Below, piece after piece: positions 1 to 64,000 of a DNA stretch of 64,000 nucleotides. The stretch comes from Stenotrophomonas hibiscicola ATCC 19867. GTDB taxonomy: Bacteria; Pseudomonadota; Gammaproteobacteria; Xanthomonadales; Xanthomonadaceae. The translations under genes were made by a program, and so were the position numbers. The stretch lies in NCBI RefSeq assembly GCF_000382065.1, contig NZ_KB907499.1:109631-173630 (forward strand), in the 5' to 3' direction. Under the pieces are notes generated by a model. That model saw nothing but the letters and a program-made list of their open reading frames with translations, ran no database searches and was not told the DNA's origin. The stretch's first letter is position 1; every line of letters starts with the position of its first letter.

Positions 1-1
1 G

Positions 2-304
2 GTCCACGCGGGTTGTTGGCGTCAGCGTGGCGAAGGCCAGCAGGGGCACATGAGGAAAGCGCTCCCGCAGCAAGGGAACCAGCTCATCACTGCTGCGGTC
101 GCCAGGCGCCAGGGTGAGATCGATGATGGCGACATCCACTCCCAGCTTGCGCAGGCAGCCGATGAACGCGTCGCTGTGGGTGTGGCTGGCGACAATGTTG
201 AAGCGGACATCGCGGCCCAGGTGCAAGGCGGTGCCGCGGCGGACGACTTCGTGATCGTCTAGCAGTGCGAGCCGCAGACGGCGCGGTGCAGGGTATCCAT
301 TCAT
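2..304 (-). CDS. Response regulator receiver domain, partial (cut by window edge)
   Basis: The 101 visible residues form the N-terminal half of a receiver domain. The acidic pocket reads LLDDHEVVRRG (about residues 14-24) and the likely phospho-acceptor is the Asp in DVAIIDL. The opening LRLALLDDHEVVRRGT resembles NarL/FixJ-type regulators, which carry a LuxR-type DNA-binding domain at the C terminus; that part lies outside the window, so output and target genes are unknown. The ATG start at 304 has no strong Shine-Dalgarno. No partner kinase lies next to it inside the window. Confidence 0.7.
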   Translation of the reverse strand, partial: MNGYPAPRRLRLALLDDHEVVRRGTALHLGRDVRFNIVASHTHSDAFIGCLRKLGVDVAIIDLTLAPGDRSSDELVPLLRERFPHVPLLAFATLTPTTRVD

Positions 305-526
305 GCGCTGGGAGGTGATCGGCGCCCGGGAGGGCGTGGCGACCATTCTGGCGCTGCTGCCGCGCCGGGCACCGAATTTGCTGGATTTTTGCGATTATTC
401 CTAAGAGTCAATGTGCGCGAACCATCAATCCAGGGGTGTTAATTGATGTAATGGATCGCCACGCCCGAATCCAGGCCCTTCAGAAGTTGGCGGGCGATGC
501 CGCCCAGCGCAAAGGGTCGTGGCGTG
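305..526. other. Intergenic gap
   Basis: This 222-bp stretch lies between the response regulator start and the lipocalin stop. I see no gene, clear terminator or strong promoter. A short G+C-rich inverted repeat near 490-508 could end the lipocalin transcript, but it has no T tract. Confidence 0.4.
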
Positions 527-1060
527 TCATCGGACCGACTGCGGCACGCGTCTGAGCTTGCGGGTGTCATAACCCATGGCCGCAATCCGTGCGACCGCCT
601 GCTCATAGTCATGCTCGGACACCTGTGGTGTGCGGGCCATGTACCAGACGTAGTCGCGCTTGCTGCGCGCCACGATGGTCTGGCGGTAGCTCTCGTCGAG
701 CCAGGCAATCACGTATTCGGCCTGGATTGGCCAGATGAACTGCATGCCCCAGATCGCGCCATTGCCTTCCTTCTCCACACGACCGATGGGATGCATCGAC
801 TTCTGCGGCGCATCGAAGCTGCCCTTGCGGTAGGTGAAGGTGGTCTGGATGCGCCCGTCGGGACGAAGTGCGTAACTCTCCACCGCGTCGAAGGCCTCGC
901 GTTCGGGGCGCGACGGGATATGCGCGATCACATACCAATCGCCCATGAAGCGCGGCACATCCACGGATGGCGGGCGCGGCAGCGGGCGGGTGTCGCTGGA
1001 ACTGCAGCCGGAACCGAACAGGCCGACCGCGATCAGGGGAAGCAGCGAGAACATGCGCAT
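527..1060 (-). CDS. blc: Outer-membrane lipocalin (Blc-like lipoprotein)
   Basis: This 177-residue protein starts at MRMFSLLPLIAVGLFGSGC, a lipoprotein signal peptide with a lipobox ending at Cys19. The lipocalin signature GDWYVIAHIPSR follows at about residues 40-51, with later strands such as YVIAWLDESYR and DYVWYMARTP. Bacterial lipocalins bind fatty acids or lysophospholipids at the outer membrane. The ATG at 1060 has GAGG upstream; a longer frame to 1105 lacks such support. It is the last gene of the lipid operon, so it probably handles or stores the modified lipid made by the upstream enzymes (inference). Confidence 0.85.
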   Translation of the reverse strand: MRMFSLLPLIAVGLFGSGCSSSDTRPLPRPPSVDVPRFMGDWYVIAHIPSRPEREAFDAVESYALRPDGRIQTTFTYRKGSFDAPQKSMHPIGRVEKEGNGAIWGMQFIWPIQAEYVIAWLDESYRQTIVARSKRDYVWYMARTPQVSEHDYEQAVARIAAMGYDTRKLRRVPQSVR

Positions 1061-1068
1061 GTTGCACC

Positions 1069-2142
1069 TCAGCGGGGTCGGAACAGATAGTGGGCCACCA
1101 GCCACTGCTGGCCGTCGTCATAGCCAAACAACTCGGCACAGGCCATCCAGAACATCCGCCAGCGCTGCCACCAGACCTTCGCTGCAGCCTGGCCATAGGT
1201 TGCGATCAACACCGGCATCACCTGGTGGCGGGCCGCATCCTGGTTGGCCAGCCAGTGGTCGGCGGTGCGCTGGTAGTGGGTGCCGTCCAGCAGCCAGCGC
1301 TGGTCGAGCCGCAGGTCGCGCTGGAAATGCAGCAGGGTGTCAGCTGCCGGCATCAGCCCGCCGGTGAAGAAGTGCCGCCCCATCCAGTTGTCGCCGCCGT
1401 CTGTCTCGAACGGATACATCAATGTGCGATGGGCGAAGATGTGCACGAACAGCGCGCCGTCCGGCTTCAGCCACCGAGCGATGCCCGCCAGCAGGCGCTC
1501 GTAGTTGCGCACGTGTTCGAACATCTCCACCGACACGCAGCGGTCGAAGCGTGCCGCAGGCAGCTCAAGCTGGTTGACATCGCGGGTGATCACCTCGACG
1601 TTGTGCAGCCCCCTGGCTTCACACTGCGCCATGATGTGCTGGCGTTGGCTGTGCGAATTGGAAACGGCGGTGATGCTGGCCTGCGGGTAGCGTTCTGCCA
1701 TCCACAGGGTCAGTGAGCCCCAGCCGCATCCCAGTTCGAGAATCTGCTGGCCATCGGCCAGGCCTGCGCGCTGGCCGTACAGTTCCAGCATCGCGTCCTC
1801 GGCTTGGTCCAGCGTTTCGCGCCCGGTGGGGTAGTAGCAGCTGCTGTACTTCAGTCGCTTGCCCAGGCAGGCCTGGAAAAAGGCAGCTGGCACTTCATAG
1901 TGCTGTCGGTTGGCTGCGTCGGTGTGCAATGCGAGTGGGCTGTCGGCCAGCTCGGCGATGCGCCGGCTGAAGCGCGCCGACTGGCCTTCGATGCCACCCT
2001 CGCTTTCCTCATGCAGGCGTTGCGCGCACAAGCGGCGGATGCCCGCACGTAGCGCCGCATCGGGGACCAGCCCGCGTTCGGCCCAGGCGATCAGCCCGGT
2101 TTCCGCATCTTCGGCTGGGTTCAGTGACGGGATCGCGCTCAT
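1069..2142 (-). CDS. Cyclopropane-fatty-acid-synthase-like SAM methyltransferase (first of two)
   Basis: This 357-residue protein has the SAM-binding motif LELGCGWG at residues 135-142 and the CFA-family stretches YEVPAAFF (about 82-89) and LKYSSCYYPTG (about 97-107). It is shorter than classical Cfa and is the divergent type usually found beside DUF1295 and DUF2878 genes, so cyclopropanation is not certain; methylation of an unsaturated acyl chain is equally likely. Its ATG overlaps the DUF1295 stop by 4 nt (ATGA), which indicates translational coupling. The frame stays open upstream to 2529, but that extension overlaps the DUF1295 gene. Confidence 0.85.
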   Translation of the reverse strand: MSAIPSLNPAEDAETGLIAWAERGLVPDAALRAGIRRLCAQRLHEESEGGIEGQSARFSRRIAELADSPLALHTDAANRQHYEVPAAFFQACLGKRLKYSSCYYPTGRETLDQAEDAMLELYGQRAGLADGQQILELGCGWGSLTLWMAERYPQASITAVSNSHSQRQHIMAQCEARGLHNVEVITRDVNQLELPAARFDRCVSVEMFEHVRNYERLLAGIARWLKPDGALFVHIFAHRTLMYPFETDGGDNWMGRHFFTGGLMPAADTLLHFQRDLRLDQRWLLDGTHYQRTADHWLANQDAARHQVMPVLIATYGQAAAKVWWQRWRMFWMACAELFGYDDGQQWLVAHYLFRPR

Positions 2143-2924
2143 GCGGAATGCTCCTTGGAAGAACGGGGAAACCAGGGAAAGAACATCGGTGTACTGCGCT
2201 GGTAGGCGCGATAGTCGTCGCCGCGGCTGCGCAGCGCCTGTTTCTCGGTGAATGGGATGCCGCTGAGGTAGCGCAGGAACACGTACATCAGCAATGGGCC
2301 GGCCCACGCCAGCCACCACAGTGGCGAACCGACGGCGAGCAGCACATAAGTGAACCAGTGCAGCCACTCGAAGAAGTAGTTGGGGTGGCGGGAATAGCGC
2401 CAGAGCCCTTCGCGGCAGGTGCGGCCCTTGTTTGCCCGGTCGGCGCGGAACCGGGCCAGCTGCCGGTCGGCCAGTGCTTCGCCGCCGACGCTCAGCAGCC
2501 ACACCAGCGCGGCGGCCACGGCCCACCACGTCATGCGGCTGCTCGGGTTGGCAGCCACTGCGACAAAGGGCAGGGCAAACAGCAGCACCAGCAATGCCTG
2601 CGCCATGAAGAAGCCAAAGATCTTGCCCTGGTGGCCCTGCCAGTGTTCGCGCAGATAGCGGTAGCGCCCGTCTTCCGGTTCGCTACGGACCCGGTGCCAG
2701 AGGTGCAGGGCCAAACGGCTGCCCCAGAGGCCGCCGAGCACGCCCAGCGCGATCCGCGGCACCGTCGCGCCGTCGCCAAGCAGCGCCAGCAACAGGGCCG
2801 ATGCACCGACGCCCTTGGCCCAGAGCACATCGACCACGCCGATGTTCTGGTGGCGGCGCTGCCAGGCCCAGCCCCAACTCATCATCAGCAAGGTGTACAG
2901 CAGGACCCACAGGAGATGATTCAT
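2139..2924 (-). CDS. DUF1295 integral membrane protein (steroid 5-alpha-reductase-like fold)
   Basis: This 261-residue protein has several hydrophobic segments and the family's C-terminal signature GLWRYSRHPNYFFEW, plus a late SGIPFTEKQAL. It belongs to the DUF1295/ICMT-like group of membrane reductases or methyltransferases. The substrate is not known, but the context (two CFA-like methyltransferases, a desaturase and an FAD enzyme) points to a modified fatty acid. It overlaps both neighbours by 4 nt through ATGA junctions, and the start MNHLLWVLLYT was chosen for that reason. Confidence 0.85.
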   Translation of the reverse strand: MNHLLWVLLYTLLMMSWGWAWQRRHQNIGVVDVLWAKGVGASALLLALLGDGATVPRIALGVLGGLWGSRLALHLWHRVRSEPEDGRYRYLREHWQGHQGKIFGFFMAQALLVLLFALPFVAVAANPSSRMTWWAVAAALVWLLSVGGEALADRQLARFRADRANKGRTCREGLWRYSRHPNYFFEWLHWFTYVLLAVGSPLWWLAWAGPLLMYVFLRYLSGIPFTEKQALRSRGDDYRAYQRSTPMFFPWFPRSSKEHSA

Positions 2925-3466
2925 GAAGGAACTCCAGCCAGGGGCGGCGAGCTGGCTCGTGAGCCGCGACGGGCGCAGTGGCACAGCAGTGAAAGCGCGA
3001 TGCACCAGCCCGCACCCAGTACCAGCAGGCCCTGCCATGCCGGCACAGCGAACCGCACTGCATCAAAGCCACGTGCCGCGGACAGATAGGCCAGCGGTGC
3101 CAGCAGCAGCCCGAACAGCGCCGGCAGGGCACGGTGGCGCAGCAGGAAGCGCATCGAGGTGGTCAGCGTCATCGCGAACGCGGCCCACAGCGCCATGATC
3201 CACGGCGGAGGCGCCCAGGCGAGCGGGGCGGCGGCGTAACGAACGGTGCCGGTCGCAGCGGCGCTGGCATCGACCAGCCAGGCGCAGGCCAGCGCCAGCA
3301 CCATCAACCGAAGGTCCAGCCGTGGTTGCGGCGACGTCAGCAGCTGGCTGCCGATGTAGAGAGAGGCTGCCAGCAACGCCGGCCACTGCCAACCGCGCCC
3401 AGCGCCGGCCACGGCGCACAGCCAGACCAGCTGGTTGCCAAGCAGATTGGCCCAGAACCGGCGCAT
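2921..3466 (-). CDS. DUF2878 membrane protein
   Basis: This 181-residue, strongly hydrophobic protein begins MRRFWANLLGNQLVWLCAV, the typical start of DUF2878, followed by four to five probable membrane helices. No catalytic motif is visible and the family has no established reaction. It nearly always sits with CFA-like, DUF1295 and DUF1365 genes, as here. The stop overlaps the DUF1295 start by 4 nt, and the CFA synthase gene ends one base upstream of its start codon. A role in membrane-lipid modification is inference from context. Confidence 0.8.
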   Translation of the reverse strand: MRRFWANLLGNQLVWLCAVAGAGRGWQWPALLAASLYIGSQLLTSPQPRLDLRLMVLALACAWLVDASAAATGTVRYAAAPLAWAPPPWIMALWAAFAMTLTTSMRFLLRHRALPALFGLLLAPLAYLSAARGFDAVRFAVPAWQGLLVLGAGWCIALSLLCHCARRGSRASSPPLAGVPS

Positions 3467-3467
3467 C

Positions 3468-4727
3468 TCAACTGCCCTGGCCCGATGAGGCGCCCGGGCG
3501 ATGCCCCGGGCGCGCCATCAGCAGATGGGAGACCCCGATCGAGCGCTCCAGGAAGCCGCCCTCGCAATAGGCCAGGTAGAAATCCCACAGGCGGCAGAAG
3601 CGCGTATCGAAGCCCTGCGCCTGCACGTCGGGCAACCGGACGAGGAAGCGCTGGCGCCAGGCGCGCAGGGTCAGCGCGTAGGAGTGGCCGAAGTCCTGCT
3701 GGGCGATCAGCTGCAGGTCGCTGGACCGCGTTTTGGCGGCCATGATCGCGTTGATCGACGGAATGAAGCTGCCGGGGAACACGTAGCGCTTGATGTAGTC
3801 GACGCTGCGCCGGGCCTGCTCGTAGCGATGGTCCTCGATGGTGATGGCCTGCAGCAGGGCAACGCCATCAGGCTTCAACAGGCGCTGCAACGTCGCCATG
3901 TAGGTGTCCAGGTATTCGGCGCCGATGGCCTCGATCATCTCGATCGACACCAGCTTGTCGAACTGGCCCTGCAGGTCGCGGTAGTCCTGCATCAGCAGCG
4001 TGACCTGGCCTTGCAGGCCTGCGGCGCGCACGCGCTCTGCCGCCAGCGCATGCTGTTCTGCGGAGATGGTGGTGGTGGTGACGTGGCAGCCGTAGTGCTG
4101 CGCGGCGTGCAGCGCAAAACCACCCCAGCCGGTGCCGATCTCCACCACGCGGTCGCCCGGTTTGAGCTTCAGCTGCTGGCAGATGCGGTCCAGCTTGCGC
4201 CGGGAGGCGGATTCCAGCGACTCGTCTTCTTTGTCGAACAGGGCTGAGGAATACATCAGGTCCGGCGACAGGAACAGGGCAAAGAAGTCGTTGCCCAGGT
4301 CATAGTGCGCGGCTATGTTGCGGCGGCTGCCCTCGCGGCTGTTGCGGCGCAGGCGGTTCCAGCCCCGCAACAGCCAGCCGCCCAGGCGGGCCGGGCCACG
4401 CTCCATGCCGTCGAGCAGGTCGCGATTGCGTACCAGCAGCCGAATCAGCGCCACCAGGTCATCGCAGTGCCATTCGCCCTGTATGTAGCTTTCACCTGCA
4501 CCCACACTGCCTTGCGCTGCAACCTTGCGGTAGAACGCCGGGTCATCGATGGTGACGGTGACATGCAGTTCGCCATTCGCATCGCCCAGCCAGACTTCGC
4601 CGAGTGCATCACGCACGCACAGGCGGCCGTCGCGCATGGGGGCAAGCTGGGCCAGCAGGCGGCGGCGCAGGAATGCATCCAGGGCGCCGGGACGTGGCAA
4701 GGCGACCAGGGGAGTCATCGAATTCAT
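3468..4727 (-). CDS. cfa: Cyclopropane-fatty-acyl-phospholipid synthase family methyltransferase (second of two)
   Basis: This 419-residue protein has the full CFA layout: an N-terminal lipid-binding part with SVGAGESYIQGEW (about 74-86), then AHYDLGNDFFALFL (about 140-153), then the SAM motif VVEIGTGWGG (194-203). CFA synthases transfer a methylene from SAM to double bonds of phospholipid acyl chains at the inner membrane. The start MNSMTPLV overlaps the DUF1365 stop (ATGA); the open frame continues upstream to 4781. Two CFA-like enzymes in one sigma-E/ChrR-linked operon suggest the product may be a methylated or furan fatty acid instead of a simple cyclopropane (inference). Confidence 0.9.
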   Translation of the reverse strand: MNSMTPLVALPRPGALDAFLRRRLLAQLAPMRDGRLCVRDALGEVWLGDANGELHVTVTIDDPAFYRKVAAQGSVGAGESYIQGEWHCDDLVALIRLLVRNRDLLDGMERGPARLGGWLLRGWNRLRRNSREGSRRNIAAHYDLGNDFFALFLSPDLMYSSALFDKEDESLESASRRKLDRICQQLKLKPGDRVVEIGTGWGGFALHAAQHYGCHVTTTTISAEQHALAAERVRAAGLQGQVTLLMQDYRDLQGQFDKLVSIEMIEAIGAEYLDTYMATLQRLLKPDGVALLQAITIEDHRYEQARRSVDYIKRYVFPGSFIPSINAIMAAKTRSSDLQLIAQQDFGHSYALTLRAWRQRFLVRLPDVQAQGFDTRFCRLWDFYLAYCEGGFLERSIGVSHLLMARPGHRPGASSGQGS

Positions 4728-5491
4728 CGTGGTTTCTCGGCAAGAGCAGGGTGGTCGTGCACGGGGTTGCGCTTCAGCCACAGCCGCAGCGCGTGCCAGT
4801 GGATGGCGGCCACCACCTGCGTGGTCATCAGGGGGTAGCAGGCCAGTACCCGGGCCAGCCCAGGGCCGTCCAGCACCCTTCGCTGCATGGACTGGGTGGC
4901 GTCGAACTGCCGAACGCCGTCGCGCCAGACCTGCATGTGCACGCGAAGATCATCACCAGGTGCGTTGAACCGCCAGTCGTAGCGGCAGTCCATCGGCATG
5001 AAGGGTGAGACGTGAAAGGATTTGTCGAATGTCCAGCGCAGTGATGCCCCGTCGCCGGTGGCCGCAGCTACCGGCAGCACATAGGCGTGCCGCTCCTTCC
5101 ACGGGGTATTGGTGATCTCGGCGACGATGCAGTCCAAGGTGTTGCCATCGGCCCGGTAGCAGTAGTAGAAGCTGACCGGATTGAATACGTGCCCGGCGAA
5201 GCGAAGATGGGTGAGCAGGCGCACCGGGCCGGTGGGCCGATAACCCAGGGTAGCCGCGGCATGGTCGCGCACCGCATCGGCCAGTGGTTGCGCAGGGTTG
5301 CCGAAGTAGTCACTGCGGCGGAACTCGGCCAGGTTGCGGCGATTGACCGACCACAGCCAGCGCCCGGCGAACACGGTCTCCAGCTCGTCCAGATCGAGCA
5401 GCAGCTGCGCGACCGGATAGCGGAACGCGTGGGGCTGCGGATGATGCCGTCGGTGCATCACCTGCCCGAAGTAGAGTGCGCTGGCACTCAC
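4724..5491 (-). CDS. DUF1365 protein
   Basis: This 255-residue soluble-looking protein shows DUF1365 hallmarks: SALYFGQVMHRRHHP at the N terminus, then HLRFAGHVFNPVSFYYCY, EITNTPWKERHAYVL and FDKSFHVSPFMPMD. The reaction is not established; the family is regularly next to flavin amine-oxidase-like proteins and CFA synthases. The GTG at 5491 overlaps the preceding stop as GTGA, matching the pattern of the operon; a longer frame to 5536 would run into the oxidoreductase gene. It overlaps the following cfa start by 4 nt. Confidence 0.88.
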   Translation of the reverse strand: MSASALYFGQVMHRRHHPQPHAFRYPVAQLLLDLDELETVFAGRWLWSVNRRNLAEFRRSDYFGNPAQPLADAVRDHAAATLGYRPTGPVRLLTHLRFAGHVFNPVSFYYCYRADGNTLDCIVAEITNTPWKERHAYVLPVAAATGDGASLRWTFDKSFHVSPFMPMDCRYDWRFNAPGDDLRVHMQVWRDGVRQFDATQSMQRRVLDGPGLARVLACYPLMTTQVVAAIHWHALRLWLKRNPVHDHPALAEKPR

Positions 5492-6765
5492 GCTGCCACC
5501 TCGCCGGGTGCGATGGTGTCGCGGTGCGGGGTGCACTCGCGCATCGCGTCCACCACGCGGCGGGCGCTGCGGATGCCGTCTTCGTGGAAACCCCAGCCCC
5601 AGTACGCGCCCGCGAACCAGGTGCGGCGGCGGCCCTGCAGCTCAGCCCAGCGCTGTTGCGCGCGTACCGCTGCGTGGTCGTGGACCGGATGGGCATAGTG
5701 CAGCCTGCGCAGCACCTTGGCCGGATCGATCGCCTCGCTGCGGTTGAGGGTCGCGACCAGCGGGGTGTCACCGGGCAGGCCCTGCAGAAGGTTCATGCAA
5801 TAGCTTACCGTACAGGGCGCGCCTGGCTCCTTGGGAACGTGTGCATTCCATGCGGCCCATGCCTTGCGGTTGCGCGGCAGCAGCGATGCGTCGGTATGCA
5901 GTACTGCTTCGTTGGCCTGGTAGCGGATGGCGCCGAGCACGTCGCGTTCGACCGGATCGGCGTCACGCAGCAGGGCCAGCGCCTGGTCGCTGTGGCACGC
6001 CAGGATGACCTCGTCAAAGCCCTCCACGCCGGCCGCGCTGTGCACGCGCGCGCCCCACGGCATGCGCTCGACCGAATGGACCGGACATTCCAGCCGCTCG
6101 CGTACCCGCCAGCGGGCACGCAGGGCATCGACATAGCGTGCCGAGCCACCGCTGACTACCCGCCAAGGTGCGCGCCCGGTCATCTGCAGCATCTGGTGGT
6201 TGGCCATGAACTGGGCCAGGTAGCGGGCCGGGAACTGCATGACCGTGTCGGTCGGTGACGACCACAGCGCTGAAGCCATCGGCAGCAGGTGCTCGTCGAT
6301 GAACGCCGCACCGTAGCGCTGGCTGTGCAGGTACTGGCCCAGTGTCGGGCCTTCGCCTTCGGCAAGCAGCAGCGGTGCATCCCGGTAGAACCGGCGCAGG
6401 TCGGCCAGCATTCCCCAGAAGCGTGGCGAAACCAGGTTGCGACGCTGGCAGAACAGGCCATCCAGCGACGTGGCGTTGTACTCGACGCCACTGCGCTCGC
6501 TGTGCATTGAGAAGCTCATGGTGGTCGGCTGCGAGGCCACGCCCAGTTCTTCAAATAGTGCCGTCAGCAGCGGGTAGTGCAGGGGGTTGAAGACGATGAA
6601 ACCGGTATCCACCGCCATGCGCGTGCCGTCCACCTGCACTTCATGGGTGTGGGTATGCCCGCCCAGGTAATCGTTGGCCTCGAACAGCGTCACTTCGTGT
6701 TCGCCGTCCAGCCACCAGGCGCTGGCCAGGCCAGCGATGCCGGAGCCGATGATCGCGATGCGCAT
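5488..6765 (-). CDS. FAD-dependent oxidoreductase (amine-oxidase-like)
   Basis: This 425-residue protein opens with the dinucleotide-binding motif IIGSGIAGLASAWWL (G at 7, 9 and 12), followed by VTLFEANDYLGGHTHTH, the typical beginning of flavin amine-oxidase and phytoene-desaturase relatives. In sigma-E/ChrR-linked clusters of other bacteria this FAD protein accompanies DUF1365 and CFA genes and is thought to dehydrogenate or oxygenate the modified acyl chain. The ATG follows the desaturase stop after a single base, so the genes are co-translated. Confidence 0.88.
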   Translation of the reverse strand: MRIAIIGSGIAGLASAWWLDGEHEVTLFEANDYLGGHTHTHEVQVDGTRMAVDTGFIVFNPLHYPLLTALFEELGVASQPTTMSFSMHSERSGVEYNATSLDGLFCQRRNLVSPRFWGMLADLRRFYRDAPLLLAEGEGPTLGQYLHSQRYGAAFIDEHLLPMASALWSSPTDTVMQFPARYLAQFMANHQMLQMTGRAPWRVVSGGSARYVDALRARWRVRERLECPVHSVERMPWGARVHSAAGVEGFDEVILACHSDQALALLRDADPVERDVLGAIRYQANEAVLHTDASLLPRNRKAWAAWNAHVPKEPGAPCTVSYCMNLLQGLPGDTPLVATLNRSEAIDPAKVLRRLHYAHPVHDHAAVRAQQRWAELQGRRRTWFAGAYWGWGFHEDGIRSARRVVDAMRECTPHRDTIAPGEVAA

Positions 6766-6766
6766 G

Positions 6767-7717
6767 TCAGTACCTCGCCTTGGCCAGTACCCACTCGGGG
6801 ATGGGCTTGAGCCCCCTCACCAGGCCGAAGGCCGCCATTGCGCGCAGCCCGTACCAGGTCAGGTCGATCTCCCACCAGCGGAACCCCTGGCGGACGGTGC
6901 CAGGAAAGAAATGGTGGTTGTTGTGCCAGCCTTCGCCGAAGGTAAGCAGCGCCAGCCAGAGGTTGTTGCGGCTGTCGTCACGGGTCTCGAAGCGCCGCCG
7001 GCCAAAACGATGGGCCAGTGAGTTGATGGTGACGGTGGCGTGGAACAACACCACGGTGGAAATGAAGAAGCCCCACACCAGCAACTGCGGGCCAGAGGTG
7101 TGCAGTCCGGGCGCCCAGCGCTCCAGGCCGGCGCCGAGTGCGTACAGCGCAGCAGCCAGCAGTACCGGTACCGCCGTATCAAAGCGGTCCAGCCAGCGCA
7201 GCTCGGGGAAGCGCGCCAAGTCAGGCACGCGCGATAGATCCGTGGCGAATGCCTCACGGGTCAGGAACCAGCCCATGTGGCTGCGCCAGAAGCCGCCTTC
7301 GCGCGGCGAGTGCGGGTCCAGCGGTTGGTCGGCGTGCCGATGGTGATGGCGATGGTGGGCGGCCCACCACAGCGGCCCACGTTGCACGCTGGACGCGCCG
7401 ATCACCGCGAACACGAACTGCACCGTTCGCGATGCCTGGAACGTCCGGTGCGAGAAGTAGCGGTGGTAAAAGGCGGTGATCGCAAACATGCGCACTGCGT
7501 AGAGGGCTGCGGCGACGATCACTGCGGTCCACGAGATACCTACCCAGATCACCGCGATGCAGGCCAGGTGCATCAACGCGAACGGTACGGCGCGCAGCCA
7601 GTCGATGCGTCCGGGCTCGCCAGCGGCGTGGTCTGCAGCGCTGCCGGTGTCGACCCAGCGCTTCAGGGTGCGCAGCAGGCGCCAAGGTCGGCGGGGGAGG
7701 GGCGCTACAGAGGCCAT
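6767..7717 (-). CDS. Membrane acyl-CoA/acyl-lipid desaturase (delta-9 type)
   Basis: This 316-residue membrane protein carries the three histidine boxes of di-iron desaturases: HRYFSH (85-90), HHRHHHRH (121-128) and HNNHH (265-269), separated by paired hydrophobic segments. It should introduce a cis double bond into a saturated acyl chain at the inner membrane using O2, which would supply the unsaturated substrate for the CFA-like enzymes downstream. It leads the tight part of the operon; the secreted-protein gene upstream ends 81 bp away. Confidence 0.92.
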   Translation of the reverse strand: MASVAPLPRRPWRLLRTLKRWVDTGSAADHAAGEPGRIDWLRAVPFALMHLACIAVIWVGISWTAVIVAAALYAVRMFAITAFYHRYFSHRTFQASRTVQFVFAVIGASSVQRGPLWWAAHHRHHHRHADQPLDPHSPREGGFWRSHMGWFLTREAFATDLSRVPDLARFPELRWLDRFDTAVPVLLAAALYALGAGLERWAPGLHTSGPQLLVWGFFISTVVLFHATVTINSLAHRFGRRRFETRDDSRNNLWLALLTFGEGWHNNHHFFPGTVRQGFRWWEIDLTWYGLRAMAAFGLVRGLKPIPEWVLAKARY

Positions 7718-7798
7718 GGCGGATCTCGGCGGGTGTCGTGTCTTCCTCTACGCAGCAGTGCGCGCAATGGATGCGGCCGGCTGTGGAGAATTTCGGCT

Positions 7799-8566
7799 TC
7801 ACTTGGGCATCACGCTGCAGCGCCCCACCAGGGGTTGCGTCCAGGCCTGTTGCCATTCGCTGGCGGACCGCTCGGCAACCGGCGAGCTGAAGCGCACCGT
7901 GACCTGTGGGTAGGTGCCGCGGGCATCGCGCAGGTTGCTGGTGCCGCGGAACTCCAGCAGGCGGCGGTCGGCGCTGGCATAGACCAGCGACAGGCGCGGT
8001 GCGATGCCGCCGTACCAGGTGTCCAGACTGGCCTCGATGGCCTGGGCGTCGATGCCCTGCCACCGAACGGGTTCGGTGCGCCGCACCTGCACCGGGAAGA
8101 AGCGCTGCCGCCCCGGCACCAGGAAGGGCAGGCTGATGCGTTCACCTCGCATCAGCGCTGGCCAATGCTGACGCACCGCGGCGTCGAAGCCCGTGTCGAT
8201 CACCGCATCCGGCGCCAGCTCAAGCCGACGCTGACGCAGCTCGCTGGCGGCATCTTCTTTCCAGGCGATGGACACCGATTCGCCACTGGCGTCGACTTCA
8301 GCGGTTTGCCCGCTACGGCTGTCCTGCAGCGAATAACCCCGGGCCTGCGGGCGCGCGCTGGCCGGCAGATGCTTGCGGGCGAAGGGGCGGCCATCAGGGC
8401 ACTGATAGAGCACCCAGCGTTCGGCACCCTCCGATGGGCCGCGCCGCCAGTGCACTTCACGATAGAGCAGGTCGCCCTGCGCCGAGGTGGCCACGCCCTC
8501 GTTGCGCAGCCAGGGCGCCGCCAGCGCGGCATGGGGCAGGCATAGCAGCAGCCAGGCAGTGCGCAT
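7799..8566 (-). CDS. Exported protein of unknown function, first gene of lipid operon
   Basis: This 255-residue protein has a short signal peptide (MRTAWLLLCLPHAALAAPW, probable cleavage after ALA). The mature part is rich in beta-type segments, with repeated Arg/Gln, and no enzyme motif that I recognise. It is divergent from the sigma-factor gene across a 131-bp gap that holds a long palindrome, and it precedes the desaturase on the same strand. It probably acts in the periplasm or at the outer membrane alongside the lipocalin (inference). Confidence 0.7.
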   Translation of the reverse strand: MRTAWLLLCLPHAALAAPWLRNEGVATSAQGDLLYREVHWRRGPSEGAERWVLYQCPDGRPFARKHLPASARPQARGYSLQDSRSGQTAEVDASGESVSIAWKEDAASELRQRRLELAPDAVIDTGFDAAVRQHWPALMRGERISLPFLVPGRQRFFPVQVRRTEPVRWQGIDAQAIEASLDTWYGGIAPRLSLVYASADRRLLEFRGTSNLRDARGTYPQVTVRFSSPVAERSASEWQQAWTQPLVGRCSVMPK

Positions 8567-8614
8567 GGTATTCGTCCGGTAGGGAGGCTCAGGTCATACG
8601 GTGGCCGTGGCTGC

Positions 8615-8642
8615 TTGGATGCGCAGTGCCTGCTGCATCCAA
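8615..8642. promoter_or_regulatory. 28-bp palindrome between the divergent lipid operon and rpoE
   Basis: The arms TTGGATGC (8615-8622) and GCATCCAA (8635-8642) are perfect inverted repeats. The spacer also contains GCAG...CTGC, and GTGGCC/GGCCAC lie just outside. It sits about 50 bp from the left start and 55 bp from the right start, a good place for a shared operator or back-to-back promoter elements. I could not recognise a standard ECF -35/-10 pair here. Confidence 0.5.
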
Positions 8643-8697
8643 TGGCCACCCCTGCGCGTAGAGAGGACAGACCTTCACCTGCCCGCCGCTCACGCAG

Positions 8698-9321
8698 ATG
8701 TACCCTGACGCCGCCAGCACCCTCCTCAACTTCGATACCGCACGCACCGTGTCCAGTTCCCAGCAGCCGAGCAGCGAGCCGACGAACTGGGCCGATGACA
8801 TGGACAGTGTGGCGCGGCTGCGCGACCGCGACTGCTTCATGCGGATCTATGACTACTTCATGCCGAGGCTGTGCGTGTATCTGCGTGGCCTGGGGGCACC
8901 CGACGCCGTGGCCGAGGAAATGGCGCAGGAGTGCCTGCTGCGCCTGTGGTTGCGGGCGGCCGAGTATGATGCGGCCCAGGGCGCGCTGAGTACCTGGCTG
9001 TACCGGATCGCGCGAAACCTGCAGATCGACCGCATCCGTCGCGAGCGCAGCTGGATGCAGGTGCAGGCAGCGGTGGAAGACGCCGCGGCCGTGGACGTGA
9101 TCGAGCGCAGCAGTGCCGAGCAGTTCGCCGACCAGGCGCGCCTTCGCCAGCGCGTCAACGAGCTGCCCGCCGTGCAGGCGAGGCTGGTGCGGATGTCCTA
9201 TTTCGAGGCGAAGAGCCACAGTGAGATTGCCCAGGCGCTGGGCATGCCGCTGGGGACGGTAAAGTCACACCTGCGACGTGCGTTCCTGCAACTGCAGGCC
9301 AAAGTGGGAGGTGCGCTGTGA
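8698..9321 (+). CDS. rpoE: ECF sigma factor, RpoE of the RpoE-ChrR (ECF11) type
   Basis: This 207-residue protein has sigma-70 region 2 (FMRIYDYFMPRLCVYLRGLG, then AEEMAQECLLRLW and YDAAQGALSTWLYRIARNL) and region 4 (LPAVQARLVRMSYFEAKSHS, then IAQALGMPLGTVKSHLRRA). This form is the partner of zinc-containing ChrR anti-sigma factors and in Rhodobacter mediates the response to singlet oxygen. The stop overlaps the downstream anti-sigma gene as GTGA. The N-terminal 35 residues look non-conserved, so the true start could be the ATG near 8800. The divergent lipid operon is the likely regulon. Confidence 0.9.
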   Translation: MYPDAASTLLNFDTARTVSSSQQPSSEPTNWADDMDSVARLRDRDCFMRIYDYFMPRLCVYLRGLGAPDAVAEEMAQECLLRLWLRAAEYDAAQGALSTWLYRIARNLQIDRIRRERSWMQVQAAVEDAAAVDVIERSSAEQFADQARLRQRVNELPAVQARLVRMSYFEAKSHSEIAQALGMPLGTVKSHLRRAFLQLQAKVGGAL

Positions 9322-9992
9322 ATCCGCACCACCACCTGCACGAATCCACGCTGATGAGCTATGCCGCCGGCGCGCTGCCGGCGCCGTTGAGCATCGTGGC
9401 CGGTGCCCACCTCGAGCAGTGCCCCCACTGCCGCCAGCGCCTGCGCGATGCCGAGGCAATCGGCTCGGTGTTGCTGGAGCAGACCCAACCGCCCGCTGCC
9501 GACGGGCGTCGCGAGCAGTTGCGCGAGGCCATGCAGATGCAGCTGGCCTCGGAGGCGCCGAGCGCCATCGCCGGAACCAGGCGCCCTGTGCCGAGGGAGC
9601 GGCCAGAGGCCGACCCCGACCACCTTCCTGCATCACTGCACCCGTACTTCGGCGCATCGCTCAGCGAGCTGCGTTGGCGCTGGATGGCGCCCGGCGTGCA
9701 TTGCATCCGTGCCGAGCAGATGCCCTCGCTGATCATGCTGAAGATTGCCCCGGGCAAGTGCCTGCCCATGCACAGCCATGGCCGCAGCGAACTGACCCAG
9801 ATCCTGCGGGGTTCGTACAATGACGCGCTGGGGTTGTTCGCACCGGGTGACGTGGCAGATCTGGACGAAGACGTGGAGCATCAACCGGTGACCGCGCCGG
9901 GTGTCCCCTGCATCTGCGTGTCAGCGCTGGATGCGCCGCTGGTGTTCAGTGGCTGGCTGGCGCGGAAGATCCAGCGTTTCGTGAAACTCTAG
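9318..9992 (+). CDS. chrR: ChrR-family zinc anti-sigma factor with cupin domain
   Basis: This 224-residue protein has the N-terminal zinc-binding anti-sigma motif H31-x3-C35-x2-C38 (HLEQCPHC) and a C-terminal cupin (PGKCLPMHSHGRSELTQIL, then GSYNDALGLFAPGD). In the known system the N-terminal domain holds RpoE inactive and the cupin domain is needed to release it when singlet oxygen appears. GTG start overlapping the rpoE stop, so the pair is made in fixed ratio. Confidence 0.92.
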   Translation: MNPHHHLHESTLMSYAAGALPAPLSIVAGAHLEQCPHCRQRLRDAEAIGSVLLEQTQPPAADGRREQLREAMQMQLASEAPSAIAGTRRPVPRERPEADPDHLPASLHPYFGASLSELRWRWMAPGVHCIRAEQMPSLIMLKIAPGKCLPMHSHGRSELTQILRGSYNDALGLFAPGDVADLDEDVEHQPVTAPGVPCICVSALDAPLVFSGWLARKIQRFVKL

Positions 9993-9997
9993 CGGGG

Positions 9998-10696
9998 ATG
10001 ACGATGGCCGGGACGGGCGCATTACGGATTCTGTTGACCGGTGCCGCAGGCCTGGTCGGGCAAGGTGTGGCGCTGGCCTGCCAACGCTCACCACAGGTGT
10101 CCGGCCTGACAGCGCTGGTCCGCCATCCGGGAAGTCTGAGCGGCGCCGGCAGCGAACTGATCGTTCCGGACTTCCTGCGTATCCAGGACCGGTCGGATGA
10201 ACTGGCCGGGTTCGATGCCTGCTTCTACTGTGCCGGGGCGCCACCGGTTGGAACGGCAGAGGCCGAGTACCGACGCGTGACCCTGGACACCACTCTGGCG
10301 GTGGCCCTTGCCTGGGCGGCTGCGAATCCCGAAGGGTGCTTTCTGTATGTATCCGGTGCCGGCGCGGACCCTCGGAGCCGGCTGATGCCGTTGAGGATCA
10401 AGGGCGAGACCGAAGTCGCATTGCAGAGCCTGCCGGTGCGCACCGTGATGCTGCGCCCGGGCGGTGTCAGGCCGGTCCCGGGCACCGGCACCCGTCATGC
10501 CCTGTTGAAGCCCCTTTACTGGGGCGGTGCGCCATTGATGAAACTGGCCGGTGCGGTTGCACCTTCGTTGGTGACGAGCAACTTGGCACTGGGCCAAGCG
10601 ATGATTGCCTTGGCCGTCAGGGAGCATCCACCGGCGACGGTGGAGTGCGCGGACATCAACCGGATCGCGGCCGGCGGGCGCGATCCGGCGTCCTGA
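9998..10696 (+). CDS. Atypical NAD(P)-dependent SDR / epimerase-like protein
   Basis: This 232-residue protein starts with a Rossmann motif (ILLTGAAGLVGQG, G-x-x-G-x-x-G) and continues with VTLDTTLAVALAWAA and FLYVSGAGADPRS; the usual YxxxK pair is replaced by a RIKGETE region, as in the YbjT-like atypical SDR group. The substrate is unknown. It begins 6 bp after chrR and is probably in the same transcript, so it may be part of the photo-oxidative response. Its stop is 3 bp from the convergent kinase stop. Confidence 0.75.
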   Translation: MTMAGTGALRILLTGAAGLVGQGVALACQRSPQVSGLTALVRHPGSLSGAGSELIVPDFLRIQDRSDELAGFDACFYCAGAPPVGTAEAEYRRVTLDTTLAVALAWAAANPEGCFLYVSGAGADPRSRLMPLRIKGETEVALQSLPVRTVMLRPGGVRPVPGTGTRHALLKPLYWGGAPLMKLAGAVAPSLVTSNLALGQAMIALAVREHPPATVECADINRIAAGGRDPAS

Positions 10697-10698
10697 CC

Positions 10699-13098
10699 TC
10701 AGTGTGGCGCTGCCTCCAGCGCGGTGCGCACGGCCGCCGCCAGATCGCTTCGGGTGAACGGCTTTGGCAGCAGCGCAACGGCCCGCCCTTGGCTGCCCAC
10801 CTGGTCGTGGTCACGGGGATAGCCCGACGTGAACAGCACGGCGACCTCCGGCCAGCGTTCACGGACTTCCCGCACCAGCTCCCATCCCGACATGCCGGGC
10901 ATCACCACGTCCGAGAACAGCAGGTCCACCCTGGTATCCGGGCGTTCCAGCAGCCGCAGTGCGGAAGGGCCGTCGTGGGCTTCCAATACCCGGTAGCCCA
11001 GCAGCCGCAGTGCATCCACCGTGTGGGCGCGGACATCGTCGTTGTCCTCGGTCACCAGGATGGTTTCCTCGCGCGGCGAATAGCCTGCCAGGCCGGTCTG
11101 CGGAGTGCGCGCCTCGCTGGGCAACGGCAGCAGTGAACGCGGGAACATCATGGTGATGCTGGTGCCGCCGCCTTCCACCGAATCGATCAGCACGTGGCCG
11201 CCTGACTGCTTGACGAACCCGTGCACCATCGACAGGCCCAGGCCGGTGCCACGGCCAACCTGCTTGGTGGTGAAGAAGGGTTCGAAGACCCGGGCGAGCG
11301 TCGCCGCATCCATGCCGTGGCCGTTGTCGCGCACCCGCAGCATCACGTACTCGCCCGGCGTTGCATCCGGGAACAGCGCGGCATAGTCGTGGTCCAGATG
11401 GCTGTTGTCGACTTCAATCACCAGCCGCCCGCCATGCGGCATCGCATCGCGGGCGTTGACCGCCAGGTTCAGTACGGAGGCCTCCAGTTGGCTGATGTCG
11501 ATCTCCACGCACCAGATGTCCTCCGCGCTGCGGATCTCCAGCTGCACCAGTTCACCCAGTGCACGCTGCAGCATGTCGTGCATGTCCAGCAGGCGGACAT
11601 TGAGGTCAGCGGCCTGGCTGCGCAGCGGCTGGCGGCGGGCAAACGCCAGCAGGCGCTGGGTCAGGCTGGCGGCACGGCCCACCCCCTTCAGCGCATTGTC
11701 CAGCGCACGGCCCACCAGCGCACCGGCCTCGCCAGCCCTTTCACTGAGCAGCATGGCGTGCTCGACATTGCCGGAAATGACGGTCAGGATGTTGTTGAAA
11801 TCATGCGCGATGCCGCCGGTGAGCTGACCGACCGCCTCGATCTTCTGTGACTGGCGCAGCGCGTGCTCGGCCTGCAGGCGTGCGGTGGTTTCGACGGCCT
11901 CGGAGACAACGGCGGTGACCGCCCCTTCGGCGTCGAGCAGCGGACGGAACGAGAAGTCGAAGCTGCGGCGGCCGGTCGGAAGCTCCAGCTCCAGCGCATG
12001 CAGTGAACTGCGGCCCTGCGCTGCGTCTCCGACGGCGCGGTCGATCGCTGCGCCCATGCCCTCGGTGGTGGCGAACCAGACCGATTCGGCGAAGTGCTGG
12101 CCAACAATGTCCTTCTTGTCTGCAAGTACAGCGGCCAAGGAAGCGTCATTGGCATCGACCACGCATCCGCGCAGATCCAGCAGCACCTGATGCTGGAAGC
12201 TGGACTCGAAGATCGCCTGCAGGCGGCGCTTGCTGGCGCGCAGCTCGGCCGTGCGCGCCTGCACCTGCTGCTCGAGCAGCTGGTTGTCCTCACGCAGGGC
12301 CAGCTCGGCCTGCTTCAGCAGCGAGATGTCGCTGCCCAGGCAGATGTAGCCGGCCACGCTGCCATCGGCGGCATGCTCCGGCACGCAGTCCATCTGTACG
12401 AAACGCGACTCGCCACTGCGATGGACGAGCTCGACCTGGAAGCTCGTGCGTTCGCCCTGCAGTACCCGTTCAAGGCTGGGCAAGGCGTGTTCGAAAGCGG
12501 AGATGCCGCTGACATCGCGCGCGGTCCGGCCCAGCAGCTCGGCCAGGCTGAATCCATGCCAGTCCAGGAACGCCTTGTTGGCGAACCGGTAGCGATGCGC
12601 GTTGTCGAGCTGGGCGATCAGCGCGGGTACGGCATCGGTGACCTGCTGCAGCTGCGCCTGGCTCTCGTTCAGCGCCGCCTGGGCATGCATCAGCTGGGCG
12701 CGTTCATGGGCTTCCTGGCGAGCGCGGCGGATCGCATCCGGCAGGCGTTGCAGGCGCTGCTTGACGACGTAATCGCGCGCGCCACGGGTCAGCGCCTGTA
12801 CGGCCAGCTCTTCGGTCAGCGTGCCGGAGACGAAGATGAAAGGGGTCTGTGGAATCCGCTCGCGCGCCAGCGCGAGGGCCGCATCGCCATCGAATCCGGG
12901 CAGCACATGGTCGGCCAGGATCACGTCGAACGCACGGTTGTCGATGGCCTCGATGAACGCATTGCGCGTCCACAGGCGCTCGACCTCGAACTCCAGGCCG
13001 GCACGCCGCAGCTGTGCGGTGATCAGCTCCGCATCAAGCGCGCTGTCCTCCAGCATGAGGATGCGCAGGCGCTCGCTGCGGCGCGATCCATCACGCAT
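10699..13098 (-). CDS. Hybrid sensor histidine kinase (REC-PAS-PAS-HisKA-HATPase-REC)
   Basis: This 799-residue cytosolic protein has an N-terminal receiver (LRILMLEDSALDAELI, phospho-Asp63), two PAS regions (around 150-260 and 300-420), a phosphoacceptor helix with GGIAHDFNNIL, an ATPase domain (LNLAVNARDAMPHGG, VRDNGHGMD, GTGLGLSMVHGF) and a C-terminal receiver (LLFSDVVMPGMSGWEL). No membrane segment is seen. The ATG at 13098 overlaps the stop of the upstream receiver gene by 8 nt, so it is the third gene of the phytochrome operon and likely passes on or shapes its signal. Confidence 0.9.
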   Translation of the reverse strand: MRDGSRRSERLRILMLEDSALDAELITAQLRRAGLEFEVERLWTRNAFIEAIDNRAFDVILADHVLPGFDGDAALALARERIPQTPFIFVSGTLTEELAVQALTRGARDYVVKQRLQRLPDAIRRARQEAHERAQLMHAQAALNESQAQLQQVTDAVPALIAQLDNAHRYRFANKAFLDWHGFSLAELLGRTARDVSGISAFEHALPSLERVLQGERTSFQVELVHRSGESRFVQMDCVPEHAADGSVAGYICLGSDISLLKQAELALREDNQLLEQQVQARTAELRASKRRLQAIFESSFQHQVLLDLRGCVVDANDASLAAVLADKKDIVGQHFAESVWFATTEGMGAAIDRAVGDAAQGRSSLHALELELPTGRRSFDFSFRPLLDAEGAVTAVVSEAVETTARLQAEHALRQSQKIEAVGQLTGGIAHDFNNILTVISGNVEHAMLLSERAGEAGALVGRALDNALKGVGRAASLTQRLLAFARRQPLRSQAADLNVRLLDMHDMLQRALGELVQLEIRSAEDIWCVEIDISQLEASVLNLAVNARDAMPHGGRLVIEVDNSHLDHDYAALFPDATPGEYVMLRVRDNGHGMDAATLARVFEPFFTTKQVGRGTGLGLSMVHGFVKQSGGHVLIDSVEGGGTSITMMFPRSLLPLPSEARTPQTGLAGYSPREETILVTEDNDDVRAHTVDALRLLGYRVLEAHDGPSALRLLERPDTRVDLLFSDVVMPGMSGWELVREVRERWPEVAVLFTSGYPRDHDQVGSQGRAVALLPKPFTRSDLAAAVRTALEAAPH

Positions 13099-13558
13099 TG
13101 TGCTGCCCCGAGCCGCTGGGCCGGTGCGGTGGTGGCTGGTTGGTGATGCCCCAGAACATGCCCAGTCCTTGGATGGCGTCAAAGAACTCCTTGAAGTCGA
13201 CCGGCTTGACCACGAATGCGTTGACGCCCAGTTCGTAACTGCGCACCAGATCCTGCTCCTCGCGCGAAGAGGTCAGCATCACAACCGGGGTGCTGCTCAG
13301 GTACGGGTCGCCACGGACCTGCTCCAGTACCTCCAAGCCATTGACTTTGGGCAGCTTCAGGTCCAGCAGCACGACCACCGGGCCGCCGTGCATGGCACCG
13401 GCGAACTTGCCTTCGCAGCGCAGGTAATCCAGCGCTTCGGCGCCGTCGCGTACATGGATGACATCGTTCAACAGCTGGCAGCGCTCAAGCGCGGCCATCG
13501 TCAGCTCTGCATCCTTGGGGCTGTCCTCTACCAGGAGGATCGGCCGCAGGTCCCTCAT
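13091..13558 (-). CDS. Stand-alone response regulator (Rcp1-like phytochrome partner)
   Basis: This 155-residue protein is a single receiver domain of the kind encoded next to phytochromes: ILLVEDSPKDAELTMAAL with acidic pair at 11-12, phospho-Asp66 in VVVLLDLKLPKVNG, and a conserved Lys in FVVKPVDFKEFF. It has no output domain, so it must signal by protein contact, probably to the downstream hybrid kinase. It is coupled to the phytochrome gene by an ATGA overlap and has a good Shine-Dalgarno (AGGAG). Confidence 0.9.
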   Translation of the reverse strand: MRDLRPILLVEDSPKDAELTMAALERCQLLNDVIHVRDGAEALDYLRCEGKFAGAMHGGPVVVLLDLKLPKVNGLEVLEQVRGDPYLSSTPVVMLTSSREEQDLVRSYELGVNAFVVKPVDFKEFFDAIQGLGMFWGITNQPPPHRPSGSGQHNA

Positions 13559-15792
13559 GGGTGTTCTCCTGTGGAGCGGGGTAGGGTGAAGTGAATGGTC
13601 GCGCCCTTGCCGGGCTCGCCCTCGGCCCAGGTACGGCCGCCATGGCGGCCGATGATGCGGCGGACATTGGCCAGGCCGATGCCGGTGCCTTCGAACTCTT
13701 CGACGTGGTGCAGGCGCTGGAACACGCCGAACAGCTTGTCCACGTAGCGCATGTCGAAGCCGCAGCCGTTGTCGCGCACGAAGAAGTGGTCTTCCTCGTC
13801 GTTTCGCTCGTGACCAACCTCGATCACTGCATGTTCGCGCTCGCGGGTGAACTTGATCGCGTTGGCCAGCAGGTTCTGCCAGACCAGGCGCAGCATCGTC
13901 GGATCGGCTTCAACCTCCGGCAGCGGTGCGAGCGTCCACTGCACGTCGCGGCCGGTGTAGTCCAGGGCCAGGCTCCGGCGCACATCCTCGGCCAGCGCGG
14001 TCATGTCCAGCCGCACACGCCCCAGCGTGGAGCGTCCCATCTGCGAGAAGCTGAGCAGGTCATCCACCAGCGTGCCGGCGGACTTGGCCGATTCCACGAT
14101 CGTGTCCAGGAAGCGGCGCTCGGTATCGTTCAGGCGTTCGCCCGCCGAGCTGCCCAGCAGCTCGGAATAGCCGACAATGTGACGGAAGGGAGCGCGCAAG
14201 TCGTGGCTGACCGAATAGGAGAAGGCTTCCAGTTCCTTGTTGCTGCGGAGCAGCTGCTCGTTCAGTTCGGCCATTTCCTCGGCCTTGCGCAACACGATAT
14301 CGACGATGGCCGTGCGCATTTCGTGTGCCGCTTCGCAGTCAGCGTCGCTCCACGGCAGGCTGCGCTGCTGCACGGTCTCCTTCCAGGCCTCGAACGAGTT
14401 GCGCGGGGACAGCGCAACGCCCGGTGCGGCTTCCTTGCGGGGATCGCCACCCCAGCGCACGGTACGCACCACTTCCGGCCGGAACCACATCAAATAACTG
14501 TCATGCAACTGCGAAATGGACACCGCCAGCAGGCCGCTGGCCACATCGGCCAGGTGCGCGGCAGGCGACCAGTCGGCTGCCAGGTGATCGGTGCAGTAGG
14601 TTTCCTGACCGGCCTGCTGCGCGGCCAACCAGTTCGCCAGGGCCAGCACGTCGCTGGCGGAAGGGCACTGGCCAACACGCAGGCAATCGCCTTTGTGAAC
14701 GATCGCCGCGCCGGCCGCGCCGGTCAGCGACAGCAGGCTGGCCTCGTCCTGGCGCAGGGCCGCCATGAAGTCCTCGTCGCCGGCCATGCGACCCAGCAGC
14801 TTGACCAGTATCGAGCGCCGCGCGACGCGCTCTTCGATCGCACGCGCCCGCTCCTTCAACGCGATCTGCAGCGACAGGATCTGGCCCATGAGCTCGCAGG
14901 CGGTACGCACGTGGTAGGGCAGGCGCCGTGGCTGCACGGTGTGGCAAGACACCAGCCCCCACAAGCGGCCTTCATGCACCAGCGATACCGACATCGATGC
15001 GCCGGTCCCCATGTTGCGCATGTACTGCAGGTGGACCGGCGAGACGCTGCGCAGCACGGCCAGGCTCAGGTCGGTGGCTGGTGCGTCGCGATGGTCGTCG
15101 GCCCGCATCAACGGCGCGGGGGTGTAGTTGTTGTCCGCGATCAGGCGCACCCGGTTGCGGCGGTAGAGTTCGCGGGCCTGCGCAGGAATGTCCGATTCGG
15201 GGAAGCGCAGGTCAAGGTAGGACGGCAACAGGCCGTTGCCATCCTCGGCCACCACGATGCCATTCCAGCCGGCATCGAACTGATAGACCAGGGTGCGGTC
15301 AAAGCCGGTCAGCCGGCGCATGTGCGCGGCAGCCAGCTGGCAGAGGTCTTCCACGGTGCCGGCCGACTCGATCCCGGCCATCAGCTCGCGGATGGCCGGA
15401 TACAGTTCTTCCAGCGAGCCGGGCTGGCCGGGAACCGGCGCTTCCAGCTCGACCAGCAGATCGGTGGCGGAGCGGTGCACCAGCAGTTGATGGCGGCCAT
15501 GGCCATCCAGATGCACGGCACCGACATGCGCGCTGCTGCCGACCGTCGCCTGCTGGAACAACGCCTGGAACGGCGCCAGCGCACCGCCAAGCACCTTGCT
15601 GACATGCTGCGCCAACGGCTCGCCGAACTGCTGCAGCAGCCCCGGATGGCTGATGGCGCGCTCGAGCACCTGCAGGGACTGCGGCTCAACGACCAGAAGC
15701 ACACCGTACGGCTGGATCGCGCCGGGGGTATGGATCGGTTCGCGCGCGCAGCTGGACGAGGCGGTGTCGTGCGCGGATTCAGCAGAAGGCAT
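13555..15792 (-). CDS. bphP: Bacteriophytochrome histidine kinase
   Basis: This 745-residue red/far-red photoreceptor begins with PAS (PGAIQPYGVLLVVEP, 23-37), GAF with the DIP motif (FPESDIPAQARELY, about 197-210), PHY, then a histidine kinase (FSYSVSHDLRAPFRHIVGY; GCGFDMRY; GTGIGLANVRR). Cys15 is placed as in biliverdin-binding bacteriophytochromes. The ATG at 15792 follows an in-frame TTG. No heme oxygenase gene lies next to it or elsewhere in this window, so the chromophore must come from another locus. The downstream receiver and hybrid kinase share its operon. Confidence 0.93.
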   Translation of the reverse strand: MPSAESAHDTASSSCAREPIHTPGAIQPYGVLLVVEPQSLQVLERAISHPGLLQQFGEPLAQHVSKVLGGALAPFQALFQQATVGSSAHVGAVHLDGHGRHQLLVHRSATDLLVELEAPVPGQPGSLEELYPAIRELMAGIESAGTVEDLCQLAAAHMRRLTGFDRTLVYQFDAGWNGIVVAEDGNGLLPSYLDLRFPESDIPAQARELYRRNRVRLIADNNYTPAPLMRADDHRDAPATDLSLAVLRSVSPVHLQYMRNMGTGASMSVSLVHEGRLWGLVSCHTVQPRRLPYHVRTACELMGQILSLQIALKERARAIEERVARRSILVKLLGRMAGDEDFMAALRQDEASLLSLTGAAGAAIVHKGDCLRVGQCPSASDVLALANWLAAQQAGQETYCTDHLAADWSPAAHLADVASGLLAVSISQLHDSYLMWFRPEVVRTVRWGGDPRKEAAPGVALSPRNSFEAWKETVQQRSLPWSDADCEAAHEMRTAIVDIVLRKAEEMAELNEQLLRSNKELEAFSYSVSHDLRAPFRHIVGYSELLGSSAGERLNDTERRFLDTIVESAKSAGTLVDDLLSFSQMGRSTLGRVRLDMTALAEDVRRSLALDYTGRDVQWTLAPLPEVEADPTMLRLVWQNLLANAIKFTREREHAVIEVGHERNDEEDHFFVRDNGCGFDMRYVDKLFGVFQRLHHVEEFEGTGIGLANVRRIIGRHGGRTWAEGEPGKGATIHFTLPRSTGEHP

Positions 15793-16041
15793 CAAGGGCA
15801 GGGCTCATGGTTCGTGGATGGCTGGATAGCCCAGTGATTCATCCGTATCCATCAATGGTGAAGCAAAATCGTGCATCCGCCTACCAGTGTGTGCGTGTGA
15901 AGCGTGTTTCTGTCCAAGCTGAATTCTTCATGTAACGACCAGGTCGAACACTTGCAGTTTTCGCGAAGAGTACATCTGCGCTGCACATCAGCTCGACAGG
16001 TCATTGCCTAGGGTGGGTCCACTTCCCTGAGCGACCGCCCC
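15793..16041. other. Divergent promoter region upstream of bphP
   Basis: This 249-bp non-coding gap separates the bphP start from a rightward hypothetical gene. It is more A+T-rich than its surroundings, as expected for promoters, but I see no convincing operator. One GGGCAGGG octamer lies at 15796-15803 (see the KOPS entries). Confidence 0.4.
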
Positions 16042-16335
16042 GTGAATCTGCAGACCGTGCCCTTGCCCCCGTATCGCATGCTGCCTGACAGCTGCCAGTT
16101 CGAACTGCTGGATGTGGATGCGCTGCAGGACCCTGCCAGTGGCCGGTTGCTGCATCTGTACTCGCTGGTGGCCCGTTGCCTGTCCTGCGAGACGATCTTC
16201 AAGGCAGAGGAAGGGCAGGGCCTGGTCAGCCATACTGCGGCGCGGGTGGTGCGATGCCCCACTGGCTGCGCACAGCAGGCCTTCAAGCCGGCCCTGCTGC
16301 GGAGCTGGCACCGGCAGGCCGCGGCCCAGGCGTGA
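16042..16335 (+). CDS. Small hypothetical protein with Cys pairs
   Basis: This protein of up to 97 residues contains CLSC (about 46-49) and a later CPTGC, a spacing that could bind zinc (ARCLSCETIFKAEEG ... VVRCPTGCAQQ). I recognise no named family. The GTG at 16042 has no clear Shine-Dalgarno; the ATG at 16078 (MLPDSCQFELLDV) is an equally good start. It ends 10 bp before the convergent TspO stop. A related-looking Cys-pair protein occurs at 38361. Confidence 0.55.
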   Translation: MNLQTVPLPPYRMLPDSCQFELLDVDALQDPASGRLLHLYSLVARCLSCETIFKAEEGQGLVSHTAARVVRCPTGCAQQAFKPALLRSWHRQAAAQA

Positions 16336-16345
16336 CCGGCAGAGG

Positions 16346-16831
16346 TCACAGCAGCCCGGGATTGGCTCGCCATACCGCGAAGTTGAGCGCTGAAGCGAAC
16401 GAGATCCAGGCCAGATAGGGAAGCAGTAGCGCCGCCGCAATCGGACGGACGCGCGCAAACGCGACGGTTGTTGCGCATACCAGCGCAATCAATACAAGAA
16501 TGTCGGCGAAGGCCAAGGCGCCCAGCTTCCAGCCGAAGAACAGCCAGCTCCACAGCGCATTGACGGCAAGCTGCACCAGGTAGAGCATCAGCGCCGGTCG
16601 TGCTCCACGCCAGCCGCGTTCGCGCCAGACCAGCCAGGCGGCAATGGCCATCATGGCGTAGAGCAAGGTCCACACCGGACCGAAGACACTGGCCGGTGGT
16701 GCCCACGGGGGAAGGGCGAGGGTGGTGTAGAAGCTTGCCGCGGATGCCGACGCCCACGCCCCCAGAGTGGCCGCGATGAAGGTGATCGCCATCCATCCCA
16801 GAAGCCCGAAAACCTGTGAACTCCGCTTCAT
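16346..16831 (-). CDS. tspO: TspO/MBR family tryptophan-rich sensory protein
   Basis: This 161-residue protein has five hydrophobic helices and the family signatures LALPPWAPPASVFGPVWTLL and VNALWSWLFFGWKLG, then LPYLAWISFASALNF. Bacterial TspO proteins bind porphyrins and in Rhodobacter modulate light- and oxygen-dependent gene expression. ATG at 16831 chosen because GGAG lies 9 nt upstream; in-frame codons to 16882 have no such site. Proximity to the bacteriophytochrome operon (about 500 bp away) fits a light or tetrapyrrole role. Confidence 0.92.
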   Translation of the reverse strand: MKRSSQVFGLLGWMAITFIAATLGAWASASAASFYTTLALPPWAPPASVFGPVWTLLYAMMAIAAWLVWRERGWRGARPALMLYLVQLAVNALWSWLFFGWKLGALAFADILVLIALVCATTVAFARVRPIAAALLLPYLAWISFASALNFAVWRANPGLL

Positions 16832-16903
16832 ACCGTGCAGCTCCATGATGCGCTTGATTGCGTCTACGCACTGAGGCCGCAAATGGATGCAGGCCGCCAG
16901 CCT

Positions 16904-19099
16904 TCAGTCCGATGAACCTGCGGCGCCCGTCCCCTGGCTCGCTGGCAGCAGGGAAGGCCGCTGATCAAACCACTCGCGTGCCTTGGCCAGGTGCCACTGG
17001 CGCTGGTCACCGTCCAGCTCGATGCCCGCACCCAGCAGCCCCCAGCGCAGATACAGGTCCCCGCGCTTGCGCTGGTCGAGCAGATCCAGCCGCGCGCGTA
17101 CCGACAGGCGATCGTTCTCGGCCTGCAGTCCATCGATGACCAGATGGCCTGGGCGCCAGCGCAGCGTTGCCTGTGCCTGTACCTGTCCGGAATCCAGCAG
17201 CGACAAGGTCCAGCGCGGGTAGTCGGTGCGCTCTGCGAACAGTGCAAGCAACGGACGGGCGTCGCTGAGATCCAGATCCGTGGTGGCGTCGACCTGGAAG
17301 GGCGACTGCGCATCGATGCGGCCACGCTTGAAGGCCACGCGGCCCTTCCATGCACTTGGGCGCTCTGTACCGGCCACCTGCACATTGCGCAGCTCCACGG
17401 TGGTGCCGGAGAGATCGAAATGACGTTCATCGAAGTCACCGCGGCGCAGGGTCGCGTTCACGCCGATATCGCCGCCCATTTCCAGTCCCGCCACCTTGGC
17501 ACTGGCGTTGCGCGCAAACAGCCGGGCCGTGCCATGACCGACGCGTCCATCGGTGTCGAGCGTGGCATCGCCGCTCAGGCTGCCGGTGCCTTGAAGCAGC
17601 CGCACCTGCGGCGAGCCGAGGTAGCGGTTGTAGGCCGTCAGATCAGGGATGGTGGCTTCACTGAAGCGCAGCTGCGCGCGTACCCCTTTGCGCAACTCCT
17701 GCAGGCGGCCATCGCCGGCCAGGTCCAGGGCCAGGTCACGGCCGTCGAACAGGCGCACGCCCTTGGCATCGGTTGGCTGCGCAGTGAATCGTGGCAGTCG
17801 GACAGCCAGCTGTGCCTGGCTGGGGCTGCCGGCCTTCAATACGCCATGGGCACTGGCCGTGCCCGCCAAGCGGACGCCGGCGACCTCGGCCACGGCCGCG
17901 GCCGCCGGGATGTCCACGGTGCTGCCTTCGATCAGTTCGCCGTTGCGCAGGCGCAGATCGGCTTTCAGCGTGCCGCCTCCGTCCAGCTGCAGCCACGGCT
18001 TGCGGACGAACAGGGCAGGGATCCAGTTGAGCGAAGTGAACGTCCATTCGCCGCGCACGGTACCAGAGCTGCGCTCCAGCAGCTGGGCAGGCTGCTGGAA
18101 GGGGATGTCCCGGCCACGGACGTGCAGTTCGGCATCCACTTCGCTGCCTGAGCCGGGTTTGGGCGGCAGGCGGGCCTGCAGGCGCAGGTCGTTGGCCACA
18201 TTGAGCTGCAGGGCCAGCACGCCGCGGTCGGGGGCGCCGTCACCCAGGTAGAGCGGCACCTGCCAGATTGCGCGGTCCCCGGGCTGCAGCTGGCCGTCGA
18301 TCAGGTGCAGCGCCAGTTGCAGGCGTCCGGGTATGGGCGCGCTGGAGATCTTCGGCGTTGTGGCATCCGTGTCCATGCGCACGCCCTGGCTGCGGGCGTC
18401 GACCTCGAGCTGGGCATGCAGCAGCTTCAGCTTGGCCAGACCAGGCGCCTGGTCCCGATAGTGGCGCGGATAGCTGAAGCGTGCGCTGAGATTCATGTCA
18501 CCCAGCAACTGCACACCGTCATAGCTGGTGTCCGCGTCGGCGAACGCAACTTCGGACTCGAAGAGCTCCGAAGGCCCGCCGCGTAGCTGCTTGAGGAAGC
18601 CCACCGTGCCGTGGCCCTTGCCGATGATCAGCAGCTTGCCAAAGCGTGCGCTGCGGATGCTGTCGCTGTGGATGGCGTCGAAACGCAGGGTCCAGCCGCG
18701 GTCACTGCGCGGCGGTGGCGGGATGGCTTCTTCGACGCGGCTGATCTCGGCGGAAACCCCCGTCGCCTGCAAGCGCGGAACCCGCACCTCGCGCTGGAAC
18801 AGGGGCAGCACCGCCAACCGGGCGCTGGCGCGCTCGGCATGCAGCGCGTAGACCGTGTGGTTCACGTGGCCGCGCATGTGCACGTTCCAGGCGATGACAT
18901 GGCCGGGCAGCAGCGTGATGGCCGGGCCGGTGGTCATCACGAACTTGTGCGGCTTGCGGTTGGTGACCTGATCGAACAACGGGGTATTGAGGAAGATGTT
19001 GCCGGCCAGCAGGTACAGCAGGTAGACGCCCAGCAGGACGTAGGCAGGAACGCGCCACCGTCGAAGCCGGTGCGGGATGTGCACGGAAACAGGAGGCAT
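16904..19099 (-). CDS. AsmA-like / translocation-domain membrane-anchored protein
   Basis: This 731-residue protein has one N-terminal membrane anchor (VPAYVLLGVYLLYLLAGNIF, about 17-36). It is followed by a very long stretch of beta-rich periplasmic sequence in which segments such as GTASAHGVLKAG and GTGSLSGDATLDTDGRVG recur, the look of AsmA/DUF748-type proteins. Such proteins are linked to lipid transfer or outer-membrane homeostasis between the two membranes. No enzymatic motif. Same strand as tspO, 72 bp upstream of it, and divergent from the acetyltransferase. Confidence 0.7.
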   Translation of the reverse strand: MPPVSVHIPHRLRRWRVPAYVLLGVYLLYLLAGNIFLNTPLFDQVTNRKPHKFVMTTGPAITLLPGHVIAWNVHMRGHVNHTVYALHAERASARLAVLPLFQREVRVPRLQATGVSAEISRVEEAIPPPPRSDRGWTLRFDAIHSDSIRSARFGKLLIIGKGHGTVGFLKQLRGGPSELFESEVAFADADTSYDGVQLLGDMNLSARFSYPRHYRDQAPGLAKLKLLHAQLEVDARSQGVRMDTDATTPKISSAPIPGRLQLALHLIDGQLQPGDRAIWQVPLYLGDGAPDRGVLALQLNVANDLRLQARLPPKPGSGSEVDAELHVRGRDIPFQQPAQLLERSSGTVRGEWTFTSLNWIPALFVRKPWLQLDGGGTLKADLRLRNGELIEGSTVDIPAAAAVAEVAGVRLAGTASAHGVLKAGSPSQAQLAVRLPRFTAQPTDAKGVRLFDGRDLALDLAGDGRLQELRKGVRAQLRFSEATIPDLTAYNRYLGSPQVRLLQGTGSLSGDATLDTDGRVGHGTARLFARNASAKVAGLEMGGDIGVNATLRRGDFDERHFDLSGTTVELRNVQVAGTERPSAWKGRVAFKRGRIDAQSPFQVDATTDLDLSDARPLLALFAERTDYPRWTLSLLDSGQVQAQATLRWRPGHLVIDGLQAENDRLSVRARLDLLDQRKRGDLYLRWGLLGAGIELDGDQRQWHLAKAREWFDQRPSLLPASQGTGAAGSSD

Positions 19100-19231
19100 C
19101 TACTGCTCTGAGGGCCGGAATTCCCACAACTATTGCGGAACCGATGGCGGTGGCGCGTGAAGCGGCTACGGGGCGGAGGCTTGATTCTGGTAGTGTCCGG
19201 CCTGGTCACCAGCTCGGATACGTGGAGTCGC

Positions 19232-19711
19232 ATGGAAATTCGACCGGCCAGGGAAAGTGAGTTCAACGCCATGTGGGGCATGTTCAAGGCAGCGGTTGCG
19301 ACGTGGGATGCGCTGCCTTTTGGCGGTTCTTTCAAGGTCGAAACGTTTCGCGCGCATTGGCTCCTGCCGCAGACACCTTATGTGGCCGTTCTGCGGAGCC
19401 GTGTGGTGGGCATGTACAAGATGGGCCCGAACTACCCCGATCTGGGGGCGCATGTGGCCAGCGCCACGTATGTGGTGGATGCACCGGCACAAGGGCAAGG
19501 TGTGGGCCGGGCGCTGGTGGAGCACAGCCTGGAGCGGGCGAGGGCGGAAGGGTTCCTGGCCATGCAGTTCAATTACGTGGTCAGTACCAATGGCCCGGCC
19601 GTGGCGTTGTATCGGAAGCTGGGGTTTGCGGTAGTGGGGACGCTGCCACAGGCGTTCCGGCACCGGGAATTGGGGCTGGTGGACGTCTTTGTGATGCACC
19701 GGTTCCTGTAG
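19232..19711 (+). CDS. GNAT family N-acetyltransferase
   Basis: This 159-residue protein shows the acetyl-CoA binding motif A (VVDAPAQGQGVGRALVEHSL, about residues 87-106, Q-x-x-G-x-G/A) and motif B (VSTNGPAVALYRKLGFAVVG). The acceptor substrate is unknown; small-molecule or protein N-acetylation are both possible. The ATG at 19232 matches the normal GNAT start (MEIRPARESEF); an open frame back to 19133 has no support. It stands alone, divergent from the AsmA-like gene. Confidence 0.88.
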   Translation: MEIRPARESEFNAMWGMFKAAVATWDALPFGGSFKVETFRAHWLLPQTPYVAVLRSRVVGMYKMGPNYPDLGAHVASATYVVDAPAQGQGVGRALVEHSLERARAEGFLAMQFNYVVSTNGPAVALYRKLGFAVVGTLPQAFRHRELGLVDVFVMHRFL

Positions 19712-19835
19712 CGGGAACAGGGCGGCGTCACAAAAAAGTGCGGTTGGCGTGGCCAACGTGGCGCGCTGAGATTCAAGGCTCCCGCTGACGCCGGCATCAC
19801 GCCAGCTGCATCAATAATTCGGCCCTTCGCGACAC

Positions 19836-19854
19836 TCGCTGGCAGCGCCAGCGA
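19836..19854. promoter_or_regulatory. Perfect 8-bp inverted repeat upstream of alkylsulfatase
   Basis: TCGCTGGC-AGC-GCCAGCGA lies 71 bp before the sulfatase start and 124 bp after the acetyltransferase stop. It could be an operator for the sulfatase operon or, less likely because there is no T tract, a terminator of the acetyltransferase gene. Confidence 0.4.
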
Positions 19855-19924
19855 CTTCCGATGTAGGTCGCTCCCTTCATCGAAAGCTCATCACTCGGCC
19901 AACGTCAATCGAAGGAACGCAAAG

Positions 19925-21940
19925 ATGAACAACGGCGCGCGCATGCCTCGTGGATGTGTCCTGGGCATCCTGATGGCTTCCACGCTGCTCGACTCCGGCA
20001 CTGCACTGGGTTCCAGTACCGGCACTTCGCAGCGCCCCCCGCCTGCAAGCGCGAGCAGGGCTACCGAAGACATCAACCGTCGTGTGCTCTCCCAGCTCGA
20101 TTTCAGTGATCGTGCAGACTTCGATTCGGCCAATCGCGGATTGATCGCGCCGTTTGACGGGATCATCCGTGGCGACAAGGGGCAAGTCATATGGGACATG
20201 CACTCCTACGCATTCCTGCAGGATGAAACATCACCGGCTACCGTGAACCCCAGCCTGTGGCGGCAGGAGCGCCTGAACCGCATAGCAGGACTCTTCAAGG
20301 TGACCGACCACGTGTACCAGGTGCGCGGACTGGACCTGTCGAACATGACCATTATTGAGACAGCCAAAGGCCTGGTCATCATCGACCCCCTTGTCTCGAC
20401 GGAGACGGCCAAGGCGGCGCTGGATCTCTATCGGGCCCATGTAGGGAAACTGCCCGTCAAGGCAGTGATCTACTCGCACTCCCATGTTGATCACTACGGG
20501 GGCGTGAAGGGAGTCGTCGACGAGCGTGACGTCCAGCGGGGAAGCGTGCGGATCTATGCGCCGGCAGGTTTCATGGAACATGCAGTTTCCGAGAACGTCT
20601 ATGCCGGCAATGCCATGACCCGTCGCGCGCAGTACATGTACGGCGCGCTGCTGCCCAAGGGGGCTCAAGGCCAGGTGGGTGCAGGCTTGGGCAAAACGAC
20701 CTCGCGCGGTACTGTAAGCCTGATCGCGCCAACCGATATCATCGGCTCCACCGGGCAGGCGGTGGAAAGCGTGACGATTGATGGCCTGCAGCTCGAGTTC
20801 CAGCTGACGCCAGGCACGGAGGCGCCAGCGGAGATGAATATCTATGTGCCGCAGTATCGCGCCCTCGGCATCGCGGAAAACGCAACGAGAACCCAGCACA
20901 ACGTGCTGACCATTCGTGGCGCCCAGGTTCGGGATCCGAAAGTCTGGTCGGAGTATCTGGACCAGACCATCAGCCGCTATGCCGCCCGTTCGGATGTGGT
21001 GTTCGCGCAGCACCATTGGCCCACATGGGGCGGGGCGGAGATCACCACGTTCCTGTCCGACCAGCGGGACATGTACCGGTATATTCACGACCAGACATTG
21101 CGGCTGGCCAACCGCGGCATGACGCCACTGGAAATTGCCGACACCCTGAAAGAACTGCCCGAGCCGCTGGGAAAGCGCTGGTACAGCCGCGGGTACTACG
21201 GCACGCTTTCACACAATGTGAGAGCGGTCTACCAGCGCTATCTCGGCTACTACGACGGGAACCCTGCCAATCTGAATCCGCTGCCACCGTCGGACGTCGC
21301 GCGGCGCTACGTTGATTTCATGGGCGGCGAATCGGCATTACTTGAGAAGGCACGGCGTTCTTTTGACCAGGGTGATTATCGCTGGGTCGCTGAAGTAGCC
21401 AAGCACATCGTGTTCGCCAATCCGGATTCGCGCGAAGGACGCGCACTCCTGGCCGACGCATTGGAGCAGATGGGATACCAGAGCGAGGCGGGCACATGGC
21501 GCAACGCCATGTTGATGGGAGCACTTGAACTGCGCGATGGCGTACCGAAGGGCGGTGCTACCACCGCGTCACCTGACGTATTGAAGGCCATGACAGTCGG
21601 CATGCTGTTCGACTACCTCGCCATACGCCTGGACGGGCCTGCGGCTGCAAGGGCAGGGAACGCCAGCATTGCCTGGATCATTCCCGAATCCAAGGAACGC
21701 TACTTGGTGACGCTGCGGTCGGGCGCGCTCTCCTATCGGCCCCTCGCTGACCAGGACCAGGCAGATGCGACCGTGGAGCTTCCCCGGAGCACACTCAACC
21801 AGCTTGTCATGGGCGCACAGCCGGCGCGCGAGCTGCTGGCCGGGCCGGCCGTGAAGCTGCGTGGCAAGCGATCCGCAGTCGAGAGCCTGTTCGCGAACGT
21901 GGAAACGTTCGATGTCATGTTCAACATCGTGACCCCATGA
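19925..21940 (+). CDS. Secreted alkyl/aryl-sulfatase, metallo-beta-lactamase fold (SdsA1-like)
   Basis: This 671-residue protein has a probable signal peptide (CVLGILMASTLLDSGTALGS) and the zinc-binding motif HSHVDH at 185-190, followed by downstream metal ligands. The C-terminal part (FDYLAIRLDGPAAARAGNAS onward) matches the SCP2-like domain of alkylsulfatases that binds the alkyl chain. These enzymes hydrolyse primary alkyl sulfates such as dodecyl sulfate in the periplasm, releasing alcohol and sulfate. AAGGA is 8 nt before the ATG. It overlaps the next gene by 4 nt. Confidence 0.92.
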   Translation: MNNGARMPRGCVLGILMASTLLDSGTALGSSTGTSQRPPPASASRATEDINRRVLSQLDFSDRADFDSANRGLIAPFDGIIRGDKGQVIWDMHSYAFLQDETSPATVNPSLWRQERLNRIAGLFKVTDHVYQVRGLDLSNMTIIETAKGLVIIDPLVSTETAKAALDLYRAHVGKLPVKAVIYSHSHVDHYGGVKGVVDERDVQRGSVRIYAPAGFMEHAVSENVYAGNAMTRRAQYMYGALLPKGAQGQVGAGLGKTTSRGTVSLIAPTDIIGSTGQAVESVTIDGLQLEFQLTPGTEAPAEMNIYVPQYRALGIAENATRTQHNVLTIRGAQVRDPKVWSEYLDQTISRYAARSDVVFAQHHWPTWGGAEITTFLSDQRDMYRYIHDQTLRLANRGMTPLEIADTLKELPEPLGKRWYSRGYYGTLSHNVRAVYQRYLGYYDGNPANLNPLPPSDVARRYVDFMGGESALLEKARRSFDQGDYRWVAEVAKHIVFANPDSREGRALLADALEQMGYQSEAGTWRNAMLMGALELRDGVPKGGATTASPDVLKAMTVGMLFDYLAIRLDGPAAARAGNASIAWIIPESKERYLVTLRSGALSYRPLADQDQADATVELPRSTLNQLVMGAQPARELLAGPAVKLRGKRSAVESLFANVETFDVMFNIVTP

Positions 21941-22839
21941 ACTCCTACCTCCGTCCTCTGGCCACATTTGCCGTTGCGCTTGCGGCATTCGGGATGAATG
22001 CCGATGCGCGCGCCGATGGAGCGCGCGATTGGGAGAACGTGCCAGTAGATACCAACCTGCTGTTCGTCTACTACACGTATGCGCGCAACGAAATCGCGTT
22101 CGACCCCTCGCTTCCGGTCGATGGCGCCCGGATTGAATCCCAGCTGGGAATCATTCGCTATGCGCGCACCTTCGCTCTGGGCGACCGCATCGCGGGCATC
22201 CAGGTCTTGGCACCCTATGGCAAGGTAACCGGCGGTATCGGTGGCACACCGCTACGCACATCCGCCTCCGGTATGGGCGATGCCACCGGGATCTTCCTGG
22301 TCAACGTGTTCGGGGCGCCTGCGCTCACGCCGCAGGAATTCCGGGACTGGGAAGCGGGCGCCTACCTGACCGCGTCCGTGGGCGTGACCGCGCCCACGGG
22401 CAGCTATGCCCGGGATTCCATCCTGAATCTGGGGAAAAACCGCTGGTCCTACAAGCCTCAGTTGGCCTATGGGTTGCCTCTGGCTGAAGGGACACTGCTG
22501 GCCATCAACGGCAACGTTCAATTCTATGGTGATGCGGAAAGGCCAGGAGAGGCTGCGTTGGAGCAGAAGCCGCTCTACGGATTGGATCTGCATCTGAGCA
22601 AAGATGTGGGTGAGCGGGTCTGGCTGTCGATGGATGCCAATTACGCGTACGGCGGCAGGAGCGGCTCCGGCGGCGTATGGAAAGACAACGGCCAGCGGAC
22701 CTTGAAGATGGGCGTGAGCGGCAATTACGCGTTTTCACCTCGAGTCGGGTTGAGCGTATCGGCCAATCGCACCGTTCTGAGGCGGGATGTCACACCAGCA
22801 GCGACGACTGTGTCGGTCAACTGCAGCTTTGTGTTCTGA
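21937..22839 (+). CDS. Outer-membrane protein, MetA-pathway-of-phenol-degradation family
   Basis: This 300-residue protein has a signal peptide (to about ADARA), alternating beta-strand segments and a terminal Phe (VNCSFVF), all expected of an outer-membrane beta barrel. The segments ASVGVTAPTGSY and NRWSYKPQLAYG are typical of the PF13557-type family found next to catabolic genes, where they are thought to pass hydrophobic substrates. The ATGA overlap with the sulfatase stop makes a two-gene operon, so alkyl sulfate or alcohol uptake is the likely job (inference). Confidence 0.85.
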   Translation: MNSYLRPLATFAVALAAFGMNADARADGARDWENVPVDTNLLFVYYTYARNEIAFDPSLPVDGARIESQLGIIRYARTFALGDRIAGIQVLAPYGKVTGGIGGTPLRTSASGMGDATGIFLVNVFGAPALTPQEFRDWEAGAYLTASVGVTAPTGSYARDSILNLGKNRWSYKPQLAYGLPLAEGTLLAINGNVQFYGDAERPGEAALEQKPLYGLDLHLSKDVGERVWLSMDANYAYGGRSGSGGVWKDNGQRTLKMGVSGNYAFSPRVGLSVSANRTVLRRDVTPAATTVSVNCSFVF

Positions 22840-23224
22840 GGCGGCGCCGCGCTCATCCGTGACAGACGGGAGCGCGGGGCGTCGGCATTAACGTGACGCA
22901 TCACGGCCATCGGGTGGCGATGGTCGCGGGGCGCCCGAAATCCTTGGTCCTGAACGCAAAGGGCCACGCGCATGCGCGACTGGAACCCCCGAAGTCTCGG
23001 TATCAAGCCGCCGCAAGCAGCTATTCCGGACGGGCGCAGCCCTCGCACGGCCACGGCAGGCATGCTGAACGGGGTCTCGGGTGCTCGGCGGCCAGCCCAG
23101 CAGAGGCGCAGGAGCGGTAGAGTGAGGGGAACTTCGATCAAGAGCCGTAATCGCCAGGATCGGGACGGTTACATGCCGCCGCAGGGCGGTGTCTGAGGTA
23201 AGAGAAGCTCACAACGGCTTCCCG
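22840..23224. other. Non-coding stretch before dif
   Basis: A G+C-rich inverted repeat at about 22846-22882, without a T tract, may end the sulfatase transcript. The left copy of a 20-bp direct repeat follows at 22886. A frame at 22972-23196 (74 codons, ending DGYMPPQGGV) lacks a Shine-Dalgarno and looks like a repeated xanthomonad intergenic sequence, not a gene; that last point is from memory and not verified. No other feature seen. Confidence 0.4.
22886..22905 (+). repeat. 20-bp direct repeat, left copy (CATTAACGTGACGCATCACG)
   Basis: This sequence matches 27099-27118 in 19 of 20 bases, in the same orientation. The two copies bracket dif and the low-G+C gene group. The inner part is close to a palindrome (CGTGACGC/GCATCACG). 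It may be a duplication made on insertion or an attachment-type site; a shared regulator site is the alternative, but this copy is not in front of any gene. Confidence 0.6.
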
Positions 23225-23252
23225 TCTGAACATAATATACATTATGCGAAAT
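23225..23252 (-). other. dif: XerCD recombination site dif (28 bp)
   Basis: The core AACATAATATACATTATGCG (23229-23248) is exactly the reverse complement of the E. coli dif core. Read on the - strand, the XerC arm is ATTTCGCATAA (23252-23242), the centre TGTATA and the XerD arm TTATGTTCAGA (23235-23225). The gammaproteobacterial consensus ends TTATGTTAAAT, so I count 25 of 28 matches, all mismatches in the last four bases of the XerD arm. KOPS-type octamers point to it from both sides. The altered outer arm could mean a hybrid att site left by a filamentous phage. Confidence 0.85.
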
Positions 23253-23366
23253 GTCTTATCGGCCTTGGCACGATTCGTCGGCTCCGAGTGGCAATGGCTG
23301 GGCCCTGGCTCGGCTCTTGCCTGCGCCCTCAGTCCCCGGTCAAGGATGAGATCGCGGCATGATTGA
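23244..23366 (+). CDS. Possible 40-residue ORF starting inside dif
   Basis: The ATG lies in the XerC arm of dif and the frame reads MRNVLSALARFVGSEWQWLG with further basic residues before TGA. There is no Shine-Dalgarno and no recognised family. Reading frames that open in the attachment site are common where phages integrate at dif, so this is most likely element-derived sequence and probably not an expressed gene. Confidence 0.2.
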   Translation: MRNVLSALARFVGSEWQWLGPGSALACALSPRSRMRSRHD

Positions 23367-23535
23367 GTTTGACCCCGCGCCACCGTATCGACTTGACCGG
23401 CCCTTGGGCCGGTTTTTCTTTCCTCGGTGATCGTCTGATCACGCCCGAAGGCCGCGAGCTGCTTCCCGAAGATCTGGCCTAGCTGTCGCTCGCCGCCTGT
23501 CAGGCACAAGAGCGGCTTACTCCCTTACGCTCTCG
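23359..23535 (+). pseudogene. Decayed small phage-type gene (resembles DUF3653 proteins)
   Basis: An ATG at 23359 begins MIEFDPAPPYR. The continuing sense lies in another frame: RIDLTGPWAGFSFLGDRLIT, then PEGRELLPEDLA, then TAG, then LSLAACQAQERL. The pattern (W-x-G-F, L-I-T-P-E-G-R, P-E-D-L-A-W) is that of the small xanthomonad phage proteins annotated DUF3653, as I remember them. The frame change is explained if a tandem TATCG was lost, and the TAG stands where Trp is expected. The 3' end overlaps the ATPase stop. The family call is from memory. Confidence 0.4.
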
Positions 23536-25259
23536 ATGAGCATATGGCGAATGGTCCGATTCTCCAGCTTAGAAACAATGGGGCTACTGTCATCTACGTT
23601 TTCGTGAATGTGCATGCCCTCGTTGTAGATAATTCCCAGGAGGTAGATCGTGTCGTCAACGTCGACACCGTTCTCGACGGCAAAATCCAGCTTCTTCTTT
23701 GTCATGAACTTGTCGATGAAATCCGATTTCTGAGCCTGACCTTGGATCGCGTCATGGGCAATCTTCTCAATTCTGACACGAACAAAGCAGCAGACCGCAA
23801 ATGGATCATAGTTGTCCGATTCGTTGACGTACTTGTTCCACTCCGCTTCTGTGTAAGCATGAAATGCGCTCGAATCTCCCCAGGACTCCTTCAGGCCGAG
23901 AGCCTGGAACTGTGCCGTTACGTCAACCGGCGACGGATCATAGTGCAGATAGTGGCGACTAATGTCTTCTTTAATGGATGGATCTTCACGCTTTGCGATA
24001 AGGGCGCGAAAGTCCTTGTTGATGGTCGGCTTGGACTTCTTTAGGAAATAGATCTTCTGACTAGCGAACGTGAAGTTCTTAAAGTAGTAAGGATTCAGGT
24101 GCGTAAGAATCAATGGATACATGTTCCTTTGTTTCTCGCGAACCTTCTTGATAAGCCTGGTGATGTAGTACTGGACCGCTACGAGATTGGCGTCGTCCAG
24201 GTAGTCAAACACCTCGTCAATGACGAGGATGATGTCGCGCGACGAGATGGATCGCTCAATCTTCCTCAGCTCCGCCGCAAAGCACAGAGAGTCACGCTGG
24301 CCATTAGATATATGCAGGGCTGGCGGGAAAGAGACGACGAGACTCCCATTGCGCTCAGCAGGCCTGACCCTCTTCCATGTGGAACCGAACGCCTTGATGA
24401 TGTCGTCAAAGCTCTCCTTTTCGTTGACATACGAGAGATACCTGCACGCTTCCTTGAACGCCTTCTTGTTACCCAGGTAGGTCAGCGCCACTTGCAGGCC
24501 CGAGAGCAGAGCGTCGATACGGGCTTGGGCGGGGCCGGCGGCCATCGCCAAGAGATCAGCCAACGCCTTGACGGCGTCAATCGCTTCAAGGCGGAGCGCG
24601 AGGGCATCACTAGCCCATGCTCGTATTTCGTCGACGGTTCCGGCCTGAGCCTGAAGCAATGCAGTCACCTCTTCAATGTCCTTTTGAATGCGAACGCCCG
24701 TCATCTTGTCCATCACGCCATACAGATCAATCAAGCCGTCGGCTAGCGCTGGGTTCCCGAGTGTCTTGCTGAGGTTCTGGAAGGCCTTGCCGGATGGCCC
24801 AAAGCGAGTGCGCATCTCCATTACGTCGTAGGCGTGTTTTGCCTTGGCGGGAATCGTCTGGACCAGCACCAAGTCGCTGATATCCAGTGACGCTGTTGCG
24901 GTCGTGAACCTGCCTAAGTTGTGCTTGGTGACCTTCGCCCGAAGGCGGCTGGCGATCACATGGACATCAAAGGATGCCGCAATTCCGTTGCAGCCCCCAT
25001 CTGCAACGAGGGTGGAAATTTCGCCATTCTTCCTAATTGTGAGGGTCAGTTTTGGGGCGAGCGATTCATCTCCAAGGTGGATCTGATCTTTTGGAAGCTC
25101 TAACCTCTTGGTCTTGAGCGCGGCGAACGCCGCGGCAAGCGAGCTTTTGCCGAATCCATTTGGAGCGACAAGGAGTGACGGCTTGTTAGGAATAATGTCG
25201 AGTTGAAACGTGGAGTCCTTGATGCCCCTAATGTTCTCTATGGCTATAGATTTAATCAT
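23517..25259 (-). CDS. SMC/ABC-type AAA ATPase of dif-adjacent island
   Basis: This 580-residue protein starts MIKSIAIENIRGIKDSTFQL and has Walker A APNGFGKSS (about 32-40), an ABC-signature-like ISNGQRDSL and Walker B IILVIDEVFDYLDD, with a helical middle region. This is the RecF/OLD/SMC-like layout common in anti-phage systems. The C-terminal 150 residues show no nuclease motif that I recognise. Codon third positions are clearly richer in A/T than in flanking genes, which suggests transfer. No partner overlaps it; the next gene upstream is 319 bp away. Function in DNA repair or defence is inference. Confidence 0.8.
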   Translation of the reverse strand: MIKSIAIENIRGIKDSTFQLDIIPNKPSLLVAPNGFGKSSLAAAFAALKTKRLELPKDQIHLGDESLAPKLTLTIRKNGEISTLVADGGCNGIAASFDVHVIASRLRAKVTKHNLGRFTTATASLDISDLVLVQTIPAKAKHAYDVMEMRTRFGPSGKAFQNLSKTLGNPALADGLIDLYGVMDKMTGVRIQKDIEEVTALLQAQAGTVDEIRAWASDALALRLEAIDAVKALADLLAMAAGPAQARIDALLSGLQVALTYLGNKKAFKEACRYLSYVNEKESFDDIIKAFGSTWKRVRPAERNGSLVVSFPPALHISNGQRDSLCFAAELRKIERSISSRDIILVIDEVFDYLDDANLVAVQYYITRLIKKVREKQRNMYPLILTHLNPYYFKNFTFASQKIYFLKKSKPTINKDFRALIAKREDPSIKEDISRHYLHYDPSPVDVTAQFQALGLKESWGDSSAFHAYTEAEWNKYVNESDNYDPFAVCCFVRVRIEKIAHDAIQGQAQKSDFIDKFMTKKKLDFAVENGVDVDDTIYLLGIIYNEGMHIHENVDDSSPIVSKLENRTIRHMLIESVRE

Positions 25260-25578
25260 CGCCCCCTCTCTGTGAATGACGTAACCCTTCGGTCGAACTA
25301 TCGCGTGTCAGGCCTTCATTGCAACAAAAGATAGCCAGGACGCGCCGCCATAAATTCCTCAAGGGCGCGATAGGCGCTCATCCCCAAAACGCCGATCGCC
25401 TCGAGACCCCAGAGTGGCCTGTCTGCTACGGTTCGGCAGAGCCCCTTACCTGCCCCGATAGATATTGCTAACCCCCTGCCCGGCCAGGACTTCCCTGCCC
25501 AGCTAAGAGCCTATTGCCTTAAAGGTGCGTAAAGAAGAGATGCTGCGGAGCAATGGCTAGGTTCCGTGCCATTCGCCA
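25260..25578. other. Island intergenic region upstream of ATPase
   Basis: This 319-bp gap should hold the ATPase promoter. On the - strand, 25316-25507 reads as a 64-codon open frame without a start codon (for example DRPLWGLEAIGVLGMSAYRA, ending GYLLLQ), bounded upstream by TAG. It may be the 3' remnant of a lost gene. Two CCCTGCCC octamers lie at 25474 and 25493. Confidence 0.35.
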
Positions 25579-26175
25579 TCAACGAGCGAAGTGAGTCACG
25601 TAGTCTTGCCTCTTATCGTTCCACTCAAAGCCGATACTGGTGGCCGCAGACGATTCATCAGCAAATACGCTGAAGATGCATATAAGGTCTTCGATCAAGA
25701 ATTCGTAGGCCCACTTGTGCCGCATGTAGTCGGAGAAGACGAGCATGCCCTTGAATTCAGTGCCCTCTGACCATGTCTGCATCCAATAGTAGTGAATAAG
25801 CTGATTGCAAACGTCGAGAACGCCTAGGTCAACAGCCTCAGGGTTCGCAATATCAAATTGATCTTCCGGGAATCCTGCGCCTAAAAATGTGAATGGCTCG
25901 ATGCCGATCTTTTTGCAGCGAATTGCAGGTAGTCGAACGCTTCGAGCACAATCGTTGACCTTAGAGCGCTCAAGCAAGGAGCGGACCTGGAAGGCTACTA
26001 GCATTAGACGGCGTTCATACAGGACCAGCTGCTTCTCGGACCATCTTCGATAATTTCGATGCCGCTTAAGCCACAGCACTTCTGCGCGCAGCTCTTGCCG
26101 CCAACAAGTTGACTCGATCATCCGTTTGAGGCCTGAGGTAGTTCCAGCTAGATTGTCACCCATTGCAGAGTTCAT
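25579..26175 (-). CDS. Hypothetical island protein
   Basis: I do not recognise this 198-residue protein. It is rich in Trp and charged residues (WRQELRAEVLWLKRHRNYRR; LIHYYWMQTWSEG; FEWNDKRQDYVTHF), has no signal peptide or membrane segment, and no visible catalytic motif. Base composition is A/T-leaning like the ATPase, so it belongs to the same acquired segment. The ATG at 26175 follows an in-frame TTG; ATG at 26163 or 26121 are alternatives, and none has a clear Shine-Dalgarno. A role as partner of the ATPase is possible but unsupported. Confidence 0.6.
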   Translation of the reverse strand: MNSAMGDNLAGTTSGLKRMIESTCWRQELRAEVLWLKRHRNYRRWSEKQLVLYERRLMLVAFQVRSLLERSKVNDCARSVRLPAIRCKKIGIEPFTFLGAGFPEDQFDIANPEAVDLGVLDVCNQLIHYYWMQTWSEGTEFKGMLVFSDYMRHKWAYEFLIEDLICIFSVFADESSAATSIGFEWNDKRQDYVTHFAR

Positions 26176-26310
26176 CAACGGGAAATGCCATCAGTCAGTG
26201 GGGTCGTCGGCCAAGTGCGATCTCAAGCCTTGATTCTGGCCTATTCCCCGTACCAGCGCAGTCGGCTTGAAACAAGGAAATGATGTCTTCGACACTCCCA
26301 ATAAAATCCC

Positions 26311-27027
26311 TTATCGCGACTGAACTGATTTGGCAGGCAGAACGGATTTTTGCGCAATCTCCAGCCTACTCACGTTGTCCACTGGCACAAGAACTGCAGC
26401 CTTCTGGACCGGCTCCCAAAGCACATAGCTATCCCCCAAGCGCCCCACCAAGCTCAGATTGCGCTGGACCTTCTCATCAATAGTCACATTGACCGTGTAC
26501 TTGCTGCTGCCGGAAGTAATCGCCTTGGCGCGTTCGAAGCCAAGCCAGTTTGACGAGATCGGGACATAGACAATCATTACGAGCGCATAGGCCAGCCACG
26601 GCGAGTCCTTCACGGCGGCCGGCAACACTGGGGACAGGCGTACTGCCATTGCACATATACCCGTCAGCCCCACACCTATCAAAACGGGCCAGCCATTGGA
26701 CCACCAAATCAAAGCGCCCATTCCGACAATACAAAGAGCCAGGGTCAGCCACATCAGCAGGTTGGCTTGGGACGGACTCGCCGTCACTTTCCCTTCGACC
26801 CACCCTCCAAGCAGCAGCGCAATCAGTATGAAGAACAACACCATGCCGATCCCCGCAAGCCCTGCCAGCGCAAGCTCACTCACCGCAACAAACTGAAAGG
26901 GATCCAGGCCGAAGTGCCCCCAATACGCCTTCAAATAGAAGGCCCCTTGAATCAATCCGAACGTGACGAGCGCCGAACCCCATCCAGCAACATCGGCCAT
27001 CGTTAGCGTCTTCTGCGTACGTTCCAT
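26311..27027 (-). CDS. Multi-pass membrane protein of island
   Basis: This 238-residue protein has about six hydrophobic segments in the first 165 residues (FGLIQGAFYLKAYW; GIGMVLFFILIALLLGGW; LTLALCIVGMGALIWW) and a soluble C-terminal tail of about 75 residues (VNVTIDEKVQRNLSLVGRLG) predicted to be beta-rich. AAGGGG precedes the ATG at 27027; the open frame to 27117 would run over the 20-bp repeat. No family is recognised. Membrane effectors of this size occur in some defence systems, but nothing specific is visible here. Confidence 0.65.
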   Translation of the reverse strand: MERTQKTLTMADVAGWGSALVTFGLIQGAFYLKAYWGHFGLDPFQFVAVSELALAGLAGIGMVLFFILIALLLGGWVEGKVTASPSQANLLMWLTLALCIVGMGALIWWSNGWPVLIGVGLTGICAMAVRLSPVLPAAVKDSPWLAYALVMIVYVPISSNWLGFERAKAITSGSSKYTVNVTIDEKVQRNLSLVGRLGDSYVLWEPVQKAAVLVPVDNVSRLEIAQKSVLPAKSVQSR

Positions 27028-27098
27028 GTATCCCCTTCCATCGATGCAGCCCCGCCACATAGTGGCATGCAGCGCCCAGTCCTGCAGAATCCACCCCC

Positions 27099-27118
27099 CA
27101 TTAACGTGACGCGTCACG
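27099..27118 (+). repeat. 20-bp direct repeat, right copy (CATTAACGTGACGCGTCACG)
   Basis: This is the second copy of the repeat at 22886-22905. Here the inner 14 bp CGTGACGCGTCACG is a perfect palindrome. It lies between the divergent island membrane protein and the TPR protein gene, about 75 bp before the latter, so a regulatory role is also possible. Confidence 0.6.
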
Positions 27119-27194
27119 CCAAATCACCCCGCCCATTGGCGCCCCACCCCTCCCCCACTATAGTTCCACCCCTCACAAGGACGAGGCGGCGCAC

Positions 27195-27950
27195 ATGCCC
27201 TACATCGGAATCGGACTCCACGTACTGGCGGCCATCTACTTCGCGGTGCACGCCATTCGCTCAGGCCAGAGCCTCTACTGGCTCATCCTGCTCTTTTCGT
27301 TCCCGCTACTCGGCAGCGTCGTCTACTTCCTGGCGATCTACTTCCCTGAAGTCCGTCACTCACGCGGCGCCCGACAGGTCGTCCGTTCCGCCAAGCAGCT
27401 CATGGACCCGGGCCAGGACCTGCGCAACGCCCGTGCCGAACTGGCGCGCACGCCCACCGTGCAGAATCGGGTTCGCCTGGGCATGACGCTGCTGGATGCC
27501 GGCCAGGCCGAGGAAGCCAGGAGCCTGCTTGAACAGGCAGCCAGCTCGCCGCTGGGCGACGATGCCTACATCCTGACCGGCCTTGCCCGTGCCCGCCTCG
27601 AGTCCGGGCACGCTGCGCTTGCGGTGGAGACGCTGGACGGCCTCTTCGCACGCCACCCGGACGTGCGCCGCAAACCGGAACAGACCTTGCTGTACGCGCA
27701 GGCATTGGCAACCGCGCAAGCCCCCGGAGCCCGCGCCGCATTCGAGCGCGCGGTGGAGTGCGGAAACGATGCGGCCGCTCGCTGCCTCTACGCCGAATGG
27801 CTGATGGCGCAGCCGCAACCCGACGATCGCGAGCAGGCCCGCAGCCTGTTCGCCAGCATCATCGACGATGCCCAGCATTGGTCGCGCCACGCACGGAGCC
27901 ACAATGCCACATGGCTGGAGCGGACTAAGGCCGCGTTGAAGGGCTACTGA
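27195..27950 (+). CDS. Membrane-anchored tetratricopeptide-repeat protein
   Basis: This 251-residue protein has two N-terminal membrane segments with a phospholipase-D-nuclease-like N-terminal look (YIGIGLHVLAAIYFAVHAIR; LYWLILLFSFPLLGSVVYF). A helical region of TPR-type repeats follows (LGMTLLDAGQAEEARSLLEQ; ARLESGHAALAVETLDGLFA; PGARAAFERAVECGNDAAAR). It probably scaffolds other proteins at the inner membrane; no partner is identifiable. Base composition returns to the high G+C of the host, so it marks the right edge of the island. Confidence 0.75.
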   Translation: MPYIGIGLHVLAAIYFAVHAIRSGQSLYWLILLFSFPLLGSVVYFLAIYFPEVRHSRGARQVVRSAKQLMDPGQDLRNARAELARTPTVQNRVRLGMTLLDAGQAEEARSLLEQAASSPLGDDAYILTGLARARLESGHAALAVETLDGLFARHPDVRRKPEQTLLYAQALATAQAPGARAAFERAVECGNDAAARCLYAEWLMAQPQPDDREQARSLFASIIDDAQHWSRHARSHNATWLERTKAALKGY

Positions 27951-28196
27951 CGCCTGACGGCCTTTGGCAAACCTGTCGCATCCGCCTCGCTCACAGCCTC
28001 GCCGGGCGGATGCCGACAGTCGGCAGACTTGCACCACCGACATCGCCGATAGCATTGCAGCGCAAGGCTCCAGCTTCATTGCGCCATATGCAACGATTCT
28101 GAAAATGTTGAAAGTGGTGACGTCATCGGCCTTACTGCATTGGCATCGCACGCAACCGGGCGTATTCCTTTTCGCGCCGCCAATACATCGGTGGTC
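27951..28196. other. Non-coding gap before palindromic element
   Basis: A 9-bp inverted repeat (GCATCCGCC ... GGCGGATGC, near 27978-28013) with a long loop could form a weak terminator for the TPR gene. Nothing else is recognised in this stretch. Confidence 0.35.
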
Positions 28197-28350
28197 GGGG
28201 CTCGAAATCCCGGTAACGCGACTGTAGTTTGCGCTTGCCAGCCGGCACCACGCTTTGTGGTGCCGGCTGGCAATCCGTCGGCCGGCTATGGCGGGCGGTG
28301 CGTGGGGGCCTCGTGCCCACCGGGCCTAGTCGCGTACCGGATTTCGAGCC
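28197..28350. repeat. Imperfect palindromic repeat element with central hairpin
   Basis: The outer arms GGCTCGAAATCCCGGTAACG (28199-28218, continuing to GAC) and the right arm at 28329-28350 are inverted repeats differing by two single-base gaps. Between them a perfect hairpin with a 17-bp stem and 5-nt loop lies at 28235-28273 (stem beginning TTGCCAGCCGGCACCAC). This is the shape of a REP doublet or small MITE. No coding potential is evident and no transposase is nearby. Confidence 0.6.
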
Positions 28351-28359
28351 ACGCATCGT

Positions 28360-28381
28360 CCGCCACCTTTATCGGTGGCGG
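28360..28381 (+). other. Hairpin CCGCCACC-n6-GGTGGCGG before the next gene
   Basis: A perfect 8-bp stem with loop TTTATC ends 28 bp before the ATG at 28410. It may shape the leader of the downstream mRNA or be an outlying part of the palindromic element. Confidence 0.4.
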
Positions 28382-28409
28382 CTTCTGCATGCACGCAAGG
28401 AGCCCCGCC

Positions 28410-28766
28410 ATGACCCAGACCCACTCCCCTGCCCCGCACCCGATCCACGATGCGCCCGCCAACGGCCCCGCGTTGGACCCGAACACCCTCATCGCCCTGC
28501 TGCACAGCATCGGCTCAGGCGTCGCCTCCGATGGCCAGCCGTGGCCTGAACGCCATCAGATGCCCGGTCGACGCATCGCCTTGGCGGATACCGACTGCTC
28601 GCTGGCGGGCCTTCGGGTGGTGCTGGAGATCCTGCTGGCCGCGCAGCGCGCCCGCGAGAACGGCGAGCTGGAGCAATACGTTGGCCCGCGCGTGATGGAG
28701 GGGCTGATCATGGCCGGAATCGGCCTTACCGCACACGCCAGTACCCGACTGCATCCGGAGGGCTGA
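28410..28766 (+). CDS. Hypothetical protein (118 residues)
   Basis: The protein starts MTQTHSPAPHPIHDAPANGP after a good Shine-Dalgarno (AAGGAG, 7 nt). A disordered start is followed by a helical part with LDPNTLIALLHSIGSG, LVLEILLAAQRARENG-like sequence and LIMAGIGLTAHAS. No family is recognised; it looks like a xanthomonad-specific protein. The longer frame back to 28140 runs through the palindromic element and is not credible. TGA is followed at once by the GTG of the next gene. Confidence 0.6.
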   Translation: MTQTHSPAPHPIHDAPANGPALDPNTLIALLHSIGSGVASDGQPWPERHQMPGRRIALADTDCSLAGLRVVLEILLAAQRARENGELEQYVGPRVMEGLIMAGIGLTAHASTRLHPEG

Positions 28767-29237
28767 GTGGCGTGGTGCCGCTGGGCGGCCAACGCGCTCT
28801 GTCTTGTGGTGGTGGTTGCGGCACAGGCGCAGTGGCCGGCGCCGCCGGTGCCCTCGCCTGTCGCGTTCCAAAGCATCAACGATGATCGATTCTCACAACT
28901 GCGCCGCCAGGCGATGCAGTTCGTGGAGGCTCGGCCACCGCAGGGCTTCCAGTTCGTTGAGCGGCATCGGGATGCCGAGTTCCAGGTTCATTGCCGAGGC
29001 ATACCCGTGCTGTGGCTGGAGAGGCGCTCGCAACATCTGCTGTTGCAGGTCCCACTGGACGCGAAGCAGCGGGCACCCGCCGTTGTGCAGCTTGGTGCGT
29101 TGCTTCAATGGCAGTTGGAGCCGTTGGATTACCTGGAGCAGGTACTGGCTGGCGTGCCGGAGCCTGTTCTGTTGGATCGGGTGCTGCAGAGTCTTGCTGG
29201 TGATGTGCCTGATGGGGCGCGATGTGGCCTGCCGTAG
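28767..29237 (+). CDS. Possible secreted hypothetical protein
   Basis: The GTG directly abuts the preceding TGA, suggesting coupling. The first 22 residues (ANALCLVVVVAAQAQW) could be a signal peptide ending at AQA. The rest reads as a normal protein (FVERHRDAEFQVHCRGIPVL; LLLQVPLDAKQRAPAVVQLG; YLEQVLAGVPEPVLLDRVLQ). No family is recognised and codon choice is less biased than in neighbours. The antisense frame at 28876-29592 overlaps a better gene and was not used. Confidence 0.45.
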   Translation: MAWCRWAANALCLVVVVAAQAQWPAPPVPSPVAFQSINDDRFSQLRRQAMQFVEARPPQGFQFVERHRDAEFQVHCRGIPVLWLERRSQHLLLQVPLDAKQRAPAVVQLGALLQWQLEPLDYLEQVLAGVPEPVLLDRVLQSLAGDVPDGARCGLP

Positions 29238-29341
29238 TCGAGCATGGCTTCACTCTACAGGGCTGCGGGCAGCGAGGGTTCGGGCTGCGGTCCTGCCGCT
29301 CGTCACCTGCGCGACAGGCATTGGCCCAGTGATCATGCGAG

Positions 29342-29947
29342 TCACCTCCCGGCATCGATCCAGCCCGCATCGCGCACACGCGCAAGATCTTCTGGCGTAT
29401 CGATATCCAGGCCCAGTTCCGGTGCCTGCAGGACATGCACCGTATCGACGGGAAGTTGCCGCAGGCGCGCTCCAAAGCCGCGGTCACCGGTTGCACCCGC
29501 AGAGTTGAACCATGCACGCGGCACAACTGCAGGAATGCCAAGCGCGTCTCCATGACGGGTGCCGGCGCACCCCGACGCCGAGGCGCGGGCACCCGAAAGC
29601 AGCGCCTGCAGATGGGAGCGCTCGATTGCGGGCTGGTCGCATGCCACGACCATCACCGCAGTCACCGTGGGCAGCAGGTGTGCGCCGGCAACCTGCAGGC
29701 TGCTCGCCAGGCCGCGTTCCCAGTGGGGGTTGGTTACCGGAGTGGCGTCCAGCCCGGCAATACTGGATGTCACGGCCTGTGCGTTCGCGCCCACCACGAC
29801 CAGGACCTGCGCTGGCGCGAGCTCCCGCGCCAACCGCACCACGCGATGTACCAGGGTCTCGCCCTGCCGGGTCAGAAGCTGCTTGGGCTGGCCAAGTCGG
29901 GTGCTCCCGCCGGCAGCCAGCACGACGACCGTATGCGCGTCAGTCAC
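29342..29947 (-). CDS. MocA-like molybdenum cofactor nucleotidyltransferase
   Basis: This 201-residue protein has the NTP-transferase motif VVVLAAGGSTRLGQPKQLL at its N terminus and a second motif VMVVACDQPAIE. Members such as MocA add CMP to molybdopterin to make the cytosine dinucleotide cofactor used by xanthine-oxidase-family enzymes. GTG at 29947 overlaps the XdhC stop as GTGA; ATG at 29968 is an alternative. It is the last gene of the aldehyde oxidoreductase operon and supplies its cofactor. Confidence 0.88.
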   Translation of the reverse strand: MTDAHTVVVLAAGGSTRLGQPKQLLTRQGETLVHRVVRLARELAPAQVLVVVGANAQAVTSSIAGLDATPVTNPHWERGLASSLQVAGAHLLPTVTAVMVVACDQPAIERSHLQALLSGARASASGCAGTRHGDALGIPAVVPRAWFNSAGATGDRGFGARLRQLPVDTVHVLQAPELGLDIDTPEDLARVRDAGWIDAGR

Positions 29948-31005
29948 CTGCCGTGCGCGCTTCGCCATTGCTGCAGCTGCGCGGCGATGCTGAGCGAAAT
30001 CGCCTCGGGCCCTCGGCCGCCGATGTCCAGGCCGACCGGTGATCGAAGTCTCGGGGACAGGCAGTGGCGCTGATCCGGTGTCAGCAGCTTGAACAGGTCC
30101 TCGCGCCTTCGCCGCGGACCCAGCAGTCCAATGAACGCGACGTTGGTATCAGCCAGGGCCACCAGCGCCTCCCGGTCCAGTTCGAAATCGTGATGCATCA
30201 CCAGTACCGCGTCGCACGGGTCGCCATGAAGGGCCTCGGCCGGGCTGGTCTGAAGATGCACATCCGCGCACTGCCCGACTGAGGCCCAGCGCGCTCGCCG
30301 TTCGGCCACGCTGACCCGCCACCCCAGGCCCCGCAGCAACGGAACCAGGGAGGGCGTTTCGGGACCGCCCCCCAACACCAGGGCCCGCGGAAGCCGGGGC
30401 AACGGCAAATGCCATGCGCCCTCGCCAAAGGACTGCGCCCCGTCCATCGGATGCAGCTGCCATGCCTGCTCGCGATGGCCTGCACGGAAAATGACCTGCC
30501 CCGACGTGCGCAAGTCGCGCTGGAGTGACACGCCCTCGCGCAACCAAGCCTCGATCACGGCATCGATGCCGGTCATGGCACGCAACGGCAGAAGCGCAAT
30601 CCGAAGCCGGCCGCGGCACCCGAGCGCGGACCCACTCAACAGGTCGTCGTCACTGCGGGTATCGATCTCGATCCAGTCGACCTGCCCTGCCGCGCTCACC
30701 TGCTCCGCGCGTCGCGCGAGCTCCGGCTCCAGGCATCCGCCGCTCAGCCAGCCGACCTGGCTGCCGTTGCAGAACAGCACCATGTCGCCGGCACCGGCGT
30801 AGGTGGAGCCATCGGTTTCCAGCACCAGCGCGAGCACGGCGTGCTCCCCCGCGCGCACGCACGTCAAGGCCGTCTCGAGTACGCCGCGCGGGCTGCCTTC
30901 GGCGAGGAAGCCCGGCGCTGCGGACAGGTCCTCGGCAAGATCGCCGGGCTCCCCTCCGCCTGCCGCTGAAGCTTCCAGCGCGGGTGAGGCTGCGGGTCGG
31001 TCCAT
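29944..31005 (-). CDS. XdhC/CoxI-family molybdenum cofactor insertion protein (PaoD-like)
   Basis: This 353-residue protein has the XdhC signature in the N-terminal half (LALVLETDGSTYAGAGDMVL; VGWLSGGCLEPELA). The C-terminal half holds a Rossmann-like segment (ALVLGGGPETPSLVPLLRGL) and MHHDFELDREALVALAD. XdhC proteins bind and sulfurate the molybdenum cofactor and deliver it to the large subunit. ATG at 31005 chosen over an upstream TTG. It follows the large-subunit gene by 9 bp. Confidence 0.9.
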   Translation of the reverse strand: MDRPAASPALEASAAGGGEPGDLAEDLSAAPGFLAEGSPRGVLETALTCVRAGEHAVLALVLETDGSTYAGAGDMVLFCNGSQVGWLSGGCLEPELARRAEQVSAAGQVDWIEIDTRSDDDLLSGSALGCRGRLRIALLPLRAMTGIDAVIEAWLREGVSLQRDLRTSGQVIFRAGHREQAWQLHPMDGAQSFGEGAWHLPLPRLPRALVLGGGPETPSLVPLLRGLGWRVSVAERRARWASVGQCADVHLQTSPAEALHGDPCDAVLVMHHDFELDREALVALADTNVAFIGLLGPRRRREDLFKLLTPDQRHCLSPRLRSPVGLDIGGRGPEAISLSIAAQLQQWRSAHGR

Positions 31006-31014
31006 GCGCAAGGG

Positions 31015-33219
31015 TCAGCCCACGTCGGGCAAGCCGGGCAGCAGCTTGTCCAAGGTGATGGGATAGTTGCGCACGCGCACGCCGGTTGCGTTGTAGACCG
31101 CATTGGCGATCGCGGCGCCGACCCCGCAGATGCCCAGTTCACCCACACCCTTGGCCTTCATCGGCGAGATCACCGGATCCAGCGTGTCGAGGAAGACCAC
31201 TTCCTGGTACGGGATGTCGGCATGCACGGGAACCTCGTAGCCGGCCAGGTCGTGGTTGATGAACAAGCCCAGCCGTTTGTCGACCACCAGCTCCTCCATC
31301 AGGGTCGCGCCCGCACCCATCACCATCCCGCCGATGACCTGGCTGCGTGCAGACAGCGGATTGAGGATCCGGCCGCCATCGCATACGGCAAGCATGCGGC
31401 GGATGCGCGTCTCTCCCGTGTAGGCATGCACGGCGACCTCGCAGAAATGCCCTGCATAGGTGCCGACGTCGTAGCCCTGCTTGAAGTCGCCGAAGGCAAT
31501 GCCGTCCTCCGCCGACAGTGTCCCCGCCTCCGCCAGCTTGATCGTCCGCCCACCCGCCTGGATGCGGCCATTGGCGAAGTCTGCGGTGTCGCCGTCGAAG
31601 CCCAGTTTCTCGCCCACCTTGCGGCGCAGGCTGACGCACGCCGCGTACACGCCCGCGGTCGAGCTTGCCGCGCCCCACTGGCCGCCGGAACCGGCGGAGG
31701 CGGGATGACGGGAGTCACCGAGGGTCACCTGGACCCGGTCCAGCGGCACGCCCATGGTCTCGGCTGCCGTCTGCGCGATGATCGTGTAGGAGCCGGTGCC
31801 GATGTCGGTCATGTCGGTCTCGACAATCACCCCGCCCTGGCCGTCAAGCCGGACCCGCGCCGCCGACTTCATCGTCGGTGCGCCGCGATAGCCCGCAGAC
31901 ACGCCCATGCCGACCAGCCAGTCCCCTTCCCTGACCTGCGCCGGCCTGGGGTTGCGCTTGTTCCAGTTGAAGCGCTCCGCGCCTTCGCGCAGGCAGCGCA
32001 CCAGGTTGCGGTCGGAGAACTTCTTGGACGGATCGCCGGGTACCACCTCGGGCTCGTTGAGGATGCGGAACGCGATCGGGTCGAGGCCCAGCTTCTCGGC
32101 CATTTCGTCCATCGCCACTTCCAGCGCCATGTGGCCCGGTGCTTCGCCCGGTGCGCGCATCGCATTGCCTTCGGGCATGTCGAGTGTGGCGATGTAGTTG
32201 GCCACCAGGCGGTTGGCGCCTGCATAGAGCTTGGGCGTCTGCAGGGTGCCGTTCTCGCCGTCCTCGCCGTTGATGTTGCCCGACCAGTTCTCATGGGCGA
32301 TGGCGGAGATCCGGCCATCCTTTCCGCAGCCGATCCGCACGCGCTGGAGGGTGGCGTGCCGGTGCGTGGTGTTGTTGGGCATCAGCGGGCGTTGCAGCGC
32401 GATCTTCACCGGCCGCCCGACCTGCTTGGCCGCCAGCGCGGCCAGCACCGCGTCGGCACGGATGAACAGCTTGCCGCCAAAGCCGCCGCCGATATAGGGC
32501 GAGTCCACGCGCACCTTGGCAGGATCGATGCCGAGGATCGCCGCCATGCCCTGCCTGGCCCAGTCGATCATCTGGTTCGCCGTCCACAGCGTGAGCGTGT
32601 CGCCCTCCCAGGCGGCGATGGTGGCGTGCGGCTCCATCATCGAATGACTTTCGTCGGAGGTGTGATAAGTCTCGTCGAGCTTGACCGCGGCGCTCGCGTA
32701 GGCGGTGTCGAAATCGCCCAGCGCCTGCCGGTCGGGCTTGCCGTCACGCCCCTTTGCCAGCGGCGCGGACGGTGCCAGTGCGGGAAAATCGAAGCGGCCC
32801 TTGCCGCGCTCGTAGCGGGTACGGATCAACGCCGCGGCGGCGCGGGCCTGCTCGAAGGTCTCTGCCACCACGCAGGCGATGGCCTGGTGGTAGTGGGCCA
32901 CTTCGGGTCCGCCGAACAACGGTGCATTGTTCCAGCTCGATGCGCCGACCGGCTTGGTTTCCGGTGCGGTGATGACCGCCAGTACGCCGGGCGCGGCACG
33001 TGCGCGGGACGCATCCATCGAAATGATGCGCCCTTTGCCGATGCCCGCGCCGACGATGTAGCCGTAGGCCTGGTTCGGCGCCACGTCATGGCGCTCGTAG
33101 GCATAGGGAGCGGTGCCGGTGGTCTTGCGTGGGCCGTCGATGCGCGGCGTCGACTTGCCGACGACCTTGGCCTTGTCGAACAGGTTGTCGCCGGCGGGGG
33201 CGTTGAATTCAAGGGGCAT
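31015..33219 (-). CDS. paoC: Aldehyde oxidoreductase molybdenum-binding subunit (PaoC-like)
   Basis: This 734-residue protein has the xanthine-oxidase-family large-subunit pattern: TGTAPYAYERHDV near the start, SPYIGGGFGGKLFIRADAVL, EAPGHMALEVAMDEMAEKLG, and KGVGELGICGVGAA near the C terminus, where Glu is the catalytic base. It oxidises aldehydes to acids, probably in the periplasm with PaoA and PaoB. The start at 33219 overlaps the PaoB stop as TGATG. The open frame to 33375 is not used. Confidence 0.92.
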   Translation of the reverse strand: MPLEFNAPAGDNLFDKAKVVGKSTPRIDGPRKTTGTAPYAYERHDVAPNQAYGYIVGAGIGKGRIISMDASRARAAPGVLAVITAPETKPVGASSWNNAPLFGGPEVAHYHQAIACVVAETFEQARAAAALIRTRYERGKGRFDFPALAPSAPLAKGRDGKPDRQALGDFDTAYASAAVKLDETYHTSDESHSMMEPHATIAAWEGDTLTLWTANQMIDWARQGMAAILGIDPAKVRVDSPYIGGGFGGKLFIRADAVLAALAAKQVGRPVKIALQRPLMPNNTTHRHATLQRVRIGCGKDGRISAIAHENWSGNINGEDGENGTLQTPKLYAGANRLVANYIATLDMPEGNAMRAPGEAPGHMALEVAMDEMAEKLGLDPIAFRILNEPEVVPGDPSKKFSDRNLVRCLREGAERFNWNKRNPRPAQVREGDWLVGMGVSAGYRGAPTMKSAARVRLDGQGGVIVETDMTDIGTGSYTIIAQTAAETMGVPLDRVQVTLGDSRHPASAGSGGQWGAASSTAGVYAACVSLRRKVGEKLGFDGDTADFANGRIQAGGRTIKLAEAGTLSAEDGIAFGDFKQGYDVGTYAGHFCEVAVHAYTGETRIRRMLAVCDGGRILNPLSARSQVIGGMVMGAGATLMEELVVDKRLGLFINHDLAGYEVPVHADIPYQEVVFLDTLDPVISPMKAKGVGELGICGVGAAIANAVYNATGVRVRNYPITLDKLLPGLPDVG

Positions 33220-34169
33220 CAGCGCTCTCCTTCCACCAGCACCGCTGCGAGGGTGCGCTCCGCGAGCGCGATCTTGAACGCGTTCTCCGGCGTCGGACGG
33301 GCACCGGCGAACACCTGCCGGGTCGCGGCCTTTACGCCGTCGCGCAGCAGGGGTTCGGCTGCCTCGACGCGCCACGGCTTCGGCGCGACCCCACCGAAGG
33401 CGAACCGCGCCGAGCCGTCACGCTGCACGACCGCGGCGACCGACACCAGTGCGAACGCATAGGACGCGCGGTCCCGCACCTTGTGGTACACGTGCCGACC
33501 GCCCAGGGGTTCCGGCAGCGTGACGTGGGTGATCAGCTCACCGCGCTGCAGCACGTTGTCCTGCTGCGGCTTGTCGCCGGGGGAACGATGGAAATCGGCA
33601 ATTGGGATGCTTCGCGTACTGCCGTCACCCCTGACGGTCTGGATCGAGGCGTCCAGCACCCGCAGGGCCACCGCCATGTCGCCCGGATAGGTCGCGATGC
33701 AGCTGTCCGAGGTGCCGATCACGCCCATCTGCCGGGAGAACCCCTCGAGTGCGCCGCAGCCGGAACCGGGCAGGCGCTTGTTGCAGGGCAGATTGGGGTC
33801 GTAGAAATACGGGCAGCGCGTGCGCTGCAGCAGGTTGCCGCCGGTGGTGGCTTTGTTGCGCAACTGCCCGGAGGCGCCTGCCACGATCGCGCGGGTCAGC
33901 ACCGCGTAGTCGCGGCGCACACGCTCATGCGAGGCCAGCGCGGTATTGGTGACCAGCGTGCCGATGCGCAGGCCACCCTCGTCGGTGGGTTCGATCCTGT
34001 CCAGGCCGATGTCCTGCACATCGACCAGGTGCGCTGGCGTCTCGACCTCCAGCTTCATCAGGTCGAGCAGGTTGGTCCCTCCGGCCAGGAACTTCGCGCC
34101 CTCGGTACCGGCGACGGCCCTGGCGGCCTCGGCCGGGGATTTCGCGCGTTCGTAACTGAAGGCCCTCAT
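33219..34169 (-). CDS. paoB: Aldehyde oxidoreductase FAD-binding subunit (PaoB-like)
   Basis: This 316-residue protein has the FAD-binding motif [14 protein letters not shown], then [20 protein letters not shown] and [20 protein letters not shown]. The cysteine-rich insert is the extra 4Fe-4S cluster site that marks the PaoB type. It passes electrons between the PaoA iron-sulfur clusters and the acceptor. ATGA overlap with the PaoA stop; the frame continuing to 34397 lies inside paoA. Confidence 0.92.
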
Positions 34170-34834
34170 GAGCGCCTCCCTGCAGAGGTCACGCCAGCGA
34201 CCTCTGCCATCGCCTCGGCAATGTTGGAATAGGCGCCGCAGCGGCAGAGGTTGCCGCTCATGCGTTCGCGCATTTCCATGTTGGTGGCCCGGGGCCGTGC
34301 GCTGACGTCCGCCTGTACATGGCTGGGGACACCCCGCTTGATCTCGTCCAGGACCGCCACCGCCGAACAGATCTGCCCCGGCGTGCAATACCCGCACTGG
34401 TAGCCATCATGCTTGATGAAAGCGGCCTGCATCGGATGCAGGTCATCGGGAGTTCCGAGGCCTTCGATGGTGGTGATGGCATCGCCCTGGTGCTGCACCG
34501 CCAGGCTGAGGCAGGCATTGATGCGCTCACCGTTGACCAGCACGGTACAGGCACCGCATTGACCGTGGTCGCAGCCCTTCTTGGTGCCGGTCAGCTTCAG
34601 ATGTTCGCGCAGGGCATCGAGCAGCGTGGTCCGGGTGTCCAGTTCAAGTTCCCGCCGCTTGCCGTTGACGGTCAAGGCCACCGTGCTGATGACCGGCGGC
34701 CTGGGCGGCGGGGGCGTCGCCAGTTCGGCGGCGAGCGATGATGCCCCCGGTGCGGCGGACATCGCCACGGTCGTGACGCCGCCGGCGATCACCTGCCGGC
34801 GCGTCAACTTCATTCCTTCATCACAACTTGGCAC
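34166..34834 (-). CDS. paoA: Aldehyde oxidoreductase 2Fe-2S subunit with Tat signal (PaoA-like)
   Basis: This 222-residue protein has a twin-arginine signal ([17 protein letters not shown]), then the plant-type 2Fe-2S motif ([16 protein letters not shown] ... ACLSL) and the second cluster motif (CGYCTPGQI ... CRCG). The Tat signal implies export of the folded complex to the periplasm. GTG at 34834 chosen because a full AGGAGGT Shine-Dalgarno stands 5 nt before it; an upstream GTG (34885) and a downstream ATG (34813) are weaker. It is the first gene of paoABC-xdhC-mocA. Confidence 0.9.
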
Positions 34835-35081
34835 AGTGACCTCCTGGCGTTCGGGAAAATCCCGTGGCTGGATGGACGCGCTCACACTACCGAGGGGCCA
34901 CTATGCCCATCTGCGGGGTACAGATCTGTGAAGTCGGCGAAATGTACGAACATGATGCAGCAAGCCCGAAGAAATCGGCTGCATCCAGCCACAGCGCGGC
35001 ACTCTTGAGCCATGCGTATGCCTCACTGGATGACTCACAGTCCTGTTTGTCCCTCAGCATGAGGAACATGATGGCCCGACG
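34835..35081. other. Promoter region of pao operon
   Basis: This 247-bp gap lies before the pao operon and after the stop of a membrane-protein gene on the same strand. Several frames cross it, but none has gene-like features. No operator is recognised. Confidence 0.4.
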
Positions 35082-35813
35082 CTACAAAGGCGTTGGCTGG
35101 GAGGGCTCGGGTTCGTGGATGGAGCCCTCCAACAAGGCAACGTAGGTATCAAGCCTGGTGCGAAGGCCGATCAGCATCCAGCCCAGCAGGTACAGCAGCA
35201 CCATGGCGAAGATCAGTAGTGCACCCAGCGGGCCAACATTGAAAGCGCCCGCCCAGTCGCCCCATTTCCATCCGCGGAACTGCAGGTAGAGGGCAATCAA
35301 CAGCGGGAATGGTCCCAGCCGCTGCAGGCCGCCATACATCATGCCCATGCGCTCAATCATGTTTGTGCGCAAGGTGCTGACGAACTTGAGTCGCCGCTCG
35401 CGCTGGACGCGCGGGAATCCGCGAAGCTCGGTCACCACCGCTTGCCAGTGAGCGAAGTCTTCATCCATCTCCCGGGCGTGCGAGAGCCGCGGCTGGATGA
35501 ACTGGCGAATGCCCCTGCGGGCGGCCAGTACGCCACCGACAATGAACCCTCCGATTTCGATTGCCAGGCAGGCAACAACCACCTGGAGCACTACGCCAAG
35601 AGGCAGCCATCGATCCGGAAGCTGACCCATGAGAATGCCGATGATCGCCGCACCCACGCCGATGCGAAACGCCCACGTCTCCACCCTGCCCGCCTTGGGG
35701 TAGATGCTGTGCTCAACCAGTCCCTGCACCCGCTGGTAGAGCCAGTGGAATGTCAGTTCCTGCGAATCGGTCTTTGCCGACGGATCGAATCCGCCCCCTG
35801 CCTGCATGTCCAT
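35082..35813 (-). CDS. Hypothetical inner-membrane protein
   Basis: This 243-residue protein has four hydrophobic stretches: FRIGVGAAIIGILMGQL, LGVVLQVVVACLAIEIGGFI, LGPFPLLIALYLQF and ALLIFAMVLLYLLGWMLIGL. A basic helical loop (IQPRLSHAREMDEDFAHWQA, then RVQRERRLKFVSTLRTNM) lies between the second and third. I know no function. ATG at 35813 is chosen for AGGGG 5 nt upstream; codons to 35966 overlap the next gene. Confidence 0.65.
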   Translation of the reverse strand: MDMQAGGGFDPSAKTDSQELTFHWLYQRVQGLVEHSIYPKAGRVETWAFRIGVGAAIIGILMGQLPDRWLPLGVVLQVVVACLAIEIGGFIVGGVLAARRGIRQFIQPRLSHAREMDEDFAHWQAVVTELRGFPRVQRERRLKFVSTLRTNMIERMGMMYGGLQRLGPFPLLIALYLQFRGWKWGDWAGAFNVGPLGALLIFAMVLLYLLGWMLIGLRTRLDTYVALLEGSIHEPEPSQPTPL

Positions 35814-35892
35814 TGCATCCCCTGCCCGGCCGGCGCAGACGCCGGCCACCCCATCGTACCTGAGCGCGCTTGGGATGGCGCCCAAGCGGGAA

Positions 35893-36369
35893 TCACATAC
35901 CCAGCTCCGACAACCCCGGATGATCATCCGGGCGACGCCCCAGCGGCCAATGGAACTTGCGGTCACTCTCCTTGATCTGCAAATCGTTGATGCTCGAGAA
36001 GCGGCGCTGTATCAAGCCATCCGCGTCGAACTCCCAGTTTTCGTTGCCATAGGAACGGAACCAGTTGCCGGAGTCGTCGTGCCATTCGTAGGCGTAACGG
36101 ACAGCAATACGGTTTTCGGTAAAGGCCCAGAGCTCCTTGATCAGGCGGTACTGGAGCTCCTTGTTCCATTTGCGTGCCAGGAACTGCCGGGCTTCTTCCC
36201 GGCCGTTGGTGAACTCGGCGCGGTTACGCCACTGGGTGTCGAGCGAATAGGCAAGCGACACCTTGTCGGCATCGCGGGAGTTCCAGCCATCCTCGGCAAG
36301 ACGCACTTTCTGGGTGGCCGATTCAAGGGTGAACGGAGGAAGCGGCGGACGGGGTTGTTCTGCGGACAC
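35893..36369 (-). CDS. DUF1348 / NTF2-like protein
   Basis: This 158-residue protein matches the DUF1348 (SnoaL-like, NTF2 fold) family: [70 protein letters not shown]. These cone-shaped dimers bind small hydrophobic molecules; the reaction is not established. GTG at 36369 has a strong GGAGG 7 nt upstream. It is downstream of the TetR gene on the same strand and could be co-transcribed with it. Confidence 0.85.
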
Positions 36370-36431
36370 GGGGAGACCTCCAATCGAGATGGATACACGG
36401 ATTGCTTCAAGCGATCTGGCGTACCCAGGCG

Positions 36432-37001
36432 CTAACGCTTGGCCTGTTCCAGCAACAGCTTCGCGACATCCTTCGCAGTGTCTGCGGCGTCGTAATCACC
36501 CATCACGCGCGACAGGGTGATGGCGCCTTCCATCAGAACCAGCAGCTGACGGGCCAGGTCCGCCGGCTGCTCCACCGCCAGTTGCTCGGTAAGTTCCAGC
36601 GTGTAATCGAGCACTTTCTGCTTGTGATTCCGCGCGATCTCCCGGATCGGATCGGCAGGGTCGCCGACCTCGCCCGCGGTATTGATGAACGCACAGCCAC
36701 GATAGCCCTCGGACTGGAACCAACCCTTGAGCACGGTGAACATGCCGAGGATGCGTGCTTCCGGGGTATCAGCCTTGTCGCACTCCTGCCGGAACCAGGC
36801 CAGCCAGCGCACATCGCGCGCACTCAGCGCGGCAGCGGCCACGTCGTCCTTGTTCTCGAAGTGGCGGTAAATGCTCTTCCGCGCCACGCCGGAGGTCTTC
36901 ACCAGCAGGTCCATGCCGGTGGCGTGGATCCCGTTCTGGTAGATCAGCGCCTCGGCCGTGGCCAGGATCTTCTGGTGGGTATCGGTGCCGGCCTTGTTCA
37001 T
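36432..37001 (-). CDS. TetR-family transcriptional regulator
   Basis: This 189-residue protein has the N-terminal helix-turn-helix ([20 protein letters not shown], then [20 protein letters not shown]) and a ligand-binding C-terminal domain with [14 protein letters not shown], typical of the YxaF/AcrR-like group. It faces a chloroperoxidase-type hydrolase across 168 bp. A perfect palindrome 12 bp before its start codon suggests autorepression and probable control of the divergent gene. ATG at 37001 preferred; frame to 37076 crosses the palindrome. Confidence 0.9.
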
Positions 37002-37012
37002 GGCCACAAGGT

Positions 37013-37026
37013 AGAACGATCGTTCT
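37013..37026. promoter_or_regulatory. Perfect 14-bp palindrome AGAACGATCGTTCT, likely TetR operator
   Basis: It lies 12 bp upstream of the regulator start in the intergenic region shared with the divergent hydrolase. The length and symmetry are typical of TetR-family operators. The hydrolase start is 144 bp away, so direct repression of that gene depends on where its promoter lies. Confidence 0.65.
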
Positions 37027-37169
37027 CCCTCGTCAACAGGCGGTGGCGCGGGGCCCGTACGCGCACATCCGTGCAAGACGATCTATCAAGAAATTCGGAC
37101 TTGTCATATTCCTGGCACCTGATCGCGGGCGCAAAGTACGTCTCACCACCCACCCATGAGAGTTCCCGC

Positions 37170-38123
37170 ATGAACACTTTCGCCCGTACCCTGGCCGTTG
37201 CCGCCCTCGCCCTCTCGGTCCAGGCCGGCCTGTCCGCACAGGCCGCCGAACCGGCCAAGCCGGTCGCAGTCACCAGCATCGCGCGCACCGCCAGCTACAT
37301 CACCACCGCCGATGGCGTGCAGCTGTACTACAAGGACTGGGGCCCGAAGGACGGCCCGGTCGTGACCTTCAGCCACGGCTGGCCGCTGAACTCGGACAGC
37401 TGGGAATCGCAGATGATCTTCCTGGCCAACCACGGCTACCGCGTCATTGCCCATGACCGTCGCGGCCACGGGCGCTCCAGCCAGCCGTGGGACGGCAACG
37501 ACATGGATCACTACGCCGATGACCTGGCCACGGTGATCAATACGCTGGACCTGCACGATGTGACGCTGGTGGGCTTCTCCACCGGTGGCGGCGAAGTGGC
37601 GCGCTACATCGGCCGGCATGGCATCGGGCGAGTGAAGAAGGCGGTGCTGATCAGCTCGGTACCGCCGTTCATGCTGAAGACCGCCGACAACCCGAACGGC
37701 CTGCCGATCGAAGTGTTCGACGGCATCCGCAAGGCACAGATGGATAACCGCGCGCAGCTCTACAAGGACATCCCGTCGGGCCCGTTCTACGGCTTCAACC
37801 GTCCGGGCGCGAAGGTCTCTCAGGGGCTGATCGATGCGTGGTGGGCGCAGGGCATGCAGGGCGGCCACAAGAACACCTACGATTCGATCGCTGCGTTCTC
37901 CGCCACCGATTTCCGCGCGGACCTGAAGAAGTTTGATGTGCCCACCCTGGTCATCCACGGCGACGACGACCAGATCGTGCCGATCGATATCTCAGGCCGC
38001 CAATCGGCAAAGCTCATCAAGGGCGCCAGGCTGATTGTCTACCCTGGTGCGCCGCACGGCCTGACCGACACCCACAAGGACAAGGTCAACCAGGATCTGC
38101 TGGCGTTCCTGCAGGAAAAGTGA
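37170..38123 (+). CDS. Exported alpha/beta hydrolase, non-heme chloroperoxidase type
   Basis: This 317-residue protein has a signal peptide ([20 protein letters not shown]), then the alpha/beta-hydrolase core: [16 protein letters not shown] oxyanion region, [20 protein letters not shown], nucleophile elbow GFSTGGGE (Ser), Asp in [12 protein letters not shown] and His in [11 protein letters not shown]. This fits cofactor-free chloroperoxidases, also active as esterases or perhydrolases. Most relatives are cytosolic, so the export signal is worth noting. A strong terminator follows. Confidence 0.88.
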
Positions 38124-38130
38124 GTGACCG

Positions 38131-38163
38131 GGGCTCTGTTGTGATGGCAGAGCCCTTCCTTCC
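38131..38163 (+). terminator. Rho-independent terminator after the hydrolase gene
   Basis: The stem GGGCTCTG (38131-38138) pairs with CAGAGCCC (38148-38155) around a 9-nt loop and is followed by TTCCTTCC. It starts 8 bp after the hydrolase stop codon. Confidence 0.75.
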
Positions 38164-38360
38164 CAGAAGCAGGGCTGGCACCGGAGAAGCGCCGGGTGCC
38201 GCGTCAGTGCACGATTGCGGGCGTAGGATTTCAGGCCAACGATGGAGCGTGTTCCGCACTTTGATGAAGGGTTAACCTCCAACAAAGCACACTGCGCTCT
38301 CACGGCTCTTCTCCGGCGCAGAATCCTTTGCTCCCGTGTCCAGCCCCAGACGACACGGCC

Positions 38361-38672
38361 ATGCATCCTCCCAATGCCTTCCGGATCCACGCGATCCAGC
38401 CCCTTCTTGCGCGCAATGGGGCCATCGTACGCCTCGATCAATTGCGATCCACCTGCAAGAGCTGCGGCTTGCGCTCATCAATGACTCAGGACGAGGGCAT
38501 CAAGACGAGTCCACTGGGCACGACGCTCACGTGCCCCGCGTGCGGTGCCACGGGGCTGATGGACGAGGTGGAGATATGGCACCACTGGCTCGAACAGTGC
38601 CGGCGGGAACGGATGCTGGCGCTCTTCGATCCCGCACCTGACGAACCTCTGGAGCCTGATGGCCCCGAATGA
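38361..38672 (+). CDS. Small hypothetical zinc-ribbon-like protein
   Basis: This 103-residue protein has two CxxC pairs, CKSC (about 33-36) and CPAC (about 58-61), in CKSCGLRSSM and TLTCPACGATGLMDE, suggesting a structural zinc. I recognise no named family. The ATG at 38361 has no clear Shine-Dalgarno; an in-frame start at 38328 is possible. It resembles the Cys-pair protein at 16042 in size and style. Confidence 0.5.
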   Translation: MHPPNAFRIHAIQPLLARNGAIVRLDQLRSTCKSCGLRSSMTQDEGIKTSPLGTTLTCPACGATGLMDEVEIWHHWLEQCRRERMLALFDPAPDEPLEPDGPE

Positions 38673-38715
38673 GAGCGACGCAGGGACTGTCCGGCCGGCG
38701 CCTCAGCGCCGCGCC

Positions 38716-39015
38716 TCAACCGTCGCCGGGGTGACGCCCTGCCAGGCTACCCATCGTGAAGGCGTAGCCCGCCTCCTCCAGCAACGCTCTCATGCGCAGC
38801 TCCACACGCCGGGGAGAAAGCAGGCTGTTGGGCGCGTACAGGGCATAGACGTAGCCTGCGCCGTCGATGATCTCGCGGCGCACGGCGCACTCATTGGATT
38901 CGGCAGCCTCGGACCAGACGGACATCAACCTGGCGGGACTGATGGATTGGCCGTTGCGAAGACGGAAGAACAGCCAGCGCACTCCCAGGGAACGCATCGG
39001 ATTCAACCTAGCCAT
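38716..39015 (-). CDS. Hypothetical protein (99 residues)
   Basis: The protein starts MARLNPMRSLGVRWLFFRLR with GGGGG upstream and continues NGQSISPARLMSVWSEAAES, then IDGAGYVYALYAPNSLLSPR. No family is recognised. It overlaps the upstream 71-residue gene by 13 nt, so the two are likely translated together. The longer frame to 39159 overlaps that gene and has no support. Confidence 0.5.
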   Translation of the reverse strand: MARLNPMRSLGVRWLFFRLRNGQSISPARLMSVWSEAAESNECAVRREIIDGAGYVYALYAPNSLLSPRRVELRMRALLEEAGYAFTMGSLAGRHPGDG

Positions 39016-39218
39016 TGCGAACCCCCGATGCGCCGGAAAAGGTCCCTCAGGACCTCTGGATCCAAGCGTGGATGCTCGTCTTTCGAAGAGCGCGGAAGGT
39101 CGATGCGTGCGGCGCCGTTCACCAGCGCGGGCAGATCGGACTGAAGGTCGATCCACCACCCCGCGGGCAGCCGGAGCCCCGTGCCCGTTCTATCGTAGAT
39201 GCAGATCGGAAAAGTCAT
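39003..39218 (-). CDS. Hypothetical protein (71 residues)
   Basis: The protein starts MTFPICIYDRTGTGLRLPAG after a good AGGAG. It is small and soluble-looking, with WWIDLQSDLPALVNGAARID and VLRDLFRRIGGSQ. No known domain. It forms a pair with the 99-residue gene it overlaps; the arrangement of two short overlapping genes recalls small two-component modules, but no toxin or antitoxin motif is seen. Confidence 0.55.
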   Translation of the reverse strand: MTFPICIYDRTGTGLRLPAGWWIDLQSDLPALVNGAARIDLPRSSKDEHPRLDPEVLRDLFRRIGGSQWLG

Positions 39219-39278
39219 GGCGTTGCTCCTGGATGACCCGAGCATACGCCTGCGCGATGTCAGGTGTGGATGCGACGC

Positions 39279-39548
39279 CTAGGAAGATGCCGCATCGGCG
39301 CGCTTTGCGCATTCGAATACGTGTGCTTCGTCCTGCTGGACCCTGCGGAACGACTCCAGCCAGCCGAACGCTGCGCCACGATTGTGAATCGTTTCGCCAA
39401 GCCTTCCGGTCAGGCATCGTACGCACTCCATCCCGCCAGGACTGGGCGCATCGCAGCAACGGCATTGCGCCATCGTCGTCGTTCTCTCCGGGCGGCACTG
39501 GTACATGATCTTGGTCATCAGGCTGATCGCCTGGCTTTGCGAGGACAT
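39279..39548 (-). CDS. Hypothetical protein with two CxxC pairs
   Basis: This 89-residue protein contains CRCC (about 30-33) and CVRC in MAQCRCCDAPSPGGMECVRC, a likely zinc-binding knuckle, then a helical tail (GAAFGWLESFRRVQQDEAHV). ATG at 39548 is preceded by GGGAG; the frame upstream to 39794 covers a different gene. Unknown function. Confidence 0.5.
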   Translation of the reverse strand: MSSQSQAISLMTKIMYQCRPERTTTMAQCRCCDAPSPGGMECVRCLTGRLGETIHNRGAAFGWLESFRRVQQDEAHVFECAKRADAASS

Positions 39549-39606
39549 GCGCGCTCCCTGTCTGCTGCGCGGAAGCAGCCGCGCGGCGCGCGGCTCCTCC
39601 TGTTCC

Positions 39607-39822
39607 TCAGCGGCGGGTATCGCCGCCGAGACCGCCCTTCTTTTCATCCGCTGGCTTCGGGCTCTCGCGATCCTTGTTGTCCTGCTGCTGTTGCTGTCCT
39701 TGCTTGCCGGGCTCCTCCCTGCCGGGTTCGCCCCCCTCGCCCTGCCCCTGCTGTGCAGGCTGTTCTGCTTCAGCGGACGCGTTGGAGCGGTCATTCCTGT
39801 TCTGTTCGGGGACGCTGTTCAT
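39607..39822 (-). CDS. Small disordered, Gln/Glu/Gly-rich protein
   Basis: This 71-residue, highly hydrophilic protein starts MNSVPEQNRNDRSNASAEAE, with a run of Gln in the middle and a KKGGLGGDTRR end. Low complexity of this kind is typical of stress-induced hydrophilins. GGAG lies before the ATG at 39822. It is divergent from the 93-residue gene at 39976. Confidence 0.5.
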   Translation of the reverse strand: MNSVPEQNRNDRSNASAEAEQPAQQGQGEGGEPGREEPGKQGQQQQQDNKDRESPKPADEKKGGLGGDTRR

Positions 39823-39975
39823 TTCGATTCTCCGCCGCAGCAAGTCTGCTGCCGATTGACTGTGGGCGTGTCGCCGTTACGGGAACGTACGGGGACGCGT
39901 CCCATATGAACAAGGGTCATGAACAGGCCCGCAGCAACAAGCGTGTACAGTGGAGTTTCGAAAAGGGGTAACGCC

Positions 39976-40257
39976 ATGATCCATGGAAGAAGCAAGCACG
40001 TTGTCGACGTCGAGCGCGAGCTGGCCCACTGGAAAATCGCGTTCAACCTGGGCGCCCTGCCCGCGATGAGCTTCCGATATGAAGTGGCGCCCGTTATCCG
40101 GCTTGCCTGCGATATCTATGTGAGAGATCCGCATGGCACCCGGTCGGCATGGATGGACGATCTGCAGGGCAGGCTTGCGAAGCGATCGAGCCTGCGCGGC
40201 CATCCTGGCGCAGCGGAGATTGCCGATCGGTGCTGGTCCCTGCTTGGCTGCGCCTAG
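39976..40257 (+). CDS. Hypothetical protein (93 residues)
   Basis: The protein starts MIHGRSKHVVDVERELAHWK after AGGGG. It has segments FNLGALPAMSFRYEVAPVIR and LACDIYVRDPHGTRSAWMDD. No family is recognised. The TAG stop lies in a CCTAGG palindrome that also supplies the stop of the convergent gene. Confidence 0.5.
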   Translation: MIHGRSKHVVDVERELAHWKIAFNLGALPAMSFRYEVAPVIRLACDIYVRDPHGTRSAWMDDLQGRLAKRSSLRGHPGAAEIADRCWSLLGCA

Positions 40258-40574
40258 GCGCGGCTGGCTGCGTGATTCCGCTCGCGCATCAACTCATCAT
40301 TCAGTACGTGGACAATGGACATCACCGCGTCGGCAAGTCCACGGGAATCGCTGATGGATCCGTAGAAGTAGATCCTGGCGCCTTCAATGCGAACATCCGC
40401 CAGCTGGAGCTGGGACGCCAGGGCCCTGCACTTGATGAGGAACATCTCTGTCCAGCGAGCGCCCGGCGCCAGATCCAGCAGCGCGGTGATGGCTTCGTCG
40501 GTGGATGCGTCTACACGCTCATGCAACAACGGGACATCGAAGCCGACGATTCTTGGGAGCATGGAAGCGTTCAC
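40254..40574 (-). CDS. Hypothetical protein (106 residues)
   Basis: The soluble-looking protein reads [20 protein letters not shown], then [20 protein letters not shown] and [20 protein letters not shown], and seems a compact mixed alpha/beta fold. GTG at 40574 has AGAGG 8 nt upstream; ATG at 40562 is equally possible. Its stop overlaps the convergent stop at 40255-40257. Unknown function. Confidence 0.5.
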
Positions 40575-40653
40575 CTGACCATCCTCTCGCTGATGGGCGC
40601 TGCGAGTACTCCCACAGTACAACAGAATGCATGCAGCCCCAGATGAGATGGCG

Positions 40654-43305
40654 TCAGCTGGCCAGCCCCAGCTCGCGCGCAAGGAACGGCGCAGTCCTGC
40701 TTCGCTTGGCGCGGGCCACCTGTTGCGGCGTGCCCTTCGCCACGATGGTGCCACCCGCGCCGCCTGCCCCTGGCCCGACATCAATCACCCAGTCCGCCTG
40801 TGCGACAGAACGCATGTCGTGCTCGATCATCACCACGGTGTTGCCAGCCTCCACCAGCCGTTGCAGCTGCGCCAGCAACCTGTCCGCGTCCGATGCATGA
40901 AGGCCGGTGGTGGGCTCATCCAGCACATACAGCGTGCGCCCGCGCTGGCTGCGCTGCAGCTCTGTGGCCAACTTGATGCGTTGCGCCTCGCCACCTGAAA
41001 GTTCGGTGGCTGGCTGGCCCAGCCGCAGGTAGCCCAGGCCGATCTCCTGCAGCAGCTGCAGCGGGCGGGCGATGGCCTCTTCTCCGGCGAAGAACGCATG
41101 GGCCTGGTCCACCGTCATCTGCAGGACCTCGGCAATGTTGCGGCCGTTCCACTGCACCCTCAGCGTGGCTTCGTTGTAGCGGGCGCCGTGGCAGGTGGGG
41201 CATGGTGCATAGACGCTGGGCATGAACAGCAGTTCGACGCTGACGAAGCCCTCGCCTTCGCAGGTTTCGCATCGGCCCTTGGCCACGTTGAACGAAAAGC
41301 GGCCCGCGTTGAATCGGCGGCGGCGCGCGTCGGGTGTCGCGGCGAACAGCTTCCGCACGTGGTCGAACAAGCCCGTGTAGGTAGCCAGGTTGGAGCGTGG
41401 CGTGCGGCCGATGGGCTTCTGGTCTACCTGCACCACGCGCTGGATGGCATCCACATCGCCAGCAAGCTGGCCCCGAGTGGCTTCGATCACGGTGGGTCCA
41501 TCCGTGGGCGCGCTGTCGGCGCTGTCGTCTACCGTCTCGTGCCCCAGGTGCAGCAGCATCAGCTCAGGCAGCGCCTGCGCCATCAGGCTGGACTTGCCCG
41601 ATCCGGAAATGCCGGTCACTGCGGTCAGCAGCCCCAGCGGTACCTGCGCGTCCACACCGTGCAGGTTGTGGCGATGGATGCCTTTCAGCGCCAGCCAGCA
41701 GTTGGCACTGCGCTGCCGGCTGGCTGGCGCAGGCACCTGGTCGAACAGGTACTGCGCCGTGCGCGAATCCTGAACGTTGCGCAGGCCATCCGGCTGGCCA
41801 CTGTAGAGAACGCGTCCGCCATGCTCTCCTGCCTGCGGGCCCACATCCACCAGCCACTGCGCGCGGCGCATCAGCTCCAGATCATGTTCAACGACAAACA
41901 CCGAGTTACCGCCGTCGCGCAGCCGTTCCAGCGCGTCGTACAGCGCCTGGCTGTCGGCCGGATGCAGGCCGGCCGAGGGTTCGTCGAGTACGTACAGCAC
42001 GCCGAACAGCAACGAGCTGAGCTGGGTGGCCAAGCGCAGGCGCTGCAGCTCGCCGGCCGACAGCGTGGGCGTGGCGCGATCCAGCGAGAGATGGCCCAGG
42101 CCGAGCGCGCGCAGTTGCCCCACCCGCGCCATGACCCCACCCGCCAGGCGTTGTGCCGCCAAGCGCTTTTCCTCAGACAAGGCTGAGGTCAGGCGCACGT
42201 CGGGGGCGCCTTCGTGGGTCGCGCGGCCACTTGCTGCCCGCTTGGCGCGATCGCGGGGCGTTGCACGCCTGCTGGAACGCGCGCCGTGGCTGTGTGCACT
42301 GAAGTCGCCCCGCGCGATGGGCTCGAGCAACACCGCCAGCTGGTCCAGCGGCAGCCGCAGGAACTCGCCGATGTCCACGCCTGCGAAGGTGACCGAGAGC
42401 GCTTCCGGTTTCAGGCGCTTTCCGTTGCAGGCGGGGCACAGCCTGCCTTCCATGTAGCGCGACACACGCTTGCGCATCAGCGCGCTCTGGGTGTTGGCAA
42501 AAGTGTGCAGCACGTAGTGGCGTGCGCCGGTGTACGTGCCCATGTAGCTGGGCTCCAGCTTGCACTTGAGCGCGGCGCGGGTCTCGGCGGGCGTGAAGCC
42601 GGCATAGACCGGCACGGTCGGGGTTTCCTCAGTGAACAGGATCCAGTCGCGGTCCTTCTTCGGCAGCTTCTTCCACGGCACATCGATGTCGTAGCCCAGC
42701 GTGACCAGAATGTCGCGCAGGTTCTGGCCATGCCATGCCGGTGGCCAGGAGGCGATGGCGCGCTCGCGGATGCTCAGCGATGGGTCCGGCACCATCAGCG
42801 CTTCGGTCACCTCGTAGACGTGCCCCAGGCCGTGGCAGGTGCTGCAGGCACCCTGTGGGGTGTTGGGCGAGAAGTCTTCGGCGTACAGCATGGGCTGGTG
42901 GGCCGGGTAGGCCCCTGCCCGCGAGTACATCATGCGCACCAGGCTGGACAACGTCGTCACGCTGCCCACCGATGAGCGCGCATTGCTGGCACCGCGTTGC
43001 TGCTGCAGGGCGACCGCCGGTGGCAGCCCGTCAATGGCATCCACGTCGGGCACGCCGGCCTGATCGATCAGGCGTCGCGCGTAGGGCGCGACGGATTCGA
43101 AGTAGCGCCGCTGCGCCTCGGCGAAGACCGTGCCGAAGGCCAGCGAGGACTTGCCGGACCCCGACACGCCGGAGAACACCACCAGTGCATTGCGTGGAAT
43201 GGAGACATCGACATTCTTCAGGTTGTGCTCGCGCGCACCGCGGACCTCGATGCAGCCGCTGGCTGCGGCAGCACATGACGACTCGCCAAAGGGAGTGTTG
43301 GACAT
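40654..43305 (-). CDS. UvrA-family ATPase, shorter class II (UvrA2-like)
   Basis: This 883-residue protein has two ABC modules: Walker [10 protein letters not shown] near residue 47 and GISGSGKSS in the second half, signatures [13 protein letters not shown] and [13 protein letters not shown], Walker [14 protein letters not shown] and [13 protein letters not shown], plus zinc-finger cysteines ([16 protein letters not shown] ... CPTCHGAR). It is somewhat shorter than housekeeping UvrA and has a basic insert ([15 protein letters not shown]). Class II proteins help tolerate DNA-binding drugs or damage, apparently without full UvrB contact. AGGA is 9 nt before the ATG. Confidence 0.88.
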
Positions 43306-43482
43306 CTCAGCATTCCTGCAATCGGTGGGCGGATCGCGCATGGTGCGCCCGCGGAGCCATTGTCGCCGCTGCGGAGTGAATGGCGCGAGGGCGCCGGAGG
43401 CGGGATGTTGTCTTCACCTCCCCTTCGTACGGCGTTGCCCAGCCAGGGGCTAGCGTGGGGTGCCCACACATCGGAGGCCCTC

Positions 43483-43761
43483 ATGCACCCCGACGTACTT
43501 GGCTGGGCCGCCACGGCGGTGCTGATGGCAACCCTGATCCGGCAGATGGTGAAGCAGTGGCAGTCGTCCCACCCGGAAGCCGTATCCAGGTGGCTGTTCG
43601 CGGGCCAGATGACCGCTTCTGCGCTGTTCACGGTGTACAGCGCGATGCTGGGGAGCGTGGTCTTCGTGGTGACCAATGCGATGCTGCTGTTGACGGCGGC
43701 GGTGGGCCAGGTGATGGCGTGGCGCCGCCGCGGCCGACGCCGGGCTCCTCCACCCTGCTGA
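43483..43761 (+). CDS. Small membrane protein, PQ-loop/SemiSWEET-like
   Basis: This 92-residue protein has three hydrophobic helices (VLGWAATAVLMATLIRQM; WLFAGQMTASALFTVYSAML; VVFVVTNAMLLLTAAVGQVM), the half-unit layout of SemiSWEET/PQ-loop proteins. The usual PQ dipeptide is not present; RQMVKQWQ stands in its place. Transport of a small solute is possible but not shown. A perfect CGGAGG precedes the ATG. Divergent from the uvrA-like gene. Confidence 0.65.
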   Translation: MHPDVLGWAATAVLMATLIRQMVKQWQSSHPEAVSRWLFAGQMTASALFTVYSAMLGSVVFVVTNAMLLLTAAVGQVMAWRRRGRRRAPPPC

Positions 43762-43865
43762 TTGTTAACGCGTGTTGCCCGAAGGTTTACATCACGTTGC
43801 CCCACTCTTGATGGGGCCGCTCACAGCGCACTCCTATGCTGGGCCCGCCACCTGAGGGGTGGTGA

Positions 43866-44557
<692 letters not shown>

Positions 44558-44587
44558 GGTCGCGGCTCCGGCGGCTACCTGCGCCTA

Positions 44588-46078
44588 TCACGGTTCTGGT
44601 GTGAGGCCCTGCCTGGCAGGGCCTTCCAGCAGCACTCCGGTGGCCGAAAAGCGGCTGCCGTGGCAAGGGCAGTCCCATGTGCGCTCATGGCCGTTCCATT
44701 GAACAACGCACTTCAGGTGAGGGCAGAGCGCCGACATGGTGTGCAGGCGCCCGCCCTCGTCGCGGTAGACCGCAGTGCGCTTTCCATCCACGTCCAGCAG
44801 TGCGCCGCAACCACGGGCCAGCTCACTGGGCGAGCGCGAGGGCGCCGTGGCAAGCCGATCTCCCACCATGTGCCGCGCCACCGTGGCGTTGGTGCGGGCC
44901 CAACCAGAGGCCGAGCGCACCGGGGTGAAACGCATGGGGCTGAGCAGCTGCTCGATCTCGCTGGCCGTGCCGATGATTCCCTCGGTGATCGCGCGCGCGG
45001 CCACGCCTGCCCAGGTCAAACCGTCCGGCCCATAGCCGGTAGCGACCCACACATTATCGTGCGCGCTGCTGCCGATATAGGGGAGCTGGTCGGCGGGCCG
45101 GAATTGCTGCGCCGACCAGCACAGCGGCCCGCCCTGCACGTTGAAGTTGCGGCGCGCGTCGGCGAGCAGATGTCGGGCCGGATCCACCGCTGGCGTTTCC
45201 CCGGTGCGATGTGTTTCGCCAACCAGCACAAGCCAGTCGCGGCCATCAGCGCCGTGTACCCCGCGCAGTGAGCGCTGCCGGTCGGCGATCCAGTGAATGC
45301 CGGCCGCAGGTGGGTTGGCAACCTGTACCGCCATCCCGTACTCGCGGTACACCTCCATCTCGGCCTGCACCAGGTTGAAGCCTGCGGGCGAATGCGTAGC
45401 CAGCACGAACTGCCTGGCCTGTATACGGGCGCCATCGGCTGTCGCAACGCCGGCGGATGCCTCGATGCTGCTGATCCGGGTCCAGTCGTGGATGCGCACG
45501 CGACCGGCCAGATGAGCCGCCAGTTGCCTGCAGAACGCCGCCGGATCCAACTGCGCCTGGTCGGGAACACGGAAAGCGTGGCCCAATGCAAACGGCAGCC
45601 CGGACTGCCGGTGTTCGCACTGCAGGCCGACGCGCTGATAGGCCTGCAGCTCACGCTCGAACTGCGCGGTGACCTCGCGGGTGCGCTCCTGCACACCGTA
45701 CTGCATGACCACGCGTTCGAAGCCACAGCGCAGATCATAGCGATGAACCAGGGTTTCGATGGACCGCAGCGCCTGCTGCCGCCACTGTACGACACGGGTG
45801 GCCGTGTCACCGCCCCAACGGGAGACCAGATCGGCCAGCCGGGAGACGGGCGCGTAAAGATTGCCGGTGGACATCACCGTGTTGCGCCCACCGATGGGCC
45901 CCGCATCGACCACCAGCACATCCAGCCCGGCATCGGCCAGGCGGGCCGCTGTCAACAGGCCGGTCATGCCGGCGCCAACCACCAGCACGTCCGCCCGCGT
46001 GGTTCCGGCAAGTGGGCGAAAGCTGTTCGAATCGCTATCACGGGACCATAGGCTGGCGCGCAGTAACGGGTCGGTCAT
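44588..46078 (-). CDS. FAD-dependent oxidoreductase with C-terminal Rieske domain
   Basis: This 496-residue fusion has an N-terminal FAD-binding motif (VLVVGAGMTGLLTAARLADA), a DAO-type middle (YIGSSAHDNVWVATGYGPDG) and a Rieske 2Fe-2S domain with CPHLKC ... CPCHGS as ligands (C-x-H and C-x2-H). Electron transfer between flavin and the Rieske cluster is expected; the substrate is unknown. AAGGG precedes the ATG at 46078. It is cytosolic, with no signal peptide. Confidence 0.88.
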   Translation of the reverse strand: MTDPLLRASLWSRDSDSNSFRPLAGTTRADVLVVGAGMTGLLTAARLADAGLDVLVVDAGPIGGRNTVMSTGNLYAPVSRLADLVSRWGGDTATRVVQWRQQALRSIETLVHRYDLRCGFERVVMQYGVQERTREVTAQFERELQAYQRVGLQCEHRQSGLPFALGHAFRVPDQAQLDPAAFCRQLAAHLAGRVRIHDWTRISSIEASAGVATADGARIQARQFVLATHSPAGFNLVQAEMEVYREYGMAVQVANPPAAGIHWIADRQRSLRGVHGADGRDWLVLVGETHRTGETPAVDPARHLLADARRNFNVQGGPLCWSAQQFRPADQLPYIGSSAHDNVWVATGYGPDGLTWAGVAARAITEGIIGTASEIEQLLSPMRFTPVRSASGWARTNATVARHMVGDRLATAPSRSPSELARGCGALLDVDGKRTAVYRDEGGRLHTMSALCPHLKCVVQWNGHERTWDCPCHGSRFSATGVLLEGPARQGLTPEP

Positions 46079-46302
46079 GAAATGCACCCTTGCAGAGTCA
46101 GCTGGAAGCCTTCCCTGATACGCCGCCGGGGGTGAAACAGCCGTGGTGCGGCCGTGCAGAAAATCCTCACACACGTAGCCGTAGCGATGCCGAGCAGGGG
46201 GTGGGTGAACATCGCGTAGACGGCACGCCTGCGTCCGCTGTGCGGCCCACAACACCCTCCTTGCGGTGCGGTTGCCAGCTTGCCCGGAAGGCGGAACCCG
46301 CA

Positions 46303-46623
46303 GTGAGCACGCACCTGGAGCTCGACCTGATCATCGCGCAACTGGAGGAAATGCTGCCGGAATGGGCGGCGCTCTACCCCGAGCAGCAGTTCATGCGCAT
46401 GCTCGCCGAAGCGCTGGACTACATTGCTGCCAGTGCGGACCCGGAGGCCCGGCTGTACTGCGTGATGCGCACCGGGCACCTCCATCTGTGCAGCGGAGAG
46501 ATTCCGTGGCCGGCGGGCTATGGAGGCCCCTGGCCGTTTGCTACGGGTCTGACTGCGCCCATCGCGCGAGATTCTGTTTCACTTGCCCGATGCCGGCCCA
46601 CGGATCCTTGCGGCGTCGTTTGA
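46303..46623 (+). CDS. Hypothetical protein (106 residues), 3' end overlaps ligD
   Basis: The protein reads MSTHLELDLIIAQLEEMLPE, then LYPEQQFMRMLAEALDYIAA and RLYCVMRTGHLHLCSGEIPW. The N-terminal 75 residues look like a real folded protein. The last 27 residues run antisense to the end of ligD, so the functional product may rely on this overlap. GTG start with AAGGCGGA upstream. No family known. Confidence 0.5.
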   Translation: MSTHLELDLIIAQLEEMLPEWAALYPEQQFMRMLAEALDYIAASADPEARLYCVMRTGHLHLCSGEIPWPAGYGGPWPFATGLTAPIARDSVSLARCRPTDPCGVV

Positions 46624-49090
46624 GCTTTGCCGGCACATCCTTGATCGTGAACCCGTCGGCGCGCTTGAGTTTTGACAGATCACTCCATGCAATCGGCAGC
46701 GCCACCGGTGCCCCCGGCCTGGCCCGCAGCGAGTAGGACGCGACCGCCGTTGCACCGCGCCCATTGCGCAGGTAGTCGACGAAGATCCGCTTGTTGCGCA
46801 GGCTTTTGGTGGCCGTTGCCACGAACCGCTGGGGCTCGGATTGCGCCAGCGCTTCGGCGAAGCCTCTGGCGAAGCGCTTGGTCAGGTCCCAATCACATCC
46901 CGGATCGAGCGGCACGACCACGTGCAGGCCCTTGCCGCCGGATACCCGCAGGAACGACTCCAGTTCCAGCTGCGCCAGCAGTTTGCGGATGTCGGTGGCC
47001 GCTTTCCTGACCTCGGCAAAGGGAACGTCAGGTCCTGGATCCAGATCGAACACCACCCGGTCGGCCTTGTCGGACGTTTCGGCGTGGCTGCCCCACGGGT
47101 GGAATTCCAATGCGTTGAACTGCACCAGTTCCAGCAGGCTGGCCGGGTCACGCACCACCAGGTAATGCGCGTTTACCCCGCTTTCTTCCTTGAGCTTTAC
47201 TGCGTCGACCAGCTCCAGCCCGGCCGTATGGTGTTTCTGGAAGAAGCAGGGCTTTGTGGCGCCACTGGGGCATCGGATGATCGAGAGCGGGCGGTCAATC
47301 ACCTCGGGAAGCAGGTGCTCCATCACTGCCGTGTAGTAATCCCACACGTCCTGCTTGGTGTAACCGTCGCCGGGGAACAGGATCTTGCCCGGCGAGGACA
47401 GCGATGGCGGCGCGCGATCCGCCACCGGTGCCAGCCTGGTCTTGCGCGCAGGCCGCGGGGGTGCCGGTGTGCGCGCCGCCGCCAGGGCCGTTCCAGCGCG
47501 ATCGGAATCGGCGAGGTCGGCGATATCCTTGTCCGCGCGCACTGCCTTCAGCGACGCCTGGCGCAACAGCTTCTGCCCGCCGATCCCGCGGTAGAAGACC
47601 TCCACCACGAATCGCGGCTCGAACCAGGTCGCAGCGCGCAGGTCGGTGTCCTGGGTGGGCACGTACGCGGTTGGCTTGCGGCCGCCGCCGCCCTTGATGC
47701 GCTTGCTGATGTCGCCGATCAGCTCGTCCGAGAACCCGGACCCCACCCGGCCGGCGTAAAGCCAGCCGTGCTCCGCATCTGGACGGGCCAGCAGCAGCGC
47801 GCCGAAGCCGGCACGGCTGCCTTTGGGTGCGGTGTAGCCCACCACCGCAAACTCGTCGCTGGCCAGCTGTTTGGTCTTGCGCCAGTCATCACTGCGGCCG
47901 CTGTGGTAGCTGCCGTCGGCGCGCTTGGAAATGATGCCTTCGAAATGCTGCTCACCGGCCAGGCGATAGGCCTCGTCGCCATCGCCCTGCACATGGGAAC
48001 TGAACGCCAACGGGCTGCCCTGCCCTTCCAGCAAGGACTGCAGCAAGGCCTTGCGCTCCAGGAGCGGCGCATCGGCGACGTCCACGCCATCAAGATGCAG
48101 CAGATCAAACAGGGCATACGTCAGCACGCCCTGGCGCTCGCCGGAGAGCGTGGCCTGCAGCAGGTTGAAGTCCTCCTTGGTGCCGGCGCCGGCGATGAGC
48201 TCACCGTCCAGTGCGGCTGAAGTCAGGCCCAGCGCCGCCACCGCGTCACGTATCTCGGGGATCTTGCCGGTCCATTCCAGTGCATTCCGGGACCACAGCT
48301 GCACCTTGCCCTTGGCGACCGTGGCGAGGATGCGGTACCCGTCCCACTTGATCTCGTGGACCCACTGCTCGCCCTGGGGCGGCGCGTCTCCCAGCTTGGC
48401 CAACTGCGGTTCGAATGGACCGGACGGCGCTGCGGCCTTTCTTGCCTTGCTGAGCGCCAGCGCCTTCTTCGCCCAGTTCGTTCGTCGGATGCGCTTGACG
48501 GGTACCACGGTGAGCCGCTTCTTCGCGCTCTTGCCGGCCCCGGCCCGCTTCAGATCCTCCGCTGGCGCTTCAGCGACATCCGCCAGCAGATCGTCTGCCT
48601 CGATGTCGCTGGCGAATTCGTCGTCATCCTTGAACAGCAGCCACTGCGGTTGGCGCGCCGGCTTCCCGGAGCGGACCAGATGCCATCCGCCCTTCAGTTT
48701 GGCGCCGAACAGTTCGAAGCGCAGATGGCCCTTGGCGAGCTGGGCTTCCGGGTCGCCCTGCGTCGCCCACACGCCATGGTCGAACTGGGCCACATGGCCA
48801 CCGCCGTACTGGCCTTTGGGGATTTCGCCTTCGAAGGCCGCATAGTCGACAGGATGATCTTCCACCTCCACCGCCATGCGCTTGACCTTCGGGTCGTAAC
48901 TGGGCCCCTTGGGCACGGCCCAACTCTTCAGCGCGTCCCCTACCTGAAGGCGGAAGTCATAGTGCCTCCGGCTGGCATGGTGCAGCTGCACCACGAAAAT
49001 GGCGCGTTGCCCTTTCGGTAGCGCCTTGCCCGGCTCGGGCTCCTTGGTCTTGTCAAAACTGCGCTTGCGGCGGTACTCGACCAGGGACAT
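46541..49090 (-). CDS. ligD: ATP-dependent DNA ligase D (PE-LIG-POL)
   Basis: This 849-residue protein has the three LigD parts in the Pseudomonas order: 3'-phosphoesterase (FVVQLHHASRRHYDFRLQVG; DHPVDYAAFEGEIPKGQYGG), ligase with the AMP-binding lysine in VHEIKWDGYRILA and SKRADGSYHSGRSDDWRKTK, and polymerase/primase (VVFDLDPGPDVPFAEV; SGGKGLHVVVPL). It repairs double-strand breaks by end joining with Ku. No ku gene is present in this window. GGAG is 6 nt before the ATG; the frame to 49273 overlaps the next gene. Confidence 0.95.
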   Translation of the reverse strand: MSLVEYRRKRSFDKTKEPEPGKALPKGQRAIFVVQLHHASRRHYDFRLQVGDALKSWAVPKGPSYDPKVKRMAVEVEDHPVDYAAFEGEIPKGQYGGGHVAQFDHGVWATQGDPEAQLAKGHLRFELFGAKLKGGWHLVRSGKPARQPQWLLFKDDDEFASDIEADDLLADVAEAPAEDLKRAGAGKSAKKRLTVVPVKRIRRTNWAKKALALSKARKAAAPSGPFEPQLAKLGDAPPQGEQWVHEIKWDGYRILATVAKGKVQLWSRNALEWTGKIPEIRDAVAALGLTSAALDGELIAGAGTKEDFNLLQATLSGERQGVLTYALFDLLHLDGVDVADAPLLERKALLQSLLEGQGSPLAFSSHVQGDGDEAYRLAGEQHFEGIISKRADGSYHSGRSDDWRKTKQLASDEFAVVGYTAPKGSRAGFGALLLARPDAEHGWLYAGRVGSGFSDELIGDISKRIKGGGGRKPTAYVPTQDTDLRAATWFEPRFVVEVFYRGIGGQKLLRQASLKAVRADKDIADLADSDRAGTALAAARTPAPPRPARKTRLAPVADRAPPSLSSPGKILFPGDGYTKQDVWDYYTAVMEHLLPEVIDRPLSIIRCPSGATKPCFFQKHHTAGLELVDAVKLKEESGVNAHYLVVRDPASLLELVQFNALEFHPWGSHAETSDKADRVVFDLDPGPDVPFAEVRKAATDIRKLLAQLELESFLRVSGGKGLHVVVPLDPGCDWDLTKRFARGFAEALAQSEPQRFVATATKSLRNKRIFVDYLRNGRGATAVASYSLRARPGAPVALPIAWSDLSKLKRADGFTIKDVPAKLKRRRKDPWAGIGQVKQNLARWAQSDP

Positions 49091-49103
49091 GGGCAACTCC
49101 GCG

Positions 49104-49280
49104 CTATTTTCCCAGATGCTTGCGGACAGCAACGACGGTGGGTCCGACCGCCGCCACAGCAGCACGAAGTTCCTTGGCGGACACGCCCAGCGTGGTGGTC
49201 CAGTACTGCAGCTCGTAATCTTCGTTGACGTTGATGCGATCCCGGTCCGGGCGGCCGGTCTTCTGCTTGTCATCGCTCAT
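49104..49280 (-). CDS. DUF3606 protein
   Basis: This 58-residue protein is the whole DUF3606 domain: GRPDRDRINVNEDYELQYWT, then TLGVSAKELRAAVAAVG. The function is unknown; the family is common in stress-gene clusters. GGAG lies upstream of the ATG at 49280. The ligD ATG follows 13 bp after its stop, so the two are probably co-transcribed. Confidence 0.88.
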   Translation of the reverse strand: MSDDKQKTGRPDRDRINVNEDYELQYWTTTLGVSAKELRAAVAAVGPTVVAVRKHLGK

Positions 49281-49528
49281 GGGAGTCTCCGCGCGTGGTC
49301 GGGCGTGAAGTGACCGTACCGCCCGGTGCATGGGCACGAGGCGATGCCATTGTGAAGCCATGGCGAAGGCCTGGCGGCACCGGCGCCAACCCGCAGTGGC
49401 GGATCCCGCATCGTGAAGGGCACGCGCACGGTTCGCGTGGACCTTCACATGCCGCCTTCACCTGGCACCTGCCTGATCGCAACCGGGAAGACCCTACGCT
49501 GATCGCTCCACTCACTGCGGAGCCCAGT

Positions 49529-50026
49529 ATGGCTATCAAGACGGCGGAAGACCTGTTCATCCACGAACTCTCGGATATCTACAGCGCCGAGAAGCAGCTG
49601 ACCAAGGCCCTCCCACGCCTGGCCCGTGCGGCCGAGAATCCGGACTTGGCCACGGCGTTTGAGACGCACCTGGAAGAGACCCAGGGCCAGATCGAACGCA
49701 TCGACCAGGTTGTCGAGATCCTGGGCATTCGCCTGAAGCGCATCAAGTGCGCGGCGATGGAGGGCCTGGTGGAGGAAGGCAAGGAAGTGATCGACAGCAT
49801 CGACAAGGGCCCTGTGCGGGATGCTGCGCTGATCGGCGGCGCGCAGAAGGTCGAGCATTACGAGATTGCGTCCTACGGGACCATTGCCGCGCTGGCCAAG
49901 CAGCTGGGCTACAAGGACGCCCTGCCGCTGCTGCTGGAGACGCTTGAGGAAGAGAAGGCCACCGACGAAAAGCTGACCCTGCTGGCCAAGGGCGGCGGCA
50001 ACGCCAAGGCCGCGCAGGCCGCCTGA
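49529..50026 (+). CDS. DUF892 ferritin-like protein (YciE type), first copy
   Basis: This 165-residue four-helix protein begins TAEDLFIHELSDIYSAEKQL, the hallmark of DUF892, with conserved Glu/His ligands in HLEETQGQIERIDQV and VEHYEIASYGTIAALAKQLG. Ferritin-like di-metal centres of this type are induced in general stress. A CTACGCT element at 49494-49500 could be an RpoS-like -10 (weak). A second paralogue lies at 53721. Confidence 0.9.
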   Translation: MAIKTAEDLFIHELSDIYSAEKQLTKALPRLARAAENPDLATAFETHLEETQGQIERIDQVVEILGIRLKRIKCAAMEGLVEEGKEVIDSIDKGPVRDAALIGGAQKVEHYEIASYGTIAALAKQLGYKDALPLLLETLEEEKATDEKLTLLAKGGGNAKAAQAA

Positions 50027-50065
50027 TCGGCGCGCCTTGGAACCCGGCTGCCACGGACGGCGGCC

Positions 50066-50800
50066 TCAGTGCCTGTAAAGCACCTGATCATTGGGGCAGA
50101 AGAACGTGCGCCGCCGCGTGGTCCCCATGTAGAGCTTGCTGATTGGGCCACCGCACAGGGGACAGACCTTCTTCGTGTGCACCTGCCAATGCTTCTTCAG
50201 CTCGAAGCGCCGCTTCCATTCCAGGAAGTCGAAGCTGTAGGCGCGCGCCTGTTCGATCAGCGCGGTAAGCCTGCGTGGCGGCAGGTCGCCCAAGCGGGTG
50301 GCGGGGTGCACGCCTATACGGAACAGCACCTCGTTCTTGATGATGTTGCCCACGCCGGCAAAGACCGTCTGGTCCAGAAGCGCATCGCAGACCATGACTT
50401 CCGGCATTGCCTTCAGCTTGCGCCGGGCCAGCGTCGGATCCCAGGCATCGTTCATCACGTCCGCGCGCCAGTCGTAGACGTCGTCCAACGGCTCGTCGAT
50501 CAGCCGCACGGAACACGCATAGAAGTTCAGCTCGCCATTGTCGAACAGCAGGGATACACGCGCCGGGGTTGGCTTCCGTTCGTCGATGCGCCAGCTGCCG
50601 AACATCATCAGATGGATGCGCAGTGTGTGGCGGCTGAATTCCAGCAGGAAGTGCTTGCCCCAACTGTGGACCGCCTTGACCCTTCGGCCCTGCAGCGGCG
50701 ACAGGTCGATGCGGCTGTTTCCGGAGACGGTGCGGACCACGTGCCCTTTGAAATGGCTAGTGGCTTCGCGCAGCAGTACGATGGAAGGACCTTCAGGCAT
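50066..50800 (-). CDS. nei: Fpg/Nei-family DNA glycosylase (endonuclease VIII type)
   Basis: This 244-residue protein starts MPEGPSIVLLRE, with Pro2/Glu3 as the catalytic pair after Met removal. It has the helix-two-turn-helix QTVFAGVGNIIKNEVLFRIG and a zinc finger (VCPLCGGPI ... FFCPNDQ). It removes oxidised bases and cuts the DNA strand. ATG lies 8 nt inside the DUF72 gene, so it is the third gene of a BLUF-DUF72-nei operon, which suggests light-influenced repair (inference). Confidence 0.92.
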   Translation of the reverse strand: MPEGPSIVLLREATSHFKGHVVRTVSGNSRIDLSPLQGRRVKAVHSWGKHFLLEFSRHTLRIHLMMFGSWRIDERKPTPARVSLLFDNGELNFYACSVRLIDEPLDDVYDWRADVMNDAWDPTLARRKLKAMPEVMVCDALLDQTVFAGVGNIIKNEVLFRIGVHPATRLGDLPPRRLTALIEQARAYSFDFLEWKRRFELKKHWQVHTKKVCPLCGGPISKLYMGTTRRRTFFCPNDQVLYRH

Positions 50801-51560
50801 GGGCGTTCTCCTGCAGCAGCGCCTGCAGGCGCAGTGCGTTGCCGGTGGCATGGCCCAGTGCTGTATTGTCCAGTACGAACCAGGCCGGCCGTTGCGCATC
50901 AGCTTCGCGCCGCAGCCCTTGCGCCAGTTCCGCCAGGGCCTGTTCGCTGTACACACTGCGATAGATCTGCGGCTGGCCGTGCCAGCGCCAGTAGCTCCAC
51001 GCACGATCACCGCCGGGAACCGCTGCCGCCGGCACACGTGCCGGATCTGCGGCTACCCGTGCAACGCCATGCGCGCTCAGCAGCGCATCCACGTCCGCCG
51101 TGAACCAACTCGGATGCCGCGGCTCGCACGCTACATCGGCCTGCGTGCGCGCGCGAAGGCCCCGCAGGAAGGCTTCGGCCGTGGCCGTGTCGTACACCAG
51201 GCTGGGCGGCAGCTGCAGCAGCAACGGACCGAGCTTTCCACCCAGCTCCAGCACGCCCTCAAGGAACTGTTCGAGCGGCTGCATTGCATCGCGCAGCCGA
51301 CGCTCATGGCTGATCTCGCGCGGGAGTTTCACCGCGAACCGGAAGCCCTCTGGAACGCTCGCCGCCCATCGCGCGTAAGTCCTGGGCTGGTGCGGTCGAT
51401 AGAAGGAAGAGTTGATCTCCACCATCGACAGGCGTGTGGCATAGCGCTGCAGTAGGCTGTCGCCCGCGCCGAACGCTTCCTGATCCGCCCGCGGCAGCGA
51501 CCATCCCGCACAACCGACGCGTGGTGGGCCGGACGCAACCGGGGCGGCTGTGGCCTTCAT
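50793..51560 (-). CDS. DUF72 family protein (YecE-like)
   Basis: This 255-residue TIM-barrel-type protein has the DUF72 pattern: RVGCAGWSLPRAD, TRLSMVEINSSFYRP, FRFAVKLPREISHERRL, CEPRHPSWF, and YWRWHGQPQIYRS. The biochemical role is unknown. The ATG overlaps the BLUF stop by 4 nt and its stop overlaps nei by 8 nt. The tight link to a glycosylase suggests a task in DNA or nucleotide damage. Confidence 0.9.
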   Translation of the reverse strand: MKATAAPVASGPPRVGCAGWSLPRADQEAFGAGDSLLQRYATRLSMVEINSSFYRPHQPRTYARWAASVPEGFRFAVKLPREISHERRLRDAMQPLEQFLEGVLELGGKLGPLLLQLPPSLVYDTATAEAFLRGLRARTQADVACEPRHPSWFTADVDALLSAHGVARVAADPARVPAAAVPGGDRAWSYWRWHGQPQIYRSVYSEQALAELAQGLRREADAQRPAWFVLDNTALGHATGNALRLQALLQENAHA

Positions 51561-52024
51561 CGTGCCAGCTGCCCGTCTGGTTCGATGATGCCACCCGCGC
51601 TTGCTTCCGTCTGCGATTGCGAAACCGACAGTAGTCGATCCAGGGCACTGGTGCCCGACTGCAGCGCCGACGCGCTGCGCACGAATCCGGTCCAGTCGGA
51701 AATGGCGATCTTTCCCAGCGCGAGCTCATCCACCCGCACGCTGCGCATCCGCCAGCGCGGAAACTGTCGGCGACCCACCCTGCCCCGGTTCAGTTCGACG
51801 ATTCCGCTGTGGCTGCTTGCAGCCAGAATGCGCGTGTACACCGCCTTGACCCCTGCCTCCGGGCCTTCCAGGTACTGCAGGAAGCGCGAGCCATCGAACA
51901 GCAATGTGCCGGTGACATCGGCGGACTCGTTGAACTGCACCGCCTCCGCCACGAGTTGCTGCAGCCGCTGTTCCGTCAGGTTGCGGGAGGCTTCACTTAC
52001 ATAGGCAATCGCTCTGAAGGGCAT
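51557..52024 (-). CDS. BLUF-domain blue-light receptor, first of three
   Basis: This 155-residue protein is a BLUF domain with all key residues: Tyr8 in AIAYVSEAS, Asn32 in FNESADVTGTLLFDG, Gln50 in RFLQYLEG, Trp91 and Met93 in RWRMRS. It binds FAD and switches its hydrogen-bond network in blue light. A tail of about 55 residues has no effector domain, so output is by protein contact. It is the first gene of a three-gene operon with DUF72 and nei. ATG at 52024 has no strong Shine-Dalgarno. Confidence 0.93.
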   Translation of the reverse strand: MPFRAIAYVSEASRNLTEQRLQQLVAEAVQFNESADVTGTLLFDGSRFLQYLEGPEAGVKAVYTRILAASSHSGIVELNRGRVGRRQFPRWRMRSVRVDELALGKIAISDWTGFVRSASALQSGTSALDRLLSVSQSQTEASAGGIIEPDGQLAR

Positions 52025-52327
52025 GGCACCACCGGTTGTTGCAGACCGCTCTACCTTAGCCACACCGATCGTACGCGCGGTGAGACCGGTGTGGAGGCTG
52101 CGTCGAACTGTGGCGTGTACCTTCCGCATCGCGTTGACGCACGGTTGGGCCGCGGAACGTGTGTCTGCCACTGTGCGCACGCGTGCAGGGATGTTCGTGG
52201 AGGCCGGATGAGGAATCAGAGCCTTCCGGATGACGCGACGTTGGCGGTCGTGCCACCGCCGTCTAGCGCCGGATCTGGAAGATGGTCGCTGCCGCCAATG
52301 AGGCGGCTGAGCCCAAGGAGACTTTCC

Positions 52328-52651
52328 ATGGCCAACCAGAACCAGAACCAGGGCACCAGCAACCGCGGTTTCGCTTCGATGGACGAGGACAAGCAGCGCG
52401 AGATCGCCGCCAAGGTCGGACGTGCCGCGCACGAGTCAGGCAACGCCCATGAATTCAGCTCGGAAGAAGCACGCGAAGCCGGCCGCAAGGGCGGCGAAGC
52501 AGTGAGCCAGGACCGCCAGCACATGGCTGACATCGGCCGCGAAGGCGGCCAGAACAGTCGCGGTGGTGGCAACCAGGGCGGCAACCAGGGCGGCGGGCAG
52601 CAACAGCAGGAACGCGGCGGCGGCAACAACCGCGGTGGCCAGCAGCGCTGA
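52328..52651 (+). CDS. KGG-repeat general stress protein
   Basis: This 107-residue, hydrophilic protein has the stress-induced repeat motif (RGFASMDEDKQREIAAKVGR; EAREAGRKGGEAVSQDRQHM; IGREGGQNSRGG) and a Gly/Gln/Asn-rich tail. Such proteins resemble E. coli YciG and are induced in stationary phase and by desiccation. The ATG at 52328 has AAGGAG upstream. A strong terminator follows. Confidence 0.9.
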   Translation: MANQNQNQGTSNRGFASMDEDKQREIAAKVGRAAHESGNAHEFSSEEAREAGRKGGEAVSQDRQHMADIGREGGQNSRGGGNQGGNQGGGQQQQERGGGNNRGGQQR

Positions 52652-52679
52652 TCGGCGCTGAAACCCGTTGCATCCCTTC

Positions 52680-52708
52680 GTGGGCGGACGTGATGTCCGC
52701 CCACTTTT
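52680..52708 (+). terminator. Rho-independent terminator after the KGG gene
   Basis: The stem GTGGGCGGAC (52680-52689) pairs with GTCCGCCCAC (52695-52704) around loop GTGAT and is followed by TTTT. The stem is symmetric, so it may also reduce read-through from the convergent catalase gene. Confidence 0.85.
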
Positions 52709-52772
52709 GTACGCCCCACGCGGCTCAGGGGCGTTGCAACCGGAGCGCCGCGAACGGGCGCCCCGGCTTCTT

Positions 52773-53681
52773 TCACGGCTCGCGTGGCGGCAGGTCCAGT
52801 GCACCTGCACCCGGGCCTGCCCCCAGCTCGGCCCCGGTGGCCGGCCGCGCTTCCGGGTCGGAGAGTGTGCGCAGGGTCATGGCCTGCACCGCCGCTTGTT
52901 CGCGCGGGTCCAGGTCCACCGTGCCGCCGCCGTCGCCACCATCCACAGCGGCCTGTGCGTCGCGGTCGCTGACCCGCTCCCAGAGCTCGCCGCTGTTCCA
53001 GCTGCCCTGCAGATCGTCGGCGCCGTCACCCTGCGACATGTCCATGTACAGATCGGTGAACGCCGGATCCCCCGGCAGCTTGCCCGGTGGGAAGTTGGGC
53101 TGGATGCTGTGCAACGCTTTCTCGAACGACTTCATGTGCGCGATCTCGCGGGTCATCAGGAAGCGCAGCGCATCCTTGATGCCCGGGTCGTCGGTAACGT
53201 TGATCAGGCGCTCATACACCAGCTTGGCGCGCGCTTCGGCCGCGATGTTCGAGCGCAGGTCGGCGGTGGGGTCGCCGATCGAGTCGATGTAGGCGGCTGT
53301 CCACGGCACCCCGCTGGAATTGACCAGCGCGGGGCCTCCGCCGTACAGGATCTGTTCGGTGTGGCTGGTGCTGTTCTGGCCCAGCAGCCGCATGTCCTCG
53401 GCCTCGGCAAGCCCTTCGGACTGGATCGCCTTGGGCCCACGGTTGAGCATGGCGATGATGGTGCCGATGATCTCCAGATGACTGATCTCCTCGGTGGCGA
53501 TGTCCATCAACAGGTCCTTGCGCCCGGGATCGCATTCGCCAAGTCCCTGGGTGAAGTAGCGCATCGCGGCGGCCAACTCGCCCTGTGGGCCGCCGAACTG
53601 TTCAAGCATGAGGCTGGCGAGCTGCGGGTTGGATTCGCGGACGCGCACGGTATACATCAGTTTCTTGTGATGAAAGAACAT
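52773..53681 (-). CDS. Manganese (non-heme) catalase
   Basis: This 302-residue protein shows the di-manganese catalase pattern: MLEQFGGPQGELAAAMRYFT, DIATEEISHLEIIGTIIAML (Glu and His ligands), and a second pair in IAAEARAKLVYERLIN and MTREIAHMKSFEKALHSIQP. It breaks down H2O2. The C-terminal 50 residues are acidic and Gly-rich. GGAG precedes the ATG. The DUF892 gene lies 39 bp upstream on the same strand, probably in one operon. Confidence 0.93.
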   Translation of the reverse strand: MFFHHKKLMYTVRVRESNPQLASLMLEQFGGPQGELAAAMRYFTQGLGECDPGRKDLLMDIATEEISHLEIIGTIIAMLNRGPKAIQSEGLAEAEDMRLLGQNSTSHTEQILYGGGPALVNSSGVPWTAAYIDSIGDPTADLRSNIAAEARAKLVYERLINVTDDPGIKDALRFLMTREIAHMKSFEKALHSIQPNFPPGKLPGDPAFTDLYMDMSQGDGADDLQGSWNSGELWERVSDRDAQAAVDGGDGGGTVDLDPREQAAVQAMTLRTLSDPEARPATGAELGAGPGAGALDLPPREP

Positions 53682-53720
53682 GAGGGCTTCTCCGGTGGCT
53701 GGTGTGGGCTGGCTTAGGGG

Positions 53721-54242
53721 TCAACGCTTGGCTTGGGCGCCGGGCGTTTCGTCACGGTTGAGGAACGCTCCGACCAGCCCGTCCTGGTGGTCCTCCAGCC
53801 AGCGCGCCATGGCAACCTCTTCCTGCAGGATCTGGCCGCACACCGCCGCAATGTCGGGCGCGCCGGCGCGCTCGGCAGCGATCACCAGCGCCCTGTACGT
53901 GGCGATCTCGGTGTTCTCAAAGCCGAATGAAAGGCCCACGCTCTTGACCACCTCGTCCTCCATCAGCGTGTTGCCGGCGGCGTGGATGGCGGCGGTCATG
54001 CTCGCGAACAATCCCTTCGCGGTGGGCACGCTTCCTCCCAGCGCCTCAATGCACTGCCGCAGTGAGGCAGACTGCCCCTGCGTCTCCTGGACGTGCTGGC
54101 TGATGCGTGCGGCAAGCTGGGGATAGTTCTCGATCCGCGAAGCCATGGCCTTCATCATGGTCTCCGCTTCCTGTTCCATGGCGTACGCGTCCTGCAGCCA
54201 CTTCAGCAGGCGCTCGCTTCGGGCGGTGTTCTGGTCTGCCAT
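53721..54242 (-). CDS. DUF892 ferritin-like protein (YciF type), second copy
   Basis: This 173-residue protein has the DUF892 four-helix pattern (LLKWLQDAYAMEQEAETMMK; QHVQETQGQSASLRQCIEAL; SFGFENTEIATYRALVIAAE) with Glu/His metal ligands. Start MADQNTARSE with GGAG upstream; the open frame to 54302 is unsupported. With the catalase it forms a yciF-katN-like unit known from enteric stress regulons. Confidence 0.9.
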   Translation of the reverse strand: MADQNTARSERLLKWLQDAYAMEQEAETMMKAMASRIENYPQLAARISQHVQETQGQSASLRQCIEALGGSVPTAKGLFASMTAAIHAAGNTLMEDEVVKSVGLSFGFENTEIATYRALVIAAERAGAPDIAAVCGQILQEEVAMARWLEDHQDGLVGAFLNRDETPGAQAKR

Positions 54243-54398
54243 CTCGATCTCCGGTGCGGGGCGACATGCCTCCGGAGACCATCGTGGAGCGAGCGCAATC
54301 ACCGCGTTGTCGGGCGATGTGAGCCGCCGCAGGTTGGCATTGCACGCAGCGCTGATGCAGCGATAACATCCGCACCCCGGACTGGACCCGGGGCGCCC

Positions 54399-54815
54399 TC
54401 AGGTCGCCAGGGCGCTCGATGCGACCGCGCCCGCCCTGGGGCCCCGGGGGCGGGTGTTCGAAGCGCCCCCGCCGTCCGCCGCCATCACGGCCTGCATCAC
54501 GCGGTGTTGAGCGCGGTGCCCACCCCCGTCCACGCCCACGACATAGACAAAACGGCCATCAAATTTGGCCTGTGCGCCTTCAAGGGCATCGTCGGCCTGC
54601 AATGCCCGCTTCAGCGACTTCATCCATGTCCGTTCAGGCGTACGGTCCAGTTCCACGACAATGGCGGCGCCGCCACAATCGAGCGGCATGCACTCGATAC
54701 GCAGCACGCCTGGAGAGGCCGCTTCGTTTCCGGATAGAGGCATGACAGAAACTCCGATACAGGGGTCGGCGGCAGTATCCACAGCGCATGCCAAGAAGCC
54801 GTCAACGAAATCCAT
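54399..54815 (-). CDS. Hypothetical protein (138 residues)
   Basis: The protein starts MDFVDGFLACAVDTAADPCI with GGAGG 5 nt before the ATG at 54815. It continues IGVSVMPLSGNEAASPGVLR, VVELDRTPERTWMKSLKRAL and FDGRFVYVVGVDGGGHRAQH, a probable small alpha/beta fold with a disordered tail. No family known. The same frame stays open to 55346, but that extension is antisense to the receiver gene. Confidence 0.6.
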   Translation of the reverse strand: MDFVDGFLACAVDTAADPCIGVSVMPLSGNEAASPGVLRIECMPLDCGGAAIVVELDRTPERTWMKSLKRALQADDALEGAQAKFDGRFVYVVGVDGGGHRAQHRVMQAVMAADGGGASNTRPRGPRAGAVASSALAT

Positions 54816-54959
54816 AAGGCCCTCCACGCCTCCTCCACGAGGTTGGTCACGCGCGCAAGGCTTCGCGCCGGACTGACAATGCGCACGCAGGATCTTGATG
54901 CAGCACAGCAGAAACTCGTGTTCCCAGGACAACACAGGCATGTACGCATGCAATCCGCA

Positions 54960-55340
54960 ATGAGCCAGCGCAGATGCAACCTGCTGCTGGTGGAAGACCA
55001 ACTCGACCTGGCCGCACTCATGGAGCACGCCCTTGAGGACGTCGGTGATCAGGTGACGCATGCCTACAGCGTGTTCGACGCTCTCGGGCTGCTGGACACC
55101 CAGCGATTCGACGGCGCCGTGCTCGATGTCGAACTTCGCGACGGTGTGGTCTTTCCCGTCGCTGATCGCCTGGCAGAACTCGGCATCCCCTACCTGTTCG
55201 TCTCTGCGGTCTACGACCAGTTGGTGCCGCAGCGCCACCGGCGCGCAGCCTTCGTTGCCAAACCGTTCCATGTGAGTCAATTGCAGGACACGGTTCGGCG
55301 CGTGCTGGGCGATACCTGCGCGCAGCCGCCCCCGCATTGA
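54960..55340 (+). CDS. Stand-alone response-regulator receiver
   Basis: This 126-residue receiver domain reads CNLLLVEDQLDLAALMEHAL (acidic pair), the phospho-Asp in DGAVLDVELRDGVVFPVADR, and the conserved Lys in AFVAKPFHVSQLQDTVRR. No output domain. An alternative ATG is 12 nt upstream (54948); neither has a good Shine-Dalgarno. It converges on the second BLUF gene with a 13-bp gap; a kinase partner is not in the immediate area. Confidence 0.88.
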   Translation: MSQRRCNLLLVEDQLDLAALMEHALEDVGDQVTHAYSVFDALGLLDTQRFDGAVLDVELRDGVVFPVADRLAELGIPYLFVSAVYDQLVPQRHRRAAFVAKPFHVSQLQDTVRRVLGDTCAQPPPH

Positions 55341-55353
55341 ATCCATGCAACCG

Positions 55354-55752
55354 TCACCCCAGGTGCGGGGCTACCACCAGGCCCAGCTGGCGCAGCGCGC
55401 CACCACGGGAGAGGCCATCCCAGTTGCCGTGCGCGACGCTGCGGATCTCGGAGGCCTCAACCCACAGCAATCGCATCGACCAATAGGGAAAGAACCTGCC
55501 GGAAACCCTGCCGCGGCCCAGTTCGATCAGCTCGCGATGGCTGCGGGCACTGAGAATGCGGCTGTACACCACGTTGATGCTGTCTTCCGGCCCCTCGATG
55601 TACTGCAGGAAGCGGAGCCCGTCATAAAGAAGCACACCCGTAACGCCGGCTTCAAGGTTGAAGCGGGCGGTGGCCCTGGCGAGGTCATCCACATGGTCCA
55701 TGGAAAGCCCCGATGTCGCCTCACTTGCGTAGGCGACTGCACGGAGGGGCAC
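55354..55752 (-). CDS. BLUF-domain blue-light receptor, second of three
   Basis: This 132-residue BLUF protein has Tyr8 (AVAYASEAT), Asn32 (FNLEAGVTGVLLYDG), Gln50 (RFLQYIEG), Trp91 and Met93 (YWSMRL), with a short tail. GTG at 55752 is chosen because AAGGA stands 6 nt upstream and the alignment with the other two starts exactly there. A single-domain photoreceptor, probably signalling through a partner protein. Confidence 0.92.
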   Translation of the reverse strand: MPLRAVAYASEATSGLSMDHVDDLARATARFNLEAGVTGVLLYDGLRFLQYIEGPEDSINVVYSRILSARSHRELIELGRGRVSGRFFPYWSMRLLWVEASEIRSVAHGNWDGLSRGGALRQLGLVVAPHLG

Positions 55753-56037
55753 ATTCGTTCCTTCTGGCGCAGGAAAAAATTTCCTGCACTTCAATGATCG
55801 CCGCGCTGATGTAGGCAGGGATGAGGTGTTCAATCGCCGGGCTACCAGTGCCCTCCCCGAGCTGCACGCTGCGATAACGCGTCGGCAGGCGGGAGCTTCT
55901 GCGCTCCCGCGCCGAGCGGTTCAGCGCCAACAGCGTTCACGGCTGTAGATGGTAATGGGCGCAGGCGCCGGCGGCCACATCACTCGGCTGGAAGCGTGGC
56001 CTGCCCATGAATACCCTGTGCGGTGATCCTCACCCGG
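55753..56037. other. Intergenic gap upstream of second BLUF gene
   Basis: This 285-bp gap lies between the BLUF start and the stop of the upstream membrane-protein gene. It should hold the BLUF promoter. One octamer CCCTCCCC lies at 55851-55858. No operator is recognised. Confidence 0.4.
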
Positions 56038-56535
56038 TCAGCGCGGGCGCCTCGCTCTCGCCCTCACGCACTGGAGAAGCTCCCACAGCCAAGGCAGCAC
56101 CACCAGGCCAGACGCCGGCAGCAGGACCCACCACCAGATCCCGGGTGCTGCCGGTTCCACACTGAGCGACCATCGAGGATGGGCCTGCCAGGCCACCCAG
56201 GCCAACAGGACCCACGGCGCGGCATCCAGCACACTGTGCACATGCTGCTCCGCCGGACTGATGCGTCTGCGGCCGTCTGCGCTGACGGTGTCCAGGTAGC
56301 CGGCGATTGCGTGAGCAATGACCAGAAGCGCCAGGAGCGTGACCAGCGACAACGTGTTTTCCAGCAGCAGCCACGCCAGCACGCCGCTGCCGATCAGAAG
56401 CAGCTGCACCCCATGCAACAGGCTTTCGCGCATCGCGGAGGTGTGTGGAAGGTCGGTCCGGCGGTGAAAATGGAAGTCCAGCGAACCGGCCACCAACCAC
56501 AGTGTGTACACACAGCCCACGACAATCGCACTCAT
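56038..56535 (-). CDS. Hypothetical membrane protein with conserved-looking His residues
   Basis: This 165-residue protein has about four hydrophobic segments (VVGCVYTLWLVAGSLDFHFH; VLAWLLLENTLSLVTLLALL; WVLLAWVAWQ; WWWVLLPASGLVVLPWLWEL). Several His (DFHFHRR, HTSAMR, AHAIAGYLD, HVHSVLD) are placed as in some membrane metal enzymes. The function is unknown. It begins 10 bp after the dehydrogenase stop, so it is probably co-transcribed with it. Confidence 0.65.
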   Translation of the reverse strand: MSAIVVGCVYTLWLVAGSLDFHFHRRTDLPHTSAMRESLLHGVQLLLIGSGVLAWLLLENTLSLVTLLALLVIAHAIAGYLDTVSADGRRRISPAEQHVHSVLDAAPWVLLAWVAWQAHPRWSLSVEPAAPGIWWWVLLPASGLVVLPWLWELLQCVRARARRPR

Positions 56536-56545
56536 GGCGCCACGC

Positions 56546-57709
56546 TCACGGTGTCAGAACGATCTTGCGGCAGTCGTCATCCTTGGCATCAAACATCGCA
56601 TAGCCCTGCGCTGCATCGGCCAGGCGCATCCGGTGCGAGATGATGTCACCCGGATCCAGCTTTCCTTCCAAGATGGCGTCGAGCAGCTCCGGCATCAGTC
56701 CCTGCACGTGGGTCTGCCCCATCTTGAACGTCAAGCCCTTGTCGAACGCGTCACCCAGCAGGAAACCGTGGATGAAGCCGGCATAGACACCGGGGATGCT
56801 GACAACGCCGCCGCGGCGGGCCGCGGCGATGCACTGCCGGATCGCCACCCCGCTGCTGCCTTCCAGTTTCACGGCGGTCAGCGCTGACTCCAGCGCACTC
56901 CCTTCGGCCTCGAAGCCTACGGCCTCGATGCAGGCGTCTGCGCCCCGCCCGCTGGTCTGGGTCAGGATGTAATCGGCCGGGTCCTCGATCTCCCTGAAGT
57001 CGATGGGGGTCACCCCGTAGGCGCGACGCGCGTAGTCAAGGCGGTAGCGAAGATGGTCCACCATGAAGATGGTCTCGGCCCCCAGCAGTCGGCAGCATGC
57101 TGCGCTCATCAGCCCCACCGGCCCGGCACCGAAGATGGCCACCGTCGAGCCGGGCTTGACCCCAGCGTTCAGCGCGGCCTGGTAGCCGGTGGGCAGGATG
57201 TCCGAAAGGAACAGAACCTGCTCGTCGGCCACGCCTTCCGGGATGCGCAGCGGGCCTACATTCGCCTTCGGCACGCGTACGAATTCGGCCTGCCCGCCGG
57301 CCACGCCGCCATACAGATGGCTGTAGCCGAACAATGCGGCCGGAGGCAGTATGCCCTTCTGGTTCAGTGCGGCGCCCTTGCCCGGATTGGTGGTCTCGCA
57401 GGCGGCATACTCGGCCAGCCGGCAGTGGAAGCACTCGCCACAGGCAATCACAAACGGAATCACCACGCGATCACCGGGTTTCACCTGGGTCACGCCGCTG
57501 CCGACCTCTTCCACCACGCCCATGAATTCGTGGCCCAGCACATCGCCATCGTGCAGGTCAGGAATCTTGCCCCGGTACAGGTGCAGGTCCGAACCACAGA
57601 TGGCGGTGGCGGTCACCCTCAGGATCAGATCATCCTCGGCCGCCAGCACCGGGTCCGGCACGGTCTCGACGCGCACATCCCTGCGGCCGTGATAGGTCAA
57701 TGCCTGCAT
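56546..57709 (-). CDS. Zinc-dependent alcohol dehydrogenase (formaldehyde-dehydrogenase-like)
   Basis: This 387-residue medium-chain dehydrogenase has catalytic zinc ligands in [14 protein letters not shown] and [15 protein letters not shown], an altered structural-zinc lobe ([20 protein letters not shown]), and the Rossmann motif [17 protein letters not shown]. It resembles the glutathione-independent formaldehyde dehydrogenase group. GGAG precedes the ATG at 57709; the open frame to 57793 is unsupported. A membrane protein follows in the operon. Confidence 0.9.
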
Positions 57710-57858
57710 CGCGGTTCTCCAGAAAGATCGGAACACCAGCATCGCAGGGCAGTCCCCCCGCTGCGGTGACATCCGGGTGTGCGCGGCGTTCATTCCGCGG
57801 CGCCGTGGCGTTAACCCGGCGCGGTGCAGGCTTCAGGTTCTCGCCGCAGGAGCTGCTC

Positions 57859-58047
57859 ATGAACGACAAGTTGCCTTTCAATCCAACCACGGACGTGGAC
57901 GATCAGTCGAAGGCCCACACGCCGGACAAACGTCGCAACGACCAGGCCAGGTGGAAGGACCACGACATGCCCGACGATGGGGACGGCCCCAAGGCGGTAC
58001 CTGAAGACTACGAGCGGCCGGATCCTGACCCGACAGGCAAGCGTTGA
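57859..58047 (+). CDS. Small hydrophilic Asp/Pro-rich protein
   Basis: This 62-residue protein (MNDKLPFNPTTDVDDQSKAH, then KDHDMPDDGDGPKAVPEDYE) is almost wholly polar and probably unstructured. CAGGAG lies before the ATG. Short proteins of this type are common in stress-gene regions of related bacteria. No domain recognised. Confidence 0.6.
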   Translation: MNDKLPFNPTTDVDDQSKAHTPDKRRNDQARWKDHDMPDDGDGPKAVPEDYERPDPDPTGKR

Positions 58048-58145
58048 GCCCGCCTCACATCCTCGATGCGCAGTGATCACGAGCCCTGCCCTCTTGCCCG
58101 CGCATGCTTCGGCACGGTCTCTGGAACAGCTGATCGAGGTGTTGC

Positions 58146-58784
58146 ATGTGGAAACGCAACGGTCTCTCGCTGGTGCTGCTTGCACTCACCGTCGTGTTCA
58201 TCGTTGGGCAGGCAGTTGCGGGGCACCATGTCCACAACCAGGAGTTGACGCAGCACGGGCGCGCGCCGATCGATCTATGGCACTACCTGGCGACCGGCCA
58301 CTTCGTCAGCGCCACATTCGAGAACTGGGAGAGCGAATTCCTGCAGATGGGCATGTATGTTCTCCTGACCGTCACCCTTCGCCAGCGTGGCTCGGCTGAA
58401 TCGCGGCCGTTGGATCCTGCACAGGAGCAGAGCCGCGTCGAGCCAGGACCTACGCCCTGGCCGGTGAGGCGTGGCGGCGTCTGGAAGGTGGTGTACGGTC
58501 ATTCGCTTGCAATCGCCTTCGGGCTGTTGTTCCTGTTGAGCTTCACGCTGCATGCGTTGGGAAGCTGGCGAGCCGAGCAAGCCGAGCAGCTGTTGCGGGG
58601 CCTGCCCGCACCCGGCTTCCTGCAGCACCTGGCCAGCAGCACATTCTGGTTTGAATCGATGCAGAACTGGCAGAGCGAATTTCTCGCCGTGCTGTCCCTG
58701 GTTGTACTGACGATCTTCCTGCGCCAGAAGGATTCACCGCAGTCCAAGCCGGTCGAGGCCCCGCACGCACAGACAGGTGATTGA
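58146..58784 (+). CDS. DUF6766-type membrane protein with internal duplication
   Basis: This 212-residue protein has two similar halves, each with hydrophobic segments ending in a WESEF/WQSEF box: FENWESEFLQMGMYVLLTVT followed by LRQRGS, and SMQNWQSEFLAVLSLVVLTI followed by LRQKDS. The layout matches the family recently named DUF6766, of unknown function. It is 3 bp upstream of the hydrolase gene and probably co-expressed with it. Confidence 0.8.
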   Translation: MWKRNGLSLVLLALTVVFIVGQAVAGHHVHNQELTQHGRAPIDLWHYLATGHFVSATFENWESEFLQMGMYVLLTVTLRQRGSAESRPLDPAQEQSRVEPGPTPWPVRRGGVWKVVYGHSLAIAFGLLFLLSFTLHALGSWRAEQAEQLLRGLPAPGFLQHLASSTFWFESMQNWQSEFLAVLSLVVLTIFLRQKDSPQSKPVEAPHAQTGD

Positions 58785-58787
58785 GCC

Positions 58788-59339
58788 ATGGGACAGGATC
58801 CATCGACGGCGTTGCTGATCATCGACATGTTCAGCCGTTTCGACTTCCCCGGCGCGCAGGATCTTGCGCCCGTTGCGGAGCGGGCGGCCAGACAGATCCG
58901 GCGTTTGAGAGACCACTTCGATGACCGCAGGTGGCCGGTCATCTATGCCAATGACAATTTCTCCGACTGGAAGCGTGACTTCCGACAACAGGTTGCGCAG
59001 TGCAGGCGGGACGGGGGCGCAGCCGGGCGGATAGCCGAGCTGCTCTCGCCCCTGCCCGATCACTACTTTGTACTCAAGCCCAAGCACTCGGCGTTCCTCG
59101 CCACCCCGCTGCCGGTCCTGCTGGCCAAGTTGGGCGTGCGCCGACTTTGGCTCAGCGGGATGACAGCCGATTCGTGTGTGCTGGCAACCGCGTTGGACGC
59201 CAACGCCAGGGAGTTCGACGTCGTCCTGGCAAGGGAGGCCGTGGCGGGGATGCCGTCACAGAAACAGCGAGCAATGGCGCTGCTCGCCGATTCGGGGGCA
59301 GCCCGGGTGGCACGAATTGCTTCTCTGGTGCCGGCATGA
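58788..59339 (+). CDS. Isochorismatase-like cysteine hydrolase
   Basis: This 183-residue protein has the catalytic triad of the family: Asp13 in LLIIDMFSRFD, Lys in FVLKPKHSAF (about 97), and Cys in SGMTADSCVLATALDAN (about 130). Family members hydrolyse amides or isochorismate; the substrate cannot be told. The start is right after the preceding gene, which implies coupling. Confidence 0.88.
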   Translation: MGQDPSTALLIIDMFSRFDFPGAQDLAPVAERAARQIRRLRDHFDDRRWPVIYANDNFSDWKRDFRQQVAQCRRDGGAAGRIAELLSPLPDHYFVLKPKHSAFLATPLPVLLAKLGVRRLWLSGMTADSCVLATALDANAREFDVVLAREAVAGMPSQKQRAMALLADSGAARVARIASLVPA

Positions 59340-59364
59340 CCAGCGGGATGGAGCAGCATTCGGC

Positions 59365-59598
59365 TCAAGCCCGGTCTGCGACACCCTTTACACCGGCATG
59401 ACCGGCGCAATGTGCGCAGCAGAAAATCCGGCCGTTTCCCTCGACACCGTGTCCGATGACGACGCAATCGCAGTGGGCGCAGCGCGGGGCGAACGCATGG
59501 ATCGCGCATTCGAAGGAATCGAACGTGCCGCTACGCCCGCCTTGCTGTACGGTGAAGCTCTTGTCGTAGTCGTTGCCGCAGACATCACAGGTAGCCAT
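59365..59598 (-). CDS. Small cysteine-rich zinc-binding protein (metallothionein-like)
   Basis: This 77-residue protein has four CxxC or related clusters: ATCDVCGNDYDKSF, TFDSFECAIHAFAPRC with AHCDC, and FCCAHCAGH. I know close relatives annotated as prokaryotic metallothionein, though the arrangement looks more like a double zinc knuckle. A perfect AGGAGG precedes the ATG at 59598. Confidence 0.75.
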   Translation of the reverse strand: MATCDVCGNDYDKSFTVQQGGRSGTFDSFECAIHAFAPRCAHCDCVVIGHGVEGNGRIFCCAHCAGHAGVKGVADRA

Positions 59599-59858
59599 CG
59601 GGCACCTCCTGCTCTGGAAGGAGCCTGCAGTGTGGCCATCACGGATGTCGGCGGCAGTGAAAGCACCGTGTCACGACTGTGCAGGGTCTTCACGCGGAGA
59701 GCGGCATGGCACCTGCCCTGCATCGTCCGTCCGGACCTGTCCAATGAACCGGCACGCCAGCATGATCTGCACGATGCAGTGATCGCGGGCAGTGCGGGTT
59801 GACTGGAAATGCAGGAGATGACTGCTCGCCCGTAGCGTACGTTGGCAATCCCCTTGCG

Positions 59859-60308
59859 TTATGCGGCAAGGGCGTACGGCTCCACCAGTCCCACCAGCAG
59901 ATCCATTGCCGATTGCCCACCGGCCGACGTATCGCCACGCTGCACGAAGCCGACCCAGTCCGCGTGGGCCAGCGACTTCAACTGCCCGGGCTCTACCGCA
60001 AGCCAGCGCATCGGCCAGAACGGCAGGCGCCGGTTGCCCACCCTGCCCCGCTGCAGCTCCACCAGCCCTGCGTGGCTGGTTGCGCCCAGCACACGCGCGT
60101 ACGCCACCCGCAACCCGTCCTCCGGTCCCTCCATGTACTGGAGAAACCGCCCGCCATCGAAGAGAAGCACGCCGGTAACGCCGGCGTCCCGGTTGAAACG
60201 TGCGGCGTTGTCGACCAGCTGGTCCAGCCTGTTGCCCTCCTTGCGCCCGTTGTCGCCCACAACAGTTGGGCTGGCTTCGCTGACGTATACCACTGCCCTG
60301 ATAGGCAT
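59859..60308 (-). CDS. BLUF-domain blue-light receptor, third of three
   Basis: This 149-residue BLUF protein has Tyr8 (AVVYVSEAS), Asn39 (FNRDAGVTGVLLFDG), Gln57 (RFLQYMEG), Trp98 and Met100 (FWPMRW), with a 7-residue insertion between the first strand and helix compared with the other two copies. AGGAG precedes the ATG at 60308; the frame to 60413 is unsupported. It stands alone. Confidence 0.92.
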   Translation of the reverse strand: MPIRAVVYVSEASPTVVGDNGRKEGNRLDQLVDNAARFNRDAGVTGVLLFDGGRFLQYMEGPEDGLRVAYARVLGATSHAGLVELQRGRVGNRRLPFWPMRWLAVEPGQLKSLAHADWVGFVQRGDTSAGGQSAMDLLVGLVEPYALAA

Positions 60309-60518
60309 CGGTTGCTCCTGTGACGAATCCCCCCAGATTCCGATGGCCTCACCGTAGCCCATCCGAGGACCTGGGATGTTCCCATCGTGTGTATTCCGTG
60401 ATCCGATCGCCACTATCCGACCAGCGGTGCACCTTTCCTCGGCGTGTTCAGGATCCGCAGCCGGTCGTCCTGCTGTGCCGGCACCGCAGGTTCGGGGAGA
60501 CGCATGCCAGTGCCAGGC
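60309..60518. other. Intergenic gap between BLUF gene and sugar operon
   Basis: This 210-bp gap should contain the promoter of the third BLUF gene. No operator, terminator or gene is recognised. Confidence 0.35.
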
Positions 60519-61364
60519 TCACGCCCTGTCCGCTGCCCACGCCAGGTCGAACGTCAACGCGAGGCGCTGGCCGGGCTCCAGCCGGTGCGGCGCCAGCGTG
60601 AAGCCGTCCGGCGGGCCGCTCTGCGGCTCCACACAGGTGGCGTGCGGCGTGCCGTCGTAGACCACCCAATGGTCGTGGTCCGAGCGCAGCCGCAGGTGCT
60701 GGCCTTCGCGTATCAGCGTGATGTCACTGTCGGCGATGAAGCAGTCATCCCAGGGACCGGTAGTGGGAGCCACACAGGGCAGCGTGGCAATACCTTCCCC
60801 GTCCCGCGGGTACATCGCACGAGGCGTGAACAGCAGCCGGTCCGGCTTCCGGAACCAGGGATGCCAGCCCAGCACCGCCGGCATCGCCTGCTCGCCGGCC
60901 TGGACCGAAAGGCGCATCTGCAGGGTGTGGGCCTGCAGCTGCAGGTCCAGCATGGCGATGCCACCGAAGGGCCAGTAGCCGTCGCGCGGTAACGCCAGCG
61001 ACAACCTGGCTGCCGCCGCATCCAGCCGGTCGATCTGCCACGGTCGCGAGAAGCCCAACCCATGAATGGCGTGCCCGTTGAAGTTGAGCGGCAGCCGATG
61101 CGGCCTGCCGTCAAAGTGGAACGTTCCATGGCGGATGCGCCCCGCCCAGGGCACCATCGGGTAGCAGCCCCAGGCGATCGCAGCCACCCCGCCTTCCTGC
61201 GCATCCACCAGCCACTCCACGCCCCGGTAACGCAGGTGCGCCACGCGCCCGCCCGCCCCTGCGGCGAGCGCAACCTCCAGTTCGCCGCATCTCAGCCAGT
61301 GCAGTTCACCGGCCGGCAGCGGGGCCAGCGCATCATCCACCGGCAGCATGCGCTCAGGCCCCAT
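60519..61364 (-). CDS. Aldose 1-epimerase (mutarotase)
   Basis: This 281-residue protein has the galactose-mutarotase pattern: MVPWAGRIRHGTFHFDG, NFNGHAIHGLGFSRPW with catalytic His, and VLGWHPWFRKPDRLLF. It speeds the interconversion of alpha and beta anomers of a sugar released by the neighbouring GH43 enzyme. The ATG at 61364 overlaps the GH43 stop; ATG at 61349, with GGGG 9 nt upstream, is an alternative. Last gene of the sugar operon. Confidence 0.85.
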   Translation of the reverse strand: MGPERMLPVDDALAPLPAGELHWLRCGELEVALAAGAGGRVAHLRYRGVEWLVDAQEGGVAAIAWGCYPMVPWAGRIRHGTFHFDGRPHRLPLNFNGHAIHGLGFSRPWQIDRLDAAAARLSLALPRDGYWPFGGIAMLDLQLQAHTLQMRLSVQAGEQAMPAVLGWHPWFRKPDRLLFTPRAMYPRDGEGIATLPCVAPTTGPWDDCFIADSDITLIREGQHLRLRSDHDHWVVYDGTPHATCVEPQSGPPDGFTLAPHRLEPGQRLALTFDLAWAADRA

Positions 61365-62400
61365 ACGGATTGATCGTGCGGATGCTTCCGTCCGGCTCCA
61401 TGTGCAGCGGTGTGCACTTGGCCGAGCGCAGGTGGGTGATGCCGCCGGACATCAGTGCATCGTGATAGAACAGGTACCACTGCCCTTCGAACTGGCAGAT
61501 GGAGTGGTGGGTGGTCCAGCCCACGACGGGGGTGAGGATCACACCAGCGTAGGTGAACGGGCCATACGGGCTGTCGCCGATGGCGTAGCACAGCTGGTGG
61601 GTGTTGCCAGTGGAGTACGACAGATAGTAGCGACCCTGGTACCTGTGCAGCCACGGGCCTTCGAAGAAGCGGCGCGCATGGTCGTCCGCACGCAGCGGCT
61701 GGCCATGCTCATCCAGGATCTGCACTTCGCGGGTGGGTTCGGCCAGCTCGGTCATGCAGGCGTCCAGGCGGCCCACGCGCGGCCCCAGCGCCGGCGCGCT
61801 GCCCTCGGGTTCCTCGTGGGCCTCGCTGTACTGGTTGTCGCGATACTTCTGCAGCTGCCCGCCCCAGATGCCGCCGAAGTACAGGTAGTGGCTGCCATCC
61901 TCGTCTTCGAACACGGCCGGGTCGATCGAGTACGCGCCCTTGATCGGCTCCGGCTGGGGCACGAACGGGCCCTCCGGCCGCGTACCGATCGCCACGCCGA
62001 TGCGGAACCGGCCCTCGGCGTCCTTGGCCGGGAAGTACAGGTAGTAGTGGCCACCGCGGCAGGCGGCATCGGGGGCCCACATCTGTTTCCGCGCCCAGGG
62101 CACGTCGCGCACGTGCAGCGCCATGCCGCAATCCATGGCCGCGCTATCGGGCGTATCCATCTTCAGCACATGGTAATCCTGCATGCCGAAATGGCCACCT
62201 TCGTCGTCAAATGGCTGGCCACCATCGATGTCGTGCGAGGGATAGATGTACAGGCGCCCCTCGAACACGTGCGCCGAAGGGTCGGCGGTGTAGATGTGGG
62301 TCACCAGCGGTTGCGAAATGGCGTGCGCGGTGAGCTGCGCAAGACGGGCTTTGCTGGCCTGGCCGTCTTCGCCGGCATGGAGGTCGATCATGGTTGTCAT
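61354..62400 (-). CDS. Glycoside hydrolase family 43 protein
   Basis: This 348-residue five-bladed propeller has SAHVFEGRLYIYPSHDIDG, MWAPDAACRGGHYYLYF, IDPAVFEDEDGSHYLYFGG and FEGPWLHRYQGRYYLSYSTG, the GH43 blade pattern with acidic catalytic residues. No signal peptide, so it acts in the cytosol on short xylo- or arabino-oligosaccharides brought in by the transporter. The ATG is 7 bp after the transporter stop. Confidence 0.9.
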   Translation of the reverse strand: MTTMIDLHAGEDGQASKARLAQLTAHAISQPLVTHIYTADPSAHVFEGRLYIYPSHDIDGGQPFDDEGGHFGMQDYHVLKMDTPDSAAMDCGMALHVRDVPWARKQMWAPDAACRGGHYYLYFPAKDAEGRFRIGVAIGTRPEGPFVPQPEPIKGAYSIDPAVFEDEDGSHYLYFGGIWGGQLQKYRDNQYSEAHEEPEGSAPALGPRVGRLDACMTELAEPTREVQILDEHGQPLRADDHARRFFEGPWLHRYQGRYYLSYSTGNTHQLCYAIGDSPYGPFTYAGVILTPVVGWTTHHSICQFEGQWYLFYHDALMSGGITHLRSAKCTPLHMEPDGSIRTINPYGA

Positions 62401-62407
62401 CTTGGCG

Positions 62408-63892
62408 TTACGCGGAGGCGTCGGCGGAACGTCGACGCAGGTGGAGGTCCTGCTCGATGCGGGTTTCGGTGCGCTTGTCGATCCTGTAGAAGAACAGCAG
62501 CGCCACGGCGAGCAGGAAAGGAAGGGAGCAGTAGACGCTTACGGTCAAGCGGATGCCCTGCACCACGCCCTCAGGCTGTTGCGCCAGTCCTGCCTGGTAG
62601 CCGTAGTGGGCAAGGATCGCGGCGACCAGCGCGCCTCCGACGCTGAGGCCGATCTTCAGCCCGCACAACATCGCCGAGAAGATGATCGCCGTTGCCCTTC
62701 GATGGTTCTTCCACTCCGAGTAGTCCGCGACGTCGGCGATCATCGCCCACAGCAACGGGATGGTGATGCCATAGCAGAAGCCATGCAGCATGAAGGCTGC
62801 GAACGCCACCGCCACCGCCGTCGGGGGGAACAGGTAGAAGGCCAGCAGGAACAGGGTCGAGACAAACAGGGCGCCACCGAAGACATCGCGCTTGCCGAAG
62901 CGATCCGCCAGCCGCCGTGATGCGCCGATACCCAGGATCATGCAGAGGATGCCGCACGCGTTGAACAGGCTGAACACCGAGGTGGCCGCATCCTTCGGCC
63001 AGGTGAACGCCGCGAAACCGGCGCTGGCGAGGGCGCCATTCAATGCACGGATCAGGCCGTTGAAGCCAGAGTTTTCCAGGAAGCCGGCCAGCGCCGCTTC
63101 GCTCATGTAGTACTGGAAGTAATAGATGTAGGTGCCGCCTTTCAAGGCCAGGTTGATGAACACCAGCACGGTCAGCGCCAGCATCACCTGCCACGGGCGG
63201 TTGTGCAGCAGGTCCGACAGGTCCTGCACTATGCCGCCGGTCTGCTCGCGCGTCGGCACGATGCGTTCGCGAGTGGTGGCGAACGTGATCAGGAAGAACG
63301 CCGTGCCGATGATGGCGAATGCGGTCATGACTTGCTCGAAGCCGCGCACCCGGTCGCCATCGCCCAGGATCAGCACCATCGGCATCAGCAGCACCTGGAT
63401 GATGAACTGCGCGACCATCACAGCCACGAAGCGGTAGGCCGAGAGGCTGTTGCGCTGGGCCATGCTGCCGGTCAGCACGCCGCTCAGCGCCGAGTACGGC
63501 AGGTTGTTCGCGGCGTAGACGCAGACCAGCAGCGCGTAGGTGGCCAGTGCATAGATCACTTTTCCGCGCTCGCCCAGGTCCGGGGTGCTGAACGCCAGCA
63601 GCGACAGCACGCCGAACGGAATGGCTGTCCACAGGATCCATGGGCGGAAGCGGCCCCAGCGTGTGGACGTGCGGTCCGCCGCGATGCCGATCAACGGCGT
63701 GAACACGAACGCACCCAGCAGGCCCACCACGAAGATGATCGTGGCCGCGGTGGCAGCCGGCAGGCGGTAGACGTCGGTGTAGAAGAACGCCAGGTAGGTG
63801 ATCAGGGTCTGGAAGATCAGGTTGGCGGCGAGATCGCCCAGGCTGTAGCCGAGCTTCTCGCGTACCGATAGCGCGTGTTCAGTGCTTGCCAT
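62408..63892 (-). CDS. GPH-family sugar:cation symporter (MFS)
   Basis: This 494-residue, twelve-helix transporter has the GPH-family signature at the N terminus (REKLGYSLGDLAANLIFQTL; FTPLIGIAADRTSTRWGRFR, then PWILWTAIPFG). The family imports glycosides, pentosides or hexuronides with Na+ or H+. With GH43 and mutarotase it forms an uptake-hydrolysis-epimerisation unit for plant-type oligosaccharides. AAGGA precedes the ATG. Confidence 0.92.
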   Translation of the reverse strand: MASTEHALSVREKLGYSLGDLAANLIFQTLITYLAFFYTDVYRLPAATAATIIFVVGLLGAFVFTPLIGIAADRTSTRWGRFRPWILWTAIPFGVLSLLAFSTPDLGERGKVIYALATYALLVCVYAANNLPYSALSGVLTGSMAQRNSLSAYRFVAVMVAQFIIQVLLMPMVLILGDGDRVRGFEQVMTAFAIIGTAFFLITFATTRERIVPTREQTGGIVQDLSDLLHNRPWQVMLALTVLVFINLALKGGTYIYYFQYYMSEAALAGFLENSGFNGLIRALNGALASAGFAAFTWPKDAATSVFSLFNACGILCMILGIGASRRLADRFGKRDVFGGALFVSTLFLLAFYLFPPTAVAVAFAAFMLHGFCYGITIPLLWAMIADVADYSEWKNHRRATAIIFSAMLCGLKIGLSVGGALVAAILAHYGYQAGLAQQPEGVVQGIRLTVSVYCSLPFLLAVALLFFYRIDKRTETRIEQDLHLRRRSADASA

Positions 63893-63951
63893 GCAGCGGA
63901 CGTCCTTGAAAAGGAATCTGGTCGAAGCGGAATCGATGCCGGCGGGGATGA

Positions 63952-64000
63952 TCAGTCATGCGCGGGCACCACGGTGAACCTGCCCTGCGCACGTATATCG
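63952..64000 (-). CDS. 3' end of a gene cut by the window edge
   Basis: Only the last 15 or so codons are visible, reading DIRAQGRFTVVPAHD and a TGA stop. The ending is like that of several glycoside hydrolases, and the position before the GH43/transporter genes fits, but too little is visible to name it. Confidence 0.45.
   Translation of the reverse strand, partial: DIRAQGRFTVVPAHD

What the first reader, a model, noticed from the sequence alone, without database searches (positions are those of the whole stretch)
23225..23252. A dif site: the window probably spans the chromosome terminus
Twenty central bases (AACATAATATACATTATGCG) are identical to the reverse complement of the E. coli dif core, and 25 of 28 positions match the gammaproteobacterial consensus as I recall it. 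All mismatches are in the last four bases of the XerD arm. This is either the host dif or the hybrid site left when a filamentous phage integrated at dif.
Basis: partly seen in the sequence, partly recalled or inferred. Interest (0 to 1): 0.85.

Follow-up and report, generated by a model that had tools for sequence, protein, structure and literature searches.

The report
Chromosome terminus site beside phage remnant
This is the bacterium's own chromosome-separation site (dif), and the DNA on one side of it is a decayed 277-base scrap of a filamentous phage that once inserted there; the site itself is ordinary, but across the genus two mirror-image kinds of phage land on its opposite sides.

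Summary
Confirmed. Window 23225-23252 (minus strand) is the host dif. Its 20-bp core is the only copy with 3 or fewer mismatches in the 4.42-Mb genome. Cumulative GC skew over 400 kb peaks 2.0 kb away, and GGGNAGGG octamers (FtsK-guiding, as recalled) switch strand in an interval that contains it. 83 of 91 genus genomes have a match within 2 mismatches.

The site is a hybrid all the same, on the other side. From the attP core outward on the XerC side, window 23235-23511 is a decayed end of an SMA9/PSH1-type filamentous phage; no zot gene was found in the genome.

Genus survey: 42 of 81 dif loci have such a phage end on the XerC side, 20 on the XerD side, 14 on both. Two attP types are mirror images: XerC arm plus core (SMA9, PSH1, phiLf) and XerD arm plus core (SMA6, SMA7, SHP2). 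The first fits the published TLCphi class. I saw no description of the second in the passages I read; Petrova 2014 was not available.

The parts
23225..23252 (-). dif site of the chromosome (28 bp)
23242..23252 (-). XerC-binding arm, ATTTCGCATAA; outer ATTT in 65 of 81 sites; may be phage-derived
23236..23241 (-). central region TGTATA, where strands are exchanged (inferred)
   Evidence: arm layout from established knowledge of dif
23225..23235 (-). XerD-binding arm, TTATGTTCAGA; the outer four bases (CAGA) are poorly conserved in the genus; taken as host-derived
23235..23511 (+). Decayed end of an SMA9/PSH1-type filamentous phage: attP core, 3' end of ORF1 (regulator-like), 5' end of ORF2 (frameshifted, with a stop, cut off)
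23517..25259 (-). 580-aa gene with a weak AAA_15-like ATPase match, GC 0.53, lying where the rest of the prophage would be; no match in the 90 other genus genomes
19925..22839 (+). XerD-side accessory block: alkyl sulfatase and Phenol_MetA_deg-like protein; shared with G061 and G053
2568..21651 (+). 8 GGGNAGGG (KOPS-type) octamers, all + strand octamers of the window, pointing to dif
25474..60041 (-). 16 GGGNAGGG octamers, all - strand octamers of the window, pointing to dif

Best explanation
The site is the chromosomal dif of a Stenotrophomonas strain. XerC binds the right arm, XerD the left arm, and FtsK, steered by GGGNAGGG octamers from both sides, brings two dif copies together so that a dimeric chromosome is cut into two (inferred from the known system; the parts and polarity are shown here). 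In the past an SMA9/PSH1-like filamentous phage, whose attP carries the XerC arm and central region but a divergent XerD arm, integrated at dif through host XerCD. The result was a rebuilt dif made of the phage's XerC arm and core plus the host's XerD arm, with the phage's regulator end next to it. The rest of the phage was later lost and an unrelated ATPase-like gene now abuts the remnant (order and route of the loss are inferred).
For: Only copy of the 20-mer with 3 or fewer mismatches in 4.42 Mb. Over 400 kb of its contig (985 bases read N) the cumulative GC skew peaks at C2:134845 with dif at C2:132859; GGGNAGGG lies 29 on + / 1 on - to the left and 7 on + / 70 on - to the right; the best switch interval, 131281-135104, contains dif (99 of 107 concordant); its form GGGCAGGG is the most strand-skewed about dif of the 8-mers with 40 or more copies. 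The genome has XerD (351 bits), a second Xer recombinase and an FtsK gamma domain. A match within 2 mismatches in 83 of 91 genus genomes; in 23 of 28 single-contig genomes it lies at 0.45-0.55 of the record. Window 23274-23511 is 92.5% identical to phage SMA9 and 23273-23511 91.7% to PSH1; the local alignment begins at the attP core and ends at 23511. A profile of phage ends trained on 15 lysogens, not on the window, hits the window flank at 2e-58, with no hits in reversed sequence. On the XerD side the window matches G061 at 93.5% for 7.3 kb starting at the edge of dif, with no match on the XerC side. No Zot match in G000.
Against: No far junction (attL half-site) of the lost phage was found within 10 kb; a loose look gave only two inverted 2-mismatch matches, taken as chance. 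So the former prophage is inferred from one end only. The phage's XerC arm and core are identical to the host's, so the letters of the arm cannot show which copy is present. Skew was computed on 400 kb of one contig, not on the whole replicon. Eight of 107 octamers are discordant (7 + on the right, 1 - on the left), and the 7-mer GGGAGGG shows no clean switch in the window (+ 2 left and 2 right; - 0 left and 4 right). XerCD/FtsK function was not tested.
Confidence: 0.92

Rival explanations
1. Plain host dif with no phage history; the flank similarity is host DNA that phages picked up.
For: The 28-mer is conserved across the genus; 33 of 81 dif loci show no phage end on either side by these models.
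Against: The flank is homologous to phage coding sequence (ORF1 end, ORF2 start), and ORF2 is broken here by a frameshift, a stop and a truncation. The same kind of end sits next to dif in loci with a far half-site, several with zot between.
Confidence: 0.05
2. Hybrid through the XerD arm: an element brought the CAGA end of the XerD arm.
For: A class of phages does insert on the XerD side and replaces that arm (14 loci with far half-sites).
Against: The window's XerD flank has no phage end by the models and runs into accessory genes shared with G061 from the edge of dif. XerD-end bases are about as variable in the 61 loci without an XerD-side phage end as in the 20 with one.
Confidence: 0.06
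3. A relic dif-like site of a mobile element; the working dif lies elsewhere.
For: Phages carry dif-like sites.
Against: Single copy in the genome, octamer and skew switch around it, present in 83 of 91 genus genomes.
Confidence: 0.01

Closest known systems
dif of Xanthomonas campestris pv. campestris (PMC2731167)
   Same: 25 of 28 bases; same XerC arm and core; XerD end also not AAAT
   Different: XerD arm ends TCAGA in the window and CAGGA in X. campestris
Filamentous phages SMA9 and PSH1 of S. maltophilia
   Same: attP with XerC arm plus TGTATA core; regulator end about 92% identical to the window flank
   Different: Window keeps only 277 bp, with ORF2 broken
TLCphi / phiLf / Cf1c class of Xer-exploiting elements (Table 2 of PMC4246890)
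   Same: attP with a dif-like XerC arm and core and a divergent XerD arm; a dif is rebuilt next to the prophage
   Different: TLCphi is a satellite phage of V. cholerae; its reaction order was not tested for SMA9-type phages here
XacF1 of Xanthomonas citri (PMC4076744, passages)
   Same: attP core inside a regulator gene that integration splits; uses host dif and XerC/D
   Different: Complete integrated phage in that work; only a remnant here
SMA6, SMA7 and SHP2 of S. maltophilia
   Same: dif-core attP; related gene end beside it
   Different: Mirror attP: XerD arm and core kept, XerC arm divergent; not the kind found in the window

Membership tests
Chromosomal dif site | 28-bp site with two 11-bp arms and a 6-bp centre matching dif | tested here: met
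Chromosomal dif site | Single copy on the chromosome | tested here: met
   (20-mer, 3 or fewer mismatches)
Chromosomal dif site | At the GC-skew turning point and KOPS convergence | tested here: met
   400 kb of an 817-kb contig; whole replicon not tested
Chromosomal dif site | Host encodes XerC, XerD and FtsK | tested here: met
   the second Xer match (279.8 bits, under the XerD cut-off) is taken to be XerC, no XerC model was run
Chromosomal dif site | Resolves chromosome dimers | not testable with these tools
   needs a deletion or recombination assay
attR-type junction of a TLC-class filamentous phage | Phage attP-flanking DNA joined at the core to host DNA | tested here: met
attR-type junction of a TLC-class filamentous phage | Other junction (attL half-site) present | tested here: not met
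   hence called a remnant, not a prophage
attR-type junction of a TLC-class filamentous phage | Phage morphogenesis gene (zot) in the genome | tested here: not met
   G000 has none at E 0.001
attR-type junction of a TLC-class filamentous phage | XerD-first, FtsK-independent integration | not testable with these tools
   read for TLCphi in PMC4246890 section 9; not shown for SMA9 here

The most novel reading that the evidence does not exclude
In Stenotrophomonas the chromosomal dif is continually rebuilt from phage parts on both sides: one class of filamentous phage supplies the XerC arm and inserts on that side, and a mirror-image class (SMA6, SMA7, SHP2) supplies the XerD arm, with a divergent XerC arm, and inserts on the other. 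Both carry a related regulator-gene end next to the kept arm, as if the near-palindromic core had flipped within one phage lineage. The mirror class would be a fourth attP type beside the CTXphi, VGJphi and TLCphi types and should need a different order of strand exchange. The window's dif is one product of the first class.
Probability: 0.45. Interest if true: 0.6.

Novelty: new member of a known kind. Interest (0 to 1): 0.4.

Why it matters
It fixes the terminus of this replicon and shows that an apparently plain dif carries a readable phage scar. The genus survey shows that the outer end of the XerD arm is hardly conserved in nature and that phages use either arm of dif as their landing half, which makes the role of each arm and the order of strand exchange testable with natural sites.

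Tried and rejected
XerD-end mismatches as proof of a hybrid: rejected. The outer tetramer has 54 different forms among 81 sites, though its first base is A or C in 80 of 81, and it is about as variable with as without an XerD-side phage end.

A second dif-like site in the window: none at 17 or more of 28 apart from the site itself. Half-sites in the 20 kb around it: no relic; two inverted 2-mismatch matches, at +2030 and -1953 from dif, taken as chance. The first half-site scan of the 81 loci (13 or more of 18) was noisy: 35 hits against 18 in reversed sequence. I therefore rest on longer patterns: 17-mer with up to 1 mismatch, 15 hits, all direct and on the XerC side; exact 12-mer, 14 hits, all direct and on the XerD side; none in reversed sequence. 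The shorter patterns also gave hits that fit neither class (L040, L043, L056, L080, L090, L094, L098 and a second one in L107).

Naming the 580-aa ATPase-like gene as a defence gene: only weak, partial PADLOC, Pfam and NCBIfam matches, none in phages or PDB, so left unnamed. Far flanks as occupied/empty pairs: for 13 type-D loci (L045, found later, not tested), 4 continue colinearly into another locus's XerD flank for over 450 bp at 90% or more (L051, L069, L084, L104; best L051 against L034, 96% over 502 bp); for L084 and L104 the partners themselves have phage ends, which points to tandem insertion. Three more (L060, L082, L106) align weakly or briefly and 6 of 13 have no colinear partner. 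For the 15 type-C loci the best alignments run only 60-289 bp, in L102 528 bp, so they show repeated insertion rather than clean pairs.

Literature: seven searches found no paper on the attP of SMA6 or SMA7; Petrova 2014 was seen only as a reference in PMC8228603.

Full report
WHAT IS THERE. The 20-mer is at 23229-23248 and is an exact dif core on the minus strand. The full site, ATTTCGCATAATGTATATTATGTTCAGA, is 25 of 28 to the ATTT...AAAT form, 22 of 28 to E. coli dif (recalled) and 25 of 28 to the X. campestris dif printed in PMC2731167 (passages seen; comparison). None of 100 shuffles of the window gave a match at up to 3 mismatches. The genome (G000, 13 contigs, 4.42 Mb) has one copy of the 20-mer at up to 3 mismatches.

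IT IS THE HOST DIF. Within the window, all 8 plus-strand GGGNAGGG octamers lie left of the site and all 16 minus-strand ones right of it; the 7-mer GGGAGGG, also tried, shows no clean switch (+ 2 left, 2 right; - 0 left, 4 right). Over 400 kb of contig C2 the octamer counts are 29 + / 1 - on the left and 7 + / 70 - on the right; the best switch interval (131281-135104) contains the site at 132859, and the cumulative GC skew peaks at 134845. The octamer is the E. coli KOPS as I recall it; its form GGGCAGGG is also the most strand-skewed about the site of the 8-mers with 40 or more copies. The genome encodes XerD, a second Xer recombinase (taken as XerC) and an FtsK gamma domain. In the genus, 83 of 91 genomes have a match with up to 2 mismatches, one each except G033 and G061, which have a second, inverted one. 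In the family, a looser pattern matched 257 of 345 genomes. In 23 of 28 single-contig genus genomes the site lies at 0.45-0.55 of the record, as expected if records start at the origin; the others are at 0.04, 0.36, 0.41, 0.91 and 0.99 (start points not checked). Genus identity rests on G032 (same genus), whose contig length and dif flanks equal those of S. maltophilia MDMC339, and on the phage hits.

THE XERD END IS POORLY CONSERVED. I took 80 dif loci from other genomes (of 82 with a match; G036 and G054 not fetched) plus the window. The XerC outer four bases are ATTT in 65 of 81; the XerD outer four have 54 forms, with 0.9, 0.3, 0.2 and 0.0 bits per position; the first of them is A or C in 80 of 81. 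This is so whether or not a phage end lies on that side.

THE XERC SIDE IS A PHAGE REMNANT. A search of 50,697 phage records with window 23253-25300 matched 16 records (10 Stenotrophomonas, 6 Xanthomonas, some of them duplicates), covering at most 12% of the query; 23274-23511 is 92.5% identical to SMA9, and PSH1 is 91.7%. A local alignment starts at the attP core (window 23235 for SMA9, 23236 for PSH1) and stops at 23511; on the XerD side the phage diverges. In SMA9 the attP lies at codon 114 of ORF1, which looks like a helix-turn-helix regulator (my reading). In the window the ORF1 end and the ORF2 start are both present, but ORF2 is frameshifted, holds a stop and is cut off after about 50 codons. 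Six bases on, at 23517, an unrelated gene with a weak ATPase match ends (GC 0.53 against 0.65 for the window). No zot match in the genome and no far half-site. Against G061 the window aligns at 93.5% from the edge of dif along the XerD side for 7.3 kb and not at all on the XerC side, which places the change of ancestry at dif.

THE GENUS PICTURE. Half-sites reveal prophages of two kinds. ATTTCGCATAATGTATA (up to 1 mismatch) recurs in 15 loci, each time in direct orientation 6.4-8.6 kb out on the XerC side; TGTATATTATGT (exact) recurs in 14 loci, each time direct and 5.9-7.7 kb out on the XerD side; reversed sequence gave none of either. L063 and L104 have both. An earlier, looser scan was half noise (35 hits against 18 in reversed sequence). 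Of 37 zot matches in 33 genomes, 32 lie on the contig of dif and 31 of these within 10 kb; 16 are on the XerC side, all in one orientation, and 15 on the XerD side, all in the other; one is 52 kb away (G032) and five are not on a contig with dif. Profiles of the two kinds of phage end, trained on 15 and 13 of those loci, find an end next to dif (E under 0.001, some of them weak) on the XerC side in 42 of 81 loci (15 training) and on the XerD side in 20 (13 training); 14 have both and 33 none; reversed sequence gave no hits. The window, not in training, is among the 42 (2e-58). The two kinds of end match each other in inverted orientation. Some type-D far flanks continue into another genome's dif flank, as insertion predicts: L051 against L034, 96% over 502 bp; 4 of 13 tested do so for over 450 bp at 90% or more, 3 weakly or briefly, 6 not at all.

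PUBLISHED PHAGES FALL INTO THE SAME TWO KINDS. Of seven records scanned, SMA9, PSH1, phiLF and Xv2 keep the XerC arm (10 or 11 of 11) and core, while SMA6, SMA7 and SHP2 keep the core and XerD arm with 3-5 of 11 XerC-arm matches. PMC4246890 (abstract, passages and section 9 seen) describes TLCphi attP as XerC arm and core near-identical to dif with a degenerate XerD arm, integrated XerD-first without FtsK, and its Table 2 lists phiLf and Cf1c with it. The first kind fits that class. The second is its mirror; it does not fit the three classes as far as I read. The passages shown of PMC5357621, PMC3025954, PMC7062461, PMC4471427 and PMC7307601 speak of divergent XerD arms or do not compare arms. 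The paper most likely to have described the mirror kind (Petrova 2014) was not available, so I make no claim of priority. [quoted passage not shown]

LIMITS. Function of the site, the parent phage of the remnant, and the order of events that put the ATPase-like gene where the rest of the prophage would be are inferred. Some loci are cut by contig ends, so counts of far half-sites are lower bounds.

Noticed in passing
window 23517-25259 (-): 580-aa gene with weak AAA_15/RecF-like matches, low GC, in 1 of 91 genus genomes (this one); weak partial matches to defence ATPases (mad8, mad3, AbiLi, AriA, PtuA).
   Followed up: partly
L060, L085, L106 (G033, G061, G086), about 890 bp from dif on the XerC side: A shared stretch of about 850 bp, 94-98% identical, of unclear coding content, bounded by a complete inverted dif-like site with a different centre (CGTATC or CGCATC); may be a small Xer-mobilised element.
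   Followed up: partly
L037 and L109 (G007, G089), 1.55-1.6 kb from dif on the XerC side: A different stretch (95% identical between the two) bounded by a similar inverted dif-like site (centres CGTAGC and CGCAGC).
   Followed up: partly
L056 and L098, 0.95-1.1 kb from dif on the XerD side: A direct partial site ATTTCGCATAATGTGCTCACTGCG, perhaps a further small element.
   Followed up: no
window 19925-22839 (+): Alkyl sulfatase and outer-membrane-like gene pair on the XerD side of dif; sequence shared with many genomes resumes near window 19710; the block is shared with G061 and G053 only among the 80 loci at E 1e-8.
   Followed up: partly
G000 contig C2:91140: The FtsK gamma domain match lies only about 42 kb from dif.
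   Followed up: no
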